64,000 bases of DNA from Methanolobus bombayensis (lineage in GTDB: Archaea; Halobacteriota; Methanosarcinia; Methanosarcinales; Methanosarcinaceae): assembly GCF_017873415.1 (NCBI RefSeq), contig NZ_JAGGKD010000002.1:1-64000 (forward strand), in the 5' to 3' direction. The notes under the pieces were generated by a model. That model was not told the origin of the DNA. It was given only the letters and a program-made list of their open reading frames with translations, and searched no databases. Shown one piece after another: positions 1-64,000 of this stretch (the stretch's first letter is position 1; each line of letters starts with the position of its first letter). A program made the position numbers and the translations under genes.

Positions 1-23
1 CCTTTGTGTTTTCGGTAGCAGAT

Positions 24-1210
24 AATGCTAAGGGGACTAATCCTTTTTAAATTATTATGTTAAAATAAAATGGAAAGTAGGTTTTCTACAAAGCCATAAA
101 TTGTATAATACAATTGAAAATAGGAAAAGAAATAGGCGAATACTATAGTCTGTTGCAGCTGTTTTTGTTCTAAATGTATTGCACATTCTATAGCTAGTTT
201 CAATACCCCATCTTTTAGAATATAATGAGTACAACTCTTTGATTTCATCTGGTCCAAGAGACATATTTGTAGCAAATACACCTATTTCTTTTTCGTCATT
301 TGCTTGGCTATTGTTTTTTGACCTTTTATCTGATTCTACAAAAATCAATTTAACTAAAGTACCTTTATTTTTTGATTTCAATCTATATAACCGGGTTGCA
401 GGTAGTTTAACTTTTTCTGCCATTTTTGTTATATTTTTAGATTTTTTTGCAGGCATCAAAAATTGTATATCCATTTTTTTTAATGTTGAAATTACAGCAA
501 CCGAATAAAAGCCTCTATCAAAAAAAACTCTGTTAATTTTAACTTTTGTTTTAGCATAGTTCAATAGATTTTCAACTACAGCTTTTAAATGTTCACTATC
601 ACGCGATTCAAGTGGTAGTGCCCTTAGAACAAACCTTTTGTTTTTTTCGACAATGGTGACGGTTGCAAATTGATAAGCTTTTGTTGTGCCTCTCTCAGCT
701 TTTGTTCCAACAACCATCTTAGTATCACGTTTGCCATAAAATTTTACACTTGTCCAATCAATTGCAAGATCAACTTCACCATTAAGTAACCCTTGTTTTT
801 TTGCTTCCCTAAAAATTGAATCAAAAACAAATGTGAATCTTTTTAGTATTTCGTCTATTTCATTTTTTTTGATGTGATAACGAACAGTATCCCCGTTTGG
901 AACATTTAAATATCCATCAAGTATTAATGATTCAGAAGCATTTTCTATAAAATTATTAGTTAATGCTCCTCTCATTACTACATGTAAAATGTCTCTATCT
1001 GAATAGAGACAATTATGCCTCATATTAAATAAAATAGAAGGATTTATAATGCTTTTAAAAGCATGTCCTACTTTTGATCCTATAACTTTTTTATTTTCAT
1101 GATTACCAAAATAGAAATCATCTAGCTTTTTTTGTTTTGTTTTTTCATTCATTTTTAATTTTCATCATATTTTTTTATCTATTTCCATTTGAATCACCGA
1201 ACTTAGCAAT
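24..1210. mobile_element. ISH3-like insertion sequence
   Basis: A single transposase gene is bracketed by imperfect inverted ends: AATGCTAAG at 24-32 and CTTAGCAAT at 1202-1210, with scattered further matches inward. About 1.19 kb between these ends fits the size of small ISH3/IS4-superfamily elements. The transposase reads full-length, so the copy may still be mobile. I could not identify a target-site duplication, and the true left tip may lie a few bases either way. Confidence 0.6.
55..1152 (-). CDS. DDE transposase, ISH3/IS4-superfamily-like
   Basis: This 365-aa protein should catalyse cut-and-paste transposition of the surrounding element. A DDE triad is visible: Asp in DWTSVKFYG near residue 132, Asp in FFDRGFY near 212, and Glu in RWGIETSYRM near 318, the last in the usual Y-(2)-R-(3)-E-like context of IS4-superfamily enzymes. 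Length and the RWGIE signature resemble ISH3 transposases common in haloarchaea and Methanosarcina (family knowledge). No frameshift is seen. It reads towards the left window edge, away from the AbrB/orc1 module, and is very AT-rich. Assignment to ISH3 rather than another IS4-superfamily branch is an inference from motif style. Confidence 0.8.
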   Translation of the reverse strand: MNEKTKQKKLDDFYFGNHENKKVIGSKVGHAFKSIINPSILFNMRHNCLYSDRDILHVVMRGALTNNFIENASESLILDGYLNVPNGDTVRYHIKKNEIDEILKRFTFVFDSIFREAKKQGLLNGEVDLAIDWTSVKFYGKRDTKMVVGTKAERGTTKAYQFATVTIVEKNKRFVLRALPLESRDSEHLKAVVENLLNYAKTKVKINRVFFDRGFYSVAVISTLKKMDIQFLMPAKKSKNITKMAEKVKLPATRLYRLKSKNKGTLVKLIFVESDKRSKNNSQANDEKEIGVFATNMSLGPDEIKELYSLYSKRWGIETSYRMCNTFRTKTAATDYSIRLFLFLFSIVLYNLWLCRKPTFHFILT

Positions 1211-1241
1211 GTTTTATTGCTATTTATACGTTTTCCAATCC

Positions 1242-1290
1242 AATCGTACGATTTGAGACATAATGTTGACTATCGTACGAAACTATAAAT
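1242..1290 (+). promoter_or_regulatory. Tandem palindromic operator plus TATA box
   Basis: The perfect palindrome AATCGTACGATT (1242-1253) is followed 29 bp on, centre to centre, by a second palindrome TCGTACGA (1273-1280). A TATA-like CTATAAAT (about 1283-1290) begins immediately after it. Placing two symmetric sites directly over the upstream promoter element is the classic layout of an autoregulated operon. The half-site ATCGTAC recurs before orc1 at 3539-3545. The AbrB-like or winged-helix protein encoded next is the obvious candidate ligand (inference). Confidence 0.55.
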
Positions 1291-1338
1291 ATGATTCCAC
1301 CCACTTAATTATGAGCAAAAAATGCTTGAGTGGAAACT

Positions 1339-1668
1339 ATGGAAAATCAAAAAAGATCATTAAAAACTACGCAGCACCCCAGCCATAGAATACCAATCAA
1401 TGAATTAGATGCAGAATTTCTTAAAAAAAGAAAATCACACATCGAAGAAACGGTTATCCTGCAAAATAATAATGAAATCAAAAAGAAAGTCAAAATTAGT
1501 TATGATGGGAAGCAGTTTTTGATTCGCATACCAAATGAAATCAGTAAATACTATAGTTTAAGAAAAGGCGACGAAGTAGAGATAATAATTAAAGAAACAA
1601 AAAATACGAATGAAACCATCAGAGAAGTCCCCATTACATTAAAGGTAGTCGAAGATGTCATTACTTGA
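1339..1668 (+). CDS. AbrB/SpoVT-like DNA-binding protein
   Basis: A small protein of about 109 aa from the ATG at 1339; a GTG at 1330 would add three residues. After a basic, Lys/Gln-rich N-terminal third, residues 50-90 read as a swapped-hairpin AbrB fold: a KISYDGKQFLIRIP strand pair, then ISKYYSLRKGDEVEIII, the typical x-L-x-x-GDxV ending. Such proteins bind DNA as dimers, often as antitoxins or plasmid regulators. The gene overlaps the following winged-helix gene by 14 bp, so the two are co-translated. The upstream palindromes suggest autoregulation. No clear Shine-Dalgarno is seen. Confidence 0.7.
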   Translation: MENQKRSLKTTQHPSHRIPINELDAEFLKKRKSHIEETVILQNNNEIKKKVKISYDGKQFLIRIPNEISKYYSLRKGDEVEIIIKETKNTNETIREVPITLKVVEDVIT

Positions 1669-1975
1669 AGAGTCTTTTAACAAATATGAAATAGCAGTTA
1701 TGTTCGTTTTGTTTAAGGCAGGAAGAGAATTAACGACTTCTCAGGTAGCTTCTAAAGCGGACATTGCATGGGCAACTGTTAAGAAATACTTGGATATTTT
1801 AGAGGAAGAAGGTTATGTTTACAAAAGAGAAGTAGGAAATAGGGTATATTGGATGTATGCTTCTCATTTTAAAGCACTTTCTGACAAGGAAAAAGAAAAA
1901 TGGATTCTTTATAGACCAACTCCATTCATTCCAGAAACAAAAGTTGTTCAACAAACACTCTATGATTATCATTAA
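1655..1975 (+). CDS. Winged-helix transcriptional regulator
   Basis: This 106-aa protein carries one compact winged helix-turn-helix (residues about 10-65): YEIAVMFVLFKAG, then LTTSQVASKADIAWATVKKY as the HTH and LEEEGYVYKREVGNRVYWMY as helix plus wing. The C-terminal 35 residues are charged and could dimerise. It overlaps the AbrB-like gene and is probably its functional partner. AbrB-like plus wHTH gene pairs recur on archaeal mobile elements (family knowledge, not checked here). Its position upstream of orc1 suggests a role in copy control or maintenance of the element, which is inference. Confidence 0.7.
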   Translation: MSLLEESFNKYEIAVMFVLFKAGRELTTSQVASKADIAWATVKKYLDILEEEGYVYKREVGNRVYWMYASHFKALSDKEKEKWILYRPTPFIPETKVVQQTLYDYH

Positions 1976-3590
1976 TTATACATCTATTCTTGATTCATTT
2001 TTATCAATTTTTCTTGATTTGATATTTCTAAGGTAAATCCTGGATTGATTTTTTGTAGATTAGTCTACATTTTATTCAATAAGTTTTTTACAATTATCAC
2101 AACAAGTTTAATTAGCTTTTAGAAATACTGTTACATGTAAAGTTGCAATTCACGGGATTATATATTGAACTAGTCGAAATTAGTTATAATGATAGGTACT
2201 TTCGGATGTACTGAATATTATTTATGATAATCTTGATCTAAGTAACGCTAGCGTATTATATTCATTCCGTATCAATGGCATGATTTTTTTACGTTAGCTG
2301 AACACACAGTAATGATACACAAGCCCTCTAAATGAAGCATACTGAAAAATAACCGCGTCGCACTTCTTACAAAACTAACGGCAGATGATTTTATTGTATG
2401 AATCTATAATATGGTCAATACTCATGAACAATATGCCTGTTCTCTCAATCTCTACAACGGTCATAATCAATGAGTTTTCCTATTAAAAACAAGACAATCT
2501 ATTGTATAATTCAGCCTGATGAAAAATAATGGGGGTTTATTTAGAATTTACATATGGAAGCAATTCATATTAATTCATGATTTTGTTTGATTTCATTTTG
2601 TTTATATAGGATTAGTTTTAACTATAGATATGCCTATTTTCATCTGAAAAAAATTAGTTTTTTTGTAATGTATTCGATTCAAGTCCATAGGTAATGTTGT
2701 ATTGATATTCATTTTTTTGAAATATAATAAGTAGGGATAGTTTGAAATTAATTTTTCAGTAAAGATATTGTGGAATACAACCGCGTTAATATTCTTGCAA
2801 ATAAAGAATATTATTTATTTTATTAAGATACATATATATACGATCATTCATATAACATAACAACATGACTCTTCTCTCGTACTCTATCTCACTCTTCTCT
2901 TAGGCTCTACAATGCTCCCAATCAACAATTACTTTTTTTTCCTAAGAATACAAGGCAATCTATAGTTGAAATTTAATCCAATCAAAAAGAAAAATGAACT
3001 CCTCTTAAAAATAGTTAAATGAGATCGTTTCTGTTGATTCTTTCTTTTAAATCTGTACATAATCAATTTATTTAGCCTCACATATAACACTTATTTTCTC
3101 TTCATATGATAGATTCTAAACGGAATTATTGAATCATCTGCTTTTAATAGACCAAACATTACTTTATTTTGAGTTAATGTACAATTCTATTCGTCGATTC
3201 AATCATGAATCTCTGTAGCTTAATTAATATATTTACACAGTATGCGTTCGAGTTGGGTTGCTTTGAGTGCAGTTTCAATTTTGTGATATCTTCTGGTGAA
3301 AGCTTTGTGTATTGTTACTGTGTGTCCAGCTATCGTAAAGAATGATGCTGACGCTACGGATATCCATTTTTACGATAATTTTACTTGTCGATATTTGGGA
3401 AGAATAATGAAAAAGTTTACCTCTTAATCTTTGATTTCCGTATATAAATGCGGAAACTACTTAAGCTTTCCAACTTCTATGTATATGTGCAGTATAAAGT
3501 CCTGCTATAATGTCTTACTATGTGCTATAAAGTATGATATCGTACAACTGACGATTGTTTGCTTGCTAATATTTACTGGAGAATTTAAAT
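1976..3590. other. Non-coding AT-rich region, candidate replication origin
   Basis: About 1.6 kb without a credible gene lies upstream of orc1/cdc6, where archaeal origins usually sit. It is dense in A/T runs and contains a degenerate direct repeat: 2440-2525 and 2895-2985 share a CTCTACAA...TCA-CAA...ACAA(G)-CAATCTAT pattern. The sequences AGACAATCTATTG and AGGCAATCTATAG in it resemble the core of repeat family A. I found no convincing run of canonical origin recognition boxes by eye, so origin function rests on position and composition only. A TATA-like CTATAAAG near 3525 and the half-site ATCGTAC at 3539 probably belong to the orc1 promoter. Confidence 0.35.
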
Positions 3591-4820
3591 TTGACGATAT
3601 TTGAAAACGCTTGTAAGTCCGTTTTTAACGATATGACGCTTCTTGAAGATGAATACGTCCCACGAAAATTAATCGGACGTGAGTTTGAAACTGAAGATCT
3701 TGTCGAAATATACCAAACAATATTCATGAATGGAAAGCCACGTAACTTAATCTTATATGGGCAACCTGGAACTGGGAAAAATGCTACACACGCATATGTT
3801 ATTGACCAATTGAAGAAAGAAATTAAAAAACAAAAGCTAGATCATGAAGTAAAATATTTTAAGGTTCCGTGTAAGCAGGCAAGAACAAGTACTACAGTAA
3901 TGCGTGTGTTGATCCAACAAGCTGAACTTAGTAGATGTTTACCAAAAAAAGGTATTAGTTCTCATGACCATTTCATGCATTTTGCAAATCTCTTTTCAAA
4001 CGATTCTCACCGATTGATTATTATTGAGTTTAATGAAATTGATTCCTTGAAAGATGATGAGATTCTGTACATGTTCTCAAGAAAAAACGAGACTAATGCA
4101 TTTCACGAAAACACAAAAATTATGATAGTAGGGACATCAAATGATGTAAATTATAATAAATCGAGCCATCTTCATACTTTGTCTTCTCTTGATATGCTTC
4201 CTATTAAATTTAATGCATACCGTGAGGATGAATTAATTGGTATATTAAATGAACGCAGGGCTGCATTTAAAGATGGTGTCGTGAGTGATGACGTGATATC
4301 TATGTGTAGTAAATTGTCTGCTCAAGAAGACGGTGACGCTAGAAAAGCTATTAAATTATTGATGAATGCTGGAAATGAAGCTAACAAAAGATTGAAAAAT
4401 GCTGAAGAGGAAGATCCAAAAATTACTATTATGGATTTAATTTCTGCTCATAGAATGGATGACTATAGCTTGGAGGAAACAATACAGGATCTACCTGTCC
4501 AACAAAAATCATTGCTCTTGGCACTTGTGAAGTTAAAGATACCTCTATTTAGATCTGGTGGTCTTATCAAAAGAGATGTTGTTTATCCAGCATATTGTGA
4601 CATATGTAGAAGATATGGCATTTCGGTACTGGGTGAACGACGTGCATTAGATTTACTGACTAATCTTGAATCAAATTATGTAATTTCAATAAAAAAGGAA
4701 GGTAGGGGGAAAAATAGACGTATCATCGAACTGGATAAAAGGATAATTGATAATAATAATCTTCTCGTGTACAAATCATACTTGGAAAAGCAATTAAGTT
4801 GGCACCAACAGCACATATAA
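3591..4820 (+). CDS. Orc1/Cdc6 family replication initiator, divergent
   Basis: This 409-aa AAA+ protein has the family's usual length. The AAA+ module includes Walker A GQPGTGKN (residues about 57-64), a Walker B position reading LIIIEFNEID (about 142-151), sensor 1 IVGTSND near 180 and sensor 2 GDARKAIKLL near 248. A winged-helix DNA-binding domain follows (about 300-390, with YGISVLGERRALDLLTNLE). Orc1/Cdc6 binds origin boxes and loads MCM. Here the Walker A Thr is Asn and the Walker B Asp is Asn, so ATP hydrolysis may be impaired. The TTG start is chosen because GGAG lies nine bases upstream and the first residues match the family start. It is likely the initiator of the integrated element rather than the chromosomal one. 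Confidence 0.9.
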   Translation: MTIFENACKSVFNDMTLLEDEYVPRKLIGREFETEDLVEIYQTIFMNGKPRNLILYGQPGTGKNATHAYVIDQLKKEIKKQKLDHEVKYFKVPCKQARTSTTVMRVLIQQAELSRCLPKKGISSHDHFMHFANLFSNDSHRLIIIEFNEIDSLKDDEILYMFSRKNETNAFHENTKIMIVGTSNDVNYNKSSHLHTLSSLDMLPIKFNAYREDELIGILNERRAAFKDGVVSDDVISMCSKLSAQEDGDARKAIKLLMNAGNEANKRLKNAEEEDPKITIMDLISAHRMDDYSLEETIQDLPVQQKSLLLALVKLKIPLFRSGGLIKRDVVYPAYCDICRRYGISVLGERRALDLLTNLESNYVISIKKEGRGKNRRIIELDKRIIDNNNLLVYKSYLEKQLSWHQQHI

Positions 4821-4872
4821 ATCTTCGATGATGAATAGGGATATTCTTTTTAGGGTTAAATAATGCTTGTTA

Positions 4873-4926
4873 AGACTGTCGGGAAGTTTTCATATACGTG
4901 CTATGCATTGACTTTTCCGACAGTCT
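4873..4926. repeat. 10-bp inverted repeat, 34-nt spacer
   Basis: AGACTGTCGG (4873-4882) and CCGACAGTCT (4917-4926) are perfect reverse complements, extended inwards by imperfect GAAGT/ACTTT pairing. The pair lies 50 bp after the orc1 stop. It could be an RNA hairpin at the transcript end, a protein-binding site, or the end of a decayed mobile element. Confidence 0.6.
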
Positions 4927-5628
4927 ATAGCGTTTAATGATAAGATAATTAAAAGTTGCAAAGGAAATGGAGGGTGTATTAGGATAGCAACACTCCTGTA
5001 CACTGTTGTATTTGTTCATGTCAGGCATTACTTTCCTTTGTTTCAGAAGGTTTTGATTCATGACTAAAGGAATAAGGTTTACTAAAAATAGAGGCCTTTT
5101 AGATGCATTGTTTATTTTAAACCTATATATACAGATTTATTGGTCATCGGTTAAGGATATTTTTATGTCGGTTGATGTCGATTTTATACAAAACATCGGA
5201 TGAAAATTAGAGTCAATTTTCATGAAATCAATGTCATGTTCCCACATATTACAGATTAGACACTAATACACGATATATGAGACTTTGAGACTTTGCGGTC
5301 TCCGTCCATTTAAGCCAACGCTTCAGGATTCTACTTTGGAAATAAGGGTGATTTATAGATTGTTCTCATCACATTGCAAAGAGTAAAGTACCCATACAAA
5401 TCCTGTGTACTATATTGTATGAATAAGTGAAAGATAACAATGTCTGCAGAGTCTGCTGGCTTAAATCTTACCATATCAATATACAAAATACTCACTCATG
5501 AAAATGATAAACTGCAATTCTTTCGGGTCCAATATCTGTGAAAATCCCAACTTCCAAGTGCGACAATATGATCATGCTGAAGATGCCTATTTTTGGGAAT
5601 GGTAATCTATAATCAGTATTTTTACTTC

Positions 5629-5766
5629 GCCTAGATGAGGCGGGGTTATAGAATATATTCTTTTCAGTAATAGTATATTTGCAACTTTACTGTATATTAT
5701 GTTGGTTCAAATTATGTTCCTCTCAATAAGATGAGGGGATATATACAACTCAAATTATGGCAACTA
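5629..5766 (+). repeat. Dispersed repeat family B, copy B1
   Basis: It begins with hairpin GCCTAGATGAGGC (5629-5641) followed by GGGGTTATAG, then the shared internal blocks TATTTGCAACTTTACTG, GGTTCAAATTAT, CTCTCAATAAG and GGGGATATATACAACTCAAA. It closely matches copies at 32,416 and 34,337 and, less well, 47,221. The 3' ATATATAC could act as a TATA box for the gene at 5818. Confidence 0.75.
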
Positions 5767-5817
5767 TTTTAAATCGACATAATAAATTATATTTGTAACG
5801 AAAGCTATTTCATAATC

Positions 5818-7119
5818 ATGCCTTTAGAAAAGTTTGATATTGATATGAGTGAAACATCATTCACTAAAGGTGATGCTAGAAAAATAGATACGAATAACGA
5901 AAGTGATTACACCACTACTATATGCTTGGCTTTACCTACAAATTATGATCACTATCTAGAAGGTGACTTTGAAGTCAACTTTAAAGACAACTTGTTACTT
6001 GTAAGAATTTTAAAAGTTGAAAATCAAAAATTAGATCCTATTTACATATTCGGAAAAGATGTTAGTATCGGTACCCCTAGCAAAGAAATTCCTTCTCTAT
6101 CATTTGAGCATTTTACAGATAATAGAGGTAAATATCCATATTATTATGCAGAGGTTGTTTTCCCTTATCTTCTGGCTAAGTGGGCCGATTCAAGCCATCC
6201 AACTGGCATGAAAATGGATTATGACTATGATAAATTACAAATTACAGGCAGACTTGAAAATGAAGACAAAATTGAAACTTTAATTGTATTAAACACCTTA
6301 TTTTCGAGTAAAGATTACGGTTCAAGTAGGATAAGGCTTCTTTATGACGATGTAACTGTTTTTGTTGAAAATTATTTCCTAAAGGAAGATAAAGTTCCTT
6401 TTCTCCAAAGAGTAAATCTTCTTTCATCCAAAGATGCGTATCAAAATGCCATTAGTGACTATTTCGTTGAACCATCAGTTCAAAAATCATTAGATGATTT
6501 AGTTCATGAAACAAAGGATATCAATATCGAAAATGAAAATGATTTACTTGCAATTTTCATGAGAATAGTTAATGAAGTACTTATTCATCATATCGAATAT
6601 AGAAGATGGACTAGTGCTTTTTGGGATGGAGAGCGAACAATAAAAGAAAACGGACAAGAAACAAAAGTACCTGCACATCCAAAGAAAGAAACAGATATAC
6701 AACCAACATTAGAAGTTTTATTTTCTATGATTATGAATCCTTTGGGAATACATGTCTTTAGAGAAACAGATGAAGGTGTTGGAAGTCTTGATTTTAAGTT
6801 TGCTTATACAACTGAAGACAAAAAAGCTATTTCTTTGTGTGCCGAATTTAAGTTAGCACATAATAAAAGAATTGAAAAGGGTTTAACTAGACAATTACCT
6901 GCTTACATGCAAGCAAATAAATCCACAACGGGTGCATATATTGTGATGTGGTTCAAAGATGAGGATGAGACATATTTTAAAGAACCAAAAAATAGGGATA
7001 AGAATAAAATGTTAGAATTCGTTAATGAGACAGCTAAAAAAATAATGACAAATGAAGGCTTACACATTGAAATAGCTTTGATTGATGCATCTATAAAACC
7101 TTCAGCGTCTAATCTTTAA
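5818..7119 (+). CDS. Putative PD-(D/E)XK-fold nuclease
   Basis: A 433-aa soluble protein that I do not recognise as a named family. The N-terminal 210 residues are mixed alpha/beta with no clear motif. The C-terminal part has the layout of a restriction-endonuclease fold: a leading helix with Glu (QPTLEVLFSMIMN, about residue 300), GVGSLDFKF (Asp near 325), LCAEFKLA (the E-x-K near 343) and a later TRQLPAYMQ helix. DNA cleavage in defence is therefore plausible but inferred. It follows repeat B1; a TATA-like TTATATTT near 5785 would give a leaderless or nearly leaderless mRNA. No obvious partner gene is adjacent. Confidence 0.55.
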   Translation: MPLEKFDIDMSETSFTKGDARKIDTNNESDYTTTICLALPTNYDHYLEGDFEVNFKDNLLLVRILKVENQKLDPIYIFGKDVSIGTPSKEIPSLSFEHFTDNRGKYPYYYAEVVFPYLLAKWADSSHPTGMKMDYDYDKLQITGRLENEDKIETLIVLNTLFSSKDYGSSRIRLLYDDVTVFVENYFLKEDKVPFLQRVNLLSSKDAYQNAISDYFVEPSVQKSLDDLVHETKDINIENENDLLAIFMRIVNEVLIHHIEYRRWTSAFWDGERTIKENGQETKVPAHPKKETDIQPTLEVLFSMIMNPLGIHVFRETDEGVGSLDFKFAYTTEDKKAISLCAEFKLAHNKRIEKGLTRQLPAYMQANKSTTGAYIVMWFKDEDETYFKEPKNRDKNKMLEFVNETAKKIMTNEGLHIEIALIDASIKPSASNL

Positions 7120-7385
7120 TTATATCATGAAATTCCCTGCCAGCACCTTCACCGCCCCGTGCTTGTAATTCAGTTTTTTCCTTGCTTGATTTTGTCTTTG
7201 ATTCTTTTCAGTGTATTCCTATGCTTGATTTCCTAGTTCCCTTGCTTTCTCAGGAGTTAGTTGTAGGATAAAATCATGGACAGCTTTCTCATTGATAAAC
7301 TCTTGAGCTTTTTTCACATCAAAAGCCTGTTCGTCTATGTTATTAGCTTCTTTGCCAAGAGGGGGATATATAAAACTGAAAAAAA
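7120..7385 (-). pseudogene. Gene remnant with in-frame amber codon
   Basis: On the minus strand a protein-like frame runs from about 7385 to a TAA at 7120-7122. It reads FIYPPLGKEANNIDEQAF, then a charged helical stretch, and ends GAVKVLAGNFMI. It is interrupted once by TAG (7219-7221) and has no upstream ATG. Composition and amphipathicity look like real protein, so this is probably the 3' end of a decayed gene I cannot identify. In a pyrrolysine-using methanogen a TAG could in principle be read through, but the missing start argues for decay. Confidence 0.4.
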
Positions 7386-7516
7386 GTATACGCTATTTTT
7401 GTCATTTTGTAGAAGATGATTTTAGCTGAGAAACAAAATTGATTAGTCTAGTAGCATCAAACAATAATTTATTTAATTCATTACTTCTTTTTATAAAATA
7501 CATTGGAGTGTTCTTC

Positions 7517-8788
7517 ATGCCTTCTTTGGAAACAATAAAAGATCAAATTATTGCTATAGATAATAAATTCAATTTAAAGCTTAAGTCAATTAAAGAATTA
7601 CCTAATATATTAGATGATGATGAGCTGATTGAGAATCTATGCACAGCAAACCAAGAAGGTGCTCCAAGTGTTGGATTATTGATTGCTACAAATAAACGAT
7701 TGATTTTTGTTAAGAAAAGTATTTTTGCCTCTCATTTTGAAGAATTCCCTTATAGCAAAATAGATTCCATTCATTTTAAATCAGACATTCTTAATGGAAA
7801 AGTGACAATTTTATCATTTGGCAATAATACTGAATTCTTAAGTGCATTTAAAAAGAAATTGCAAGCATTAACAGAACATGTTCGCCAAAAGATGTCTGAA
7901 ATGCCCAATAACAGCGAACAAACTACAAATAACTATTACCATTACGGAGACGTAATAGGTACACAAATACAGGATTCAGTATTAGTAAAATCTAACGCTG
8001 AAACGCAAGTAAACATGTGCAACAAATGTGGTTGTAAAGCCGAACGAGGACAAAAGTTTTGCTCTAATTGTGGGAAAGAGCTTACGTTCCTTTCTCTAAG
8101 TGAAAATAATCACATGGTAGAGGGTAAAATAGTAATAGACACTGTGGAAGTAAGGAATTATCTAATAAGAAAAGTCCTGGATAAAAAATTAGTTAGCTAT
8201 GCAAAATTTAGAGATGATTTTGGTTTAGATTATACAATTCAAACGTTTAACTTACTAAAGCAAATATCAAGGGATTGTATCGAAAGAAACGAACCACTTC
8301 TTTCAGCTATAGTTGTAAATGATGATAATCTACCAGGCGAGGGATTTTTTGATAATAAAACGAGAACATATTTGGGTTATAATGGACCTGCTACAGGTTC
8401 TGAAGCAAAGAAAATCCATCAACGTGAACTTGATAAACTATCTAATTGGAAATGGGATTTAAAAACTATGATAGTAACTGCTTGGAATAATGGACAACAC
8501 CACAAGTCTGGTGCAGGGTATGGTCTGAAAATAAGTCTTGCAGATAGAAATCAAAATTTCAAAAAAGAATGGGAACATATAGTTTTGGAGATGCCAGATT
8601 ATCCTAAATTAATAAAAGTAAATATAAAAAAAGATTCTTTTTGGAATGGAACCTGCAGGGAACTTATAAGTAAAGATATAGGTCTGTGGATGATAAGTAA
8701 AGGTGATGCTCCATGGAGCGATGGAAAACCACCGAAGTATAGGATGGAACATTCATCAGAAAATAATTTTTCTATAAAGTCGTTTTAA
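7517..8788 (+). CDS. PH-like domain plus zinc-ribbon protein, unknown function
   Basis: This 423-aa protein starts at the ATG preceded by GGAGTG six bases upstream; a longer TTG start at 7439 lacks support. Residues about 25-110 look like a bacterial PH (YokE/bPH-type) domain: GLLIATNKRLIFVKK, then EEFPYSKIDSIHF. A zinc ribbon follows near 170-187 (CNKCGC...FCSNCGKEL). The rest contains LLSAIVVNDDNLPGEGFF and an aromatic tail with AWNNGQHHKSGAGYGLKI and SFWNGTCREL. I do not recognise the C-terminal family. The PH domain suggests a lipid- or protein-binding sensor joined to an effector (inference). A TATA-like GGGATATATAAAACT at about 7366 is a good promoter. Confidence 0.6.
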   Translation: MPSLETIKDQIIAIDNKFNLKLKSIKELPNILDDDELIENLCTANQEGAPSVGLLIATNKRLIFVKKSIFASHFEEFPYSKIDSIHFKSDILNGKVTILSFGNNTEFLSAFKKKLQALTEHVRQKMSEMPNNSEQTTNNYYHYGDVIGTQIQDSVLVKSNAETQVNMCNKCGCKAERGQKFCSNCGKELTFLSLSENNHMVEGKIVIDTVEVRNYLIRKVLDKKLVSYAKFRDDFGLDYTIQTFNLLKQISRDCIERNEPLLSAIVVNDDNLPGEGFFDNKTRTYLGYNGPATGSEAKKIHQRELDKLSNWKWDLKTMIVTAWNNGQHHKSGAGYGLKISLADRNQNFKKEWEHIVLEMPDYPKLIKVNIKKDSFWNGTCRELISKDIGLWMISKGDAPWSDGKPPKYRMEHSSENNFSIKSF

Positions 8789-9054
8789 GTGACAATTACT
8801 GTTTACTTTTTTCAACTATTACATAATTGTTTCATGCTTTTTCTTGCATGAGTATTGAGCGTAAACGGTTATCCCTTGCGTATAGTTATCTTCATATAAT
8901 ACAGTGTTTCCTTAGAGAATCTTTTCCAGGCTGAATATGAAATACTTAGAATCTTTGCCTTATATCATCCGAATCCTGCCTTCTATTTTGATATAATATT
9001 AACTGATTCCGATATCAGTTTAATTCCCATTTTAAATTCTTGGAGCATCTGTAC

Positions 9055-9160
9055 TTTATTTGACCTGCCCTAGATAGGCAGAGGTTTATAGGTGTGAATT
9101 CGTGAGTCGATTTGTCTTGTGTCTGAGAGTTCAATTACTTTAAACTTGCTGAACATTCTA
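9055..9160 (+). repeat. Dispersed repeat family C, copy C1
   Basis: It opens with a family-B-like hairpin (GCCCTAGATAGGC, 9067-9079) and GGTTTATAGG. It then diverges from B and continues GTGAATTCGTGAG(T/C), GATTTG and TTGT, shared with copy C2 at 25,428-25,530. It probably shares its head with family B and has a different body. Confidence 0.6.
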
Positions 9161-9166
9161 GTAATG

Positions 9167-9340
9167 TCTATCCTGAGTATTCAGTTGATATATATCACTT
9201 GAACTTTTCAATTGAACTATATCATATGAACTTTGGATCATGTAGTTCACACATATTAAAACAGAAGAAATTTAATTTAGCAGAACAAGCAAGACAAACC
9301 TATAGATGTGTTTTGTTTGGACAAGGAATTTCAAACTAAT
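9167..9340 (+). repeat. Dispersed repeat family A, copy A1
   Basis: Shared blocks are CTGAGTATTCAGTTGATATA, CAATTGAACTATATCAT, GAACTTTGGATCATGTAGTT, GAAGAAA and the hallmark AGCAGAACAAGCAAGACAAA followed by CCTATAGATGTGTTTTG. It aligns nearly end to end with A2 at 39,963-40,130, roughly four bases in five matching by eye. Confidence 0.75.
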
Positions 9341-9568
9341 ATCTTATTTTTAAAAAAGTTGGTAATACTAGGTATTTGTTTATTTCCAACTTTGTTACAT
9401 ATTACCTTTATTCACCTTATATCACCTTAGCAATTTGTGGGGATATATACAACTAAAAATATGGCAGTTTGCAAACAAAGTTGTAGACAAAATTCGAATG
9501 GGATTTTCAATTCAATAAAATACGTTGAAAATTTCATTTATCTGAGTTAATTGAATGAACATTTTAAT

Positions 9569-9650
9569 TAGAAATTTACTGAAAAAACAGATTTGTATTT
9601 TTTTAATAAAGGGGGATAGCATATACAAAGAAGTCATTCGACTTATTGCA
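9569..9650. repeat. Inverted repeat arm (pairs with 13468-13550)
   Basis: About 82 bp, including GAAAAAACAGATTTGTAT and GATAGCATATACAAAGAAGT, recur in reverse complement at 13,468-13,550 with only a few mismatches. The two arms bracket the 723-aa gene. They could be terminal repeats of a decayed mobile unit or two inverted copies of a small dispersed element. Confidence 0.7.
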
Positions 9651-9928
9651 TATACTATCTGAGTTGTGGAGAGCATACAAAAGATTTCCCGATTGCATAC
9701 ACCCCATGAGAACCTGAACGAATCGCTGAACAGGGTTTGCTCAAAGAGAGCGTGCACTAAGCCAGAACAGCAAAAATACCCATGATTTTAGTGAATATTT
9801 TGGCGGCATCTGGGTGTGCCTGGATCTTACAAAAATATGATAGAGGTCGAATCGGTGCAGTGAATAGCGACTCTGTGTCTAACTCGACTTATTTGTTTTT
9901 TGCTTCATTGATCAAAGTTCTATGACCC

Positions 9929-10057
9929 ATGTTGCTACATGGTAGAGCTAAGAAAATGAAATGGAAAAATGACTATGCCATGATTCATCACGATGTCCGA
10001 AGCCTTATGGCTTATGTGAAAAATAATTCAGAATTTTTGTATTGGGGTTTCCAATGA
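9929..10057 (+). CDS. Possible small protein, 42 aa
   Basis: An ATG-initiated frame encodes a basic N-terminus (GRAKKMKWKNDYAMIHHD) and an aromatic C-terminus (NNSEFLYWGFQ). The codon make-up is protein-like, but there is no ribosome binding site and no recognised homologue. It may be the tail of a decayed gene. Confidence 0.25.
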   Translation: MLLHGRAKKMKWKNDYAMIHHDVRSLMAYVKNNSEFLYWGFQ

Positions 10058-10510
10058 CTAACTCTCATCTACGTATAGATATAGTTTTAATTCATATATA
10101 TAGATATCTCTAAATATAATTTATCAGGCATAAATAAAAGGGCAGTTTTTTCACCTAAACAAACAGTGTTTCCCGTCGAAAAAATCGGGTTGGGTGCGCA
10201 GGACTTTTCAATGTTTCATAATAAGTAAGTTGATAATATTTACATTTTTCCAACTTTTAGACCTGAACATCTGGCGTGAATTGGGTCGGTGCAGTGAACC
10301 TAACTTCTCGGAGTTTTCCAATATGTCCAAACCTAGTTAATACACATTTGATTTTGGTATTAGAATTTGGCATTGTTTTTCTTTGATAAGTTATCCTTTT
10401 TTGTAGAAGACTTGAATTTGTGATTGTAAGATCTCATGTTTGATACCTGTATAGATTTCAGAGGATTTTAGTTTCAACATTTCATAAAATACAGATAAGT
10501 TATATTTGTT

Positions 10511-10694
10511 GAACTATTCACAGAACGTCAAAGAGTAGATGATCCCTTCCCGACCGACAAGGAATTCATGAAATTTTGAACAGTTCCCTGCAGATTTTGA
10601 TGCGATTCTGCACATGGATGGTTCAGATTTCTTTAAAAAGTTACATGGGGTTAATATCTAGCCCAATGCCCACAGGGTAGAATCCATTTTTTAA
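10511..10694 (+). pseudogene. Degraded coding sequence
   Basis: Protein-like text runs ELFTERQRVDDPFPTDKEFM until a TGA. After a frame change it resumes as EQFPADFDAILHMDGSDFF, then KKLHGVNI, an amber codon, PNAHRVESIF and a TAA. Two lesions in 180 bp and no start codon indicate a relic. I do not recognise the family. Confidence 0.4.
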
Positions 10695-10824
10695 TTTGTA
10701 AGAGGCAACATTAAATATAGACTCTTTCGGATGTGTAACGAACCACAGAACAGAAGGACAGAGTCTCAACACGGATGGAACGAGACAGTCTATAGTAGAA
10801 TTCGTACCTAAAAAAGAAGAAAAA

Positions 10825-12996
10825 TTAATCCAGGTAGATGAGCACCTGGAGTTCTTTCTGATCGACTATTGCCGCGAAATCCCAACTTCCTACACCTACA
10901 ATGTGGGAATTGAAAACTATTCTTGGATGCCACATTCGTTCGTGTATAACTTTGCCGTCAACGACACTATTGCAAAGATGGTTCACATAGCGGCTGGTTG
11001 CCTGTATCCTTAACTCTTTGCAACACTTGGCTATCTTACGCATATCCATGTGTGAAGTATAGACGGTAAGGGGTTCTTTTATGCCGAACTTCACGATTTC
11101 TTTGTAGTACACCCAATTGATTATTTTAGTAGCTCTCTTACGTGCATGAGGGTTATCATACCCTTCTCTACCGAAATGCCCGAAAATAACCAAATTTCCA
11201 CCGAAATAATGGGATATTGACTTCCATATAGAGATAAAATCTCCCATATTTGATTCACCATAGGCATTGAACATTTGGATAAGAGACATTCGGATAAAGT
11301 CTCTTTGTACATGAGAACTGTAATCGATAAGGCAGTATGACTCACGGTTATTCCCAACGTATGCAGTAGTTGTCATTGAATGTATGAGCAGCTTGTATTT
11401 GTTCAGGACAGCTTTCCCGTGGTTTCTTGGGAGATGTTTAACCTTAGTTCCATGTGACTCGAATATCTTGATGACATTATCGTGTACCCTGCTATTTTTC
11501 ACATCGTTCACGATAAGAAGACCAGGGTATTTCTCATTATCAGGAAGGTCAGACAACTTAATCCCATCTCGGATGATAGGTCTGCATGTTCCAGTGACCA
11601 AGACATCAGCTCCAACGGATATCTGTCTCCACAGATCACCGATGTGACCGACACCCACGGTTACATGGACACCATCGTGTATCTGGTAATCCTTTAGACC
11701 GTTTATGTACTGTGTAGGCATTTTGAACGTTGTATTTATCTTAGCACAACTATAGCTGCTAGGTGTAGCATCATTGAACATTACATCATCCTCGTCAACA
11801 TCCACGCACACCATTTCATTCTCTACGTGATCGTTACACTTTATTCCAAGCTTTGGGAACGGTAGTACATTGTCAGGTAGTGGAGAAATTGTCTTATGGT
11901 CTGTTCTAGTTCTAACGTATGACCAATTAGATGCTCTCACATCAGAGCATATCTGTGATTCAAGGTAAGTCACATAGGTATACATGTCAATCCTACCTTC
12001 AAAGAGGATACCTGCAACTATAGACTGTATCCTTCGTGAGTGTGCAGGGTTCATCATCGGTAAATATAAGACCATATCTTGTTGAGCACATTCAAACATT
12101 GCTTGGGATATTCTCATCTCGATCCCAACACTACTCTCATGAAATTCAGTTAGCAGGAAAGCATGTTTATCGTCTACTATCAAATCAAAGGGATACTGTC
12201 CGATTTTCACATCATGTCCACTGTTTGTATAAAATTCTTCAAGTAGTTCAAGATGCATTGTTGAGAATGCACAGTTCTGTATCGACATCATTCCGTAGAG
12301 TGATTTGGCTATACTGTCTGGGCTACGATTGAATTTTTTCTCAAAAAAATATTTGCCAAGCGTGTTCAGGAAGTAGGGTGTCGCGTTTGCACAAGCACCA
12401 TCGTGCGCCTGATATTCCATCCACTTCCAATTCACGATACGACTGTTGATAAGAGCTAGACGTATTTTGGTAAGCTGATCAGTTGAAATATCAACATTCT
12501 CACCATTTACTACCAGTTTTCTCGTAGCTATTGACAAGCTAGATTCACCTGGTAAGATTCGAAGAACATCTTCAGCATAAGGTACACTTGATATTTTACC
12601 CTTGATGGATGCTATGTACTTATGTGAAGCATTGCCCTTGACCATTACACGCTTCACACCATTTAGGCAATATTTACATCGTTCAACAATATCCTTGTAC
12701 TCACGACTTTGCACCTTGAGCTTATCATACTTCTTACGGTTGTTATATTGTTTATTTGCACGAGAATTAGTCTCTCGATAAAGAGCATGATAATGGTCAC
12801 GGACATTTTCCAAATTGGTGACTATCTCCTTTAGATCAATGTCATCTAAGTTCAGACCAAAGGGCACAGATGCATCTAACGCGATAAGTGATTCAATAGT
12901 GTCATCGGTAAACTGCCGCTTATCGAACTCGACACCATCAACCCTCCACGTAGTGTACTTCTCGTGTGGCCCGATTATTCTGCTCGTAGTTGACAT
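10825..12996 (-). CDS. Large PLD-like protein with degenerate HKD motifs
   Basis: This 723-aa protein is not a family I can name. The C-terminal 300 residues look like two phospholipase-D-type half-domains. The first has RNHGKAVLNKYKLLIH then TAYVGNNRES (H-x-K near 525, no Asp four residues on); the second has WHPRIVFNSHIVGVGSWDF (H-x-R near 690). The HKD motifs are thus partial. A middle segment (FDLIVDDKHAFLLTEFHE, about 265-285) faintly resembles a nuclease core. The N-terminus is basic and coiled. A TATA-like TTATATATA at about 13,021-13,030 suggests a leaderless mRNA. Base composition is visibly less AT-rich than the surroundings, a hint of separate acquisition. It could be a DNA-binding or cleaving defence effector (inference). 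Confidence 0.6.
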   Translation of the reverse strand: MSTTSRIIGPHEKYTTWRVDGVEFDKRQFTDDTIESLIALDASVPFGLNLDDIDLKEIVTNLENVRDHYHALYRETNSRANKQYNNRKKYDKLKVQSREYKDIVERCKYCLNGVKRVMVKGNASHKYIASIKGKISSVPYAEDVLRILPGESSLSIATRKLVVNGENVDISTDQLTKIRLALINSRIVNWKWMEYQAHDGACANATPYFLNTLGKYFFEKKFNRSPDSIAKSLYGMMSIQNCAFSTMHLELLEEFYTNSGHDVKIGQYPFDLIVDDKHAFLLTEFHESSVGIEMRISQAMFECAQQDMVLYLPMMNPAHSRRIQSIVAGILFEGRIDMYTYVTYLESQICSDVRASNWSYVRTRTDHKTISPLPDNVLPFPKLGIKCNDHVENEMVCVDVDEDDVMFNDATPSSYSCAKINTTFKMPTQYINGLKDYQIHDGVHVTVGVGHIGDLWRQISVGADVLVTGTCRPIIRDGIKLSDLPDNEKYPGLLIVNDVKNSRVHDNVIKIFESHGTKVKHLPRNHGKAVLNKYKLLIHSMTTTAYVGNNRESYCLIDYSSHVQRDFIRMSLIQMFNAYGESNMGDFISIWKSISHYFGGNLVIFGHFGREGYDNPHARKRATKIINWVYYKEIVKFGIKEPLTVYTSHMDMRKIAKCCKELRIQATSRYVNHLCNSVVDGKVIHERMWHPRIVFNSHIVGVGSWDFAAIVDQKELQVLIYLD

Positions 12997-13077
12997 GAAT
13001 ACTACGATGCAATTAACAACTATATATAAATAATTATTATTAATATAAAAAGTGACATTATATAGTGTCTCTTTCAG

Positions 13078-13159
13078 ATGTGTTTATAAACCCCTTCACT
13101 AAAGTGTAAAATCGTGATAGATTATGCAGGAATAGAACTAATTCTCGTGGTGCGAGGGA
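13078..13159 (+). repeat. 80-bp direct repeat, copy 1
   Basis: GATGTGTTTATAAACCCCTT, then AAAGTG-AAAATCG-GA-AGATTATGCAGG and CTCGTGGTGC, are shared with 13,315-13,393. The preceding CTCTTTC-GATGTGT also occurs near 10,721, downstream of the 723-aa gene. Confidence 0.7.
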
Positions 13160-13172
13160 TATGATGCTAATA

Positions 13173-13217
13173 TGCAAGGATGATTTCACGTCAATACCAA
13201 CTGCAATCATCCTTGCA
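13173..13217. repeat. Perfect 13-bp hairpin, 19-nt loop
   Basis: TGCAAGGATGATT (13,173-13,185) pairs perfectly with AATCATCCTTGCA (13,205-13,217). This is stable enough to form in RNA or to be a symmetric protein site. No T-run follows, so it is not an obvious terminator for either neighbour. Confidence 0.65.
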
Positions 13218-13314
13218 GGAAATTGCGGCTGCCATAATGACAGTCCCTTGAATTTACATTATAAGTTGGAGTATTAAAAATATTTCCGTCAATTAAAAGA
13301 AATCGAGTGTGATG

Positions 13315-13393
13315 GATGTGTTTATAAACCCCTTGATTAAAGTGCAAAATCGCGACAGATTATGCAGGCATAGGTTCGAATCTCGTGGTGCAA
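13315..13393 (+). repeat. 80-bp direct repeat, copy 2
   Basis: The second copy of the repeat at 13,078. In this copy the 3' part reads AGGTTCGAATCTCGTGGTGC, which looks like a tRNA T-arm but cannot be completed to a cloverleaf. Confidence 0.7.
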
Positions 13394-13467
13394 AGTACAA
13401 AAAAATTTATATCATGTAGAGTAGTACATCATTTCATGGTATAAACTAAATGTCCCATCGTTCTGCA

Positions 13468-13550
13468 TGCAATCAAGTAAAATGACTTCTTTGTATATGC
13501 TATTCCCTTTTATTAAAAAAAACAAATCTGTTTTTTCCAGTAGATTTCTA
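13468..13550. repeat. Inverted repeat arm (pairs with 9569-9650)
   Basis: AATGACTTCTTTGTATATGC, then TATTCCC, TATTAAAAAAAACAAATC and TGTTTTTTCCAGTAGATTTC are the reverse complement of the arm at 9569-9650 with a few substitutions and small indels. Confidence 0.7.
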
Positions 13551-14026
13551 ATTCTATCCCAATTGTAAGTAAGGTTGCATGCTGTTTAGGTGTTATGTTT
13601 GGCATGGACATATATTGGATGTGGATACTTTTACCTAACATTATTAAGGCAAATCCATTTTTCATTTTATTTGATGAAGTTCCACGCCATAGATGATCTT
13701 GTATTTAAGAGAATCTTTATTAATTCAACTGTTATGGAGCTATAAATTAATAATATCTACAACCACTTCCAGAAATTAATATTAGAAGTATCTAAATAAT
13801 GAATTCACTATTACTTTTTTTCGAAAGCTCTATGTTAATCTACTGTATGTGTTGTCTAACATATAAAATAGTGCTATTGATACGGAAAGTATACTTTACG
13901 CTAATTTGGTCTATTAAAATAAATCGTTAAAAATATTATTTAGATATATTTATATATAATCTGTTATATAATAGAAGTGTTAAGTTCCTTAATGAATTTG
14001 AAAACAGAAAAACAAAATGATTATTT

Positions 14027-14518
14027 ATGGTCTTAAATACAAAAACGAAAAATGGAATGAACTACGGTGCATGTATAGTAAAGAGACAGGATGGATCAAT
14101 CAGAGTAAAGAGTCCCACCTTAAAGGAACTCGTTCGACAAAACGGTGATAACAACTTTGTCGATACTGATGGCATCATTACCATAAAACATGACAAAATA
14201 GCCCTGTGTTTAAAAGCTATTATAGACGAACATCTGGATGAGACAATGCTTACCAGTATCCTCAACATATTGAGAATGGATTATACTGAAGAGCATATAA
14301 CAACAATAGAAGCATCGGAAAAAGTATCCAAATTTGTAGAAGCTGTGAGGGAAAAACCAATAAATGATCTGAGTAGTTGGCTCTCGTTTTATAAAAGTAA
14401 CAATATTCAGGTTACCACATATCACTATGCTCTCGACCAGGTGGCAGCTATAGTACATGCTAAGAGATTCACAGTTGATAAAATAGGATTCCGTTTTACG
14501 AAGTTGGAAAGGGATTGA
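14027..14518 (+). CDS. Hypothetical protein, first gene of unknown three-gene operon
   Basis: This 163-aa soluble, mostly alpha-helical protein matches nothing I recognise. The start MVLNTKTKNGMNYG is the first ATG of the frame; another ATG ten bases upstream is in a different frame. There is no transmembrane segment, cysteine cluster or nucleotide-binding motif. Its stop overlaps the TTG start of the next gene by 4 bp, so the genes are translationally coupled. It lies divergent from the 723-aa PLD-like gene and shares that gene's less AT-rich composition, so the four genes may form one functional cassette. Confidence 0.6.
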   Translation: MVLNTKTKNGMNYGACIVKRQDGSIRVKSPTLKELVRQNGDNNFVDTDGIITIKHDKIALCLKAIIDEHLDETMLTSILNILRMDYTEEHITTIEASEKVSKFVEAVREKPINDLSSWLSFYKSNNIQVTTYHYALDQVAAIVHAKRFTVDKIGFRFTKLERD

Positions 14519-14868
14519 CATCACTCATCGTTTCATGCGGGAGGTGTTTACCAGATGTTCCTAACATATCCGTCGGATCGGAAATTGAATTCGATATGAT
14601 CCCTAGCATTATACGTTACCCCGAAGTAGAGAATGCAGAACCATCGAATAAATTATTGTTTGATATTATCGATGTTGTTGAAGAGGAGTGGCATAATGTC
14701 ACTATCGACGAGAATAGTGTACGTGATTTCAACACATGGAGCAAAGTGATTGAGTCATTCACACCATATACACTAAAACCTTTGTCGGAAGAACAGAAAT
14801 CCGAATTCCAAAGGATGATTTCCCACGAAATCCTTGTAAAGACATATCCCATCCCAGTAGTTGTATGA
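14515..14868 (+). CDS. Hypothetical protein, second gene of the operon
   Basis: A 117-aa acidic protein with no recognised family. It begins LIVSCGRCLPDVPNISVGS and continues with helical, Glu-rich text (DIIDVVEEEWHNVTIDENSV). The TTG start at 14,515 sits inside the stop region of the preceding gene (4-bp overlap), the only reason to prefer it; ATGs inside the frame are far downstream. Tight packing with both neighbours supports a single transcript ending at the terminator at 15,329. No function can be proposed from sequence alone. Confidence 0.55.
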   Translation: MTSLIVSCGRCLPDVPNISVGSEIEFDMIPSIIRYPEVENAEPSNKLLFDIIDVVEEEWHNVTIDENSVRDFNTWSKVIESFTPYTLKPLSEEQKSEFQRMISHEILVKTYPIPVVV

Positions 14869-14887
14869 TACCTATAGGAAAATAAAC

Positions 14888-15340
14888 ATGGATACACAGA
14901 AAAAAATACATGATGACATTCCAACATCATCGGAGACGAGAGAGCTTGCACCTGAACTCCTTAAAATAGCCTTCGAGATTCTACCTCGATTGACTATTTC
15001 TAGTTTCCTTATGATGGGACTCGCTGACTGCACATTGCCCTACTCAGTTGCAGGCAATTGTGTCAGTAGAATAATAGAACGATGTATACAATTGGGAATT
15101 GTGGTTCCAAAATACCACTGCAGCGGATACGCAGAGTTTGGACCATCTCTTCATATGGACATTGAACAAATGGAGGAAATACTTTGTAACGATCCAATAG
15201 CACGTGCGATTGCAAGTGTTTATCTTGATAATCTGGAACAAAATGATGACGAATTTTTGAACCATCTATGCTTCTTACAGCAGATGGCAAAGATTCGTGC
15301 AAATCATGGACCTATTATAGAGGTAGATGACCACACATAG
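14888..15340 (+). CDS. Hypothetical helical protein, third gene of the operon
   Basis: A 150-aa protein from the ATG at 14,888, which has AGGAAA about six bases upstream; a TTG at 14,861 would overlap the previous gene but lacks a binding site. The middle reads like a small winged-helix or helical bundle: ILPRLTISSFLMMGLADC, then VSRIIERCIQLGIVVPKYHC, where helix-turn-helix plus a GIVV strand is a plausible DNA-binding layout. The C-terminus is acidic. The TAG stop lies inside the terminator hairpin. It may be the regulator of the cassette, which is inference. Confidence 0.6.
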   Translation: MDTQKKIHDDIPTSSETRELAPELLKIAFEILPRLTISSFLMMGLADCTLPYSVAGNCVSRIIERCIQLGIVVPKYHCSGYAEFGPSLHMDIEQMEEILCNDPIARAIASVYLDNLEQNDDEFLNHLCFLQQMAKIRANHGPIIEVDDHT

Positions 15341-15357
15341 TGGTCCCCCTCTTTTTT
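15329..15357 (+). terminator. Hairpin plus T-run terminator
   Basis: GACCAC (15,329-15,334) pairs with GTGGTC (15,340-15,345) around ACATA, followed by CCCCTCTTTTTT. The stem overlaps the stop codon of the preceding gene. It should end the 14.0-15.3 kb operon transcript. Confidence 0.75.
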
Positions 15358-15453
15358 AGTTAAATTAACATCAATTGGAAAAGCATATTTGAATGATACT
15401 TTATTTAATGTCATTCCAGTCTATTCGTAGTTATGCCTCTTATTCCCATCACA

Positions 15454-15561
15454 CTATTTTGATGTTTTCAGAACTATATAACCACGTTTGTTCAGTTCTT
15501 CTATAAGGTCCTTATCTGAATATGTTTTAAACCTTGCTTTTTTCCATTCTTCTTTTTTCAT
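15454..15561 (-). CDS. Small basic protein, 35 aa
   Basis: A complete small frame starts MKKEEWKKARFKTYSDKDLI and ends in GYIVLKTSK. It has protein-like composition and GGATG six bases before the ATG; an ATG two codons upstream is also possible. The SDKDLIEELNKRGY segment looks like a short helix-turn-helix or zipper half. It stands alone between the terminator of one operon and repeat A5. It could be a small regulator or antitoxin, but nothing more can be claimed. Confidence 0.5.
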   Translation of the reverse strand: MKKEEWKKARFKTYSDKDLIEELNKRGYIVLKTSK

Positions 15562-15845
15562 GTTCATCCTTTTACTATCACATCATCGTTTTTACTTTAT
15601 TTCTTGTAGAGTTTTATCCAATAATCAAAATATCTTCTTCATCGAAATAGGCAATATTATCTGTATCTTCGTTAGTGATTACAAATATGTGTATAACCTA
15701 TATGCCCATATGCTTTTGCATTATTACTTGTGCTAGTTATTTGTTTTATGAAACTAAATAATGTAATTCTAACATAAGACAAGTGAAAAAATATGCAGTA
15801 ATGATCTCATTTTCAAAAATTACAATTGCTTTATTACTGGATGAA

Positions 15846-16090
15846 GCTGAATATTTAAACGATATATTTCACTCAAACTTTTCAGGTGATTAAACTGAAT
15901 GAAAAGTTCAACCGATATAAACTGGATAAAAAAATCTGCTGAACTTTTGGGTCATAAAAATTAAATGTGAAAAAATAGAAATAATCACGTTTAACAAAAC
16001 AACAAGACAAATCTATGGAGATATTTCGCTGGAACAAGGAATCAAAATCAAAATCTTTTGTATGCTCAGAATTCATCCTGGATATTTCAG
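15846..16090 (+). repeat. Dispersed repeat family A, copy A5
   Basis: It shares TGAATATT, GATATATTTCACT, GAACTTTTGGGTCAT, AACAAGACAAATCTATGGAG and the 3' block GGAACAAGGAATCAAAA...TTTTGTAT...ATCCTGGATATTTCAG. The 5' half has an internal insertion or duplication relative to A1-A3. Confidence 0.65.
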
Positions 16091-16251
16091 ATTAGAATTT
16101 CTTTATAATTTGAAAGACTCTTAGTGCATAGGAGCTTGCTACATTTATACACCTGAATGGAACGAGAGTTGTATAACAGTTGCATAACCATTGTTCTAAA
16201 AAATTCGTTTATCAGTGGCGTAGATTGTATAACTAATGTTCTAAGAATTAC

Positions 16252-16280
16252 GCCCTACATAGGCAGGGGTCTATAGAAAA
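16252..16280 (+). repeat. Family B head (hairpin plus GGGGTCTATAG)
   Basis: GCCCTACATAGGC forms a short hairpin and is followed by AGGGGTCTATAGAAAAT. The body typical of full family-B copies is not recognisable downstream, so this is a partial or diverged copy. Confidence 0.6.
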
Positions 16281-16418
16281 TAATCGACATTGATAGATTA
16301 AAGCAATTTGTGGCTTTGCTCTGCTGGTGGAAAGTCCCTTTCATGGCTTTAATGATGGTTTCTGCAAATTAACTGTCCTTTGAGTTGAATAGATACAATC
16401 TGAAAATGTCAATTTGGT

Positions 16419-16835
16419 CTATAACGTAACGACCAGTTGGCCTTCCCGACAGTATTCTAGAAGCATTTCTGCTATTTCATGTGACTCAATGAATTCAATA
16501 CCTGGGATAAGTTCTTCCTCTTTCATTCCTATAATAGATGCTCCAAGTTTACAGCACCTGAATTGTATGCTCAGTTCCATGCATTCTTTTATTTTTTCAT
16601 CGTAGGCAGGAGAACCACATTTATCAGCTTTTCCAAGGATAACACCCATTGGACCGAATATGATAACCATTACATCAAGACCTTTATTGCAATAGTAATT
16701 TGAAAAACGAAGGATTTCCATGGGACTGGTGCTTTCGTAGACCATATCCTTGAGAAGCAGCAATGCTTTCGTAACTTCTGTCATATATACACCGTGACTG
16801 TATGTTTCAGGAATCGTGTTTGTAGCGAACATCAA
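16419..16835 (-). CDS. DsrE/DsrF-like family protein
   Basis: A 138-aa cytosolic protein with the DsrE-fold layout: ALLLLKDMVYESTSPMEILR, then GLDVMVIIFGPMGVILGKAD, and a C-terminal RCCKLGASIIGMKEEELIPG with GIEFIESHEIAEMLLEYC. Family members carry sulfur on a conserved Cys or act as small regulatory subunits; the CC pair near residue 94 is where such a Cys often lies. No sulfur-relay partners (TusB/C/E) are nearby, so its role here is open. It is the last recognisable gene before a zinc-finger cluster and stands apart from its neighbours by more than 150 bp on both sides. Confidence 0.7.
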   Translation of the reverse strand: MMFATNTIPETYSHGVYMTEVTKALLLLKDMVYESTSPMEILRFSNYYCNKGLDVMVIIFGPMGVILGKADKCGSPAYDEKIKECMELSIQFRCCKLGASIIGMKEEELIPGIEFIESHEIAEMLLEYCREGQLVVTL

Positions 16836-17015
16836 TTAAGTATTTCGATTGACAAGGATAAACAATATCATAGATATTGTCAGCTTTATGCAAAATTGGG
16901 TATTTCAATCTGTCCAACGGTGTGAGTACATGTCCGTTATGTTATGGCAAGTATATCAATATTCTAGCAAGAATGATTGTCAACACAAAATATTTTATTT
17001 TTTAAGCAATTTAGT

Positions 17016-17339
17016 CTAATTCTTTCGTTTTTTATGATTTCTGGCACGTATGCCGTTAAGGGTATATAACTCATGAAAGGAACTGTTATTTTTTATATAT
17101 AGCAAAGGGTGACGTCTTTTAATATGTGAAATACACTTGCTTTTATCTTTGAAAACAGCAAAACATGCGTTACATCTGTAATGTGGTCCTTTTCTTATGC
17201 CTGTAGGCTTTACAGCATACTGCTTATTTTCAGATTTGATGGAATTAGGATCAATAACCTCTACTCTTTGCCCACAATGAGTACAAAAATGAGTGAAGGA
17301 ATTTACTGGATTTTTGCAATGTTTACATACATATACCAA
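17016..17339 (-). CDS. Zinc-ribbon plus C2H2 finger protein
   Basis: This 107-aa basic protein has two zinc sites: a ribbon at residues 5-23 (CKHCKNP...FCTHCGQ) and one C2H2 finger at about 55-76 (YRCNACFAVFKDKSKCISHI then KRRH). The C-terminus ends ARNHKKRKN, fit for nucleic-acid contact. It faces away from the C2H2 gene at 17,561, sharing a 220-bp divergent promoter region with TATA-like ACTATAAAT motifs near 17,408 and 17,443. Small archaeal C2H2 proteins are often virus- or plasmid-borne regulators (family knowledge). Target unknown. Confidence 0.7.
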   Translation of the reverse strand: MVYVCKHCKNPVNSFTHFCTHCGQRVEVIDPNSIKSENKQYAVKPTGIRKGPHYRCNACFAVFKDKSKCISHIKRRHPLLYIKNNSSFHELYTLNGIRARNHKKRKN

Positions 17340-17560
17340 AAGAAATCATCTCTAAGTTTTTTGTATCGTAGTTTAGGAGAGAATATTATTAAATACCATT
17401 GATTTAACTATAAATAGTACCGATTTATTTACCGTGATTACTATAAATTAGAAGATTAATCTATTGACTGCGAACCAATTGCAGTTGATAATAAATTTTT
17501 AAGTAATTTGACATCAAATTAACTAAAGAATATAACATAATTTGATTAGGATATCTCTAT

Positions 17561-18094
17561 ATGGCAAAACCACGGAAATACAGAAATTATAACAAACTTC
17601 TTGACGATAATGGAAATATAAGAGTGACATGTAATGAAAGTTCATTTAAAACTCCTGAAACGCACAAGACAAACCATTATAAAAAAAGTATAAAAAAACA
17701 TATGCATGCTGGACCAGCGTTACCAACGCTTCATGCAGAAAACGAAGGAAGGTATATAGTATATTCACCTAAAAAAACAACTTCACCATGTTTGCCTAAT
17801 GATGCTTCATCTTTTAAAGATAAATATTTTACATGTTCTTGTGGTGCTAAATTTATAACAAAAGATATGTTTAAGCTTCATGTTAGAACTTACAAGCACT
17901 ATAGTTGTTATTACTGCGGGAATGACTACGATACATATAATGGCTTGATATTTCATTTAACAGAATGTACTAAGTGCCTAACAAGAAATGAAAAATTTCA
18001 ATGTGATTATTGTGGTAGAAAGTTTAGAACGAAAGGAGATTTAAACCTGCATATTAAAAGCACACATAAAAATGAACATGAAAATTTAGAATGA
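17561..18094 (+). CDS. C2H2 zinc-finger protein
   Basis: This 177-aa protein has a basic, finger-free N-terminal 80 residues and three C-terminal zinc sites: FTCSCGAKFITKDMFKLH with VRTYKH (a CxC variant, about 92-114), YSCYYCGNDYDTYNGLIFHL with TECTKC, and a canonical FQCDYCGRKFRTKGDLNLHI with KSTH (about 148-170). The last finger is indistinguishable in style from eukaryotic DNA-binding fingers. It is divergent from the ribbon/C2H2 protein at 17,016 and its 3' end overlaps the convergent dprA-like gene by 9 bp. It is likely a DNA- or RNA-binding regulator. Confidence 0.75.
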   Translation: MAKPRKYRNYNKLLDDNGNIRVTCNESSFKTPETHKTNHYKKSIKKHMHAGPALPTLHAENEGRYIVYSPKKTTSPCLPNDASSFKDKYFTCSCGAKFITKDMFKLHVRTYKHYSCYYCGNDYDTYNGLIFHLTECTKCLTRNEKFQCDYCGRKFRTKGDLNLHIKSTHKNEHENLE

Positions 18095-19039
18095 GTCTAA
18101 GTAGAACTGTTGAGTAGCTTTCGGCTTTTGTTCATTTTCTTTTGACTTCAGTTTACTGATAAAATCATCATCTTGTGTGTATTTTATGACAACATCAACT
18201 GAATGTTCATTTATCAATTGGAGATTTCCAGCAAATTTTGAACTTTCAAGTAACTCTAATGAGGGAACCAGTACACACAACAATCTTCCCTGCTCTTTAC
18301 AGAATTTTGCAGTATGCATTGTTCCAGATTTTATGGATGATTGAACAATTATTACTCCACTTGATAAGCCACTTTGAATTTTATTACGATTTACAAAGTT
18401 GCTTTTATTTGCTTTAGTTCCAATAGGATACTCAGAAACTAGCGCACCACCTGTTTGAATAATAGCATTAGCAAGATGTTTATTTGATTTTGGATAAACG
18501 CTGTCCAAACCATGTGCAAGAACTGCAATTGTTGTACCATTTGAATCAAGCGTTGCTTCATGTGCAGCAGCATCAACACCTTCTGCCAGTCCAGCAACAA
18601 TAGAATAGTCATTTTTTACAAGAATAGAAGTTAATTCTTTTGTCTTGGATATCCCATAGTCTGTTGCCTTCCTTGAACCTACTACAGCAATACAATCACT
18701 ATTGAGTGCTTCTACGTTTCCTTTAACATGCAAAATATGGGGATGATCTTTTATTTGGAGAAGTTTACGAGGATAATCATCAGAGAATATTGAGACAATT
18801 TTTATACCTAATTTATCAGATTTTTCAATTAAAGCCTCTGCTTTTTCCCAAGCTTCCGCAACCGTATCTAGCTTTGGTACTACTATTCTTCCATATTCTT
18901 TTTTTGCATTTTCAAGCAAATCCACTATATTAGCTGGAGTTTCGATTTCAGAAAAGTCAGACAATGTCATCAATTTTTCAATGGTTGTGTGTCCTATTTT
19001 TGGAGTCTGCTGAAGTGTTAAAATTATTAATCTATACAT
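18086..19039 (-). CDS. DprA/Smf-like DNA-processing protein
   Basis: A 317-aa Rossmann-fold DprA homologue. The family signature runs in order: VVGSRKATDYGISK (about 118-131), YSIVAGLAEGVDAAAHEATL, IAVLAHGLDSVYPKSN, GGALVSEYPIGTKANKSNFV with NRNKIQSGLSSGVIIVQSS, and IKSGTMHTAKFCKEQGR. DprA binds single-stranded DNA and loads RecA during transformation. Here it is coupled to a ComF-like phosphoribosyltransferase (8-bp overlap, same strand) inside an accessory region, so a defence or nucleotide-sensing role is as likely as DNA uptake. The C-terminal winged helix of many DprAs is not evident. Function in archaea is inference. Confidence 0.85.
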   Translation of the reverse strand: MYRLIILTLQQTPKIGHTTIEKLMTLSDFSEIETPANIVDLLENAKKEYGRIVVPKLDTVAEAWEKAEALIEKSDKLGIKIVSIFSDDYPRKLLQIKDHPHILHVKGNVEALNSDCIAVVGSRKATDYGISKTKELTSILVKNDYSIVAGLAEGVDAAAHEATLDSNGTTIAVLAHGLDSVYPKSNKHLANAIIQTGGALVSEYPIGTKANKSNFVNRNKIQSGLSSGVIIVQSSIKSGTMHTAKFCKEQGRLLCVLVPSLELLESSKFAGNLQLINEHSVDVVIKYTQDDDFISKLKSKENEQKPKATQQFYLDSF

Positions 19040-19754
19040 CTATTTGTCGTCCTTTCATCCTGTAGCTCCATGTCTCTCCAAGTGCAAAAGGTATAACTAT
19101 TCTTGCACCTGCCTCTAATAGTAGTTCTTTTCCTGCTTTTAGTGAAGCACCCGATGTTGCGATATCATCTAATAGCAAAACCTGTTTACCTCTTATTAAA
19201 TCTTCATCTATAATATCCTCTATGATATCCAAGGATTCCATTTCATAATTAATATCTCCACGTCTGCCACCAAGATGTTTTGGAGTTACTGTCTTTGTCC
19301 TGTGCAAAACATCTGTGCCATCTCTTATTAGATAATCTACTTCATATTCAAGGGATTCAACAAATACATCTGCAAATGTAAAAAGAAGACTCTCTTCACA
19401 ATCACAGTTTGCATAATAAGGATACTCAGCTAACATACTTGCAATTTGTCTTATTCCAGAATCTTGTAAACCTGCTTCACTAGAAGGCATTACGCAAATC
19501 GTGTATTCGGAGCAAAAATCAAGTATTAATTCAAATTTATAGAGAAAAAAACTTAGAGAAATTTTACTTCTTTCAGATAAGTCTGTTTCTTTTGAACTTT
19601 TCTTTACATTTAAGATGTGTTGGGAAAAATCATCGAAGTAAGGATTAGGATTATAACCTCGGCGGGGGGTTTGATATGTACCAAAATTAAGAATATCACC
19701 AAATGTAGCCATTCGATTGTAATAATCATCAACAAAAATTGTGCATTTACTCAT
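19032..19754 (-). CDS. ComF-like phosphoribosyltransferase
   Basis: A 240-aa protein whose C-terminal half is a type I phosphoribosyltransferase: the PRPP-binding loop reads VLLLDDIATSGASLKAG (about residues 186-202), followed by LLLEAGARIVIPFALGETW. The N-terminal half has no zinc ribbon, unlike classic ComF. It likely binds or transfers 5-phosphoribosyl groups from PRPP; the substrate is unknown. It is the first gene of a two-gene unit with the DprA-like gene. In bacteria both families belong to natural transformation, and fusions or pairs of the two have been proposed as conflict-system modules (recollection, not verified). Confidence 0.75.
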   Translation of the reverse strand: MSKCTIFVDDYYNRMATFGDILNFGTYQTPRRGYNPNPYFDDFSQHILNVKKSSKETDLSERSKISLSFFLYKFELILDFCSEYTICVMPSSEAGLQDSGIRQIASMLAEYPYYANCDCEESLLFTFADVFVESLEYEVDYLIRDGTDVLHRTKTVTPKHLGGRRGDINYEMESLDIIEDIIDEDLIRGKQVLLLDDIATSGASLKAGKELLLEAGARIVIPFALGETWSYRMKGRQIDV

Positions 19755-20484
19755 TTGCTATTAATTATGCATTTCCCTCATAAAACTGTTATTATATGGT
19801 AAATATTCAATTAATTACCTTTTTTTTCCAAACATGTTATGATTAAAGTTTTTTTGTTTCACCAAGTGCAAAAGGTATCACAATAAGTACTAATAGAGAT
19901 GTTATATCATTCATGTGTATGCCTTATTCGAGTTACTGTAAGGTAATTTTGAGCTGAGATGAGTTTAAACTGCTGTACACAGGATATTCAACTTCCAACT
20001 GTCACGGTAAGCTATGTTGCATAAATCTGTTAAGCTCTAAGTAATATTTTCTTTGCTCATCAGGTTAAGGTGTCACTTATATAATGCTAATCTAACATAA
20101 TGAAATGTGAGTGATTAAATATAGCAGAACAAGCGAGACAAATCTATAGAGATGTTTTTCAGAAAAAAGAGGATTTAACACTAGTGGATTAACGATCTTA
20201 TATACCATATATCCTGTTTTCAGAATCTATTAGTTCATGAGGAGATTCCCATAATATAACTATTTTCTTATCTGGCCTATGGGCACGACTGTAATATTGT
20301 AGGATTCCCTGAAGAAATTATAAATTTGTCTAATAATAATTTAACACAAAATGGTTATATATATTACACTTATACAATAATACCTAATCTTTAAGCGTTG
20401 TAAAACTTTGAGCACTTGTAGATTTAAGTGAAATTTGGATATGTATCTTCATTTGCATAAATTAACGTTTTCTGGAGGAGAAAA
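19755..20484. other. Intergenic region with repeat A6
   Basis: A 730-bp gap between the divergent PRTase and LSm/TPR genes. The only structure I recognise is repeat A6 (20,085-20,224). ATATATATTACAC near 20,355 is a possible TATA element for the downstream operon. Confidence 0.45.
20085..20224 (+). repeat. Dispersed repeat family A, copy A6
   Basis: It contains the most typical family A core, AGCAGAACAAGCGAGACAAA followed by TCTATAGAGATGTTTTTC, and ends ATATCCTGTTTTCAG like A3-A5. The 5' CAATTGAA part is missing or diverged. Confidence 0.65.
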
Positions 20485-23061
20485 ATGGACATCACTTCAA
20501 CATTAATTTCTGAAGCTAAAAAGGGTATGTGTTTACAGCTTACGTTAATTAACGGATTCAATCTGAGCGGAGAAATAACTGATATTGATAGCGATGGTGT
20601 AATCCTCAGGAATAAAGATAAATTAGCAGCTGCAGCTTTGACAGCAATTGTTGCCTGGCAATTGGACCTTATTAATAAAGAAGAAGAAGAAATTAACATT
20701 AAAGAAGTCGAGGACGAGTATACTAAACAAGGAACTAACATTTCCGAAGATGTACCTGCAGATGATATTGCAAAGATTTTAGATGGTTTTCATCCTGAAA
20801 AAGACGAACATAGTGAAATAACTCTAAAGAAGCATATCAACAAAGCACCTCAAATCTTACTTCAGGTGGAAAATGATTCTGATAAGAAAAAGTGGGATAG
20901 CATACTAAGCCGATACCAGAATGCTTCAAAGAATGACAACTTAGATTTAATTGAAGCATTAGCTGATGAATTAATCGCAATTGGTAATAGTTATCCAGGA
21001 TGTGGAATATTTTATTATAATGCTGCATGCTTTAAAGTAAAGGGGCATAATTATCCAGATGCCAGTGAATTGTTTGACAGGGCCTTAAAAATTGATAAAT
21101 ACTCCAATTATGCTTACAATACTGCTTGCGCATATCTTCTGGGTGGAGATAAAAGTAAAGCACTGGCATATTTAGGAATTTACTTCTGCATGGAGTATTT
21201 TACTCAAGATGTAAACCTGTGGCATAGATTCTGCAGCATTGCCAAAGATAAAGAAGAATATCATATTTTCAGCATTGTTTTTAATGAACTTATAAGTAAA
21301 TATTATCAGCTGGATGCAGGAACAGATAATTCTTTGGAACTTTTACTTAAATCAGCACTGTATGTTTTTACTGATGTAAAAGATGTAAGGGATAAAATTA
21401 TCACTTTCTTTACTTTTATCGAAAATGCAGACAATGATATAATTGAAGAAAAGTTGGATCAATTTATTGATGAGTACAATTTTTTGATAGATAAAAAGGA
21501 ATTATACAAATCAAATGTAGATTTTGATTATATTTACTCTTTGCTAAACGGAATTAATATCAAAGATGCCAATAAACTTCCTCAACCACCTGCGAAAGCA
21601 GCACTAAATATTAAGCTTGAAGAAGACGAAGAAGACATATTCTTTACAGGACATTGTTCCACATCGTTAAAGCGTGGCCACATTTACCGAGTTATTCCAC
21701 CATATAAGTATGGTTTCTTAAAAGATGAAAACGGCATCAACTATCATTTTAAGTATGATTCTATTTTTGATAACATTGGATATCTGGATGGAGTTACAGA
21801 GGATAATCTATTCCCTGTACTTTTCAAATCCACACCCAGTACGCTAGCAAATTCATCTACCGATGAAACTGCAAGCTTCATTTGTTCTTATAATTTGCTA
21901 GACAATATGATCAATTTAGCACAAAATTTCTCTAAGGAAAGAGATTATCCAAATGCTATTCTTGAATTAGACAATGTGCTTGAGTATGACCCAGACAATG
22001 CAGAAGCAAACAAGCTAAAAGACAGATGGACAACTCTCTATGAAGACAAGTATAAGGTTCATGTTGATAAAATTAGTTTTCAGCCCCAAAATCCCTCTGA
22101 ATGGAAAGCAATGGGGGATTTCTTACTTAACCTGGAAATGCATGATGAAGCTATAGAGGCTTTTAACAAATCCTCTGAAAACATGTCAGCATCTTCTAGT
22201 TCATGGTATGGACAAGGCATTGCCTACTTGAAAACTAAAAAGTATGAAGAGGCAATTGAATGTTTGACTACAGCACTTAAAAAGAATCCCACATATTATC
22301 ATGCAAGTCACGCAATAAGTATTGCGTATAACCGTTTAGGAATGTATAAGGAAGCAATAGAACATAGCGAAGATGTAATAGGTGCCAGACCTGATTATAA
22401 AGATGCATGGGAGCAAAAAGCATTTGCTTTATCTAGATTAGGAAAATATGACTCTGCAATTAATTCTTATGATATGGTTCTAAATCTTGATCCTGAAGAT
22501 TGGGATGCATTATCTAAAAAAAGCTCTGTTCTAATTAAACAAGATAATTTAGTTATGGCTATGAAATGTATCAACAAAGTGTTATCTCATGTCCCAGAAC
22601 ATCCAGATTCTCTTTTCACAAAAGGTTACATCTATCAGAAACAAAGTCGATACCAAGAGGCACTAGAATATTTTGAAAGAAGTCTTTTTTTGAATTCAAG
22701 TAATGTAAAAGCACTGACCAAGAAGGCATATATTCTTGCAATAATGGGTGAAAAAAATGTTGCTATTCAAGTAATACAAGATGCTTTGGATCTTAAAATG
22801 ACTAACCCAAAAACATGGTACTACAAAGGTGTTGTTCATCATTATGCAGAAGAATACGAGGAAGCAATATCAGCTTATAAGAATTCATTGAAGTTGGAAC
22901 CTGGTGTACAGCGTGTTATTGTATGCAAAGAAAGAGCTGAAAAGAAGTTAGATCCATCTATGGAATTGGTTGAAGAAAAGGACAACGAAATAAATGAGAA
23001 TTCTGGTGACCAAGTTGAAGATTTAATATCAGCTCTTAATCAAAAATATTCGCTAACTTAA
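20485..23061 (+). CDS. LSm/Hfq-like, TPR and cold-shock-like multidomain protein
   Basis: An 858-aa cytosolic protein. Residues about 12-65 resemble an Sm/Hfq fold: KKGMCLQLTLINGFNLSGEI, then TDIDSDGVILRN and ALTAIVAWQL. An acidic linker and a first TPR set follow (about 170-250). A cold-shock/S1-like barrel comes at about 388-450 (KRGHIYRVIPPYKYGFLKDE, then YHFKYDSIF; note the aromatic YGFL and YHF positions). Eight or more TPRs fill about 475-825 (for example WYGQGIAYLKTKKYEEAIEC). Two RNA-binding folds and a protein scaffold point to RNA-centred work. A strong GGAGGAG lies five bases before the ATG. The 12-finger protein gene begins 42 bp downstream, so the two are probably one operon. The LSm and cold-shock calls are by-eye inferences. 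Confidence 0.65.
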   Translation: MDITSTLISEAKKGMCLQLTLINGFNLSGEITDIDSDGVILRNKDKLAAAALTAIVAWQLDLINKEEEEINIKEVEDEYTKQGTNISEDVPADDIAKILDGFHPEKDEHSEITLKKHINKAPQILLQVENDSDKKKWDSILSRYQNASKNDNLDLIEALADELIAIGNSYPGCGIFYYNAACFKVKGHNYPDASELFDRALKIDKYSNYAYNTACAYLLGGDKSKALAYLGIYFCMEYFTQDVNLWHRFCSIAKDKEEYHIFSIVFNELISKYYQLDAGTDNSLELLLKSALYVFTDVKDVRDKIITFFTFIENADNDIIEEKLDQFIDEYNFLIDKKELYKSNVDFDYIYSLLNGINIKDANKLPQPPAKAALNIKLEEDEEDIFFTGHCSTSLKRGHIYRVIPPYKYGFLKDENGINYHFKYDSIFDNIGYLDGVTEDNLFPVLFKSTPSTLANSSTDETASFICSYNLLDNMINLAQNFSKERDYPNAILELDNVLEYDPDNAEANKLKDRWTTLYEDKYKVHVDKISFQPQNPSEWKAMGDFLLNLEMHDEAIEAFNKSSENMSASSSSWYGQGIAYLKTKKYEEAIECLTTALKKNPTYYHASHAISIAYNRLGMYKEAIEHSEDVIGARPDYKDAWEQKAFALSRLGKYDSAINSYDMVLNLDPEDWDALSKKSSVLIKQDNLVMAMKCINKVLSHVPEHPDSLFTKGYIYQKQSRYQEALEYFERSLFLNSSNVKALTKKAYILAIMGEKNVAIQVIQDALDLKMTNPKTWYYKGVVHHYAEEYEEAISAYKNSLKLEPGVQRVIVCKERAEKKLDPSMELVEEKDNEINENSGDQVEDLISALNQKYSLT

Positions 23062-23102
23062 GTTGATGGTATAAATTCGAAAAGTTTTTGCGTAGAATTA
23101 CG

Positions 23103-24458
23103 ATGGTGACAGATACAATGGTTTCTAGTTTAAAAAAGGATAAGTCTGAATTGTGTGAAGAGTGCTATTATATCGCCAATTGTACTGATTATTTTAGTTA
23201 CTGTGTATTTACTGGAAAAAAAGTTCCATGGACTAAATCTGATAGATTAGAAAGAAATATAGACAAAGAAGAGGATGCTAAAGGCATTGTCAAAATATTA
23301 GAGAGTCATAAAAAGGATATCGAAGCTAATTTCACATTGAGTGAAGCTGATAAAATAAAAAATCATCACATAATAGACGATTTGTTACGCAAATTTAAAG
23401 ACAAAACACGTTATACGAATCCACGTTCATGTGATATATGTGGATTCAATAGTGACTGTAAAAGTTATTTTCTTCATTGCCCATATTTTTCTGTTAGAAA
23501 GTCTCTAAAAACGAAAAAAGATATATTAAAAAAAGCTAATCAAACTCCAATTTACCGCTGTAAAATATGCAAAGAAATTGTTTTGCCTACAAACCTATAT
23601 TGCGCTTTCTGTATGAATTATGAAATGGAAAATTCAAAATGCAATGTTTGTGGTGAAATATTTTCAAATTTTGAAGATTATGAAGAACATTTATTAACAC
23701 ATCCAAGGTGTGAATTCTGTGGTAAAATATGTAAATCTAAATCTGAACTAAAAAAACATGTTAAGAATGAACATTATGAATGCGAATATTGCAAAAAAGT
23801 ATTCAAATCAGAAAAAGAAAGAGAGAATCATATTAGGATTAAACACCATTGCAAAGTATGTGGCAATAACTACAAGTTGCTTGCAAGCCACATGAAAAAA
23901 CATCCGTTTTGCGAAATCTGCAATAAATATTTTTTAACTAAAGACGAATATATTAAACAGCATGCAGAACCACACCCAACATGTAAGTATTGTGGGGAAC
24001 AACGTCTATCAGAAATCGATTTGAAAACACATATTGAAAATCATAAGTGTCCTGTCTGTTTGAATTTCTTCCATCCTCTTAATGAACATTTAAAATCTCA
24101 CCCTAAATGTGAAATATGTGGTAAACTCGCTTATGATGAGAAGAAATTAGAAGAGCACTTGCGTGAAGATCACCAATGTGACATATGTGGTAAACAGTTT
24201 GTTGACAAAAGAGAATTAATTGAACATCGAAATAACCATTTCAAATTTAATTGTTCTGTATGTGGAATGAAATTTATTAATGAATTAGATTTGAAGGAGC
24301 ATCTTAAAACTCATCTTAAATGTAGTTTTTGCCCTGAAGCTTTTAAAAGTGAATCAGATTTGGCTAAACATCTAGATGATTTGCATCCTAAATGTGAGTT
24401 ATGTGGAACAAGATTCCCTACAAAAAACATGCTTAAAAAGCACAAGCACAAAAAATAG
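23103..24458 (+). CDS. Poly-C2H2 zinc-finger protein, about 12 fingers
   Basis: A 451-aa protein from the ATG at 23,103 (a TTG 15 bases earlier is possible). The N-terminal 165 residues hold other Cys clusters (CEECYYIANC, CDICGFNSDC, CKICKE...CAFC). From about residue 175 to the end runs an almost unbroken series of C-x2-C-x9-13-H-x3-4-H units, twelve by my count, for example CEFCGKICKSKSELKKHV, CDICGKQFVDKRELIEHR and CSFCPEAFKSESDLAKHL. Linkers are only one to four residues, shorter than the eukaryotic TGEKP linker. The last unit is cut short (KHKH). It should bind nucleic acid along an extended groove. Probably co-transcribed with the LSm/TPR gene. Arrays this long are rare in archaea. Confidence 0.85.
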   Translation: MVTDTMVSSLKKDKSELCEECYYIANCTDYFSYCVFTGKKVPWTKSDRLERNIDKEEDAKGIVKILESHKKDIEANFTLSEADKIKNHHIIDDLLRKFKDKTRYTNPRSCDICGFNSDCKSYFLHCPYFSVRKSLKTKKDILKKANQTPIYRCKICKEIVLPTNLYCAFCMNYEMENSKCNVCGEIFSNFEDYEEHLLTHPRCEFCGKICKSKSELKKHVKNEHYECEYCKKVFKSEKERENHIRIKHHCKVCGNNYKLLASHMKKHPFCEICNKYFLTKDEYIKQHAEPHPTCKYCGEQRLSEIDLKTHIENHKCPVCLNFFHPLNEHLKSHPKCEICGKLAYDEKKLEEHLREDHQCDICGKQFVDKRELIEHRNNHFKFNCSVCGMKFINELDLKEHLKTHLKCSFCPEAFKSESDLAKHLDDLHPKCELCGTRFPTKNMLKKHKHKK

Positions 24459-24481
24459 TTTCAACAAAGCCAACAAATCAC

Positions 24482-25192
24482 CTATAGAATAAATGAAAAT
24501 ACTCTTTCGCTGTGCAAAGATAGATTATGGATTTTTGAAGTTCCATTTATCTCATGGATTTTTTTAGCAAATTCTGCTGCAGGTAGAAAAATATCAGATT
24601 CAGAGAAATGGTACTTATAATGTGCTCCTCTTTCACATACAAATTCAACAAGATTAATTCCACAGTTATTAAGAATGTCTGAGTATGTTTGAGCAGATAT
24701 TATATCTTGCTCACTTGGACTGGAACAGTCTTGATAATGAGGGTCAGAGTTTGGATGATTGTGAAATATAAGAACAGACGAATAGTCATAATCATTGCAT
24801 TTAGTTAGAATCTGTTCAGTTGCTAAATGAATGGTAACTGCTTCTTTATTTATTCCTTTATTGGTCCACATGAGCTCAACGGTTTTGTTTTTTTCAAAAC
24901 CAAGAATCACCCACTCATGTTTCTTATACTTCAAAAGGCCAGCAGCAACAGATGGAAAATCAGACAAGTTTTCATTGACATAATAAAATGCTCCCTTTGG
25001 GTTCATCCTTTTTTTGAACTCCATATCTACTGTAGTCTCACCCTCATGAAACGTATAATACTTTTTAATTGCTTTGTTTCGTCTCTTGTCTGCCAGTGTT
25101 CTTACTTCTTTTTCATTAAGGGCATGGAGATGTGTGACTATAAATATAAGCGCAATAGCTAAAAGAATGAGACTTAACACGAGAGTATTCAT
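24482..25192 (-). CDS. Membrane-anchored JAB/RadC-like metalloprotease
   Basis: A 236-aa protein with one N-terminal hydrophobic anchor (residues 3-22, LVLSLILLAIALIFIVTHLH) followed by a JAB/MPN domain. The JAMM zinc motif is visible: SVLIFHNHPNSDP (HxHP near 146) and SSPSEQD about ten residues on (S-x2-D). JAMM enzymes cleave isopeptide bonds or act as RadC-like nuclease/regulator folds; the TM anchor would place it on the cytosolic membrane face or outside. It is convergent with the poly-zinc-finger gene (24-bp gap). No ubiquitin-like or E1/E2-like partner is visible, so the substrate is unknown. Confidence 0.75.
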   Translation of the reverse strand: MNTLVLSLILLAIALIFIVTHLHALNEKEVRTLADKRRNKAIKKYYTFHEGETTVDMEFKKRMNPKGAFYYVNENLSDFPSVAAGLLKYKKHEWVILGFEKNKTVELMWTNKGINKEAVTIHLATEQILTKCNDYDYSSVLIFHNHPNSDPHYQDCSSPSEQDIISAQTYSDILNNCGINLVEFVCERGAHYKYHFSESDIFLPAAEFAKKIHEINGTSKIHNLSLHSERVFSFIL

Positions 25193-25555
25193 TTTGAAGA
25201 TTTATTTGGTTACATCTTATTAAAAATGTTGTAAAATTAATGGTTCTGTACTGAGCCAAACTAAAAGGTAAATATTAAATAACCCACTCAATCTTGAGGA
25301 AATCCATATGATAATATGTATTCTCAACCGTTGCAGGTACCTTCTTGAATAAAGTCAAGTTAGATTCCAGAATCTCTTCTTGATTATCAAGTTAAAATAC
25401 CACTTACGGATGTTCTTTGAAGAATACGATTTATTTATTTATCCTGCATAGGTAAGGCATCTGCTGGTATGAATTCGTGAGCTGATTTGCCTTGTTTCAG
25501 AGAGTTTAATAGATTTAAGCCTGATATGATAAAAGATAAAGCTACATTCAATGAA
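25193..25555. other. Intergenic region with repeat C2
   Basis: Between two minus-strand genes; it contains repeat C2 (25,428-25,530). The rest shows no gene or RNA that I recognise. Confidence 0.4.
25428..25530 (+). repeat. Dispersed repeat family C, copy C2
   Basis: TTTATTTATCCTGCATAGGT, then TATGAATTCGTGAGCTGATT and TGCCTTGTTTCAGAGAGTT, match C1 at 9055-9160. The head hairpin is degenerate in this copy. Confidence 0.55.
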
Positions 25556-26017
25556 TTATACTATTTCTCCAAAGGGACAATCCTTTAGTACACTTGATAT
25601 TCCATTTGTTGATGTGTTCAATGCAGTCCTAAATGATTTACAAAATCTACATCTATCATCTCTCCCCCTGCCTTTTATTGTTAGCTCAAATATTCTATGA
25701 TCAAGTTTCTTTAATGATATATTCCCATTTGTATAATGTACTTTTCTGAAAGTCCAGTTATAAATTACCTCTACATTATTTTTCTCAATAAACTCATCTG
25801 AACAAATCATTCTCCAACAACAGTTTTGGACCCCTTTCCCAGTATAAGAAAGTTCTAAAAAATCATATGAAGGTTCTGAATAATCACGTTCATAGTCATC
25901 ACATTCTATGCACATTTTGGCAGTAAGAGATCCAAATTTTCTATCTTTTAATTCACAATAATAGAGATTATTTCCAGCTCCACTCTTTCCGATTAATTTT
26001 GCAAATCTGCAATTCAA
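25556..26017 (-). CDS. Cysteine-rich hypothetical protein
   Basis: A 153-aa protein with about ten cysteines in clusters (NCRFAKL..., YYCELKDR, KMCIECDDYE, QNCCWRMIC, DRCRFCKSF, KDCPFG) and beta-rich segments between. This pattern could hold zinc or an iron-sulfur cluster. I do not recognise the family. It stands alone on the minus strand between repeats C2 and A3, with no clear promoter or ribosome binding site seen. A metal-binding small protein is all that can be said. Confidence 0.6.
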   Translation of the reverse strand: MNCRFAKLIGKSGAGNNLYYCELKDRKFGSLTAKMCIECDDYERDYSEPSYDFLELSYTGKGVQNCCWRMICSDEFIEKNNVEVIYNWTFRKVHYTNGNISLKKLDHRIFELTIKGRGRDDRCRFCKSFRTALNTSTNGISSVLKDCPFGEIV

Positions 26018-26061
26018 TTTAACAACCCAGTATATTATATGCGTAACAAAGTAAATAAGTT

Positions 26062-26290
26062 TTCATTTAATGTATATGGCCTGAACGTTCATCTGATATA
26101 TTCCACCCAAACTTCTCAATTGAGTTATATCATCTGAACTTTGGATCATGTGAATTAAAAGTATAATATGGAAGAAACTAATTTTCGTAGAACAAGCAGA
26201 CACATCTATAGATATATTTTCTTCTTTGGATAAGGAATCACAAAACAGAATCCTTTTCTATATGATTAAAGTTCTGCCTGTTTATTTCAG
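26062..26290 (+). repeat. Dispersed repeat family A, copy A3
   Basis: A full-length copy: CTGAACGTTCATCTGATATA, CAATTGAGTTATATCATCTG, AACTTTGGATCATGTG, TATGGAAGAAACTAATTTT, the GTAGAACAAGCAGACACATC core plus TATAGATATATTTT, and the 3' end GGATAAGGAATCACAAAACA...CTGCCTGTTTATTTCAG. It lies upstream of the NERD-helicase gene. Confidence 0.75.
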
Positions 26291-26347
26291 ATGAAAAGTA
26301 GTTCATAACTAGAAGGGATTTGAATGCATAGAATCTTATTTTAATGC

Positions 26348-26375
26348 GCCTGAATTGGGCGGGGATGGCAATAAA
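26348..26375 (+). repeat. Family B head
   Basis: GCCTGAATTGGGC (26,348-26,360) plus GGGGATGGCAATAAACAG. It is 57 bp downstream of repeat A3, the same A-then-B order as at 15.8-16.3 kb. Confidence 0.55.
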
Positions 26376-26496
26376 CAGTTTTCTGAATAATTATTGCATC
26401 TATTAGTGATTAAAGGGATTACGACTGCAATCAATTATGAAAATTTAGGAAGTTATAAATACAACTGAATTCATCCTATGTTAGGAGTAGATAAAT

Positions 26497-28254
26497 TTGG
26501 CAAGTATACATCCAGAGTGGGAAGATATCGATAGATTCCATAACAAACTTACAGATGGAGAACGTTATATTGCGAAATATCTACATTCAAATCTCTCTGA
26601 TGAATGGGAAATTTATGTTCAACCTTTTTTAAATGGATCTAGACCCGATTTTATTTTATTAAGCCAAGAATATGGAATAATTGTTATTGAAGTCAAAGAT
26701 TGGTCGCTTAAAAGCTATTGTCTTGAAAATAATAAGTTATATGTAAAAACAACAAAAGGGAAACATGAACAATTAAATCCCGTTGATCAAGCGGAACATT
26801 ATAGCAAGAAATTGAAAAAACTTATTTCACCTCTTGAATCAAAAATCAAGAAAGACAATAAATTAATACGTGAAATCATTTATTTCCATAAAGAAACACA
26901 GTCTTCTGTTGAAGAGTTTTTTCCAGAAATAAAGAAATGGGACAATAAGAGATTAGCTGGAAATGATGGATTAAATAAACTAGATGAGTTCATTTACCAT
27001 TCTGTTAATAAAAATTATAGTTTGATGGATTTAGAAACCCTTGAATATATTAGAACATGGGTTCAACCGCCTTTTCATTTTAAAGAACAATGCAAGCCTA
27101 TTGATTTTAATGTGATACCAAACGGAAAAGAAATAAAGAAACATTCTGAGCCTAATCCAGGTTCACATCGTATAAGGGGAGTTGCAGGAAGCGGGAAAAC
27201 ATTAGTACTTGCATATAGAGCAGCAAAATTAGCCAAAGAACATAAAGTTCTTATTGTAACTTATAATAAAACGTTGTGGCATTATATTCATGATAGGGTA
27301 GCACAAGCTCCTTTTGATTTTGAACGGAAAAATATTGTTTATACCCATTTTCATGAGTTTTGCAATGACATTTTAACTGAGTTTGATTATCCAAAACCAT
27401 ATAAAGAAGATGAAAAAGATTTTTATTTTAGGAATATTGTTTCTTTTGTCAGCAAAGCACTTTATAGCTCTTCTCAAAATGGAAAAAATATTGAAGAACA
27501 TAAATATGATGCAATTCTGATAGATGAAGCTCAGGACTTTGAGGCAGAGTGGATTGATTTATTAAGGAAATTCTTGAAAGGAAGGAAAGAGTTTTTAATC
27601 GTGTGTGATGAAGCCCAGAATGTTTATGGACGCGATATGGGTTGGACTGAAAATATCGGAGCTAAAAAAGGTTTTGTTGGCCCATGGGGCAAACTGTCGA
27701 ATTGCATCCGTCTTCCTAAATTAATAGCTGAAGAGGCAAATCGTTTCGCAAAAGATTATGTACCTGACGTGAAATTACATCCAGTACCTACCCAAACAAA
27801 ATTGTTTGAATTTGATCCTATATTAAGGTGGATTTCTTGTAAAAACAAGGATGAATTAAATGATCAAGTTGAAGCAGCATATGATTATTTAGTAAATGAA
27901 ATAAAGGAACAGCCAACAGATATTGTTATACTTTTCCAAAGCACAACCCTTGGAAAAAATATGGTTGAGAAGTTTGAAAACGACAAACATTTAAAAGTAA
28001 ATGATGTTTTTGAAGATAACCATAAGACTGCTTTTTGGATGGGTGTTCCTAGAATTAAAATGAGTACAATTCATAGTTTCAAAGGATGGGAACTAAAAAA
28101 TGTTATAGTCGTTGTAACAGTAAATAACCCTTCAGAAATATACACAGCAATATCAAGAACCATGCAAAACTTGATAGTTATAAACCTCATCCACAAATAT
28201 GATGAATACGGTAAAAGTTGGCCTAGTACAGAACCTTTTGTGGTAGCAGTTTAG
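26497..28254 (+). CDS. NERD nuclease-domain UvrD-type helicase
   Basis: A 585-aa protein. The N-terminal NERD (PD-(D/E)XK) domain shows RPDFILLSQEYGIIVIEVKD (Asp near 50, E-x-K near 68). A superfamily 1A helicase follows: Walker A GVAGSGKTLVLAYRAAK (about 229), Walker B AILIDEAQDFEAEW (about 340) and motif V MSTIHSFKGWELKN (about 523). Expected activity is ATP-driven unwinding with DNA cleavage. NERD-helicases occur in defence islands, and the next genes here are also nuclease-helicases. The TTG start is chosen because GGAG lies nine bases upstream. Repeats A3 and a family-B head precede it and A4 follows it. Confidence 0.85.
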   Translation: MASIHPEWEDIDRFHNKLTDGERYIAKYLHSNLSDEWEIYVQPFLNGSRPDFILLSQEYGIIVIEVKDWSLKSYCLENNKLYVKTTKGKHEQLNPVDQAEHYSKKLKKLISPLESKIKKDNKLIREIIYFHKETQSSVEEFFPEIKKWDNKRLAGNDGLNKLDEFIYHSVNKNYSLMDLETLEYIRTWVQPPFHFKEQCKPIDFNVIPNGKEIKKHSEPNPGSHRIRGVAGSGKTLVLAYRAAKLAKEHKVLIVTYNKTLWHYIHDRVAQAPFDFERKNIVYTHFHEFCNDILTEFDYPKPYKEDEKDFYFRNIVSFVSKALYSSSQNGKNIEEHKYDAILIDEAQDFEAEWIDLLRKFLKGRKEFLIVCDEAQNVYGRDMGWTENIGAKKGFVGPWGKLSNCIRLPKLIAEEANRFAKDYVPDVKLHPVPTQTKLFEFDPILRWISCKNKDELNDQVEAAYDYLVNEIKEQPTDIVILFQSTTLGKNMVEKFENDKHLKVNDVFEDNHKTAFWMGVPRIKMSTIHSFKGWELKNVIVVVTVNNPSEIYTAISRTMQNLIVINLIHKYDEYGKSWPSTEPFVVAV

Positions 28255-28264
28255 TTTAATTAAT

Positions 28265-28446
28265 AATTCTGAACTTATTAATTAAGTTATATCATTTAAA
28301 TTTTGAATGATGTAATTCAAGCATAATAGAGTAATCAATTTTAGCAGAACAAGCGAGAAAAATCTATAGATAATTCTCTTTTGTATGAGGAAACACAAAA
28401 TGTCATCTCACTTGTATATAATTAGAGTTTGTCCTGTTTAATTCAG
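28265..28446 (+). repeat. Dispersed repeat family A, copy A4
   Basis: Shared blocks are TTAATTAAGTTATATCATTT, TTTAGCAGAACAAGCGAGAA plus AAATCTATAGAT, GAGGAAACACAAAATG and the 3' TTTGTCCTGTTTAATTCAG. It lies between the NERD-helicase and Dna2-like genes. Confidence 0.75.
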
Positions 28447-28541
28447 CTTAAGATATCATCAGTATCCATAAAACGGATTTTTAGATTAGGCCACATATTT
28501 TTAACTATTAGATACAAATTATAACCATATCTCTGATTACC

Positions 28542-31500
28542 ATGACACGATACAATCTTAGTCCTTCAATGATTGCACGATTTTTCTATCATGATTGCGA
28601 CCGTTACTTACGCTATCATGCAACGCCAAGAAAAGAGTGGAGCAGTAATGGAATACCGCTTGTTAACATAGCAGAGAGCCCAATATCAAAAAGGCTTTTA
28701 CATGCAGGAATCAAGTGGGAAGAAGAGGTAGTTCTTAGTATACTAAAAGATGATGTAATACTGCCTGATGGACCTGGTGCTGTACATGAAAGAAAGCATA
28801 CTATCGAATCGACATTGATATTACTTGATAATTTAAGCTTAGGAAAAGCGGTATTTCAACCTTCATTGAAAACATCACCTGATTTTCTACAAAAATATAA
28901 TCTTTCTCCAGACCTGTGTATATTCAAGACATCATATCCCGATCTTATAAGATCAGTTCTAAACGACAAGGGTAAAAGTGTACTTCAGGTAATTGATATA
29001 AAAGCAAATGAAAAGCTAAAAGTTAGTCATAGGATACAAACTGCATTGTATACTTTAATGTTACAGGATTTATTGGAAAAGAATGATTTAGAACATAAAG
29101 TTGATTTTGAGCAAGCAGGTATATGGCTTTATGATCAAAACGAGCCTGATCTTTTCGATCAAAGTCTTATTATTAAAGTAGTAGAAGACTTTTTGACATA
29201 TCGTTTACCAGATATCTTAAAATCTCCCATAGAAGATTTATCGTGGCATCTTTACTACCGTTGCGAGTTCTGTGAATTTTATAATTATTGTAGATCAGAG
29301 GCAACTGAAAAAAATCTAGTTTCACAAATCCCTTCCTTATCAGTTGGTGGAAGAGAGTATCTAAGAAATGCACCAGTACCAGGTGGAGTAAATTCACTGA
29401 GAGAACTAGAAATATTACTCAATGAGCAAAAATCAGAAGAATTTCTGGAAAAATGTGGATCTCTTAGAAATAAAAGAGATGTTTTGCGAAGCACTATCAC
29501 TGCTTTTAATACGGGAGAAGTCATTTTTCATGGAGCCACATCGTTATCCATTCCAATTAATGAAGATATAAGTCTTTTTCTGACATTTCAATCTGATCCA
29601 ATTTCAGGAGATATATATGCAGCAGGTTTCCGTCGGTTAAAAGGTAAAGATATTTATGGGAATACTTCGAGGGAAACCTTCCATATAGCAAAACATCCAG
29701 ATGAATGTATCAAAATACAAGAATCATTTTTAAAAGACCTATTTGATGAATTAAAGGTATTACACGACTTTAATCATAATAAGGAATGGGGAGACCAGAA
29801 GTCTTTACAGACATATGTATTCGATACATATGAACAACGGCTTTTCAAGAAATTATTAAACGATGCATTGAAAGATTCACAAACTGCGCCTGTTGCTTTG
29901 AACTTATTGTTCTATTTCCAAGATACATCTTTATCTGAAGAAGAAACACATCCATCTAAAGAAATATCACATCCATTAGTTGTTCTCGTCCATGAAATCC
30001 AGAAAGTAGCAAGTTTGCCTGTCATATTTAGTTACCGTCTACCCGAAGTTCTTAATGCATTTCCTTCATCTAATTTTGATTATAGCATTAAACCAAATTC
30101 TTTATTCTGGTTTGAGCACAGTAACATTTTAAGATTCGATGCAATATCAATGGCATGGGATGGGGGACGAAATGAAGCTATAGATTGGGTAAAAGATGAA
30201 CTTTCAAGACGACTTCTGGCTTATAGCAGTGTTCTAAGTGGATTCCGTGAAAAAGCACAAGAAATACTTGTCACTTGGCCACAAAAATTTGTAATCCCAT
30301 TTTCTGATAATTTTAACTATCCTGAACTTTCAAGACTAATTTTCATTACAAGATATGAATCTTACAAAACAGCAATTGACCTACGTGAGATGCGTACCCA
30401 TTTGCTGAAAGAAAGAATACGAGAAGGATTTAGTATTCCGTTAGAATATGTAGGATTGAATATATGGAGATTAATTTTACCTATTGATTCAAGCCTCTTT
30501 GAACAATATGAACATTTCAGTAATCTTCTTGTTCCAGAAGGAGAAGAAGGTGAAAAGTTGCAAATAGCTTTTGATGATTACAAATATCGTTCGGCACTTG
30601 ATCCTCCTTGGGGAAGTAAAATCTCCTTTGCTATGATAGAGGATAAAAAAGTAGATCCTAAGGATGATAAACTGAAGTTGCTTCATCTAGATGTTCATTA
30701 TGCAGCAGGGCAAAAAAAGTTTGAGACTGGAGATAGGATGGTATTTCATCCACGTTTCACCGATTTCACATCAATACGTCTAATTAGAAGACTTAAAGAA
30801 CTTGACAAAGAAATTGAAGATAATGAGTTCATTAAACTACTACGCAATCCTGTAGTCTTTTCGGAACCTGTAAATGAGATTGAAAGCACTTACAATAGTG
30901 CTCAAAAATATGCGAATGAAAGTGATTTCACTAACAGTCAATTAAAGGCATTTAATCAAATGCTTAAAAATCGTTTAACTCTTGTTTGGGGACCGCCAGG
31001 TACTGGTAAAACACATTTTCTTTCAAAAGCGATTCTGAATTATATAAAAGCAAATAGAGATGATGGTAAGGCTGTTCGTATCGGAGTCACCGCATTTACG
31101 CACGCAGCTATTGAAAATCTATTAGTTAAGATACAGGAAGTATCCTGTGATGAAGAGCTTGCAGATGAAATATCAATTTATAAGCTTGGTTCTGCAAGGA
31201 CTGGAAAAGGACAAGAACTCTTGAAAACCCAATCTGAATCCAGAATATATGACCTAATGAGTCACCCTTATCTTATTATTGGAGGGACTGTTTATAGCTT
31301 TAATAAAATAAGCAAGGACATGAATTCCGTTGATATATTAGTTGTAGATGAAGCTTCTCAGATGAAATTTAGTGAATTGGCATTAAGTATGAGTGTCTTC
31401 AATGACGGGAAACGTTTGGTCCTTGCGGGTGATGATCTCCAATTACCTCCAATCATATCTGGAGAGTATCCTGAATCAGAAGATGGATTACCAGGGCTGC

Positions 31501-32333
31501 ATGATTCTATATTCACTTATCTTCGCCAGCGAGATGACATTTCCGATCCTAATTATACCTGCCAACTTCTTGAAAATTGGAGAATGAACCAAACTTTATC
31601 AAAATTCCCTGCTGAAACATTATATGGAGAGAACTACAAGCCATCCACTGAAGAAATAGCAATGCAGCAGTTATGTTTAATTCCTAAAAAGATAAACGAC
31701 CAGTTCGTAGATTGGGTACTGGATTCCGATTATCCATTGGTTGTTTGTATTCTTGAAGATGTTAGAGCAACAACAAAGAATGTTATTGAAGCAGAATTAG
31801 TTGCTAACATAGCTGTTCAATTAAGAGAATGTCTAATTCAAGATGATAATTGTCCGTATCCAGATACAGAACAAGGTGATTCCAAGTTCTGGAAAGATGG
31901 TTTGTTCATAGTGAGTCCACATCACGCACAGATCAGAGCGATCAAAGATAGTCTTTCCAAACTGAGAGAATGGCATTTCCAACCATTTGTTGACACTGTT
32001 GACAAGATGCAAGGACAGGAAGCGCAAGCAGTAATTGTAAGTTATGGTGTAAGTGATGCAGAAACTGCAATGAATGAAGCAAATTTCATCTATAGTTTAA
32101 ATAGACTGAATGTTTCAATAACAAGAGCTCGTGCAAAATCCATAGTGTTTTTATCTAGACAATTGTTAGAACCACCACTGGATATCTTGCAGAATACTAA
32201 TAGTGCAGATGGATTTAACCACATGTTGAATTTGGTAGATTTTTGCAGGAAAAATGGCCTGGAAAAAACATTTGAGATTGAGTCATTAGATAATGAAGAA
32301 AATGTTAGATTGACGGGAATGAAGGTCAGATAA
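28542..32333 (+). CDS. Dna2-like fused RecB-family nuclease and SF1B helicase
   Basis: A 1263-aa protein. The N-terminal 280 residues are a RecB/Cas4-type nuclease: a first Cys in YHDCDRYLRY (about 18), a catalytic Asp/E-x-K-like segment LQVIDIKANEKLKVSHRIQT (about 149-168) and a Cys triad YRCEFCEFYNYC (about 240-252), so an iron-sulfur cluster is likely. The C-terminal helicase has Walker A VWGPPGTGKTHFLSKA (about 815), Walker B ILVVDEASQMKF (about 933) and TVDKMQGQEAQAVIVSYG (about 1150), the SF1B/Dna2/Upf1 pattern. The 500-residue middle is unassigned. It should process DNA ends by combined unwinding and cutting. In this neighbourhood a defence role is more likely than housekeeping repair (inference). 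Confidence 0.85.
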   Translation: MTRYNLSPSMIARFFYHDCDRYLRYHATPRKEWSSNGIPLVNIAESPISKRLLHAGIKWEEEVVLSILKDDVILPDGPGAVHERKHTIESTLILLDNLSLGKAVFQPSLKTSPDFLQKYNLSPDLCIFKTSYPDLIRSVLNDKGKSVLQVIDIKANEKLKVSHRIQTALYTLMLQDLLEKNDLEHKVDFEQAGIWLYDQNEPDLFDQSLIIKVVEDFLTYRLPDILKSPIEDLSWHLYYRCEFCEFYNYCRSEATEKNLVSQIPSLSVGGREYLRNAPVPGGVNSLRELEILLNEQKSEEFLEKCGSLRNKRDVLRSTITAFNTGEVIFHGATSLSIPINEDISLFLTFQSDPISGDIYAAGFRRLKGKDIYGNTSRETFHIAKHPDECIKIQESFLKDLFDELKVLHDFNHNKEWGDQKSLQTYVFDTYEQRLFKKLLNDALKDSQTAPVALNLLFYFQDTSLSEEETHPSKEISHPLVVLVHEIQKVASLPVIFSYRLPEVLNAFPSSNFDYSIKPNSLFWFEHSNILRFDAISMAWDGGRNEAIDWVKDELSRRLLAYSSVLSGFREKAQEILVTWPQKFVIPFSDNFNYPELSRLIFITRYESYKTAIDLREMRTHLLKERIREGFSIPLEYVGLNIWRLILPIDSSLFEQYEHFSNLLVPEGEEGEKLQIAFDDYKYRSALDPPWGSKISFAMIEDKKVDPKDDKLKLLHLDVHYAAGQKKFETGDRMVFHPRFTDFTSIRLIRRLKELDKEIEDNEFIKLLRNPVVFSEPVNEIESTYNSAQKYANESDFTNSQLKAFNQMLKNRLTLVWGPPGTGKTHFLSKAILNYIKANRDDGKAVRIGVTAFTHAAIENLLVKIQEVSCDEELADEISIYKLGSARTGKGQELLKTQSESRIYDLMSHPYLIIGGTVYSFNKISKDMNSVDILVVDEASQMKFSELALSMSVFNDGKRLVLAGDDLQLPPIISGEYPESEDGLPGLHDSIFTYLRQRDDISDPNYTCQLLENWRMNQTLSKFPAETLYGENYKPSTEEIAMQQLCLIPKKINDQFVDWVLDSDYPLVVCILEDVRATTKNVIEAELVANIAVQLRECLIQDDNCPYPDTEQGDSKFWKDGLFIVSPHHAQIRAIKDSLSKLREWHFQPFVDTVDKMQGQEAQAVIVSYGVSDAETAMNEANFIYSLNRLNVSITRARAKSIVFLSRQLLEPPLDILQNTNSADGFNHMLNLVDFCRKNGLEKTFEIESLDNEENVRLTGMKVR

Positions 32334-32699
32334 TCATATTATGAATTTGTAGTAACTTCTTTTCCTTTGTTTTGATTGATCAATATCTAAACTTGGAATT
32401 CGTTAAAACATTTCTGCCTTACATAGGCGGAGATTATAGGATACATTCGTTTCAGTAATCGTATATTTGCAACTTTACTGTTGTTATATTGGTTCAAATT
32501 ATCTCTCTCTCGTAAGATGGATGGGGATATATACAACTCAAATTTTTGCAACGCTTTTGCAGATGTCAAACAAAAATCAAATGTTAGATTTCTAGGAAAC
32601 TGTATACGATTTATAATAGAGATAAAATCTTAATAGTTAATTTAAGATTTAATAATATATGAAAAAATTTATATGTGTAAAATTCTTTAGTATATACTT
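32334..32699. other. Intergenic region with repeat B2
   Basis: This 366-bp gap is mostly repeat B2 (32,416-32,552). AT-rich sequence with TTTATATGTG near 32,668 precedes the next gene and could hold its TATA box. Confidence 0.45.
32416..32552 (+). repeat. Dispersed repeat family B, copy B2
   Basis: Hairpin GCCTTACATAGGC (32,416-32,428) then GGAGATTATAGGATACATTC, CAGTAATCGTATATTTGCAA, CTTTACTG, GGTTCAAATTATCTCTCTCT and GGGGATATATACAACTCAAA. It is the closest match to B1. Confidence 0.75.
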
Positions 32700-34250
32700 A
32701 TGACAGAACTTGGAAATGAAATAAAATATCATGAAAATTTATTTACTAATGATCAAGCTTTAAAAGTTGGTAAAATCCATTTTTACTTATTAAAAGCTGA
32801 TACTGAAATGCAAAAAAGATGTTGGGTAGAAAATACGTCTAATGAAACTTGTTTTTCCACTCCAGAAACGACTACTTTTGGAGATGAAGTTGAATCTGAT
32901 GAAATTCACTGGTGGGTTTTTAAGAAAGAGCAACATCGAGATGAATTGATGAACAAGACAACAGAGGTCTTAATAAGTGCCCAAAAATTAAAAGAAAGCT
33001 CTGATAAATTAAAAAATGATTTTTATAACAAGACCTATCAAACTACAATAGACAAAATTATCCATTTTTTAGAAACTAATGCCAACGAAATTGAAAATTT
33101 ATACCAATACGTTTTATGGCTTAACAGTAAAGATATCTTGGCTCCAAGCATGTTATTTAATTATCGGGTATGGGGATCAACAAGACTTTCTGCTAGAACA
33201 CTACAAATAGATGCCAATGATAGTGATGAGGATGATGAAATAATAAAAATGTGTATTGAAATTGCTCTAGGATTATATTCGGAAGGACGATACAGCCTTT
33301 ATGATACGGCTATGGAACTTGATGAAAATATATACAATGAAAAGCATGAAAATTTGCATAATTCTCTTAATAAACTATGTGCATCTTTAGATGAACCTTA
33401 TTCTATTAATGAAATGCCTTATTCTAGTGAAGAATTACATGCACTTGTAAATGAAATATACAATTTAGTCGATCAATCATCTGATTCTAAAACAAATTTA
33501 CCTTATTCTATTGAGCAATTACATGCATATGTTGAAGATTTAAGTATGCCAAGAGAAGTATCTTATGAAGAATTAAGCGTTAAAACTTCTCATGCAATAT
33601 TGGATGAACTTGCTGAGTACTTTGAACAAATAAGAACATGCCTAAGAAACATCCAAATTGATATTAAGAAATATAATTCAAGTGATTTTTTGCTATATGA
33701 CTCATCTTTTTGGGAATATGCTATCCAAGAATCAATACAACCAGGAAGAATAGAAACTCCCTTATGGGATTTCAAACAAACACTTGAAATGTGGCATGTT
33801 GGAGAAAATATTAAAGAGGAAAAATGTGTTGATTTTTGCAAGCATATAGCTGCGTATGCAAATAATGAAGGGGGGGTATTAATTGTTGGAATCACTGATA
33901 GTGAACCAAGAGAATTTGTAAATATAGCAGATTTAGAAAACAAAGTACAATCAATAAAATCGACAATTCAAAGGTACATTGACTATGACAATGATTTTAC
34001 CCACATACAACAGATTATCATTGAAAATGGAAATGCAACAGAAAGTTGTTTAATCATTGCAATTGCACAAACTAAGAATGTGGTGGGAGTTAAATGCAAT
34101 GATGTCAGTTATTCTTATCCTTTTAGGACACAAACTGGTAAGGCATACAAAAGCTTTAATGAAATTCAATCTGATAAAAGGTCTAAAAGGGTAAATCATG
34201 ACAACTTTTATTTTGTCTCTAAAATTAACCGTATGCTTTTATCATCCTGA
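32700..34250 (+). CDS. Schlafen AlbA_2-domain protein
   Basis: A 516-aa protein. The C-terminal third holds the AlbA_2 (Schlafen-type, ATP- or nucleic-acid-binding) domain: LWDFKQTLEMWHV (about 354-366), CKHIAAYANNEGGVLIVGIT (about 378-398) and YPFRTQTGKAYKSFNEI near the end. The N-terminal 330 residues are acidic, helical and contain three diverged repeats of a (M/L)PYS-(x)-EELHA type (about 240-285). AlbA_2 proteins occur as transcription regulators and in antiviral contexts, sometimes as RNases. It sits between repeats B2 and B3, alone on its transcript as far as I can tell. Confidence 0.75.
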   Translation: MTELGNEIKYHENLFTNDQALKVGKIHFYLLKADTEMQKRCWVENTSNETCFSTPETTTFGDEVESDEIHWWVFKKEQHRDELMNKTTEVLISAQKLKESSDKLKNDFYNKTYQTTIDKIIHFLETNANEIENLYQYVLWLNSKDILAPSMLFNYRVWGSTRLSARTLQIDANDSDEDDEIIKMCIEIALGLYSEGRYSLYDTAMELDENIYNEKHENLHNSLNKLCASLDEPYSINEMPYSSEELHALVNEIYNLVDQSSDSKTNLPYSIEQLHAYVEDLSMPREVSYEELSVKTSHAILDELAEYFEQIRTCLRNIQIDIKKYNSSDFLLYDSSFWEYAIQESIQPGRIETPLWDFKQTLEMWHVGENIKEEKCVDFCKHIAAYANNEGGVLIVGITDSEPREFVNIADLENKVQSIKSTIQRYIDYDNDFTHIQQIIIENGNATESCLIIAIAQTKNVVGVKCNDVSYSYPFRTQTGKAYKSFNEIQSDKRSKRVNHDNFYFVSKINRMLLSS

Positions 34251-34647
34251 GGATTGTTTTTTAATTTCGATATGAGCTGTTACCAACAATTTAACAGCTC
34301 CATATCCATAATGTAATCAATGAACAGTATTTATACGCCTGAATCGGGTGGGGTCTATAGGATACTTTCATCTCATAATTCAGTAATTGTGTATTTGTAA
34401 CTTTACGGGATAATATGTTTGTTCAAATTATTCTCCTCTCAATAAGTTATGGGGCTGATGGTTGGTTTTATCTATACTAAATAATTAGTACCTGAGCCAA
34501 AGAAAGAAGTAGGGGTGAATTTTTATATTGAAATAACAATCTAACTTCTTACATAATTTGGATGGATTAGATTATAATAAAAGGGTATTATTACTGAAGA
34601 ATGTGATATTTTAGTTGCTTCTTCTTCTTTCAATAACGGTGATAAAG
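34251..34647. other. Intergenic region with repeat B3
   Basis: About 400 bp holding repeat B3 (34,337-34,455). Upstream of the next operon a ribosome binding site GGTGA lies at 34,638-34,642. Confidence 0.4.
34337..34455 (+). repeat. Dispersed repeat family B, copy B3
   Basis: Hairpin GCCTGAATCGGGT, GGGGTCTATAGGATACTTTC, CAGTAATTGTGTATTTGTAA, CTTTACGG, GTTCAAATTATTCTCCTCTC and AATAAGTTATGGGG. The 3' TATATACAACTC block is lost. Confidence 0.7.
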
Positions 34648-35988
34648 ATGGCAAAATCTGTTTTTGAAGGTGAATGGCTGTTTACATCGCCTTCGAACTC
34701 TTCTATTATCAAACGTGGGGATGTTTTAGGCTGGCAAAAGATCGCAAATGATTTTTCAGATATGCTCGCCCCTGATCTTAATAATGGAACTCATGATGCA
34801 CGTTGGATCTCGATATTGTCATGGTGTCTTGTCGTTTCAAATACAATTCCGCTTAGGCAGGATTTTGATCGGTCAGAACTGTACAAGTGGTTAAAGCCTC
34901 TTGAAGTATTTTGGATAAAAGCTACTCTTGAAAAAATAGCTTCTGACAATAAATACGGAAACTACAGTGATTATCAGCTTCCAGGTCGCAGGAAAATAAA
35001 AGAGTGGTCTGGAAAATATAATGATCTCAAAGAACTACTTGATGACTTGGATAATTTTCGTTATTCAGGGATATATGGTACATACAGGACTATTTTAAAA
35101 AATGTACCTGGATTCACAGAAGATTGTGATGGTTGGACACCAGATATTGTAGCTACTGACCTTGCAAATCAATATAATATCCCATATCAAAAAAATATCT
35201 CTGCTAGAGGTAATCCTCAACCAAATGCATATTGGCTTGGTAAAACATCTATTGAAAATAGTGATGAGAAGTCATTATGGGACTTAATACGGAGTCAAAG
35301 AATTAGCAGGCTGCCAACTTCAAAAAAGAGTGTGAGTAATCTTACAAAAAAGGAAGAACAGATTCTTATTAGTGCTCTTTTTTCGAAAGATGGGAATGGT
35401 AAAAGACGTAGAATTGTAGCAAATGCCATCGAAAAATCAAATGCTCAATCTTATGCGGATCTCTGCAATGATGTCTCTAAAAAGTTACAAGATATTCCAG
35501 ATGCATACCTGCTATGCCCATTTTCAAGGCTTTCTGATTCAGCAATCGATCTTTTGAATAATATCTGGAATTGTATAAAGGACAAACCACGAGTAACTCT
35601 TTCTGAAGTCCATATTACTGGAGATTGTCGACAGCAATTAAAAAATTCAGTGGATTTATGGATTGAAGCCAAAAATGACTCTTTAGCCAACAACTTTAGA
35701 ATAATTGATCAATTTGTTTCTATGATTTCAGATATTGATAACATGAAAGATGCAGATCTTGTCAGGTGTATTGTGAACTATCACTCAGAAAACTGTAGAG
35801 GTCGTAAATGGATGCAAATAAACAATGAGTACGTTGAACCTTTGTTATTTTCAAATACTACAGAAGCCTCTTATTATCGTTTCCGTCTTTGGCAATTGAG
35901 TAGGTTGGCATTACAATGTGGTTTTATACATAATATTCCAGGTATCCTTTCACAAGAATCATTTTATATGGAGGATTATGATGAATAA
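34648..35988 (+). CDS. DUF6361-like protein of a PLD/helicase defence-like operon
   Basis: A 446-aa protein from the ATG at 34,648, supported by GGTGA five bases upstream (a TTG at 34,615 would add 11 residues). The N-terminal part, WQKIANDFSDMLAPDLNNGT followed by DARWISILSWCLVVS, resembles the start of DUF6361-type proteins (a sequence-style judgement). No catalytic motif is visible; the rest is alpha-helical. Its stop overlaps the start of the PLD gene, and the helicase follows one base later, so three genes are tightly coupled. It may supply target recognition or regulation for the PLD nuclease and helicase. Confidence 0.55.
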   Translation: MAKSVFEGEWLFTSPSNSSIIKRGDVLGWQKIANDFSDMLAPDLNNGTHDARWISILSWCLVVSNTIPLRQDFDRSELYKWLKPLEVFWIKATLEKIASDNKYGNYSDYQLPGRRKIKEWSGKYNDLKELLDDLDNFRYSGIYGTYRTILKNVPGFTEDCDGWTPDIVATDLANQYNIPYQKNISARGNPQPNAYWLGKTSIENSDEKSLWDLIRSQRISRLPTSKKSVSNLTKKEEQILISALFSKDGNGKRRRIVANAIEKSNAQSYADLCNDVSKKLQDIPDAYLLCPFSRLSDSAIDLLNNIWNCIKDKPRVTLSEVHITGDCRQQLKNSVDLWIEAKNDSLANNFRIIDQFVSMISDIDNMKDADLVRCIVNYHSENCRGRKWMQINNEYVEPLLFSNTTEASYYRFRLWQLSRLALQCGFIHNIPGILSQESFYMEDYDE

Positions 35989-37810
35989 GAATCCCCTTTT
36001 TACATCATTATATCCTATTTCTGAAGGACCATCAAAAATTCCACTTAAAATCCTAATGACCACATTTGATAGTCCAGATCCCAATTTTCTGTTGAAGGAT
36101 TTACTTCCAAAACTTTTGAAACTACAAAAAAATGGAATTGATGAAGAAACGTTTCCATATCATGTGTATGATGCTCTGGAGCGTACTGACGCTGAGATTA
36201 TTTCATCTGTGAGTTCATTTTCTAAACGACCCGATGATTACATTTTTAGAAAAATAAATCTTTGTAAAGTGGGGTGTAATAAAGATGAAGTTCAACATTC
36301 TAAACTCTGCCTAATCTATAGCAAAGATGAAGAGAATGAATTCTTGGATATTGCAATCTCATCTGCAAATTTGTCTAGATCTGCGTTTGAAGATCAGCTG
36401 CAAGCTGCATGGAAGTATTCTGTAAAACTCTCTTCTAAAAATACATATTCTCGCTCTTGGGGGGTCCTTCCTAGGTTTCTAAGCAAATTGAGTGAATCAT
36501 GCGGTCAAAATGAAAAATTATGTGAGTGCTTTATAAAATTGCTAAAAAGGGCAAAACCTCCTGAAAATGTGATTTTTCTGGCATCAGTGCCAGGCACATA
36601 TGATAATAATGAGTATTGGGGTAGTAACGGATTAAAAAAAATCAATTACCGTTCAAACAATGATACAAGGATTACAATCTTTAGTCCATTCGTTGGTTCT
36701 TGGGATAAAAAACAGTTGAAGAATTGGAAAGAGCGTCTGAACAAAAAAGAAGAAAATCTGGAATTAATCTGGATAAATAAAAATCATAAGTGGGCAGAAA
36801 AAGAAGTTTGGAAAATGCCAGAAAATACTTTTAGAAATTTAAGTAATATTTGTAAATTTAAAGAACTAGAAATCTCAGGTCAGAATGGATATCTTCATTG
36901 TGATCAAGAGCCAAATGATAACCGCTGGAGCCATGCAAAATTGTATTTTGTTGGAAATGAAAATGATAACTGGCTAATACTAACTTCTGCGAATTTCACA
37001 CAAGCTGCATGGGGGAAAATTACACCTAAACAAATCAGAATTAACAATTTTGAATTAGGTGTAGCCTTAAAAAACGTGGATGGATGGCCTCCAGAAACGG
37101 TTGATATGAAGAATGATTGTTATTATACAGAAGATGAAGGTTATGACATTCCAGATGATGAATATGTATGGTCGGAAGCAACATGGGATGGTCAAAAATT
37201 AGAAGTTTTGGTTCGTTCAGATATAAAACCCAATAACAAAGTAATAATTCAAATTGCCAGTTTCGATAGAAAGGAAAGGAAACGGACTTCGACCTGGGAA
37301 AATAAAGGAAAGCATTGGATTTGGTCAAAGAATTGGTCTGAGAAGCAAGGTGTTCCACATATTGTTACTATTAATAATATTGGAAAAGATTACCTAATCC
37401 CTATTCTTAATCTGAGAGATAGTAAAGATATGATAAAGGAAAGTATTCCTGAACTAGGTTTTTCAGATGAAGAAGAGAAAAATATCTATGATGACATAGT
37501 ATACAAAAGGTATTCCTCTTCTAATTATGTTGAAGTTGTAGAAAAATATCATAGAACCGTTTCATACAATAAAACAAAGGAATCCAGGGATTCCTCCAAT
37601 TATGATTATGGAGTGTTATTATCAAGAGATATGTTTAAGCTTGTTGATAATTGGAATGAAAAACGAAAAAAGGATGAGTATTACAGAGTCGATGGATATA
37701 AGTTGTCGAATTACTTTGCAAGATTGGCAGAAAACCAACAAAATAAGATTACTAGAATTGCAGCAGAATTGTGCAAATCTGAGATTGATCTAATTCTTTC
37801 TGAGGGATAA
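35981..37810 (+). CDS. Tdp1-like phospholipase D superfamily protein
   Basis: A 609-aa protein starting at the ATG with GGAGG six bases upstream, overlapping the previous stop. Two HKD half-sites are intact in tyrosyl-DNA-phosphodiesterase style: VQHSKLCLIYS with AISSANLSRSAFE (about 103-135) and WSHAKLYFVGN with ILTSANFTQAAWG (about 315-345). The SAN(L/F)...AAWG ending is the Tdp1 hallmark. Expected chemistry is phosphodiester or 3'-adduct cleavage through a His intermediate. A C-terminal 250-residue region is unassigned. With the SF2 helicase it makes a restriction-like nuclease-translocase pair. Confidence 0.8.
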   Translation: MNKNPLFTSLYPISEGPSKIPLKILMTTFDSPDPNFLLKDLLPKLLKLQKNGIDEETFPYHVYDALERTDAEIISSVSSFSKRPDDYIFRKINLCKVGCNKDEVQHSKLCLIYSKDEENEFLDIAISSANLSRSAFEDQLQAAWKYSVKLSSKNTYSRSWGVLPRFLSKLSESCGQNEKLCECFIKLLKRAKPPENVIFLASVPGTYDNNEYWGSNGLKKINYRSNNDTRITIFSPFVGSWDKKQLKNWKERLNKKEENLELIWINKNHKWAEKEVWKMPENTFRNLSNICKFKELEISGQNGYLHCDQEPNDNRWSHAKLYFVGNENDNWLILTSANFTQAAWGKITPKQIRINNFELGVALKNVDGWPPETVDMKNDCYYTEDEGYDIPDDEYVWSEATWDGQKLEVLVRSDIKPNNKVIIQIASFDRKERKRTSTWENKGKHWIWSKNWSEKQGVPHIVTINNIGKDYLIPILNLRDSKDMIKESIPELGFSDEEEKNIYDDIVYKRYSSSNYVEVVEKYHRTVSYNKTKESRDSSNYDYGVLLSRDMFKLVDNWNEKRKKDEYYRVDGYKLSNYFARLAENQQNKITRIAAELCKSEIDLILSEG

Positions 37811-37811
37811 A

Positions 37812-39887
37812 ATGAGTAATTCGGATTGTTTTGATGGTAGATCCTGGCGATTTTTGAATGATTCTCAAAAATATGTTGATAAATGGAATTCTACTGAATA
37901 TAAGAAGTTGGAATCAGAATCTACCAAAAGGCAGTTTTTCACGGCTTCAGAAATTCTTAATCGATTAAACCAACAACAAGGTGTTATACTTGCTGATGAT
38001 GTAGGACTAGGTAAAACTACAGTTGCTGCCCTTGTTGCATGGGTATATGCTGGAAAAGGAAAAAGTGTCCGAATACTTGCACCTAATGAAGTTATGAAAC
38101 GTAAGTGGTTGGAAGAGATCGATAACCATAAAGATGTAATAGATGGGTGTGCAAAATCTTTAGATTTTCGACATGTCAAGGTTCATAAAGAAAAATTAGA
38201 TAAAGCAACGTTTTCGGGAATATATGTATCTACGCATAACAATATTATTATGAATTCAGAGAGTCTAAAATGTAATTTATTGATTATCGATGAAGCTCAC
38301 CGTGCAAAAAGTTCAGAAAGTGTGTTTGCGCAAAAATTAAAGAAGAATATAAAAAATAACCAAAAAGTTCTATTTTTAACTGCAACACCATTCAGTATAA
38401 ACTTATCAGAGTTAGAAAATATATTGAATTTAATAGGAGCAAAGGATATTGACACCTCATTTATAGAGAACATTGAGAAATATTGGGCTAATAAAAACAA
38501 AGATCTTGATGTTGATATGGTTGCTACAGATAATTTCTTGAGAAAATACATAATTAGACATGGAGTTTCTGACTTGCGAAAAGAGTCGTATGTATTTGGG
38601 AATCTTGATGAAGATTATAATATGGGGAATAATGAATCCGCTGATGATAATTATATTAAAATGCTATTGCAGGCTGATAGGTTACTGAGGTTATGCAAAA
38701 ATTTGAATATTTCGGATCATCACAATACGAACGATCCACGTTATCATGTTGGTCTGGGGATGTTAAAGGATAATCTAAAAAAGATTAGAGATTTCTGCGA
38801 TGAAAATGGAAAACAAAATTTATTGATTGAAAAATATTGCCATGATATAGAAAAAAACGAATGGATGAAAAGCATCCATCCCAAAGCATTCCATGTTGCA
38901 AACGAAATAAATGAGATAGTAAAACAAAATGAAAAAGTCCTTGTTTTTTGTGAACATCATGCCACAGCAGCTGAGATTACTACAGCTATTGTAGAGAAGC
39001 TGAATCCAAAAATGTATACTGAAGGTGAGTTTAATCCAGATTGGAAAAAAGCGTGGGATAATATATTCACAAACGCAGATAAAAGGGGTAAAATACCTTC
39101 TTCATCAATACCATACAAAGAAGCGTTTATAAGGTGGATGTCAAGTCAGTACATTATTGATCAAATTGAAAAGTGGATTGGGTATCCTACCAATAATGAA
39201 AAGGAAATATGTAAGTGTCTAAAAAATACATATGTAAAAAATCATCAGGATAAGTATCAGCTTAGAATCGCTGATGCTGCATTAAATCTCTTTAAAGACC
39301 TTACTCATAAAGATTCAAAGTCTACCATAGCAATTTTGAGGTCACTAGCTCAGAAAGGTAGTTTTGGTTCCAAGATGCCAAATACTCAGATAGTTTCGGC
39401 AATCGAAAAAAATGGTATACCTGATCACTTAAAAGAAGGATTAGATGAATATGTTTACGAAAAAGATAACTCGGATCTAATCACGAAAATTTTTAATAGC
39501 CCATTCGGCCCTGATGTTTTGGTTGTTACAGATAAATATTCAGAAGGTATCGATTTACATGGATTTTGTCGATATTTAATACACTATGAGCTAAACACCA
39601 GTCCTATAAAAGTTATGCAAAGAAATGGTCGTATAAGAAGAGTCAACAGTTGGGCAGCGAAGGTCAATGAACCAATATGTATAGGATATCCCGCATTTAT
39701 TGGTACAAGGGACGAAAAGTTGGTTAAGATAATGGCACAACGTATCGAACTTTTTGATACTATGTTAGGAGGTGTCGGATCTAAAATAAACCTTGATACG
39801 GATGAGTTACTTTGTGATGACGAAATGAATGCTTTAAAGAACAAAAATATAAAAAACAAAATGAATTTTGCAATATATGGTGATTGA
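37812..39887 (+). CDS. SNF2-like SF2 helicase/translocase
   Basis: A 691-aa helicase with motif I ADDVGLGKTTVAALVAW (about 59), motif II LLIIDEAHRAKSSE (about 155), motif III LFLTATPFSINLSELE, motif V LVVTDKYSEGIDLHGF (about 570) and motif VI VMQRNGRIRRVN (about 600). It reads as a translocase that moves along double-stranded DNA. It starts one base after the PLD gene's stop, with GAGGGA nine bases upstream. The DUF6361-like/PLD/helicase order and tight spacing indicate one complex or pathway, likely anti-phage or anti-plasmid (inference). Confidence 0.85.
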   Translation: MSNSDCFDGRSWRFLNDSQKYVDKWNSTEYKKLESESTKRQFFTASEILNRLNQQQGVILADDVGLGKTTVAALVAWVYAGKGKSVRILAPNEVMKRKWLEEIDNHKDVIDGCAKSLDFRHVKVHKEKLDKATFSGIYVSTHNNIIMNSESLKCNLLIIDEAHRAKSSESVFAQKLKKNIKNNQKVLFLTATPFSINLSELENILNLIGAKDIDTSFIENIEKYWANKNKDLDVDMVATDNFLRKYIIRHGVSDLRKESYVFGNLDEDYNMGNNESADDNYIKMLLQADRLLRLCKNLNISDHHNTNDPRYHVGLGMLKDNLKKIRDFCDENGKQNLLIEKYCHDIEKNEWMKSIHPKAFHVANEINEIVKQNEKVLVFCEHHATAAEITTAIVEKLNPKMYTEGEFNPDWKKAWDNIFTNADKRGKIPSSSIPYKEAFIRWMSSQYIIDQIEKWIGYPTNNEKEICKCLKNTYVKNHQDKYQLRIADAALNLFKDLTHKDSKSTIAILRSLAQKGSFGSKMPNTQIVSAIEKNGIPDHLKEGLDEYVYEKDNSDLITKIFNSPFGPDVLVVTDKYSEGIDLHGFCRYLIHYELNTSPIKVMQRNGRIRRVNSWAAKVNEPICIGYPAFIGTRDEKLVKIMAQRIELFDTMLGGVGSKINLDTDELLCDDEMNALKNKNIKNKMNFAIYGD

Positions 39888-39962
39888 ACACAACATCTAG
39901 ATTGATAACTTACGAATATTCATGTTATTATTCTTTCATTGGTAAGCTGAATTTTTCATTTG

Positions 39963-40130
39963 ATGTATATATCCTGAATACTCAGTCGATATATTTCACT
40001 TGAACTTTCAATTGGATTATATCATCTGAACTTTGGGTCGTGTAGTTCAACGCAATAAAATGGAAGAAACTAAGTTTAGCAGAACTGGCAAGATAAATCT
40101 ATAGATATGTTTTGTTCTTTGGATATAATC
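39963..40130 (+). repeat. Dispersed repeat family A, copy A2
   Basis: Nearly full-length match to A1: CTGAATACTCAGTCGATATA, CAATTGGATTATATCATCTG, AACTTTGGGTCGTGTAGTTC, ATGGAAGAAACTAAGTTTAG, CAGAACTGGCAAGATAAATC and TATAGATATGTTTTGTTCTT. It occupies the space between two converging genes, so it cannot be a promoter for either. Confidence 0.75.
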
Positions 40131-40136
40131 AATAAT

Positions 40137-43100
40137 TTAATACAATACATCAATAATATTATTTACCTGTTCAATAATTATTTTTCGATCTTTCATTATT
40201 TCATTCATTGTTTTAGATGTATAATGTGCTGAACCATTTCTATAGTCTGAAACCGTTTTGCATGATTTGAATACTATATTTTTGTTTTTGTGAAATCTAG
40301 CCAAAAAATAATTATTTGCCTCTTCTACTATTGGATTAAAGCTGTAATTTTTACAATCATCAAAGATATACGGCCAGGACCCTAAAGTTATAGTCCTATC
40401 TTTTTTTCCAAGAATATTTTTCAAGCTAGCAGGTAAGTTCCTGAAATAATCATCGGGAATGGGGAATCCATGTTTTTTATGAATTTTTTTCCTCAATTTA
40501 ATAGAAACTTTTTTGTGAAGAAGGCTTTCTACTCCTTTTCCATAACTTACCAGAGCCATTGTAAAATCAAATTCATCCTCATTAACTGACTTAGGAATAT
40601 CCAACACTAGACGTTCTGCACTCATAAAGAATTTTTTAATATTGTCATCTTTTATTTTATTAAAATTAATTGTGTCCTTCTTTAAACGATTGTATTTTTC
40701 CTTAAGCTTTTCAAGACCTGGATGATCAGCTTCTATTTCCATTGCTTTATCGATTGACTTTTCAGCATTGTTGAAGTCCAATAGCTGCTCATAATTTAAG
40801 CCCAAATTTTTCCACAAATCGGGGTATTGAGAATCAATCTTCAGTGCATCTTTTAGATATTTTATAGACTTATCGTGCATGCCTAAATCAAAATACATAT
40901 GAGCAGTGTATTCATTTGCTGAAATCTCCAGCTGTTTATCCGCACTTAGCTGTCCAATTGACATTTCAGAAAGAAGGAGTGCTTCCTCCACTAATCCTTT
41001 GACAAATAAGACCTTACATGCAATGCAAATCATGTCATGATGGATGCTTGGTTGGGACAATTTGGCACTATGGTCAAAAATATTATCTAAAACTTCTTTA
41101 AGTACATTAGGTTTTTTAATGGGAATTAAGTTATCAATGCACAACTTAATAGCAGGAGGGAGAATCTCAATCGCTTCAATTTCTTCTTCTGGCGTAAATT
41201 GGTGTTCAATATCATCAACTTCTTGCTTACAATTGTCTAAATGACTAAGAGTCTTGATGAGAGGCACAATTGCTCTTGAAATATTTTCAAGACCTTTCTG
41301 ATTGTTGTCTTGCTGGAAATCAATAAAAGCTAAATAAAGATACGATTGAGTGACAATTTTTTTATCAGATGATAATATCAATTTTACAAAATCATTCTTT
41401 GCTTCTGGAACATTACTTTGATTATATTTAGAAATTGCAAGATTTAATTTTAGCTGCTCATTTTCTTTAATCTTTAATGCCATTTTCAGATATTCGGATT
41501 CACGTTCAAATTGGAATGAATTTCTCAGAGATTCTGCAATTGCCACAAGTCTATACTGCTCTTTGTTTTGTTCTTCTTCACTCAATTTTTTATCATCTAG
41601 TTTTTCTGCAGTCCATGAAAAGTGCTTATCAATTTGGGTTATTCGTTCATCCGCTTTATCTACTAGATCATCTCTTTGATTTTCTCCTAAAGCAATGATA
41701 TCATGTAAACATTCATATTCCCGATCAAACTGTTCAGTTCTTCTATATGTGCAAGCAAGGTTCCACATCAAGCTTAATTTTTCAATTCTGTTAGCCCTTT
41801 CAATTCTTTCCCTAGCATTGTTAATGTGATTTTCAGCATCATTATTTCCAAGCAGAAAATCCATTTCTGCCATTCTCAAAAGTGATAACGTAGTTACAAT
41901 ACGGGGATTTTCGTATTGTTCAAAAGTTTTTCTACCTCCCTTTCTTTTCCTCTTATTGACTCTAAGTGTTTTAGATGCAAAATCGAATAGCTCTTTATAT
42001 AGAGAATATGCTTTTTCAAATTCCATTTTATCTCTATTGATGTCTCCTAATTTGCTTAGATATCCTGCTTTTCTATAGTCATCTTCAGTATTTTCACTTA
42101 AAAATGAATATGTAGTTTCAGCAACATCTAAGAATTTATTGAGATACATTCTATCTGCAAATAACTCTAAAGACAGAATACTTCTATTTTTTTGATTGAA
42201 AGTAGCAAGATAATCAGTTAAGTTCTGGTTGTCTAATGTATATGTACCATTCAATAGTTGTTGCTTTTCATTTAAAGATAGAGAATTGAACCATATTACA
42301 GAAGTGATTGAAAACGCATCCGCTAAAAACTTGATATATTTTAATGAAATTTCTTCTTCAGAAAACTCATTAACTATTCCGATGTCATAATCATTCAATA
42401 TTTTTGTCAATTTTTCTTCAAAACCTAAAGTCAAAATATTGATTGCTAATTGCCATTCTGCATTTGCTGGATTTGAACTGTAATAATCAGAGTTTGTAAT
42501 ATTTTCCGATAAATATTTTTGAAATTCAAAGTTATCTTTTTTTTCAGTATCTGAATCCCAGTAAAACTCTCCCTTCCTTGAAAAATATTCAAGATCGAAA
42601 TGGCTTGTTTGATATTCCTGAATTACATCACGAATAGCATTTGCTGCTTGATCATCTTTTGTTTCAAGAGCAATTTCATATCGTTGGTTGAAATATTCAA
42701 GACTTTCATTTAGGCTTCTCAGGTGCATTTGGAAATATTCTTCAAGAAAATCCTCTTGTTTAATATTAAAAAGGCCATCTCCACGTTCTTCAAAGACAAT
42801 AGGAAGGCGAAAAGTATGTTTCAAATCCTTATCCACGATTGATTTTTTCTTTGCCTGGCTATTAATCGATAAATAAGGATTGAATATTTTGTTTACATCA
42901 TAATATGAACCATCCAACAATAATTTCTGGATATAAAGAGCAGTATTTTGGATAGCATTTGCATCTTTTTTTATCATATTGTAAATATGTAAAGCAAATC
43001 CAGGATCTCTTCCTCTTCTAAGAAGAAAAATGTTTTGAAGAATACGATGTTTGCCAATCTCTTTGCGGGTAGCATCCTCTGCTTCATTGATTATTTTGTA

Positions 43101-43196
43101 CAAATGCTTTCTCGAATCGATATTATAGGATTCCCATAAAAAATACTCAACTACATTTTTCTCAAATTGCATTTCCAACATTCCCTGTAAATACAT
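40137..43196 (-). CDS. TPR-repeat protein with C-terminal HEPN domain
   Basis: A 1019-aa cytosolic protein. Most of it is alpha-solenoid, with TPR-like pairs throughout and clear ones at about 760-830 (AHMYFDLGMHDKSIKYLKDA; DLWKNLGLNYEQLLDFNNAE). The last 140 residues look like a HEPN fold: FTMALVSYGKGVESLLHKKV as first helix and VSDYRNGSAHYTSKTMNEIM as last, where R-NGSA-H is the R-x4-6-H motif of HEPN RNases (about 986-991). It lies 62 bp after the nucleotide kinase gene on the same strand, so it may be the third gene of the viperin operon. A plausible model is a solenoid sensor that triggers RNA cleavage (inference). Confidence 0.7.
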   Translation of the reverse strand: MYLQGMLEMQFEKNVVEYFLWESYNIDSRKHLYKIINEAEDATRKEIGKHRILQNIFLLRRGRDPGFALHIYNMIKKDANAIQNTALYIQKLLLDGSYYDVNKIFNPYLSINSQAKKKSIVDKDLKHTFRLPIVFEERGDGLFNIKQEDFLEEYFQMHLRSLNESLEYFNQRYEIALETKDDQAANAIRDVIQEYQTSHFDLEYFSRKGEFYWDSDTEKKDNFEFQKYLSENITNSDYYSSNPANAEWQLAINILTLGFEEKLTKILNDYDIGIVNEFSEEEISLKYIKFLADAFSITSVIWFNSLSLNEKQQLLNGTYTLDNQNLTDYLATFNQKNRSILSLELFADRMYLNKFLDVAETTYSFLSENTEDDYRKAGYLSKLGDINRDKMEFEKAYSLYKELFDFASKTLRVNKRKRKGGRKTFEQYENPRIVTTLSLLRMAEMDFLLGNNDAENHINNARERIERANRIEKLSLMWNLACTYRRTEQFDREYECLHDIIALGENQRDDLVDKADERITQIDKHFSWTAEKLDDKKLSEEEQNKEQYRLVAIAESLRNSFQFERESEYLKMALKIKENEQLKLNLAISKYNQSNVPEAKNDFVKLILSSDKKIVTQSYLYLAFIDFQQDNNQKGLENISRAIVPLIKTLSHLDNCKQEVDDIEHQFTPEEEIEAIEILPPAIKLCIDNLIPIKKPNVLKEVLDNIFDHSAKLSQPSIHHDMICIACKVLFVKGLVEEALLLSEMSIGQLSADKQLEISANEYTAHMYFDLGMHDKSIKYLKDALKIDSQYPDLWKNLGLNYEQLLDFNNAEKSIDKAMEIEADHPGLEKLKEKYNRLKKDTINFNKIKDDNIKKFFMSAERLVLDIPKSVNEDEFDFTMALVSYGKGVESLLHKKVSIKLRKKIHKKHGFPIPDDYFRNLPASLKNILGKKDRTITLGSWPYIFDDCKNYSFNPIVEEANNYFLARFHKNKNIVFKSCKTVSDYRNGSAHYTSKTMNEIMKDRKIIIEQVNNIIDVLY

Positions 43197-43258
43197 ATAA
43201 TAAATACTTTCTAATTATTTAATTATTCTTGTTTAAAAACAAACAACTGATTTAATTA

Positions 43259-43834
43259 TCATTGGAGAACATTTTTCAATTTTTCAGTAGTATCTACGCC
43301 TATCTCAACTACATGAAGCCTTATTCCATACTTATTTGAAATCTCTGCAGCCTTCTGTCTTTCAAAATCAAGCTCCTTGCAGATGACATCCAGATTGGTA
43401 ATCCTTTCCTTTTCAGTATCCCTTTGTCTGTGATCCAGAATGCGCTCAGGATAAGAATCCAGCAAAATAATGTCTGTATAAAAATCAAAATCTTTCTCAG
43501 TAAAAATCGTATCTATTGCATGTGTCTTAAGATTGAAAACTGTAAGATGTGAATCTACAACCAAATCTTTTGATGTATCCTTTTGTATGGCCTGTAGCAG
43601 ACTGTTGAGCTTTATTCTTAAGGCATACTTTTCCGCTTCAGGAAGATATTCAAAATGCTTGTAGTTCTCTCCCATCATTTCGTAAAGCAGGTCAGATCCA
43701 GAAATGAATTTTATATCTGGAACACTTGAACGTATTCGATTAATTACTGTACTCTTTCCCACACCTCTGACTCCTGTAAAACAGAATCTTCTATGGGGTA
43801 GGTCAGTTTTTGTATTACCAGGCATAGACACCAT
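43259..43834 (-). CDS. Viperin-associated P-loop nucleotide kinase
   Basis: A 191-aa P-loop protein with Walker A CFTGVRGVGKSTVINRI (about 18-34), a DLVVDSHLTVF strand (about 95-105) and an RILDHRQRDTEKER lid-like basic segment (about 136-149), the layout of small nucleoside or nucleotide kinases. It overlaps the viperin gene by 20 bp. Prokaryotic viperins are often encoded beside nucleotide kinases that phosphorylate precursors or products to the triphosphate level (family knowledge). Start either at the ATG at 43,834 or at an ATG nine bases later preceded by GGTG. Confidence 0.8.
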   Translation of the reverse strand: MVSMPGNTKTDLPHRRFCFTGVRGVGKSTVINRIRSSVPDIKFISGSDLLYEMMGENYKHFEYLPEAEKYALRIKLNSLLQAIQKDTSKDLVVDSHLTVFNLKTHAIDTIFTEKDFDFYTDIILLDSYPERILDHRQRDTEKERITNLDVICKELDFERQKAAEISNKYGIRLHVVEIGVDTTEKLKNVLQ

Positions 43835-44660
43835 CCCTTTCTATGTATTTCTTAGAATCGATTATTGATGCAGGGTTTAAGAGGAATTCATCAAGTTCAA
43901 ATGGAGTATATTTTCCATCCTTATTGGACAATACTTTCCCTGCAGGGTCAAGAATCAAATACGAACCAATCATATCATCGTTCGATTCAAAAGTAGGTTT
44001 TTTGTTGTTCTGTAGGCGGATATCCTGATGATGTATCTTGAAAGATTCAAATTGTTGATCAGTTATGGATAAATCATTAACATATGAATCATTCTGGCCT
44101 TTGATATGGAGCATCTGGAAAATCTTCCATCTATGTGGATTCATTGATTCAATCAGATGGTGCATATCTTCTTTGTAGGTTAGTCTTGTGACTGTTGTAT
44201 TCACTTTCAGCTTCATGTCATAATCGTGGACGAGATCTGCAACTTCCAGAGCATGAGTTACATGTTTTCCCCTGCCTCTCCCAAGTTCAGCTTCAACCTG
44301 ATTATCAATAGAGTCTACAGAAATACCAATCCAATCAGTATATCTGGAAATATTTTCAATATTATCTTTGTTAATAAAGGAGCCATTTGTGACAATAGAT
44401 GTAACAAATCCCATGTTATGTGCCATCGATAGGATTTTGTCAAAATTAGGATGGAGAAAAGGCTCACCACCAACAAAATTGATTTTCTGTATGTCGAGTT
44501 GATCATTCTTAGTGGAGTGCAATTTATCTAAGATCTCATGTACAATCTTTAAGTCTCTGATCTCAGCGTTGAGATTTTGAACATAACAGAATTTACAGGA
44601 ATAATTGCATTTTCCAGTTATGTGCCAATTTACGGATTTTATCTTTTCTTCTATCATCAA
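43815..44660 (-). CDS. Prokaryotic viperin (radical SAM antiviral enzyme)
   Basis: A 281-aa radical SAM protein of viperin type. It begins SVNWHITGKCNYSCKFCYVQ, giving the CxxxCxxC cluster ligands Cys18, Cys22 and Cys25; then KINFVGGEPFLHPNFDKILS, SVDSIDNQVEAELGRGRG, HRWKIFQMLHIKGQND and a C-terminal ESNDDMIGSYLILDPAGKVL, all strongly viperin-like and of normal pVip length. Viperins dehydrate a nucleoside triphosphate to a 3'-deoxy-3',4'-didehydro chain terminator. It heads an operon with a nucleotide kinase and possibly the TPR-HEPN gene. A TATA-like TTAAATAT about 24 bases upstream of the ATG at 44,657 suggests a leaderless mRNA. Confidence 0.93.
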   Translation of the reverse strand: MMIEEKIKSVNWHITGKCNYSCKFCYVQNLNAEIRDLKIVHEILDKLHSTKNDQLDIQKINFVGGEPFLHPNFDKILSMAHNMGFVTSIVTNGSFINKDNIENISRYTDWIGISVDSIDNQVEAELGRGRGKHVTHALEVADLVHDYDMKLKVNTTVTRLTYKEDMHHLIESMNPHRWKIFQMLHIKGQNDSYVNDLSITDQQFESFKIHHQDIRLQNNKKPTFESNDDMIGSYLILDPAGKVLSNKDGKYTPFELDEFLLNPASIIDSKKYIERDGVYAW

Positions 44661-44763
44661 ACTGTAGTATAAAGAATATTTAATATCAATTTAATTTAGA
44701 TAAAAACTATTATGTAATAGATTAATTTATTCATTAATAGATTTATTTTTCAGAGGGTCTACT
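44661..44763. promoter_or_regulatory. Divergent promoter, viperin operon / CARF regulator
   Basis: A 103-bp AT-rich spacer serves both directions. Minus strand: TTAAATAT just upstream of viperin. Plus strand: AT-rich TATA-like sequence near 44,715-44,750 and GAGGGT before the CARF gene. It is short enough that one bound regulator could control both sides. Confidence 0.55.
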
Positions 44764-45507
44764 ATGGAACAAGAAAGAAGAGTTCACATAATAACTGCTG
44801 GAGAAAGTATCCATGAAATATTTCCAACCTCGAGCAAATATATATCGTACGCTACTAAATTGTACGTAATTGTAGAGGAAGATATTTTTAAAGATACTGA
44901 TGATGAGCAAAAACAGAAGACAAGAGTGGCAATACGCAGTTCAATAGAAAAACTGAAAGAAATTGCAGGCCCATTTGTAGAAGATGGAATTGAGGTAATC
45001 CCGATTATTGATGACACTCTAGATTACATAAGGGATGCTGTTGTTTCGATATATGAAAAAGATAAGATTGCTAAGTATTACTTTAATGTCTCTAGCGGAA
45101 CCACGGGTCTTTCAATTGGACTTTTTATGATGGCGATGTGGATAAAGGCTATACCATATCATATTGGTAAAAAAGGCGATCCTAGATTTATACCAATTCC
45201 ACAGGTTCATATGGGTAATTTTAAGAAAAATCCCAATCGTGTGAAAATCCTTGAAATTCTAGACAAATCTAATGGTAAACATCTTTCAAGAAAGCAATTA
45301 AAAGGATTATTGGATAAAGAGTACATTCCTATTAATGATTCAGGTAAGGAAAAAAGATCACTTTCGTACGGTGGTTTTACTTCATTAATTGAAAGTTTGA
45401 TTGAATGGAAACTGGTTGGCAAGAGATCGTTTGGTGATAGTAGTAGGGATATTGAATATTATCTTACAGACGATGGGGCATTTACATTGCGGTTTATGAA
45501 GATTTGA
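44764..45507 (+). CDS. CARF-like (DUF6293/Csa3-type) wHTH regulator
   Basis: A 247-aa protein. The N-terminal Rossmann-like domain (about 5-150) begins RRVHIITAGESIHEIFPTSS and has the ligand-loop signature FNVSSGTTGLSIGLFMMAMW (about 107-126), as in CARF/HFX_2341 (DUF6293) and Csa3 proteins. The C-terminal 90 residues are a winged helix (VKILEILDKSNGKHLSRKQL, then SLIESLIEWKLVGKRSFG). CARF domains sense cyclic oligoadenylates or related nucleotides and switch the attached HTH. Divergent placement 103 bp from viperin suggests that it gates the viperin operon by a nucleotide signal (inference). No CRISPR or Cas10 is in the window. Confidence 0.8.
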   Translation: MEQERRVHIITAGESIHEIFPTSSKYISYATKLYVIVEEDIFKDTDDEQKQKTRVAIRSSIEKLKEIAGPFVEDGIEVIPIIDDTLDYIRDAVVSIYEKDKIAKYYFNVSSGTTGLSIGLFMMAMWIKAIPYHIGKKGDPRFIPIPQVHMGNFKKNPNRVKILEILDKSNGKHLSRKQLKGLLDKEYIPINDSGKEKRSLSYGGFTSLIESLIEWKLVGKRSFGDSSRDIEYYLTDDGAFTLRFMKI

Positions 45508-46204
45508 GTACATAAAACACATGACAAAGTCAGAGATTCATGTACCACGTTTTTGCACATAGGACACGTGACAAATACCTGTGATTTATGCCCAAATTTC
45601 GTCCGTATAACACAAATCAGACGATTAAGGTATAATGGCATGATAATTCTCCAAGCACTACAGAAGGCAAATATGACCAGATTAATACGATAAGTTTGGC
45701 GTACGACACATTGCATCTTTAACAAATACACCTACACTTAATAAAACTGGGCAAGTCTATACGGAAATCTATCCTGTGCAAACGGGGGAGGACCTCATCC
45801 TACATTTCCATGCTAATGTACAATCTTTCGGCCGAATGTTTACAACTGCACTTTGAAATGTTAGATATTGTACCATAAGACTTTTTCAAGAAAATCAAGA
45901 TTAATCTCATGTAAAGTTGGGGAATAAAGTAACTGAATAAGGCAAAATCCTATAATCATATGCCTGCACGCATAAACCCATACTTGCGACACAATGACTC
46001 CCCTTAAAGCCAATTAAAGCGTATACTTAGTATCTTATGCCTGGGGAGTTAAGTTCTAACTAGCGACACGTAGAGAGAATCTTACAGTCGATAAATGGAT
46101 ATGATTTAAAACCATATGCCTGCAAGATTTGCTATTTAAACTGCGACACGATAGCAATATTGTTCTGCATGTTCCTCAATTAGAGTTATGTGGACATTAA
46201 GGAT
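45508..46204. other. Non-coding region between CARF gene and integrase
   Basis: About 700 bp. It holds a degenerate tandem repeat of about 48-bp period at 45,510-45,605 (CACATGACAAA and CACGTGACAAA, each followed by GATT-ATG) and three iterons at 45,960-46,149. A minus-strand Cys-containing frame at 45,459-45,731 overlaps the CARF gene end and I do not believe it is a gene. Confidence 0.5.
45960..46149 (+). repeat. Three iterons with about 78-bp period
   Basis: Each unit is ATGCCTG, then a 19-20-nt spacer, then GCGACAC: 45,960-45,992, 46,037-46,069 and 46,116-46,149. Unit starts are 77 and 79 bp apart, about 7.4 helical turns. Before each ATGCCTG lies a similar AT-rich stretch ending in AT or TT. 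They lie 55-245 bp beyond the 3' end of the integrase gene, so arm-type integrase or excisionase sites, or plasmid iterons, are the natural candidates. Confidence 0.75.
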
Positions 46205-47044
46205 TCATACACCACTCTCAGACTCGATATACTGAGATTGAGTAAAAGCCTCAGTATGTGTGGAATTTGTTTCTAGTGAGTCAAATCGCCATATAATCTT
46301 TTTATATGCTTCTTTGGCATGTTTTACCTTATTCAAATAATGAGCATTACCAACCGTAGCAGGAGCGCGACCTTGTATAAAGTCTGCTGTGCCCTCATTT
46401 ACACCTTCAGACACCATCATATTAAGATGCCACTTACGAATAGTCTTTGCAGAAACACGTCCACGTCGTATCTTCTTTAAATAATGGTCATAGCCATAAA
46501 TCTGATTGATGCTTTTCAGTGTTGGAACAAATGATGCAGGGAAAAAGACATGGAATGTCCTTTTAGTTCCACTTGAAAATGATGATGTTGGGTAATGAGC
46601 AATGTCCCCATCTACAACAATGTTCCTTTCATCAAAATTCTTCAACATCTGATGAATATGTGTAAGTCTATTGCCTGAGTACAAAAGTAATTGATATACA
46701 GGCTTTAAGTCTTCAGGATAGCTTTTGTAGGCATTTCTGATTTCATCATCCGAGACATAGATCTCGGTGACACCAGACTTTTTAATCTTAACATATCGTC
46801 TCCACTTGTGAATACTGTATCCTGCCACATCATCGATATCTTCATCTTCACAGTAGTTAAAAAGGTTCCGCAATCCACGTTCTTCTTTGTCTTTCAATGT
46901 AAGTGTACGGAAATCTTGTGGTCTTGTAATAGTTGTTGCTTCAAAGAACCGTGTTAAAGCATTATAATAATCTCTTTTTGTAACTTTTGATACATCTTTT
47001 GCATCTAACCATTGTTTGAACAAAACGTGAGCAAGCGACCACAA
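46205..47044 (-). CDS. Archaeal tyrosine integrase, probable int(C) part
   Basis: 279 aa from a TTG at 47,044. Catalytic features of archaeal phage integrases are visible: Arg126 in LYSGNRLTHIHQM, TIRKWHLN (about 201-208), QGRAPATVGNAHYLNKV with Arg226, His235 and the candidate nucleophile Tyr236. It should recombine att sites to integrate or excise the element. The frame has no ATG, but continues open from 47,044 up to a TAA at 47,183-47,185, straight through the tRNA fragment. This is what the C-terminal part of an SSV-type integrase split by integration looks like. If so, the TTG start is only nominal and the N-terminal part lies at the element's other end, outside the window. Confidence 0.8.
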   Translation of the reverse strand: MWSLAHVLFKQWLDAKDVSKVTKRDYYNALTRFFEATTITRPQDFRTLTLKDKEERGLRNLFNYCEDEDIDDVAGYSIHKWRRYVKIKKSGVTEIYVSDDEIRNAYKSYPEDLKPVYQLLLYSGNRLTHIHQMLKNFDERNIVVDGDIAHYPTSSFSSGTKRTFHVFFPASFVPTLKSINQIYGYDHYLKKIRRGRVSAKTIRKWHLNMMVSEGVNEGTADFIQGRAPATVGNAHYLNKVKHAKEAYKKIIWRFDSLETNSTHTEAFTQSQYIESESGV

Positions 47045-47102
47045 ATCGTTCAGTGAGTAACACGCGCTCTCTGCACGCTGATTTCTGGGTAAAATCGCTA
47101 TC

Positions 47103-47156
47103 TGACGAGCCTTTACACGGCGGGGGTCATGAGTTCGAATCTCATCGGGCCCACCA
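47103..47156 (+). other. Attachment site: 3' fragment of tRNA-Val(TAC)
   Basis: Anticodon stem-loop remainder GCC-TTTACAC-GGC (anticodon TAC at 47,114-47,116), variable region, perfect T-arm ATGAG-TTCGAAT-CTCAT (47,129-47,145), acceptor 3' strand CGGGCCC, discriminator A and CCA (to 47,156). The 5' half of a tRNA is missing: no GGGCCCG lies upstream. Archaeal integrases recombine at tRNA 3' halves, leaving the intact gene at one end and a fragment at the other. The orientation places the element to the left of this point. Confidence 0.85.
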
Positions 47157-47214
47157 AATTTCTTCTTTTCAGATTTAAGCTCTTAGAGGCTTCCGTTTCG
47201 TCAATTACACATAC

Positions 47215-47340
47215 ATCTAAAAGAGGCGGAGGTTTGTAAAGCCATCGTTCTCTTAAGTTGGTATTTGTCTATTCTCAACCTTGTACATTACATCTGATTC
47301 AAATTATGCGTTTCTCAATAAATTGGGAGAATATAGTTAA
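47215..47340 (+). repeat. Dispersed repeat family B, copy B4
   Basis: AGGCGGAGGTTTGTAAAG, TTGGTATTTGTCTATTCTCA, GATTCAAATTATGCGTTTCT and CTCAATAAATTGGGAGAATA correspond in order to the blocks of B1-B3, more diverged. It lies 60 bp outside the att site, on the presumed chromosomal side. Confidence 0.6.
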
Positions 47341-47474
47341 TTTGTAAAAAAGAATCTCTTTCAAAATCATCTGACCATCAATTTAATTGTAATTCATTAA
47401 TAAAATATCATTCAACAATTCAATGAGGTTACAAACTAGCAGGCATCAATAAGAAGCTCATAACCTGGACCAGT

Positions 47475-48308
47475 TTATGTGAAATCGAATTGCTTTCCCT
47501 TAGTCCAGAGTTCGTCAAATTTAGCCTTGAAACGCTTTGTATATGACTCATCATTAATTTGCGTCATACCAAGACTTGTACCCGTATTGATCTGATCTTC
47601 AATATCAAGCAAGAGCGTCTTTGAATCAAAGATTACAAAATCATGCTTTGTTTCCAAAATCCTTATTTCCATGAATTTGTAAAAATTACTTTTGACTGAT
47701 TCATCTTCTATTGAAGTAACAAGTTTTTTTATTGAAGGTAGCAGTTGAGAGTGGGAATCCAGAATTTTAACATGAATGCCACGCTGTGCCAAATTTAAAT
47801 AAGCCTTGCTGAATACTGACATTGAGTCATCATATTGTTCTGATACTCCTGGCTTATACTTTCTTGGAGTAACAACACATATTTCATGTTCAATATCCTC
47901 AAAAAATGAATTAACCGTTTCTTGTAGTTCATCATCATGGAATTTGTCGGGCCAGAATATTGTTTCAACATGCTTTGGAGAATCATCACCAGAAAGTTGC
48001 TGTTCAATTTCATCGAATGCTTCCCTGAGTAGTTTGAGCTCATTGTGCGCTTCTTCTTCTCTTAATTTATACATAGATTCAAAAGCAATTTTGGGCTCAA
48101 TAGTCCTGTATTTTCGTGGTCTTGAAGGTTTGATCTCCACGAGGCCATAGTTGTTCAAATCACTCAAAACTTCATAGATCTTTCCAATAGGAACTCGTGA
48201 TAACTGCGATAATTTACTTGCTTCCAGTTCTCCCTTTTTCAAAAGTGTCCAGTAAACGGTTCTTTCATATTTGTTTAAACCGATATTTGCAAGTAATTTT
48301 TCATCCAT
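47475..48308 (-). CDS. TrmB-family transcriptional regulator
   Basis: A 277-aa regulator. The N-terminal winged HTH (about 5-75) is typical of TrmB: IGLNKYERTVYWTLLKKGEL, EASKLSQLSRVPIGKIYEVL and LNNYGLVEIKPSRPRKYRTI. A helical linker (80-110) and an alpha/beta effector domain resembling the PLD-like TrmB C-terminal region follow. The ligand is unknown; family members often sense sugars in archaea, though many methanogen copies have no sugar context. It is divergent from a methyltransferase gene with a 165-bp spacer, which it may control. This is the first gene beyond the att site. Confidence 0.85.
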   Translation of the reverse strand: MDEKLLANIGLNKYERTVYWTLLKKGELEASKLSQLSRVPIGKIYEVLSDLNNYGLVEIKPSRPRKYRTIEPKIAFESMYKLREEEAHNELKLLREAFDEIEQQLSGDDSPKHVETIFWPDKFHDDELQETVNSFFEDIEHEICVVTPRKYKPGVSEQYDDSMSVFSKAYLNLAQRGIHVKILDSHSQLLPSIKKLVTSIEDESVKSNFYKFMEIRILETKHDFVIFDSKTLLLDIEDQINTGTSLGMTQINDESYTKRFKAKFDELWTKGKQFDFT

Positions 48309-48473
48309 CTTTTCACTACTTTTTAGTTTATCGTAAAGTAAAATTGTTATCTATTCTGCGTGGTATTAAGAACCACTGCTTGAACATATAAATTTGTAGT
48401 ATCAATGTAAGTATCAATACAATTATCAAAAAATGATATTGACTTTATTACATATTTATATCAAGCAAAATAA

Positions 48474-49247
48474 ATGATGAATACAGGTGCAAATATGGAA
48501 TCAGAATCAGCAATTTTTGAGATATTTGATGGGTTACCCAGACAGGGGCCAGGTAGTAACGAATGTACTGAAAAAGCATTCAATATGCTTTCTTCCCTTC
48601 CTGCAGGTGCTAAGATCCTTGATATTGGATGTGGTGTAGGTATGCAGACAATACACCTTGCTAGTATCTGCAAGGACTGTCATATCACTGCAACTGACAT
48701 TTACCAGCCTTTTCTGGATAAACTAATACAAAATGCAGCTAAAGAAGGAATTGATGACAGGATTAGCACAGTTTGTGCTTCCATGGATGACCTGCCTTTT
48801 GAAGCAGAAGAATTTGATGTCATCTGGGCAGAAGGCTCCATCTTTATCCTTGGTTTTGAAAAAGGAATCAGCTACTGGAAACAGTTCCTTAAAAGTGGTG
48901 GCTACATGGCATTGACAGAGAATACATGGTTCACAGACGAACCTTCTCCGGAAGTTGTAGAATTCTGGCAGGAAATATATCCTGGTATAATGAACACATC
49001 TGACACTGAAAAAGTTATCACAGCAGCAGGATATGATGTCATTGATCACTTTAAACTGCCAGTTTCTGTCTGGTACGAGTTTTATGACAATCTGGAAAAA
49101 AGAGTTGATGAAATCAATGATAACTACAAAGGAAACACTGAGGCAGAAATGATACTTGAGTTTAACAGAAAAGAGATAGAACTATTCAGAAAACTCCCGG
49201 ATGAATATGGTTATGCGTTCTACATTTTTCAGAAGAACAAACTCTAA
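48474..49247 (+). CDS. Class I SAM-dependent methyltransferase
   Basis: A 257-aa methyltransferase. Motif I is AKILDIGCGVGMQTIHLASI (about 46-65); the motif II-like segment is HITATDIYQPFLDKL (about 71-85); the post-II segment is DLPFEAEEFDVIWAEGSIFI (about 108-127). Length and the FDVIWAEGSIF signature fit the ubiE/COQ5-like group; the methyl acceptor cannot be told from sequence. An ATG five codons into the frame is an alternative start. Divergent from the TrmB gene, and likely chromosomal, outside the integrated element. Confidence 0.85.
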   Translation: MMNTGANMESESAIFEIFDGLPRQGPGSNECTEKAFNMLSSLPAGAKILDIGCGVGMQTIHLASICKDCHITATDIYQPFLDKLIQNAAKEGIDDRISTVCASMDDLPFEAEEFDVIWAEGSIFILGFEKGISYWKQFLKSGGYMALTENTWFTDEPSPEVVEFWQEIYPGIMNTSDTEKVITAAGYDVIDHFKLPVSVWYEFYDNLEKRVDEINDNYKGNTEAEMILEFNRKEIELFRKLPDEYGYAFYIFQKNKL

Positions 49248-49442
49248 TAGTGTATATGTGGAGTGACTTGCTCATAAAAAGCAGGTCATATCCTAATACA
49301 AATCATTTTTGAAATAAACACATTTTCGTTTAAAACTGTCTCCCAAATATCCAACCTTTCTCCAACATGAGCATTAATAATAAATCTTTAATCAGCTTCA
49401 GTATCCTGTTCTAAATAGAAAATAGCACTTCGATACATAATT

Positions 49443-49990
49443 TTACTTTTTCAAACCCCCAAAATTCCCGACTATTTTTCTATACGCTTCCTTCGATTGT
49501 TGAACCTTGTTAAGATAATGAGCACTCTCTACTGTCGCAGGTGCTCTGCCCTGTATAAAATCAGCTAAGCTCTCAGTAACTCCTTCTTTAATCATCAAGT
49601 TAAGATGCCACTTACGGATTGTCTTTGCACACACGGTTATGCCTGATTCTCTTTGCATAGTAATCGTATCCGTAAACATTACCTACACTTTTCAGTGTGC
49701 TAATGAAAGAAGATGGGAAGTATATCTGGAAAGTCTTTTTTGTACCTGAGGAGAAAGTGGCTGATGGATAATGTGCTACTTCTCCATCTACAACAATATT
49801 GCGTTCATCAAAGGTTTCAACATCTTATGAATATGAGAAAGGCGATTTCCTGAATATATCAGCAACTTATAGATAGGTTTTAAGTCTTCAGGATAGCTTT
49901 CATAAGCCTCCTGAATCTCCTCATCAGTAACATAGACTTCAAAGACATTGGATTTCTTTATTTTGATATAGCGTCTCCATTTTTGAATAT
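49443..49990 (-). pseudogene. Decayed archaeal integrase
   Basis: The minus strand encodes a broken relative of the integrase at 46,205. The C-terminal 60 codons are intact (AKTIRKWHLNLMIKEGVTES, FIQGRAPATVESAHYLNKVQ). The upstream parts, with YPEDLKP-Y-LLIYSGNRL and FDERNIVVDGEV-HYPSATFS, are recognisable only across frameshifts near 49,640-49,680 and 49,810. The N-terminal part ends abruptly at the TspO-like gene's stop (49,992). It marks an older integration event next to the present att site. Confidence 0.8.
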
Positions 49991-49991
49991 A

Positions 49992-50801
49992 TCAATCACC
50001 CATCGATGACGTGTTCCATTTCTTTTTTGAAATCAACAGATATCCTTCGGTCAGGAACAAAAGGACTATGCAGATAACTACTGTAGTAATTACGGCGGGG
50101 TACTGTCCTCCGAAACCTTCAGCTGATATATGCCTTAGCAGGATACCCGCATAGGCCCAGACAATAACGAGTCCATAAGCGATATCTCTATTCTTTATCA
50201 TTGTTGCTGTTGCGATTGTAAGCCCGACTACAAGTATAATAACAGCCCAAGTGCTTTCAGCTAAGCCAAAGCCTCCCCATCCGATACTTACAAGAAAAAT
50301 AGTTACGTTAGCGATGGTTGCGACCGTGATCCATCCAAAGTAAATGCTGAAAGGAAGCCTGATGAAAAAATAGTCCCTTCCAGTGAAGCTTTCCCTGGCT
50401 GTCAATTCATTGATCTTTATCAGACAGACAAGTACTACAACTATAAGCAGTAGAGATAGTAGTATCATATAATTGTGCCATGCCAGGACCCATGATGCAT
50501 TGGCGAGTGAAGATATTGAGAACAGTATTCCAATTCTTTTGAATAGTGCAGTTGTGGAGTTACTCCGCTGGTCCCTGAAAAGGCCGAGATGGTAAAGTGT
50601 ATATCCTCCAAGCAAGAGATATATAAGGCCCCATATGGAAAAGGTAACTCCTGCAGGAGCAAATAGATTTTCAAAGGAGTCCGAAACCTGGCCTGTGGTG
50701 ACACCGTTGATTGGCAGGATGTTCGCCAGTAAGTTCATAACAACCATTGTCAAGAAGGTCACTACTACAATAAGCTTGATTAATGCAGTTCTTTGTTCCA
50801 C
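49992..50801 (-). CDS. TspO/MBR-like integral membrane protein
   Basis: A 269-aa membrane protein with about seven to eight hydrophobic helices, for example LIVVVTFLTMVVMNLLANIL (about 9-28) and FSIWGLIYLLLGGYTLYHLG (about 54-73). The ANILPINGVTTGQVSDSF and FAPAGVTFSIWGLIY segments are typical of the extended TspO/tryptophan-rich sensory protein family in archaea and bacteria. TspO proteins bind porphyrins or sterols in some organisms; the ligand here is unknown. It abuts the integrase relic at its 3' end and stands 170 bp from the histidine kinase gene. Confidence 0.75.
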   Translation of the reverse strand: MEQRTALIKLIVVVTFLTMVVMNLLANILPINGVTTGQVSDSFENLFAPAGVTFSIWGLIYLLLGGYTLYHLGLFRDQRSNSTTALFKRIGILFSISSLANASWVLAWHNYMILLSLLLIVVVLVCLIKINELTARESFTGRDYFFIRLPFSIYFGWITVATIANVTIFLVSIGWGGFGLAESTWAVIILVVGLTIATATMIKNRDIAYGLVIVWAYAGILLRHISAEGFGGQYPAVITTVVICIVLLFLTEGYLLISKKKWNTSSMGD

Positions 50802-50969
50802 AAGGTTTCCCCATCACCACTGTATACCAAAACTCTGCGTTCAAGAGAAATAAATATTATCCTTGATAATTCTGGCTAAGATTGCTTTTTTGGTTCTTGG
50901 CACCCTACATTGCTGATGTAAAAAGGATTTTTAAGCGATGATTCAATGTTCTGGAAATCAAGATTGAGT

Positions 50970-53900
50970 TTATTCTCTACTTTTAAGAATAATATTATTC
51001 CATTTGTCCAATAATTCTCTGACCGCTTTCAATGAGATTGGTTTTGAAATATAATCATTCATTCCAATTTCAAAAAACTTCTCTCTGTCACCTTTCATTG
51101 CATGTGCCGTCAATGCAATTACAGGTATATCCTTATTGAGCACTTTTGATTCTGGATTTCGAATGATCTTAGTAGCTTCCACACCGTTCATTTCCGGCAT
51201 TTGAATGTCCATAAGCACAAGATCATATGATTTTGTCTCAAGAGCTTTTATAGCTTCTATGCCATTACCAACAACATCCACATCGAATTCTAAATTAGTT
51301 AACATAGCTTGAGCTACTTCCTGATTGAACATATCGTCTTCGACCAGCAAGATCTTTAGTACACTATTGCTTGTTTGAATAAAATCCACCTTTTCAGGTT
51401 TTTCTACCCACTCTGTTTTAGATTGCTTTTCCAGCTGTACGGTGAACCAGAAATTTGATCCCTCTCCAACTTTACTGATAACACCAATGTCACCATTCAT
51501 CATTTCGACCAGTTGTTTGGATATTGCAAGTCCCAAACCTGTGCCACCGAATCTACGACTGTTAGAGGTGTCTGCCTGAGTGAATTTTTCAAAAATCAGA
51601 TCAATTTTTTCCTCAGGAATGCCGATTCCTGTATCTATTACTGAAAAACGTAGCAGGATTTTGTCGCTTTTTTGGGATTCAACTGAGATGCAGATAGTCA
51701 CCTCACCTTCTGAGGTAAATTTAATTGCATTTCCTGTAAGATTGGTCAGAATCTGGGTGAGTCTTCCAGGATCTCCACGAAGCAGCAAGGGAACATCCTT
51801 TGTGAGGTCGTGAGATAGTTCCAGCTCCTTACTATGTGCACGCAGGCTCATAGTTTCGATGAAATCGTTTAGAAGAGTCTGTAAATCAAAGTCTATATTT
51901 TCCAGTTCCAGTTTACCAGCATCTATTTTTGAGATATCAAGTACATCCTCTATAAGATCAAGAAGATTTTCCCCACTTTTTTGCACAATTTGAGTATAGT
52001 GTCTTTGTGCATCGCTCATTTCGGTTTCCATTAGTAGATCGGTAAACCCGATTATTGCATTCATGGGGGTTCTGATCTCATGGCTCATGTTGGCTAAAAA
52101 CTCTGATTTGGACAAATTAGCAGCTTCTGCAGCTTCTTTAGCCTTTAATAGTTCCATCTCTGTCTTCTTGAGTTCAGTGATATCGTTATTGACCACTATT
52201 GCTCCCAACATTTCTTCATCATCGCTTAGCACAGGAGCTGTATAATTGAGTATGACTTTTCTTTTATTATCAAATGCCTCAATTTCCAGAACTTCATCCT
52301 CTATTGTTATACCATCTTTGATAGTTTGGGATAGTGCCCATTCTTCAGGAAGTACTTCTTCACCTGTAGGAAGTCTTCTTGCTTTAAACACACCATACTC
52401 TTCAGGAGGAACAAGAGGTTCAGCACCCCATATACGCTTTCCTGCGGGATTTCCCCGCAGAAGTTTTCCGTCAGCATCAGCAAACCACAGTCCAACAGGT
52501 ATAATGTCAAATACCTTATTCAGGAGTGTTTCACGTCGCTTTAATTCTTCTTCCGTTTTTCTACTTTCAGTGATGTCCTGGAGTTGCTCTACTATGAAGA
52601 CAACCTCTCCATTTTCATTAAGTATAGGATTACTTGTTGCCCTTATGTATTTATTAAGTTCAGGCACATATCTTTCTGCAGTCTCGATCTTTTTTGTCCT
52701 TAGAGCTTTTTTTGCCTGGCAATCTGGACATTCGTCTTGACGCCCAATCAGTTCATAACATTTCTTTCCTAATACATCCTCAGGTGATTTGTTTAGCAAT
52801 TCATAACCAGCTTTATTATAACGCGTTATTGTGAGGTCGGTTTGCTGGAAAGCTACTACATCCTGTAATTGATCCAGCATAGATTCCAGGATATTGGAAG
52901 TTTCTTCCAGTTTTAGCTCTGCCTTCTTGCGGTCGGTAATTACCTCTGTGTAAACAATAATTCCACCGATAGATCCATCCATTTCATACCAGGGACGGCA
53001 TTCCCAACGGGTCCACTCTACGGCACCATCCTCTTTTATATATTGATCATCTTCAGCACTTATTACTTCACCAGCAAGTGCCCTTTGATGAACGTCTCTC
53101 CACTTCTGGGGAAGATCTGGGAATACTTCGTAATGGTGTTTTCCTATGATATCTTTCATTTTGACTTTATACTCGTCAAGATACTGCTGGCTGACATATA
53201 TGTAATTCAGATTACGGTCATGAACCGCAACAGCACTTCTTGTGTGTTCCACGATATAGCTCAATAAATCGTGCGAGTGCATCAAAGCTTTTTCTGACAA
53301 CTTGCGATCAGTAATATCCTGATTAACACCATATGACTTGACAGTTTCACCTTTACTGTTCTTTATGATAAAAAATCTGACTGCAAGGTAACCTGTACTC
53401 CCGTCAGCATATAATATGCGGTGTTCAAGATAACGACTGAAATCTGGATCTTCAGCCTCCAGTGCCTTGCGCACCTCCTCAGCGACCATATGACGATCAT
53501 CTGGATGTACAAAACGTCTGGCATAATCCTCTATTGGCATCCTGTAACCTCCCATCTCTTTAGCATTAGTATGGAATATAGAGTAGAACTCGTCTGAAAA
53601 AGTAAATATACCGTTGACAACATCCAAATCCCAATGACCAAGCATTGCGATATTTAATGCATTGGATAGTTGCTGCTGGCTTTTGTACAGTTCTTCTTCT
53701 ACATTTTTACGTTCTTCTTCTCTGCCTATGGCCGAGGCGATGAGTCCAAGGATATGTTTATCATCCTCACTGATATCTGCATCATCCTGATACACAACAC
53801 AAAGAGAACCTACAAGTTCATTGCGACATGCAACAGGATGGCCAATATAGGTCTGCAGATTATACGATGCCACAGTTGGGTCTGTTTTAGCATAGGACGT

Positions 53901-54188
53901 TTCACCTAGATTGCGCACAATATATGGTTCTAAGATGCCGTTTTTGATGATATCATAGCATATGTGTCCTTCTTTTTGATCTTCAGACAGGTGATTTGGA
54001 GGTGTATGCCATTGACCAACAGAATATAGCATGCCACCATTAAGTCGGTTGTATAGGGCACATGTACCATTTAAGAGTTCGCCGCAAAGAGATGTCAAGC
54101 TGTTAATATTAGCTTCATAGTCAGCGCCCAGTTTTAGCAGACAACTATTGATTTTAGAAAGCTGCTCCCCACTTAATTTGTTCTCCAT
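50970..54188 (-). CDS. Soluble hybrid histidine kinase, GAF-PAS4-HisKA-HATPase-REC
   Basis: A 1072-aa cytosolic sensor kinase, no membrane segment. An N-terminal GAF domain (about 15-165) is followed by four PAS units each ending in a DITDRK/VITDRK/DITESRK/DITELKK-type motif (about 175-690). HisKA has the phospho-acceptor His in FLANMSHEIRTPMNAIIG (about 703). The HATPase has GTGLGLAISKQLVEMMNGDI (about 885). The C-terminal receiver has DLVLMDIQMPEMNGVEAT (phospho-Asp about 991). Such multi-PAS kinases abound in Methanosarcinales and sense redox or small ligands; no output partner is adjacent. A TATA-like run ATATATAAATAATATATAAA lies about 20-40 bp upstream. Confidence 0.92.
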   Translation of the reverse strand: MENKLSGEQLSKINSCLLKLGADYEANINSLTSLCGELLNGTCALYNRLNGGMLYSVGQWHTPPNHLSEDQKEGHICYDIIKNGILEPYIVRNLGETSYAKTDPTVASYNLQTYIGHPVACRNELVGSLCVVYQDDADISEDDKHILGLIASAIGREEERKNVEEELYKSQQQLSNALNIAMLGHWDLDVVNGIFTFSDEFYSIFHTNAKEMGGYRMPIEDYARRFVHPDDRHMVAEEVRKALEAEDPDFSRYLEHRILYADGSTGYLAVRFFIIKNSKGETVKSYGVNQDITDRKLSEKALMHSHDLLSYIVEHTRSAVAVHDRNLNYIYVSQQYLDEYKVKMKDIIGKHHYEVFPDLPQKWRDVHQRALAGEVISAEDDQYIKEDGAVEWTRWECRPWYEMDGSIGGIIVYTEVITDRKKAELKLEETSNILESMLDQLQDVVAFQQTDLTITRYNKAGYELLNKSPEDVLGKKCYELIGRQDECPDCQAKKALRTKKIETAERYVPELNKYIRATSNPILNENGEVVFIVEQLQDITESRKTEEELKRRETLLNKVFDIIPVGLWFADADGKLLRGNPAGKRIWGAEPLVPPEEYGVFKARRLPTGEEVLPEEWALSQTIKDGITIEDEVLEIEAFDNKRKVILNYTAPVLSDDEEMLGAIVVNNDITELKKTEMELLKAKEAAEAANLSKSEFLANMSHEIRTPMNAIIGFTDLLMETEMSDAQRHYTQIVQKSGENLLDLIEDVLDISKIDAGKLELENIDFDLQTLLNDFIETMSLRAHSKELELSHDLTKDVPLLLRGDPGRLTQILTNLTGNAIKFTSEGEVTICISVESQKSDKILLRFSVIDTGIGIPEEKIDLIFEKFTQADTSNSRRFGGTGLGLAISKQLVEMMNGDIGVISKVGEGSNFWFTVQLEKQSKTEWVEKPEKVDFIQTSNSVLKILLVEDDMFNQEVAQAMLTNLEFDVDVVGNGIEAIKALETKSYDLVLMDIQMPEMNGVEATKIIRNPESKVLNKDIPVIALTAHAMKGDREKFFEIGMNDYISKPISLKAVRELLDKWNNIILKSRE

Positions 54189-54258
54189 TGTTATTCCCTC
54201 TTATATGTTATAATATATAAATAATATATAAATTTCAACTTTTGCTTATTATCCACTT

Positions 54259-54845
54259 TTGATAGTTAAAAGTAAAAAAAGTGTTCTTAGTAATGTTGTA
54301 TTCGACCAAAAATGCAAACAAAACCAAGAACACATAAAATTACACCTAAAGAGAATATATGCTTTCCTGAATGACCAGAAACACTTCAGAAAAACATATC
54401 AACAAGTCAACAGAAGGAATCAAGAGCTATACAGGGATCAATTGACAGGAATAAAGAAGCTGCCAAAAAAGTTCAGGATTAACAATTTCCTTGTTGATGT
54501 GACTTATTCCCTACAGACAAAAATGATGGTATCTGATGAACAGGATACCATCAAATTACTGAAAGAAAAGATAGTTGCAGGCAGAGAAGGATTTTTCTGC
54601 TTGAAGTCAAGTGAGAATTTGACACTAAAACAAGCTCTTCAGACGTATCGAAAAAAGGATAGTATCGAGAAAATTATCAATTCGCTGAAGAATGAAATTG
54701 TGATAAACCACTACGAGTATGGACAGATGCTAGTATATATGGTGCGGTAATCATTGGGTTCATTGCACAGCTTTTCATATCACTGATGAGATATGAGTTC
54801 AATGAACTCAAACATAGGTCAACAAAATTTAACGAGTTCTATTTC
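54259..54845 (+). pseudogene. Transposase relic, IS1634/IS4-superfamily-like
   Basis: The first 163 codons (from a TTG) read FRINNFLVDVTYSLQTKMMV, KEKIVAGREGFFCLKSSENL and NEIVINHYEYGQMLVYMVR. After a frame change the C-terminal part continues as IYGAVIIGFIAQLFISLMRY and EFNELKHRSTKF. That ending, a hydrophobic helix after a broken catalytic core, is typical of IS1634-type transposases. The DDE core's N-terminal half is missing, so it is a fragment with at least one frameshift. Confidence 0.65.
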
Positions 54846-55096
54846 ATAAATCCCTATAAAAAAATAGTCTATTGAATTTGACAGTGACTGTAGATTTTAT
54901 AAAAATTAAGCAAAAAAGTACATGTATGCTAACTTTTATGACATAAATTAACTGATTTTAAGGCAAAATGGGCAAAATCGTAATGATTTACATGAAATTG
55001 TTCAAACTGTCAGATATCTTTCCTGACAAAAAAACTAAAATTTTGGTTACAAAATGATAGGAAAACTTAAACCAAATAGTACCAACTTTCAGCAAG
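54846..55096. other. Intergenic, no recognised feature
   Basis: AT-rich spacer between the transposase relic and a membrane protein gene. I see no RNA gene or clear promoter beyond general A/T richness. Confidence 0.4.
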
Positions 55097-55954
55097 ATGG
55101 AGATCCATAAAATAACTACTATAGGTAGGCCCCTGAATTTTGCTTATTTCACAAATAAATTAATAATCAGCATTGCATTTCTCACTTCTATTATTTTCAC
55201 CATTATCACATTTTTCAACTACTTCCGGGGAGAGACGAACAACATAAGCCTGATAACAGGAATAAGAGCTGGCTTGCTTGTATTTCTTCTGTGGGCAATC
55301 TCAAGAGAGCTTGATCCAGACAAAGAATGGGGAGCTTTTGTAACTGTATCTCTGGCACTTGCATTCATAATTATATTTGAAATACCTAAAATCCTGCCTT
55401 TTGTCTGGTTCCTCCTTATCCTGAGAATCATCAACCATTCAAGTGGTATGCCTGCAGGGATAATGGATTCTTTTTTAGGCATTGCCGTGGGGCTAATATT
55501 GGCATACCATATATCCTGGATATATGGCATTCTTACAGCTTTTGGGTTTATATTTGACAGCCGGTTAAATGATCCGGCAAAATACCACCTACCCATTGGA
55601 ACAATGATGCTGATCATTTCAGCCATCATTTACATTCAAAATGGAGGGATGATATTTGCCCATTCATCCAGAAGTATATCATTTGTTGTGTTTGCAATCA
55701 TATTGTTCCTGCCTGTCATCATATGGCCGGGTAAATTAGAAAGTGTTGGAGACAGGACAAATGAACCTCTGGACCCCGCAAGAATAAAGATAGCAAGAAT
55801 AATGGCTATATTTGTCTTTTTTGGGATATGGACTATTCCAGAAACCCAGGATACTGGAATTGTTCAATTCATTTTTTGTATATTTACGGGACTTGGAGCA
55901 TATCGCATAGTGTCAGCAATATTAGCAAAAAAGAGAGAAAGTCCTCTAATGTAG
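55097..55954 (+). CDS. Polytopic membrane protein, unknown function
   Basis: A 285-aa protein with about eight hydrophobic helices, for example LIISIAFLTSIIFTIITFFN (about 23-42), IRAGLLVFLLWAISREL, FVTVSLALAFIIIFEIPKIL and SFVVFAIILFLPVIIWPGKL. Loops are short, with no catalytic motif that I know. It may be a small transporter or a structural membrane protein. It sits convergent to the type I restriction operon (76-bp gap after its stop) and has no obvious functional partner. Confidence 0.7.
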   Translation: MEIHKITTIGRPLNFAYFTNKLIISIAFLTSIIFTIITFFNYFRGETNNISLITGIRAGLLVFLLWAISRELDPDKEWGAFVTVSLALAFIIIFEIPKILPFVWFLLILRIINHSSGMPAGIMDSFLGIAVGLILAYHISWIYGILTAFGFIFDSRLNDPAKYHLPIGTMMLIISAIIYIQNGGMIFAHSSRSISFVVFAIILFLPVIIWPGKLESVGDRTNEPLDPARIKIARIMAIFVFFGIWTIPETQDTGIVQFIFCIFTGLGAYRIVSAILAKKRESPLM

Positions 55955-56030
55955 CTTATTGTAGCTACTATTTTTTGTCCATCACCAAGTTTCATTATCA
56001 TGTACCTCTGTGCTCATATTCCCGCCCTGT

Positions 56031-59000
56031 TCATACAGAAGACTCCACAATATCCTCATTCAGTTTCTTGTAGACACTCCTTAGCAGATAATCCTTAACA
56101 ATGGTAGCAAAACCAGCATCATCCATAATCCTTGAAAAGATGGACTCGTTCTGGTCCATGCGACCAATCAAAGCATCTGTGAAAATGTCATCAAAACCGT
56201 ACTTGAAATTATCAATTGTATTGTTCCTTGCTTGCTTTGAAAGTCCTTCATTTGCCATGATATCTGCTTCAATCTGCTCAAAGAAAATGCGGTCTGCATC
56301 AGTAAAATCAGTTCCAAAGCGGTCATTTAGTACCTTTATGATTTCGGACAGATGAGCTGACTCTTCTTTCTCTTTTCTCATGCCAATTTCAGAAGGTGGT
56401 TCCAGTTCTCCATCCGCTTTTTGAAGACTGATTGAGCCTTCACTTATCTTTTGTAAACGGTAATATTCCAATGCTACCTCATCATCGAGTTTCAGGATTT
56501 CAGAGATATCTTTTCTTGGTAACTTCTTCAAAAGGAATCGTCCATAGGCATAGAGTTTTTCCAGCTCTATGTCCTGGAATGGCATTATCTGTGAAAGGAA
56601 TGAATAAAGACGAACAAAGGATGCGAGGGTGTGCCTGAAGTCTTCTTGCTCTTTTTCGGCTGTTATCCCTCTGTAACGTTCAACTGCCGGATCAATGTAC
56701 GCGTTCAGTTTTGCATTATCCTTTTGAGTGCGCTTGTTCTTTGAGCGGAAAAAGGCATTACAGAAGTTGTCAATCTCAGATTGCCAGTATACCTGTGCTG
56801 AATCAAGTCTTCCTTTGAGGTCATATAGGAGGTTAGGGTCGGTACTTTCAGTGAGAACTGTTTGTTGATAATAGGGCTGGAATGATAGTAGAATGTCTTC
56901 CTCTTTATTTACGAAGTCAAGAATGAATGTATCTTCTTTTCCGGGATGTATTCTGTTCAGTCTGGAAAGTGTCTGTACGGCTTTCACGCCGGAAAGAGCC
57001 TTGTCTACATACATTGTATGAAGAAGAGGTTGGTCGAATCCAGTCTGGTATTTCTCTGCTACAAGCAATAAGCGATATTCTTCTGCATCGAATTTCTCAG
57101 GTAATTCTTTTTCACTGAAACCATTCATTTCAGGTTCTGTAAAGGAGTTTCCATATTCGTCTTTTACAGTTCCTGAGAATGCAACAAGAGCTTTAATGTC
57201 ACTGTATCCCTTCTCTTTGATGTAACGGTCAAATTCGAGCTTATATTTGACTACATGTGGACGTGAAGAGGTTACAACCATTGCCTTTGCCTGTCCACCA
57301 ATCTTATCCATAGTTACTTGGCGGAAGTGTTCTACCATGACTTCTGTTTTTTGTGCTATGTTGTGAGGGTGAAGGGATACAAACCTTGCAGCTGCACGCC
57401 TTGCTTTCTTCTTGTTCAGAGAGGGGTCATCCTCTATGATTTTGGAAAGCTCGAAGAAGGTCTTATAGGTGACATAGTTCTTGAGAACATCCATAATGAA
57501 GCCTTCTTCTATTGCCTGTCTCATGGAATAGATGTGGAAAGGTTTTTTCTGTCCGTTAGTATCCTCTGTTCCAAATACATCAAGTGTTTTTGGTTTTGGA
57601 GTTGCTGTGAATGCATAGAAGCTGAGGTTTTCCTGGGGTCCTCTGGATGCCATTACTTTTCTCATCTCGTCCTCAGCATCGTTGTCGTCATCATCTCCAT
57701 AGCTTTCACTTTCTTCTTTAGAGATGTCCTCCATGTCGATGACTGTGAGTGCCTCTTTCATCTTTTCCGAAGCTTTGCCGCCCTGTGAGCTGTGAGCTTC
57801 ATCAACTATTATAGCGTACTTTCTTGCAGGCATATCGCCTACTTTGTCAAGGATAAATGGAAACTTCTGCAATGTGGTGATGATTATGTTTGTACCGGAA
57901 TTGAGTGCAGATGCCAGTTGTTTTGAGTCCCTGTCAATCTTCTGAACAACACCCTGCTTGTGGTCGAACTGGAATATGGTGTCCTGAAGTTGCTTGTCAA
58001 GTACACGACGGTCGGTGATTACGACTACTGAATCGAATATCCTGTTATCATCGTCGTCGTACAGACTGGATAAGTGATATGCAAGCCATGCAATTGAATT
58101 ACTTTTGCCGCTACCTGCTGAGTGTTCTATAAGATAGTTCTTGCCAGTGCCACTTTTACGTGTATCTGCTGTGAGCTTACGAACCGCATCAAGCTGATGA
58201 TACCTTGGGAAGATCATGCTTTCTTTTTTGACAACTTTGCCATCGACTTCGTATTTTTCCACCTGCAAGTGCATGAATCGTCCAATTATATCCAGCCAGC
58301 TATCCTTTTCCCATATCTGTTCCCAGAGATATGATGTTCTGTAACCATTGGGATTGACCGGATTTCCTTTACCTCCGTCACATCCAAGGTTAAATGGCAG
58401 GTAGCGAGTTTCCTTGCCATTCAGCTTTGTGGTCATGTATGCTTCATCGGTATCAACCGCAAAATGTACAAGAGCTCTCTTCTTGAATTTGAAAAGCAGT
58501 TCGTTCTGTTCCCTGTCAAACATGAACTGTTTTCTGGCATTATCAGCATTCTGTCCTGTAAACTGGTTCTTCAGTTCTACTGTTGCTACAGGCAGACCAT
58601 TTACGCTCAATAACATGTCAATAGATTTCTCACTCTTAGGACTGTAATGAACCTGTCTTGTAACTGTAAGTTTATTTTTCTTGTACAAATTCAGAGTATC
58701 GGGATTGAGACCACTTACAGGCTTGAAAAAAACAGTTTTGTAATTTACTCCCATATCTGTGAAGCCTTTGCGAAGGATATCCAGCATTCCCCTGTTGTCA
58801 AGTTCAACCTGAAGTCTTTTCAGAATTTTAGATTCGACAGCTCCACCATGTATGGAAACAGATTTTTCCCATTTTTCTGGCTGACTATCTTTCAGGAACG
58901 ACAACAACACACCTTTATCCAGTGCCAGCTCCCTGTCAAAGTCATCAGCATTGCCTTTATGGTAACCTCCTTCTTCAACAAGATGATACTCGATGGCTTC

Positions 59001-59039
59001 TTCAAAGGCTTTTTCTGTGTGGACTTCTGTTGTTGTCAT
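56031..59039 (-). CDS. hsdR: Type I restriction enzyme R subunit (HsdR)
   Basis: A 1002-aa HsdR of normal length. The N-terminal PD-(D/E)XK nuclease shows GLPVATVELKNQFTGQNAD (E-x-K about 157). The motor has Walker A IEHSAGSGKSNSIAWLAYHL (about 308), Walker B IIVDEAHSSQGGKASEKM (about 413), FYAFTATPKPKTLDVFG and VAEKYQTGFDQPLLHTMYVD. With HsdM and HsdS it should translocate and cut unmethylated DNA. It is the last gene of the hsd operon, 43 bp after the DUF262 gene. No frameshift or missing motif is seen, so it looks functional. Confidence 0.95.
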   Translation of the reverse strand: MTTTEVHTEKAFEEAIEYHLVEEGGYHKGNADDFDRELALDKGVLLSFLKDSQPEKWEKSVSIHGGAVESKILKRLQVELDNRGMLDILRKGFTDMGVNYKTVFFKPVSGLNPDTLNLYKKNKLTVTRQVHYSPKSEKSIDMLLSVNGLPVATVELKNQFTGQNADNARKQFMFDREQNELLFKFKKRALVHFAVDTDEAYMTTKLNGKETRYLPFNLGCDGGKGNPVNPNGYRTSYLWEQIWEKDSWLDIIGRFMHLQVEKYEVDGKVVKKESMIFPRYHQLDAVRKLTADTRKSGTGKNYLIEHSAGSGKSNSIAWLAYHLSSLYDDDDNRIFDSVVVITDRRVLDKQLQDTIFQFDHKQGVVQKIDRDSKQLASALNSGTNIIITTLQKFPFILDKVGDMPARKYAIIVDEAHSSQGGKASEKMKEALTVIDMEDISKEESESYGDDDDNDAEDEMRKVMASRGPQENLSFYAFTATPKPKTLDVFGTEDTNGQKKPFHIYSMRQAIEEGFIMDVLKNYVTYKTFFELSKIIEDDPSLNKKKARRAAARFVSLHPHNIAQKTEVMVEHFRQVTMDKIGGQAKAMVVTSSRPHVVKYKLEFDRYIKEKGYSDIKALVAFSGTVKDEYGNSFTEPEMNGFSEKELPEKFDAEEYRLLLVAEKYQTGFDQPLLHTMYVDKALSGVKAVQTLSRLNRIHPGKEDTFILDFVNKEEDILLSFQPYYQQTVLTESTDPNLLYDLKGRLDSAQVYWQSEIDNFCNAFFRSKNKRTQKDNAKLNAYIDPAVERYRGITAEKEQEDFRHTLASFVRLYSFLSQIMPFQDIELEKLYAYGRFLLKKLPRKDISEILKLDDEVALEYYRLQKISEGSISLQKADGELEPPSEIGMRKEKEESAHLSEIIKVLNDRFGTDFTDADRIFFEQIEADIMANEGLSKQARNNTIDNFKYGFDDIFTDALIGRMDQNESIFSRIMDDAGFATIVKDYLLRSVYKKLNEDIVESSV

Positions 59040-59082
59040 TATTATGTGCTCCAGACATGAAGTAGATTATATTAGTATACTA

Positions 59083-60879
59083 TTACAAAGAATAATAATA
59101 CTCCTTAATCTTTTTTGCTATTAAAGCTCTTCTTTTTAACAGGAACTCATCATAATCTTTGATGTCCATTGAGAAAATGTCTTCGGGAATACAGTTCATC
59201 CTTAGGTTTTCAAATAGAGCTTTTTCATCACATATTGAACCATATTTTGTGTTACTTGTAGCACATTGCTCTTTCAATTCATTGAAATAGATGTTTGGAG
59301 CTTTGCTACCTACCTGTATATTGATTTCACTCTGCATGTAGACGTAATTGGCAATCTGGTTATATCGTCCTCTTTTGAGACCGTTTTTCTTCAGATATTC
59401 TCTTGGAAATATGTGATGGATGTCACCGTGGTGGCTGATTAAATCGTCCACTGTGATGTCTTTTGATAAAAATCCTAAGTCCTTGGTCTTTACCTGTGAT
59501 GCGAGATATACGTTGAAGTAGGGACTACTTGCTACTGATGTGTCAAGATTCTGTATAAGTCCTACATCAAAGAAGGTGTCTGAAAGCACTGCTTGTTCAA
59601 CACTATTCAGATACTCACCAAAATCCTTGCTAGATATATTTTTAATATCACGGTCAAATGCTGATTCTGGAGAACTTGAATATCTTCCTGTAAGAACTGA
59701 AAGCACAAACCATTTGCGTACATATTTTTCAATATCAGCAGGTTTGTAACCAAGTGATTTGAGTTTGAGATAAACAATGTAGGCAAAATTAAGGGAGTTC
59801 TGTGAACGAACCAGCTTTGAAGAAATAAAACCTGCTGACCTTATTATCATCAGGAATCTCTTGAAACTATGTTCATTCATAAACTTGTAAATGCCCTGTT
59901 CCAGTGTCTCAAAGGAGTTCCTTGCAATGTCTTCTTCATAGGTTCTGGTCTCGAAATTTCTTCCAGAGAGCAAACCGACAAGGTCTGACAGTTTGCCTCT
60001 TTCAAATTCAGAAGTGAAGACCACCCTCAGCATATCTGTGTACCCTGGGTCATATAGGTCATCATTCTCGTTCTTCAACCATGACATTTTCTGGAAGTAA
60101 TCGGTTGATGTAAAATCAGTATCAACATCTCTTATCTGCTCGTAGAATTCAGGTGCAATTGCCATGTGGCAGAAATAGTCTATGGCTTTTCTGATAGTAG
60201 GGCCGTTATGAATCTCATTTGCAGCTATTTTTGACATTGCAAAGTCAGCCTGGCTTAAAGGTACTCCTTTGGAATTTATTCTTATGAATATCTCAGTTAC
60301 TGTTTCAATATCAAGGTCAGAATCTAATTCTATTAGACCAAGCTGTTTTTTGGTGATGTTCTTAAGGTTCTCAAAAGCATTCTCTACATGACCTTCATCA
60401 ACATCAGGGTTTTTCTCACAATAATCTTTAACAAGGCGAATAAAACCGACATCTCCATTGATTAATGGAGCTATATCATGAATCCATGAACTGTCTTTCT
60501 GAATTGCGGTATTAAATACCTCAAACCTTTCTTCAATAGGGTGGAAAGCTATCCTTATCTTTGCTTTCTTATAGTCGCTGTTTACTATGTATTGACCAAG
60601 AATAGCAGCATTAAGAGCCATCACTCTTTGCTGACCATCAATCAGAATCTTTTTTCCTTCAGAAACAGTACCATCCTTAAGTCTTACATTGGGATTTCTC
60701 CATGCAATGAGGTAACCTATAGGATAACCCTGATACAGTGAATCCATTAGGTCTCTGACCTTTGTAGAATCCCACACAAAAGGTCTCTGTATCTCCGGTA
60801 TAGCTATTTCACCAGATTTCACCCAACTCAATACTGTCTCAATCAGATGCTGATTTACGGCATATTTTTGCGTTTTCAT
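59083..60879 (-). CDS. DUF262/DUF1524-type (GmrSD-like) protein embedded in hsd operon
   Basis: A 598-aa protein with an N-terminal DUF262 ParB-like domain ([20 protein letters not shown] about 25-44; [20 protein letters not shown] about 78-97) and a C-terminal HNH/DUF1524-like nuclease motif [19 protein letters not shown] with NQIANYVYM (about 481-515). GmrSD enzymes are type IV, NTP-dependent nucleases against modified DNA. The gene overlaps hsdS by 4 bp and precedes hsdR, so it is co-expressed with the type I system. It would cover phages that escape type I restriction through DNA modification (inference by analogy with type-I-embedded GmrSD-like systems). Confidence 0.88.
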
Positions 60880-62210
60880 TCAACTAACTCCACTTCATTC
60901 CTTACGTCAATTTTGCCTGTTACTGCATTTGAGATGAGTGATGTGCGGTATTCTTGTAGGAGAGAGATTTGATTTTGGATATTCCCAATTATGATTTCTG
61001 TTTCAGAATAAGAAGTATCTATAAAGGATACAATTGATTCTTGTTCAACCAAAGGTGGCAAAACAACTTTGAGATGATTTAACTTACTGGCTTTTATACC
61101 CTGAGCAGTTGAACCAGTTGCATAACGTTGCAAATCGCTCTGGAACGAATAAGATAATAACCAAAATTTTAAGAAATAATTATCAAGGTAGTTCTTATTG
61201 GCTCTGAACTTGATGATTCTTTGTGCCAATGCGATATCTTCGTTGTCAACATTTGCAACTTCTCCTAAAGGAGCCTCTGTTGTAAAAAGTACATCCCCTA
61301 TCTCAGGATAACCTCTGCTCATTACTTTCTCATAGTCAGCAGTGTTTATGTATTCCTGTGACAAACTGTAATCTATAATTCCATTTTTAACGTTTTTTGC
61401 AGTTACTAAAAATATACCTTCTTCAGTCTTTTGAGGGGTTTTTCCTCTATAATCAACAATAGATTCCAGATATTTTGTTAATCCTGCGATTTCCCAATGC
61501 TCCGGCACTTCTCCCAACCACTCAATACCTGAATCCTTCATCGGCACATCTGGGTTAAGTCCCTTTGTCACTACATGATTGATAATTGCAGTGCGTTCCT
61601 CTTTGAGTAGTTCGATTTGCTTCTGCTTCTTTTCAATGACGGCATCTATTTGAGAAGTCTTCTTATCCAAAAATGTGATTATGTCTTGTTGTTCCGGGAT
61701 AGATGGATAGACGATAAGAAGTTGCTCTATTAGTTTTATTGTCAGACGTGTAAGTGCAGAGCCTCTTATAAAACTAAACATTTGGTCAATATTCAATCCT
61801 GAAGTTAAATAGTACCTTAAATATTCAGGTAGAAGTTTTGCCGGTGAAGGTCTTATTAGCCCCAATGAAGAAAGAATCGCAAAGTTATTTTTATTTTTTA
61901 CTACTACTGCTTTACCTATGGTTCCATCTTTTGTTAATAGTACATCCCCTTCCAAAGGTTGACAACCATTTCTTTTTAAAGTAAGATAATCTGTTTCTGA
62001 AATACGTTTTGAGTTATCAAAATCAATAAAATCATCCTTCACGTCTTGAACTGTAATGTATGGAATCCCGTAATCTTGTGTTTCAGGAGAAAAATGAGAA
62101 CCATCTGTGATTTTATCGCAAATATGCTTTAGGTTTGTAACAACATAATTCTCGGGTATCTCCCCTATCCACTCAATCCCTGAATCCTTGTATGCAGGAT
62201 ATGGCTTCAT
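60876..62210 (-). CDS. hsdS: Type I restriction specificity subunit (HsdS)
   Basis: A 444-aa HsdS with two target recognition domains, each introduced by near-identical phrases: [20 protein letters not shown] (about 8-27) and [20 protein letters not shown] (about 223-242). Helical spacers [20 protein letters not shown] and [19 protein letters not shown] follow them. It dictates the bipartite DNA site for methylation and restriction. It overlaps hsdM by 4 bp and DUF262 by 4 bp. Full-length, apparently functional. Confidence 0.93.
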
Positions 62211-64000
62211 TCACTGATAGCCTCCTTGAGCAGACCTTCCATCTCTTCCTCAAGAGCCATGATGTCTGCTCTTATTTCATCGAGACTGCGAAGAGGCGTG
62301 TATTTGTAGAATTCCTTTGTGAAATTAATCTCATAACCTGTCTTGGTCTTACTTTCATCAATCCAGGCATCCGGAACATGAGGTTTGACCTCACGTTCAA
62401 AATAGGTGTCAATGTCCTCTTTTAATGGGACGTTTTCATAGTCACGGAGATTTGAATCAGGTTCTGGTTTATTTTTCACCTTGCAGACATCAGCTGTTTC
62501 ATCCTGTTCGGAAAGAGCTTTGATAATGGTCTTGATGAATGCAGGTTTAACGTTAATGCCTGAGTTCTTGATTTGTTGTTTTAGAACCTTTGTGAAATCA
62601 TCACGGTTCTTGTACAGTTTGTCCGGATCCATTGATGAGAGCATCTTAAGGATATCAGCTTGTAAGCGTTTACCTTCCTCAATTTCCTTTTCACCTGCTT
62701 CACCTTTTTTCTTGCTTGAAGCAAGGTTAATGAAAGCTTTTTCTTCCTTCAGTCTCTCGATGCGTTCTTCACTTACCTGGAAGTTAAGCTTCAGAGGACG
62801 TTCTACTGTTATACGCTGGTATCCAAAGTCTTCATTGTCATAGATCTTTGAGAACTCGTTTTCCTCAAAATCACCATAGAGCTTTGTGATTGTATCGATA
62901 TTTTCTGTACTGACTTCATTGCGCTTGTTACCAAGACTTTTCTTCATTTTGGAGTAGAAATCAATGGCACTGACAAGCTGTATCTTTCCTTTCCTTTCGT
63001 CATTCTTCCGGTTAGCGACTATCCATACATAAGTGTAGATACCTGTGTTGTAGAATAACTGGTCAGGAAGAGCTACAATAGCTTCAAGCATATCGTTCTC
63101 AATAATCCATCTACGTATCTCACTCTCACCGCTTCCGGCACTTCCGGTAAACAAAGGAGAACCATTGAAAACAATTCCTATACGTGAGCCGCTATCATCC
63201 TGCTTCATCTTGGATATCATATGCTGAAGGAAAAGGAAAGAACCATCACTTATCCTTGGAAGACCTGCACCGAATCTACCGCTATATCCTTTCTTCTCAT
63301 TTTCGTCTTTGATGAACTTCTCGACCTTCTTCCACTCCACGCCGAAAGGAGGATTTGAAAGCATGTAATCGAATTTTTCGAATTCAAGTCCGTCAACAGT
63401 AAAGGAATTACCAAACTTAATGTTAGAAGCATTCTGACCCTTTATCAACATATCAGACTTGCATATTGCATAAGACTCATCGTTAAGTTCCTGTCCGAAC
63501 ACTTCCAGCCTTGCATCAGGATTCAGGTCTTTCAGGTATTCTTCTGCAACAGACAGCATTCCCCCGGTCCCACAGGCTGGATCATAGAGGGTTTTGACAA
63601 TTCCCTGGCGTGTGAGTATATCCCTGTCATTGACAAAGAGGAGATTGACCATAAGCCTGATTACTTCCCTTGGAGTGAAATGGTGTCCAGCAGTCTCATT
63701 GGAAAGTTCAGAAAACTTGCGTATCAGCTCTTCAAAGATGTATCCCATCTCAACATTACTGACCTTGTCAGGGTGAAGGTCAACCTCTGCAAACCTCTTG
63801 ACAACAAGATAGAGAAGGTCTGCTTTATCAAGTTTATCGATCTGCTCATTGAAGTTGAAGTACTCAATGATGTTCCTGGCATCTTCAGAAAAGCCTTTGA
63901 TGTAATTTGCAAGATTGGCAGCAACGTTTGTAGGGTCTGCTTTGAGACTCTCAAAGTCGTATTTGCTCTGGTTATGGAAATTAAAACCGGCAACCTTGTT
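62207..64000 (-). CDS. hsdM: Type I restriction methyltransferase subunit (HsdM), 5' end outside window
   Basis: The frame runs from the window's right edge (NKVAGFNFHNQSKYDFESLK...) to the stop at 62,207, about 597 codons; the true start lies beyond 64,000, so the internal ATG at 63,748 should not be used. N6-adenine methyltransferase motifs are present: motif I LYDPACGTGGMLSVAEEYLK and motif IV DYMLSNPPFGVEWKKVEKFI. A helical N-terminal domain (YIKGFSEDARNIIEYFNFNE) and a conserved FEELIRKFSELSNETAGHHF precede them. It modifies the sites set by HsdS and protects host DNA. Confidence 0.93.
   Translation of the reverse strand, partial: NKVAGFNFHNQSKYDFESLKADPTNVAANLANYIKGFSEDARNIIEYFNFNEQIDKLDKADLLYLVVKRFAEVDLHPDKVSNVEMGYIFEELIRKFSELSNETAGHHFTPREVIRLMVNLLFVNDRDILTRQGIVKTLYDPACGTGGMLSVAEEYLKDLNPDARLEVFGQELNDESYAICKSDMLIKGQNASNIKFGNSFTVDGLEFEKFDYMLSNPPFGVEWKKVEKFIKDENEKKGYSGRFGAGLPRISDGSFLFLQHMISKMKQDDSGSRIGIVFNGSPLFTGSAGSGESEIRRWIIENDMLEAIVALPDQLFYNTGIYTYVWIVANRKNDERKGKIQLVSAIDFYSKMKKSLGNKRNEVSTENIDTITKLYGDFEENEFSKIYDNEDFGYQRITVERPLKLNFQVSEERIERLKEEKAFINLASSKKKGEAGEKEIEEGKRLQADILKMLSSMDPDKLYKNRDDFTKVLKQQIKNSGINVKPAFIKTIIKALSEQDETADVCKVKNKPEPDSNLRDYENVPLKEDIDTYFEREVKPHVPDAWIDESKTKTGYEINFTKEFYKYTPLRSLDEIRADIMALEEEMEGLLKEAISE

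Follow-up and report, generated by a model that had tools for sequence, protein, structure and literature searches.

The locus lies in a 64,000-nucleotide stretch of a Methanolobus genome (the window) and consists of genes for a viperin, a kinase, a TPR protein and a CARF-wHTH regulator. Open reading frame (ORF) calls agreed with the gene order, strands and coordinates assigned by an earlier note on this DNA, with the viperin, kinase and TPR genes on the minus strand and the CARF-wHTH gene divergent from them (Table 1). The viperin and kinase ORFs overlap by 20 bp, 62 bp separate the kinase from the TPR gene, and 103 bp lie between the viperin and CARF-wHTH genes. In a profile scan with PADLOC-DB v2.0.0, all four parts matched PADLOC models over approximately their full length. 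The neighbours scanned comprised viperin, kinase, TPR, helicase, integrase and TrmB genes; no cas gene was found among these neighbours of the CARF gene, so the cas linkage that defines a CRISPR-associated Csa3 is lacking here.

Table 1. Features of the viperin locus and its surroundings (window positions)
Feature	Position	Strand	Details
TPR protein gene	40137-43196	-	1019 aa ORF
HEPN-like domain	40140..40721	-	TPR protein residues 826-1019; AlphaFold2 and fold search
R986-N-G-S-A-H991 motif (R-x4-H, R followed by a polar residue)	40224..40241	-	alignment and background count
Kinase gene	43259-43834	-	191 aa ORF
Viperin gene	43815-44660	-	281 aa ORF; ATG start likely at 44657
Candidate operator, three TAGATW iterons	44697..44743	.	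copies at 44697, 44718 and 44738, ~20 bp apart; divergent promoter
CARF-wHTH gene	44764-45507	+	247 aa ORF
Archaeal phage-type integrase	46205..47044	-	PF16795 5.4e-40; adjoins module
3' half of tRNA-Val(TAC) gene	47109..47156	+	matches intact tRNA-Val of locus L049 (5533-5609)

Viperin, an antiviral enzyme conserved in animals and microbes, makes chain-terminating nucleotides. The viperin of the window scored 270.7 bits against NF038283, above the cut-off of 180, and matched solved viperin-like enzymes in a PDB sequence search (2.4e-40). Its radical SAM motif, C18-x3-C22-x2-C25, retains all three cysteines in 25 relatives, and this CxxxCxxC motif together with the score above the model cut-off places the protein among the pVips. 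The viral contigs searched for viperin contained distant relatives only (identity ≤32%). The kinase matched AAA_17 of Pfam (5e-13), VakA of PADLOC (3.8e-22) and a PDB adenylate kinase (3.9e-6, profile A4), and is thus, as judged from sequence, a VakA-type P-loop nucleotide kinase of the adenylate-kinase-like kind.

The TPR protein matched the PADLOC TPR model (PDLC02907, 2e-58) from position 1 to 863 of 864, as well as TPR repeats of Pfam. Pfam holds no family for its C-terminal HEPN-like domain, and PDB sequence searches returned no convincing relative for either this domain or the CARF protein, which is why a fold search was required. The AlphaFold2 model of the HEPN-like domain (pLDDT 83.6, pTM 0.82) is a helical bundle whose best fold-search rows were mostly HEPN proteins (2hsb, 1ufb, RnlA 4i8o, 2q00, HepT 6m6u and Csm6 6tug; Z 6.9-8.0). 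Because common bundles also give Z values of this size (up to 8.0), and a Foldseek search on its own gave no significant match (E > 1), the HEPN assignment rests on fold and motif jointly.

The C-terminal R-x4-H motif described in the earlier note was confirmed, and its R, N and H were invariant in 11 aligned relatives. R-x4-H was present in 22/22 distinct viperin-linked TPR proteins, with contigs duplicating one genome counted once, versus 4/205 unrelated ORFs (2%) with R[NDH]xxxH within the last 60 residues, so chance does not account for it. The RNGSAH sequence also has the form described for HEPN domains of the active RNase type, namely Rx4-6H in which R is followed by a polar residue (PMC3710099). 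The TPR protein is predicted to act as both sensor and RNase arm. That it is instead a ligand-binding or scaffold protein devoid of RNase activity is distinctly unlikely: catalysis has been lost in some HEPN families (PMC3710099) and the fold evidence is moderate here, but the arginine, the following polar residue and the histidine are kept across relatives 21-25% identical, as in active HEPN families.

The CARF-wHTH protein matched the full PADLOC Csa3 model (4.6e-77), and its structure model (pLDDT 88) superimposed on Csa3 (2wte) along its full length, with a Z of 15.7 over 202 residues. Having a Rossmann-like CARF domain joined to a wHTH, it belongs to the Csa3-like class. Structure prediction, proposed in the earlier note as a check on both folds, thus gave a clear CARF fold and a plausible HEPN-like one. 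No relative of the CARF protein was found in the plasmids searched. The divergent promoter carries three TAGATW iterons as a candidate operator; their score was reached by 0/300 shuffles for a consensus that was picked post hoc. A spacing of 20-21 bp recurs in most related loci, in only a few of which the iterons are significant on their own by a likewise post hoc test.

We surveyed linkage in 238 genomes of the class and in a 393-genome sample of the phylum. In the class, all 11 places of the TPR family adjoin viperin and CARF genes, and 14/15 full-length CARF matches are divergent from viperin; the window genome itself has a second copy. The module was found whole or in large part in 22 genomes of 13 genera. 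The linkage of the viperin, TPR and CARF genes, which the earlier note had proposed to survey, is therefore strongly recurrent, and the combination of viperin, kinase, RNase and regulator put forward there proved the right description of one linked module, with functions predicted from recurrence and models. In the phylum sample every strong TPR match was viperin-linked except a gene fragment (L089); weak partial matches outside viperin loci (L083, L091, L094-L097) were not counted as members. The viperin/kinase and TPR genes are close or overlapping in most loci. A single operon is not universal, since the TPR gene of one genome (G095) is convergent rather than co-directional, and the loci outside the class are without the kinase. 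We newly report, from these comparisons of gene content, that the core comprises three genes and that the kinase is an optional addition.

The TPR gene of the window is 88% identical to its counterpart in locus L050, and the two viperins are 43% identical. Mean identity to relatives is ~21% for the TPR part, against identities of 32% for the HEPN region and 33-61% for CARF. Fast evolution of the TPR-HEPN gene and its swapping between viperin backgrounds, as read from these identities, are likewise newly reported. Such swapping, the convergent gene in G095 and the existence of distant unlinked TPR homologues (partial matches) would fit a separate defence or toxin gene merely travelling with viperin; we consider this improbable given the viperin linkage of all class places and of all strong phylum matches but the fragment, and given the overlap of the TPR gene by a few bases with the preceding viperin gene in four loci (L053, L084, L085 and L093).

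The module is adjoined by an archaeal phage-type integrase, homologues of which are also found beside the module loci L049 and L064. Next to it lies the 3' half of a tRNA-Val(TAC) gene, whose intact equivalent flanks the same module in L049 and which is probably an attachment site. No complete tRNA was found in the 64-kb window. Clean direct repeats that would bound the element were not found either, the L049 element being flanked by an 8-base match only. The linkage of the module to an integrase and tRNA-Val, as predicted from these annotations, is newly reported.

The earlier note had named cyclic oligoadenylate as a possible signal for the CARF domain. The 99.98%-complete window genome gave no match to a Cas10 palm, a Csm1-type Cas10, a SMODS cyclase or mCpol. 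Among the 22 carrier genomes, five had a Cas10 palm match and 17 had none, although Cas1 was found in 21 by the same method. Given that Cas10 was not found in the window genome or in most carriers, the Cas10-made form of the suggested signal is unlikely to be general. Sensing of cyclic oligoadenylate from a type III CRISPR Cas10 in the same cell, turning the viperin operon on, would suit the closest CARF fold, that of Csa3, which was solved with cA4, and the behaviour of Csa3b, which binds a cyclic oligoadenylate analogue and regulates promoters (PMC7480081). Despite these precedents and the five Cas10-positive carriers, we regard it as very improbable in view of the Cas10 distribution and of the CARF protein of the window, which has T where most relatives keep the K of the GTK motif.

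A second possibility is self-control of the module, in which the CARF regulator would respond to what viperin makes or to a short RNA derived from that product. CARF and viperin occur as a pair at nearly all loci, also in genomes without a detected cyclic oligonucleotide synthase, and nucleotides are bound in the CARF pockets of solved relatives. Self-control of this kind is nevertheless rather unlikely, as no CARF protein is known to bind ddh-nucleotides. A broader reading, likewise of low probability, is that the CARF protein works without Cas10, sensing a viperin-made or other non-CRISPR nucleotide, and thereby ties an enzyme producing chain terminators to a TPR-HEPN RNase that can be swapped. 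If so, CARF ligands would not be confined to Cas10 signalling, and this would be the first link of viperin chemistry to RNA-cleaving immunity.

As a whole, we interpret the locus as an archaeal TPR-associated viperin defence module with two arms and a CARF switch, with a probability of roughly 0.6. Viperin would make a ddh-nucleotide chain terminator, while the kinase would either supply its NTP substrate or phosphorylate its product. The fast-evolving TPR part may sense a virus-related trigger, upon which the HEPN domain would cleave RNA as the second arm. The Csa3-like protein would serve as a nucleotide-gated switch on the shared divergent promoter, perhaps through the lifting of repression that the earlier note proposed, with the TAGAT iterons spaced by 20 bp as its probable binding site. 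A Cas10 cyclic oligoadenylate is probably not its ligand in the window genome. With a conserved HEPN RNase motif and a CARF switch usually found without Cas10, what was a catalogued system becomes a two-arm immune system open to testing, and the locus raises the question of which signals CARF domains respond to beyond CRISPR.

The view of the earlier note that no described system has all four parts is wrong: pVip, TPR, Csa3 and VakA have neighbouring models in PADLOC-DB v2.0.0 (PDLC02903-02911), and a 2026 survey of 7747 genomes lists the TPR-associated viperin as the only archaea-exclusive type of defence system (PMC12988326, citing Bernheim et al. 2021). The locus is of this type: by PADLOC profile models and neighbouring genes, a PDLC02907-family TPR protein is clustered with a pVip, and the host is the archaeon Methanolobus. 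Its proteins (pVip, TPR, Csa3-like CARF and VakA kinase) are those of the PADLOC system, whereas the published mention that we found covers viperin and TPR only. For that system, the literature searched contained no HEPN domain, mechanistic CARF link, iterons, Cas10 independence or second viperin paralogue; no paper in it draws a mechanistic connection between a prokaryotic viperin and either CARF or HEPN, and the name VakA was absent from its viperin papers. Relative to the catalogued system, the HEPN assignment and the candidate 20-bp iterons are new, and neither the HEPN domain nor the indication that the CARF switch is independent of the usual CRISPR-made signal appears to have been described before.

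With the Csa3 regulators of CRISPR-Cas (2wte, 6wxq) the CARF protein shares the two-domain fold, but identity is ~15%, its linkage is to viperin rather than cas genes, and most genomes carrying the module are without detected Cas10. The TPR protein resembles RNase LS/RnlA and other HEPN RNases in its modelled HEPN-like bundle with R-x4-H (RnlA aligned over 128 residues, Z 7.8), but carries an N-terminal TPR array in place of the N-terminal domains of RnlA, and no RnlB-like partner was identified for it. Finally, the locus shares with pVip-VakA and the pVip-kinase fusion a viperin with adjacent VakA, to which it adds TPR-HEPN and CARF, the kinase being optional across the module family.

All four genes of the module were found where the earlier note had placed them, and each of the four proteins has a near full-length match in PADLOC-DB v2.0.0. 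The viperin scored 270.7 bits against the curated model NF038283, above its cut-off of 180 bits, and matched solved viperin-like enzymes (2.4e-40), while the kinase is a P-loop protein resembling adenylate kinase. The predicted structure of the CARF-wHTH protein (pLDDT 88.3) matched the regulator Csa3 over its full length (Foldseek 2.2e-8 to 6wxq; Z 15.7 to 2wte), bearing out the CARF fold proposed from sequence. Most of its relatives carry N-x-[ST]-[GS]-G-[TG]-K; NVSSGTT, in which the K is missing, stands at this position in the window protein.

Features of the module, its surroundings and the loci compared with it (L numbers, loci; C1 and C2, contigs of the window genome)
Feature	Location	Strand	PADLOC-DB v2.0.0 match
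TPR protein gene	window 40137-43196	-	TPR 2e-58
Kinase gene	window 43259-43834	-	VakA 3.8e-22
Viperin gene	window 43815-44660	-	pVip 2.7e-78
CARF-wHTH gene	window 44764-45507	+	Csa3 4.6e-77
Archaeal phage-type integrase, adjoining module	window 46205-47044
tRNA-Val(TAC) gene, 3' half, adjoining module	window 47109-47156
Defence-like genes, adjoining module	window 28542-39887
Segment shared with L050	window 40118-43492; L050 8015-11386
Second module locus, window genome	C2:302552-308912
Second viperin paralogue	L045 8832-9590; L046 6335-7084; L047 8268-9092; L054 8774-9526; L053 9908-10729; L052 8947-9861
TPR gene facing the viperin-kinase pair convergently (G095)	L048 745-3774
DUF5677 protein, CARF-viperin locus of Methanoperedens	L057 5703-7445
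Protein of 541-557 aa overlapping a viperin	L059 6645-8318; L062 6632-8257
Long Cas1 matches, window genome	C1:425740-426573; C1:434853-435686; C2:190172-190999

The C-terminal domain of the TPR protein is HEPN-like in its motif and, plausibly, in its fold. The last ~200 residues contain R986-N987-G-S-A-H991, whose R, N and H are invariant among 11 aligned class proteins. R-x4-H, with N or H after the R, was present in 22/22 distinct viperin-linked TPR proteins examined; R[NDH]xxxH occurred in the last 60 residues of 4/205 unrelated ORFs from the same loci. In active HEPN members the defining motif is Rx4-6H, its R followed by N, D or H (PMC3710099). For the AlphaFold2 model of the domain (pLDDT 83.6, pTM 0.82), HEPN proteins filled most of the top VIA-align rows (2hsb, Z 8.0; 1ufb, 7.9; RnlA, 7.8; 2q00, 7.7; HepT, 7.4; Csm6, 6.9). 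For helical bundles, Z values of about 8 are modest, and Foldseek alone returned no significant match; the assignment is therefore based on motif and fold jointly. No Pfam family was found for the domain.

A survey of co-occurrence, as the earlier note had proposed, upheld the linkage: of 238 class genomes, 10 carried the TPR family, at 11 places altogether, every one of them next to both a viperin and a CARF gene. Conversely, viperin was divergent from 14/15 full-length Csa3-type matches in the class genomes (the exception being genome G111). The window genome has a further locus, where a second viperin gene joins those for CARF, viperin, kinase and TPR. Outside the class, linked loci were found in the 393-genome phylum sample (L082, L084-L088, L090, L092 and L093) and on a Methanoculleus sp. 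UBA303 contig (L071); CARF is co-directional with viperin in L084 and L085, and no CARF gene was identified in L088. Since VakA was absent from every linked locus found outside the class, CARF, viperin and TPR form the core; the kinase, seen in the class to which the window belongs, is an addition to it.

Several variants accompany these loci. Six carry a second, diverged viperin paralogue with CxxxCxxC intact and an often shortened C-terminus, directly preceding the TPR gene. L048 is the sole locus seen in which the TPR gene and the viperin-kinase pair converge. In the Methanoperedens locus a DUF5677 protein, possibly an alternative effector, takes the place of the TPR-HEPN protein. Two CARF-less viperins (L059, L062) are overlapped by a similar-looking protein of 541-557 aa, without Pfam or PADLOC match, which is a possible further viperin partner.

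One close relative aside, the TPR proteins are only 21-25% identical to that of the window; the corresponding ranges are 33-61% for CARF and 48-72% for the kinase. Within the TPR protein, mean identity is 32% in the HEPN region versus 21% in the rest, and the TPR part may be a sensor under diversifying pressure. The close relative, in L050, is 88% identical, and at the DNA level ~90% identity spans the TPR gene and continues into the kinase gene at its 3' end, the kinase frame being broken in L050; the viperins of the two loci share 43% and the CARF proteins 47% identity. The window viperin is 84% identical to that of L054, and the two TPR proteins ~23%. The segment shared with L050 is a swapped cassette, the TPR-HEPN gene having been replaced between module backgrounds.

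Three TAGATW elements lie in the 103-bp divergent region at intervals of 21 and 20 bp, a spacing repeated in most related loci; as the consensus was chosen by eye, they are a candidate operator only. The tRNA-Val gene is probably an insertion hot spot, judging from the window and four further loci: in L049 the tRNA-Val is intact and accompanied by the module and by an integrase homologue, in L064 the tRNA-Val is joined only by an integrase and a truncated CARF gene, and tRNA-Val(TAC) adjoins L049, L064 and L093, with tRNA-Val(CAC) at L092. The adjoining defence-like genes encode a large helicase-like protein, a Schlafen AlbA_2 protein, an unknown ORF, a PLD/Tyr-DNA phosphodiesterase (weakly ZacB/DrmC-like) and a DrmD/ZacC-like SNF2 helicase; as a set they gave no clean match to a complete system.

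Neither a Cas10 palm domain nor Csm1 was matched in the window genome (99.98% complete). Among 22 genomes that have the whole module or much of it, a Cas10 palm domain was present in only 5 and SMODS cyclases in 3, and mCpol exceeded its cut-off in none. The same search method recovered Cas1 in 21 of the 22, so a general search failure does not account for these absences; a divergent synthase may nevertheless have escaped detection. Several Cas1 matches in the window genome lie in frames of ~400 aa, longer than the usual cas1, and may be casposases.

In the most likely scheme, viperin would make a chain terminator, as established viperin biochemistry leads one to expect. For the remaining steps, we infer from domains, linkage and evolution that the kinase would supply or complete the nucleotide, the TPR-HEPN protein would recognise a viral trigger and cleave RNA, and the CARF-wHTH protein would gate the shared promoter via a nucleotide from a source other than Cas10. 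No paper in the literature searched links prokaryotic viperin mechanistically with HEPN or CARF.

The combination itself has a precedent. The earlier note knew of no described system with all four parts, but PADLOC-DB matches all four, and a TPR-associated viperin system appears in PMC12988326. Neighbouring PADLOC models suggest that the Csa3 and VakA partners are curated as well; accession numbers and the survey wording (PMC12988326) point to these models forming one system rule. Among all system types in that survey, the TPR-associated viperin system alone was reported as exclusive to Archaea (PMC12988326, citing Bernheim 2021).
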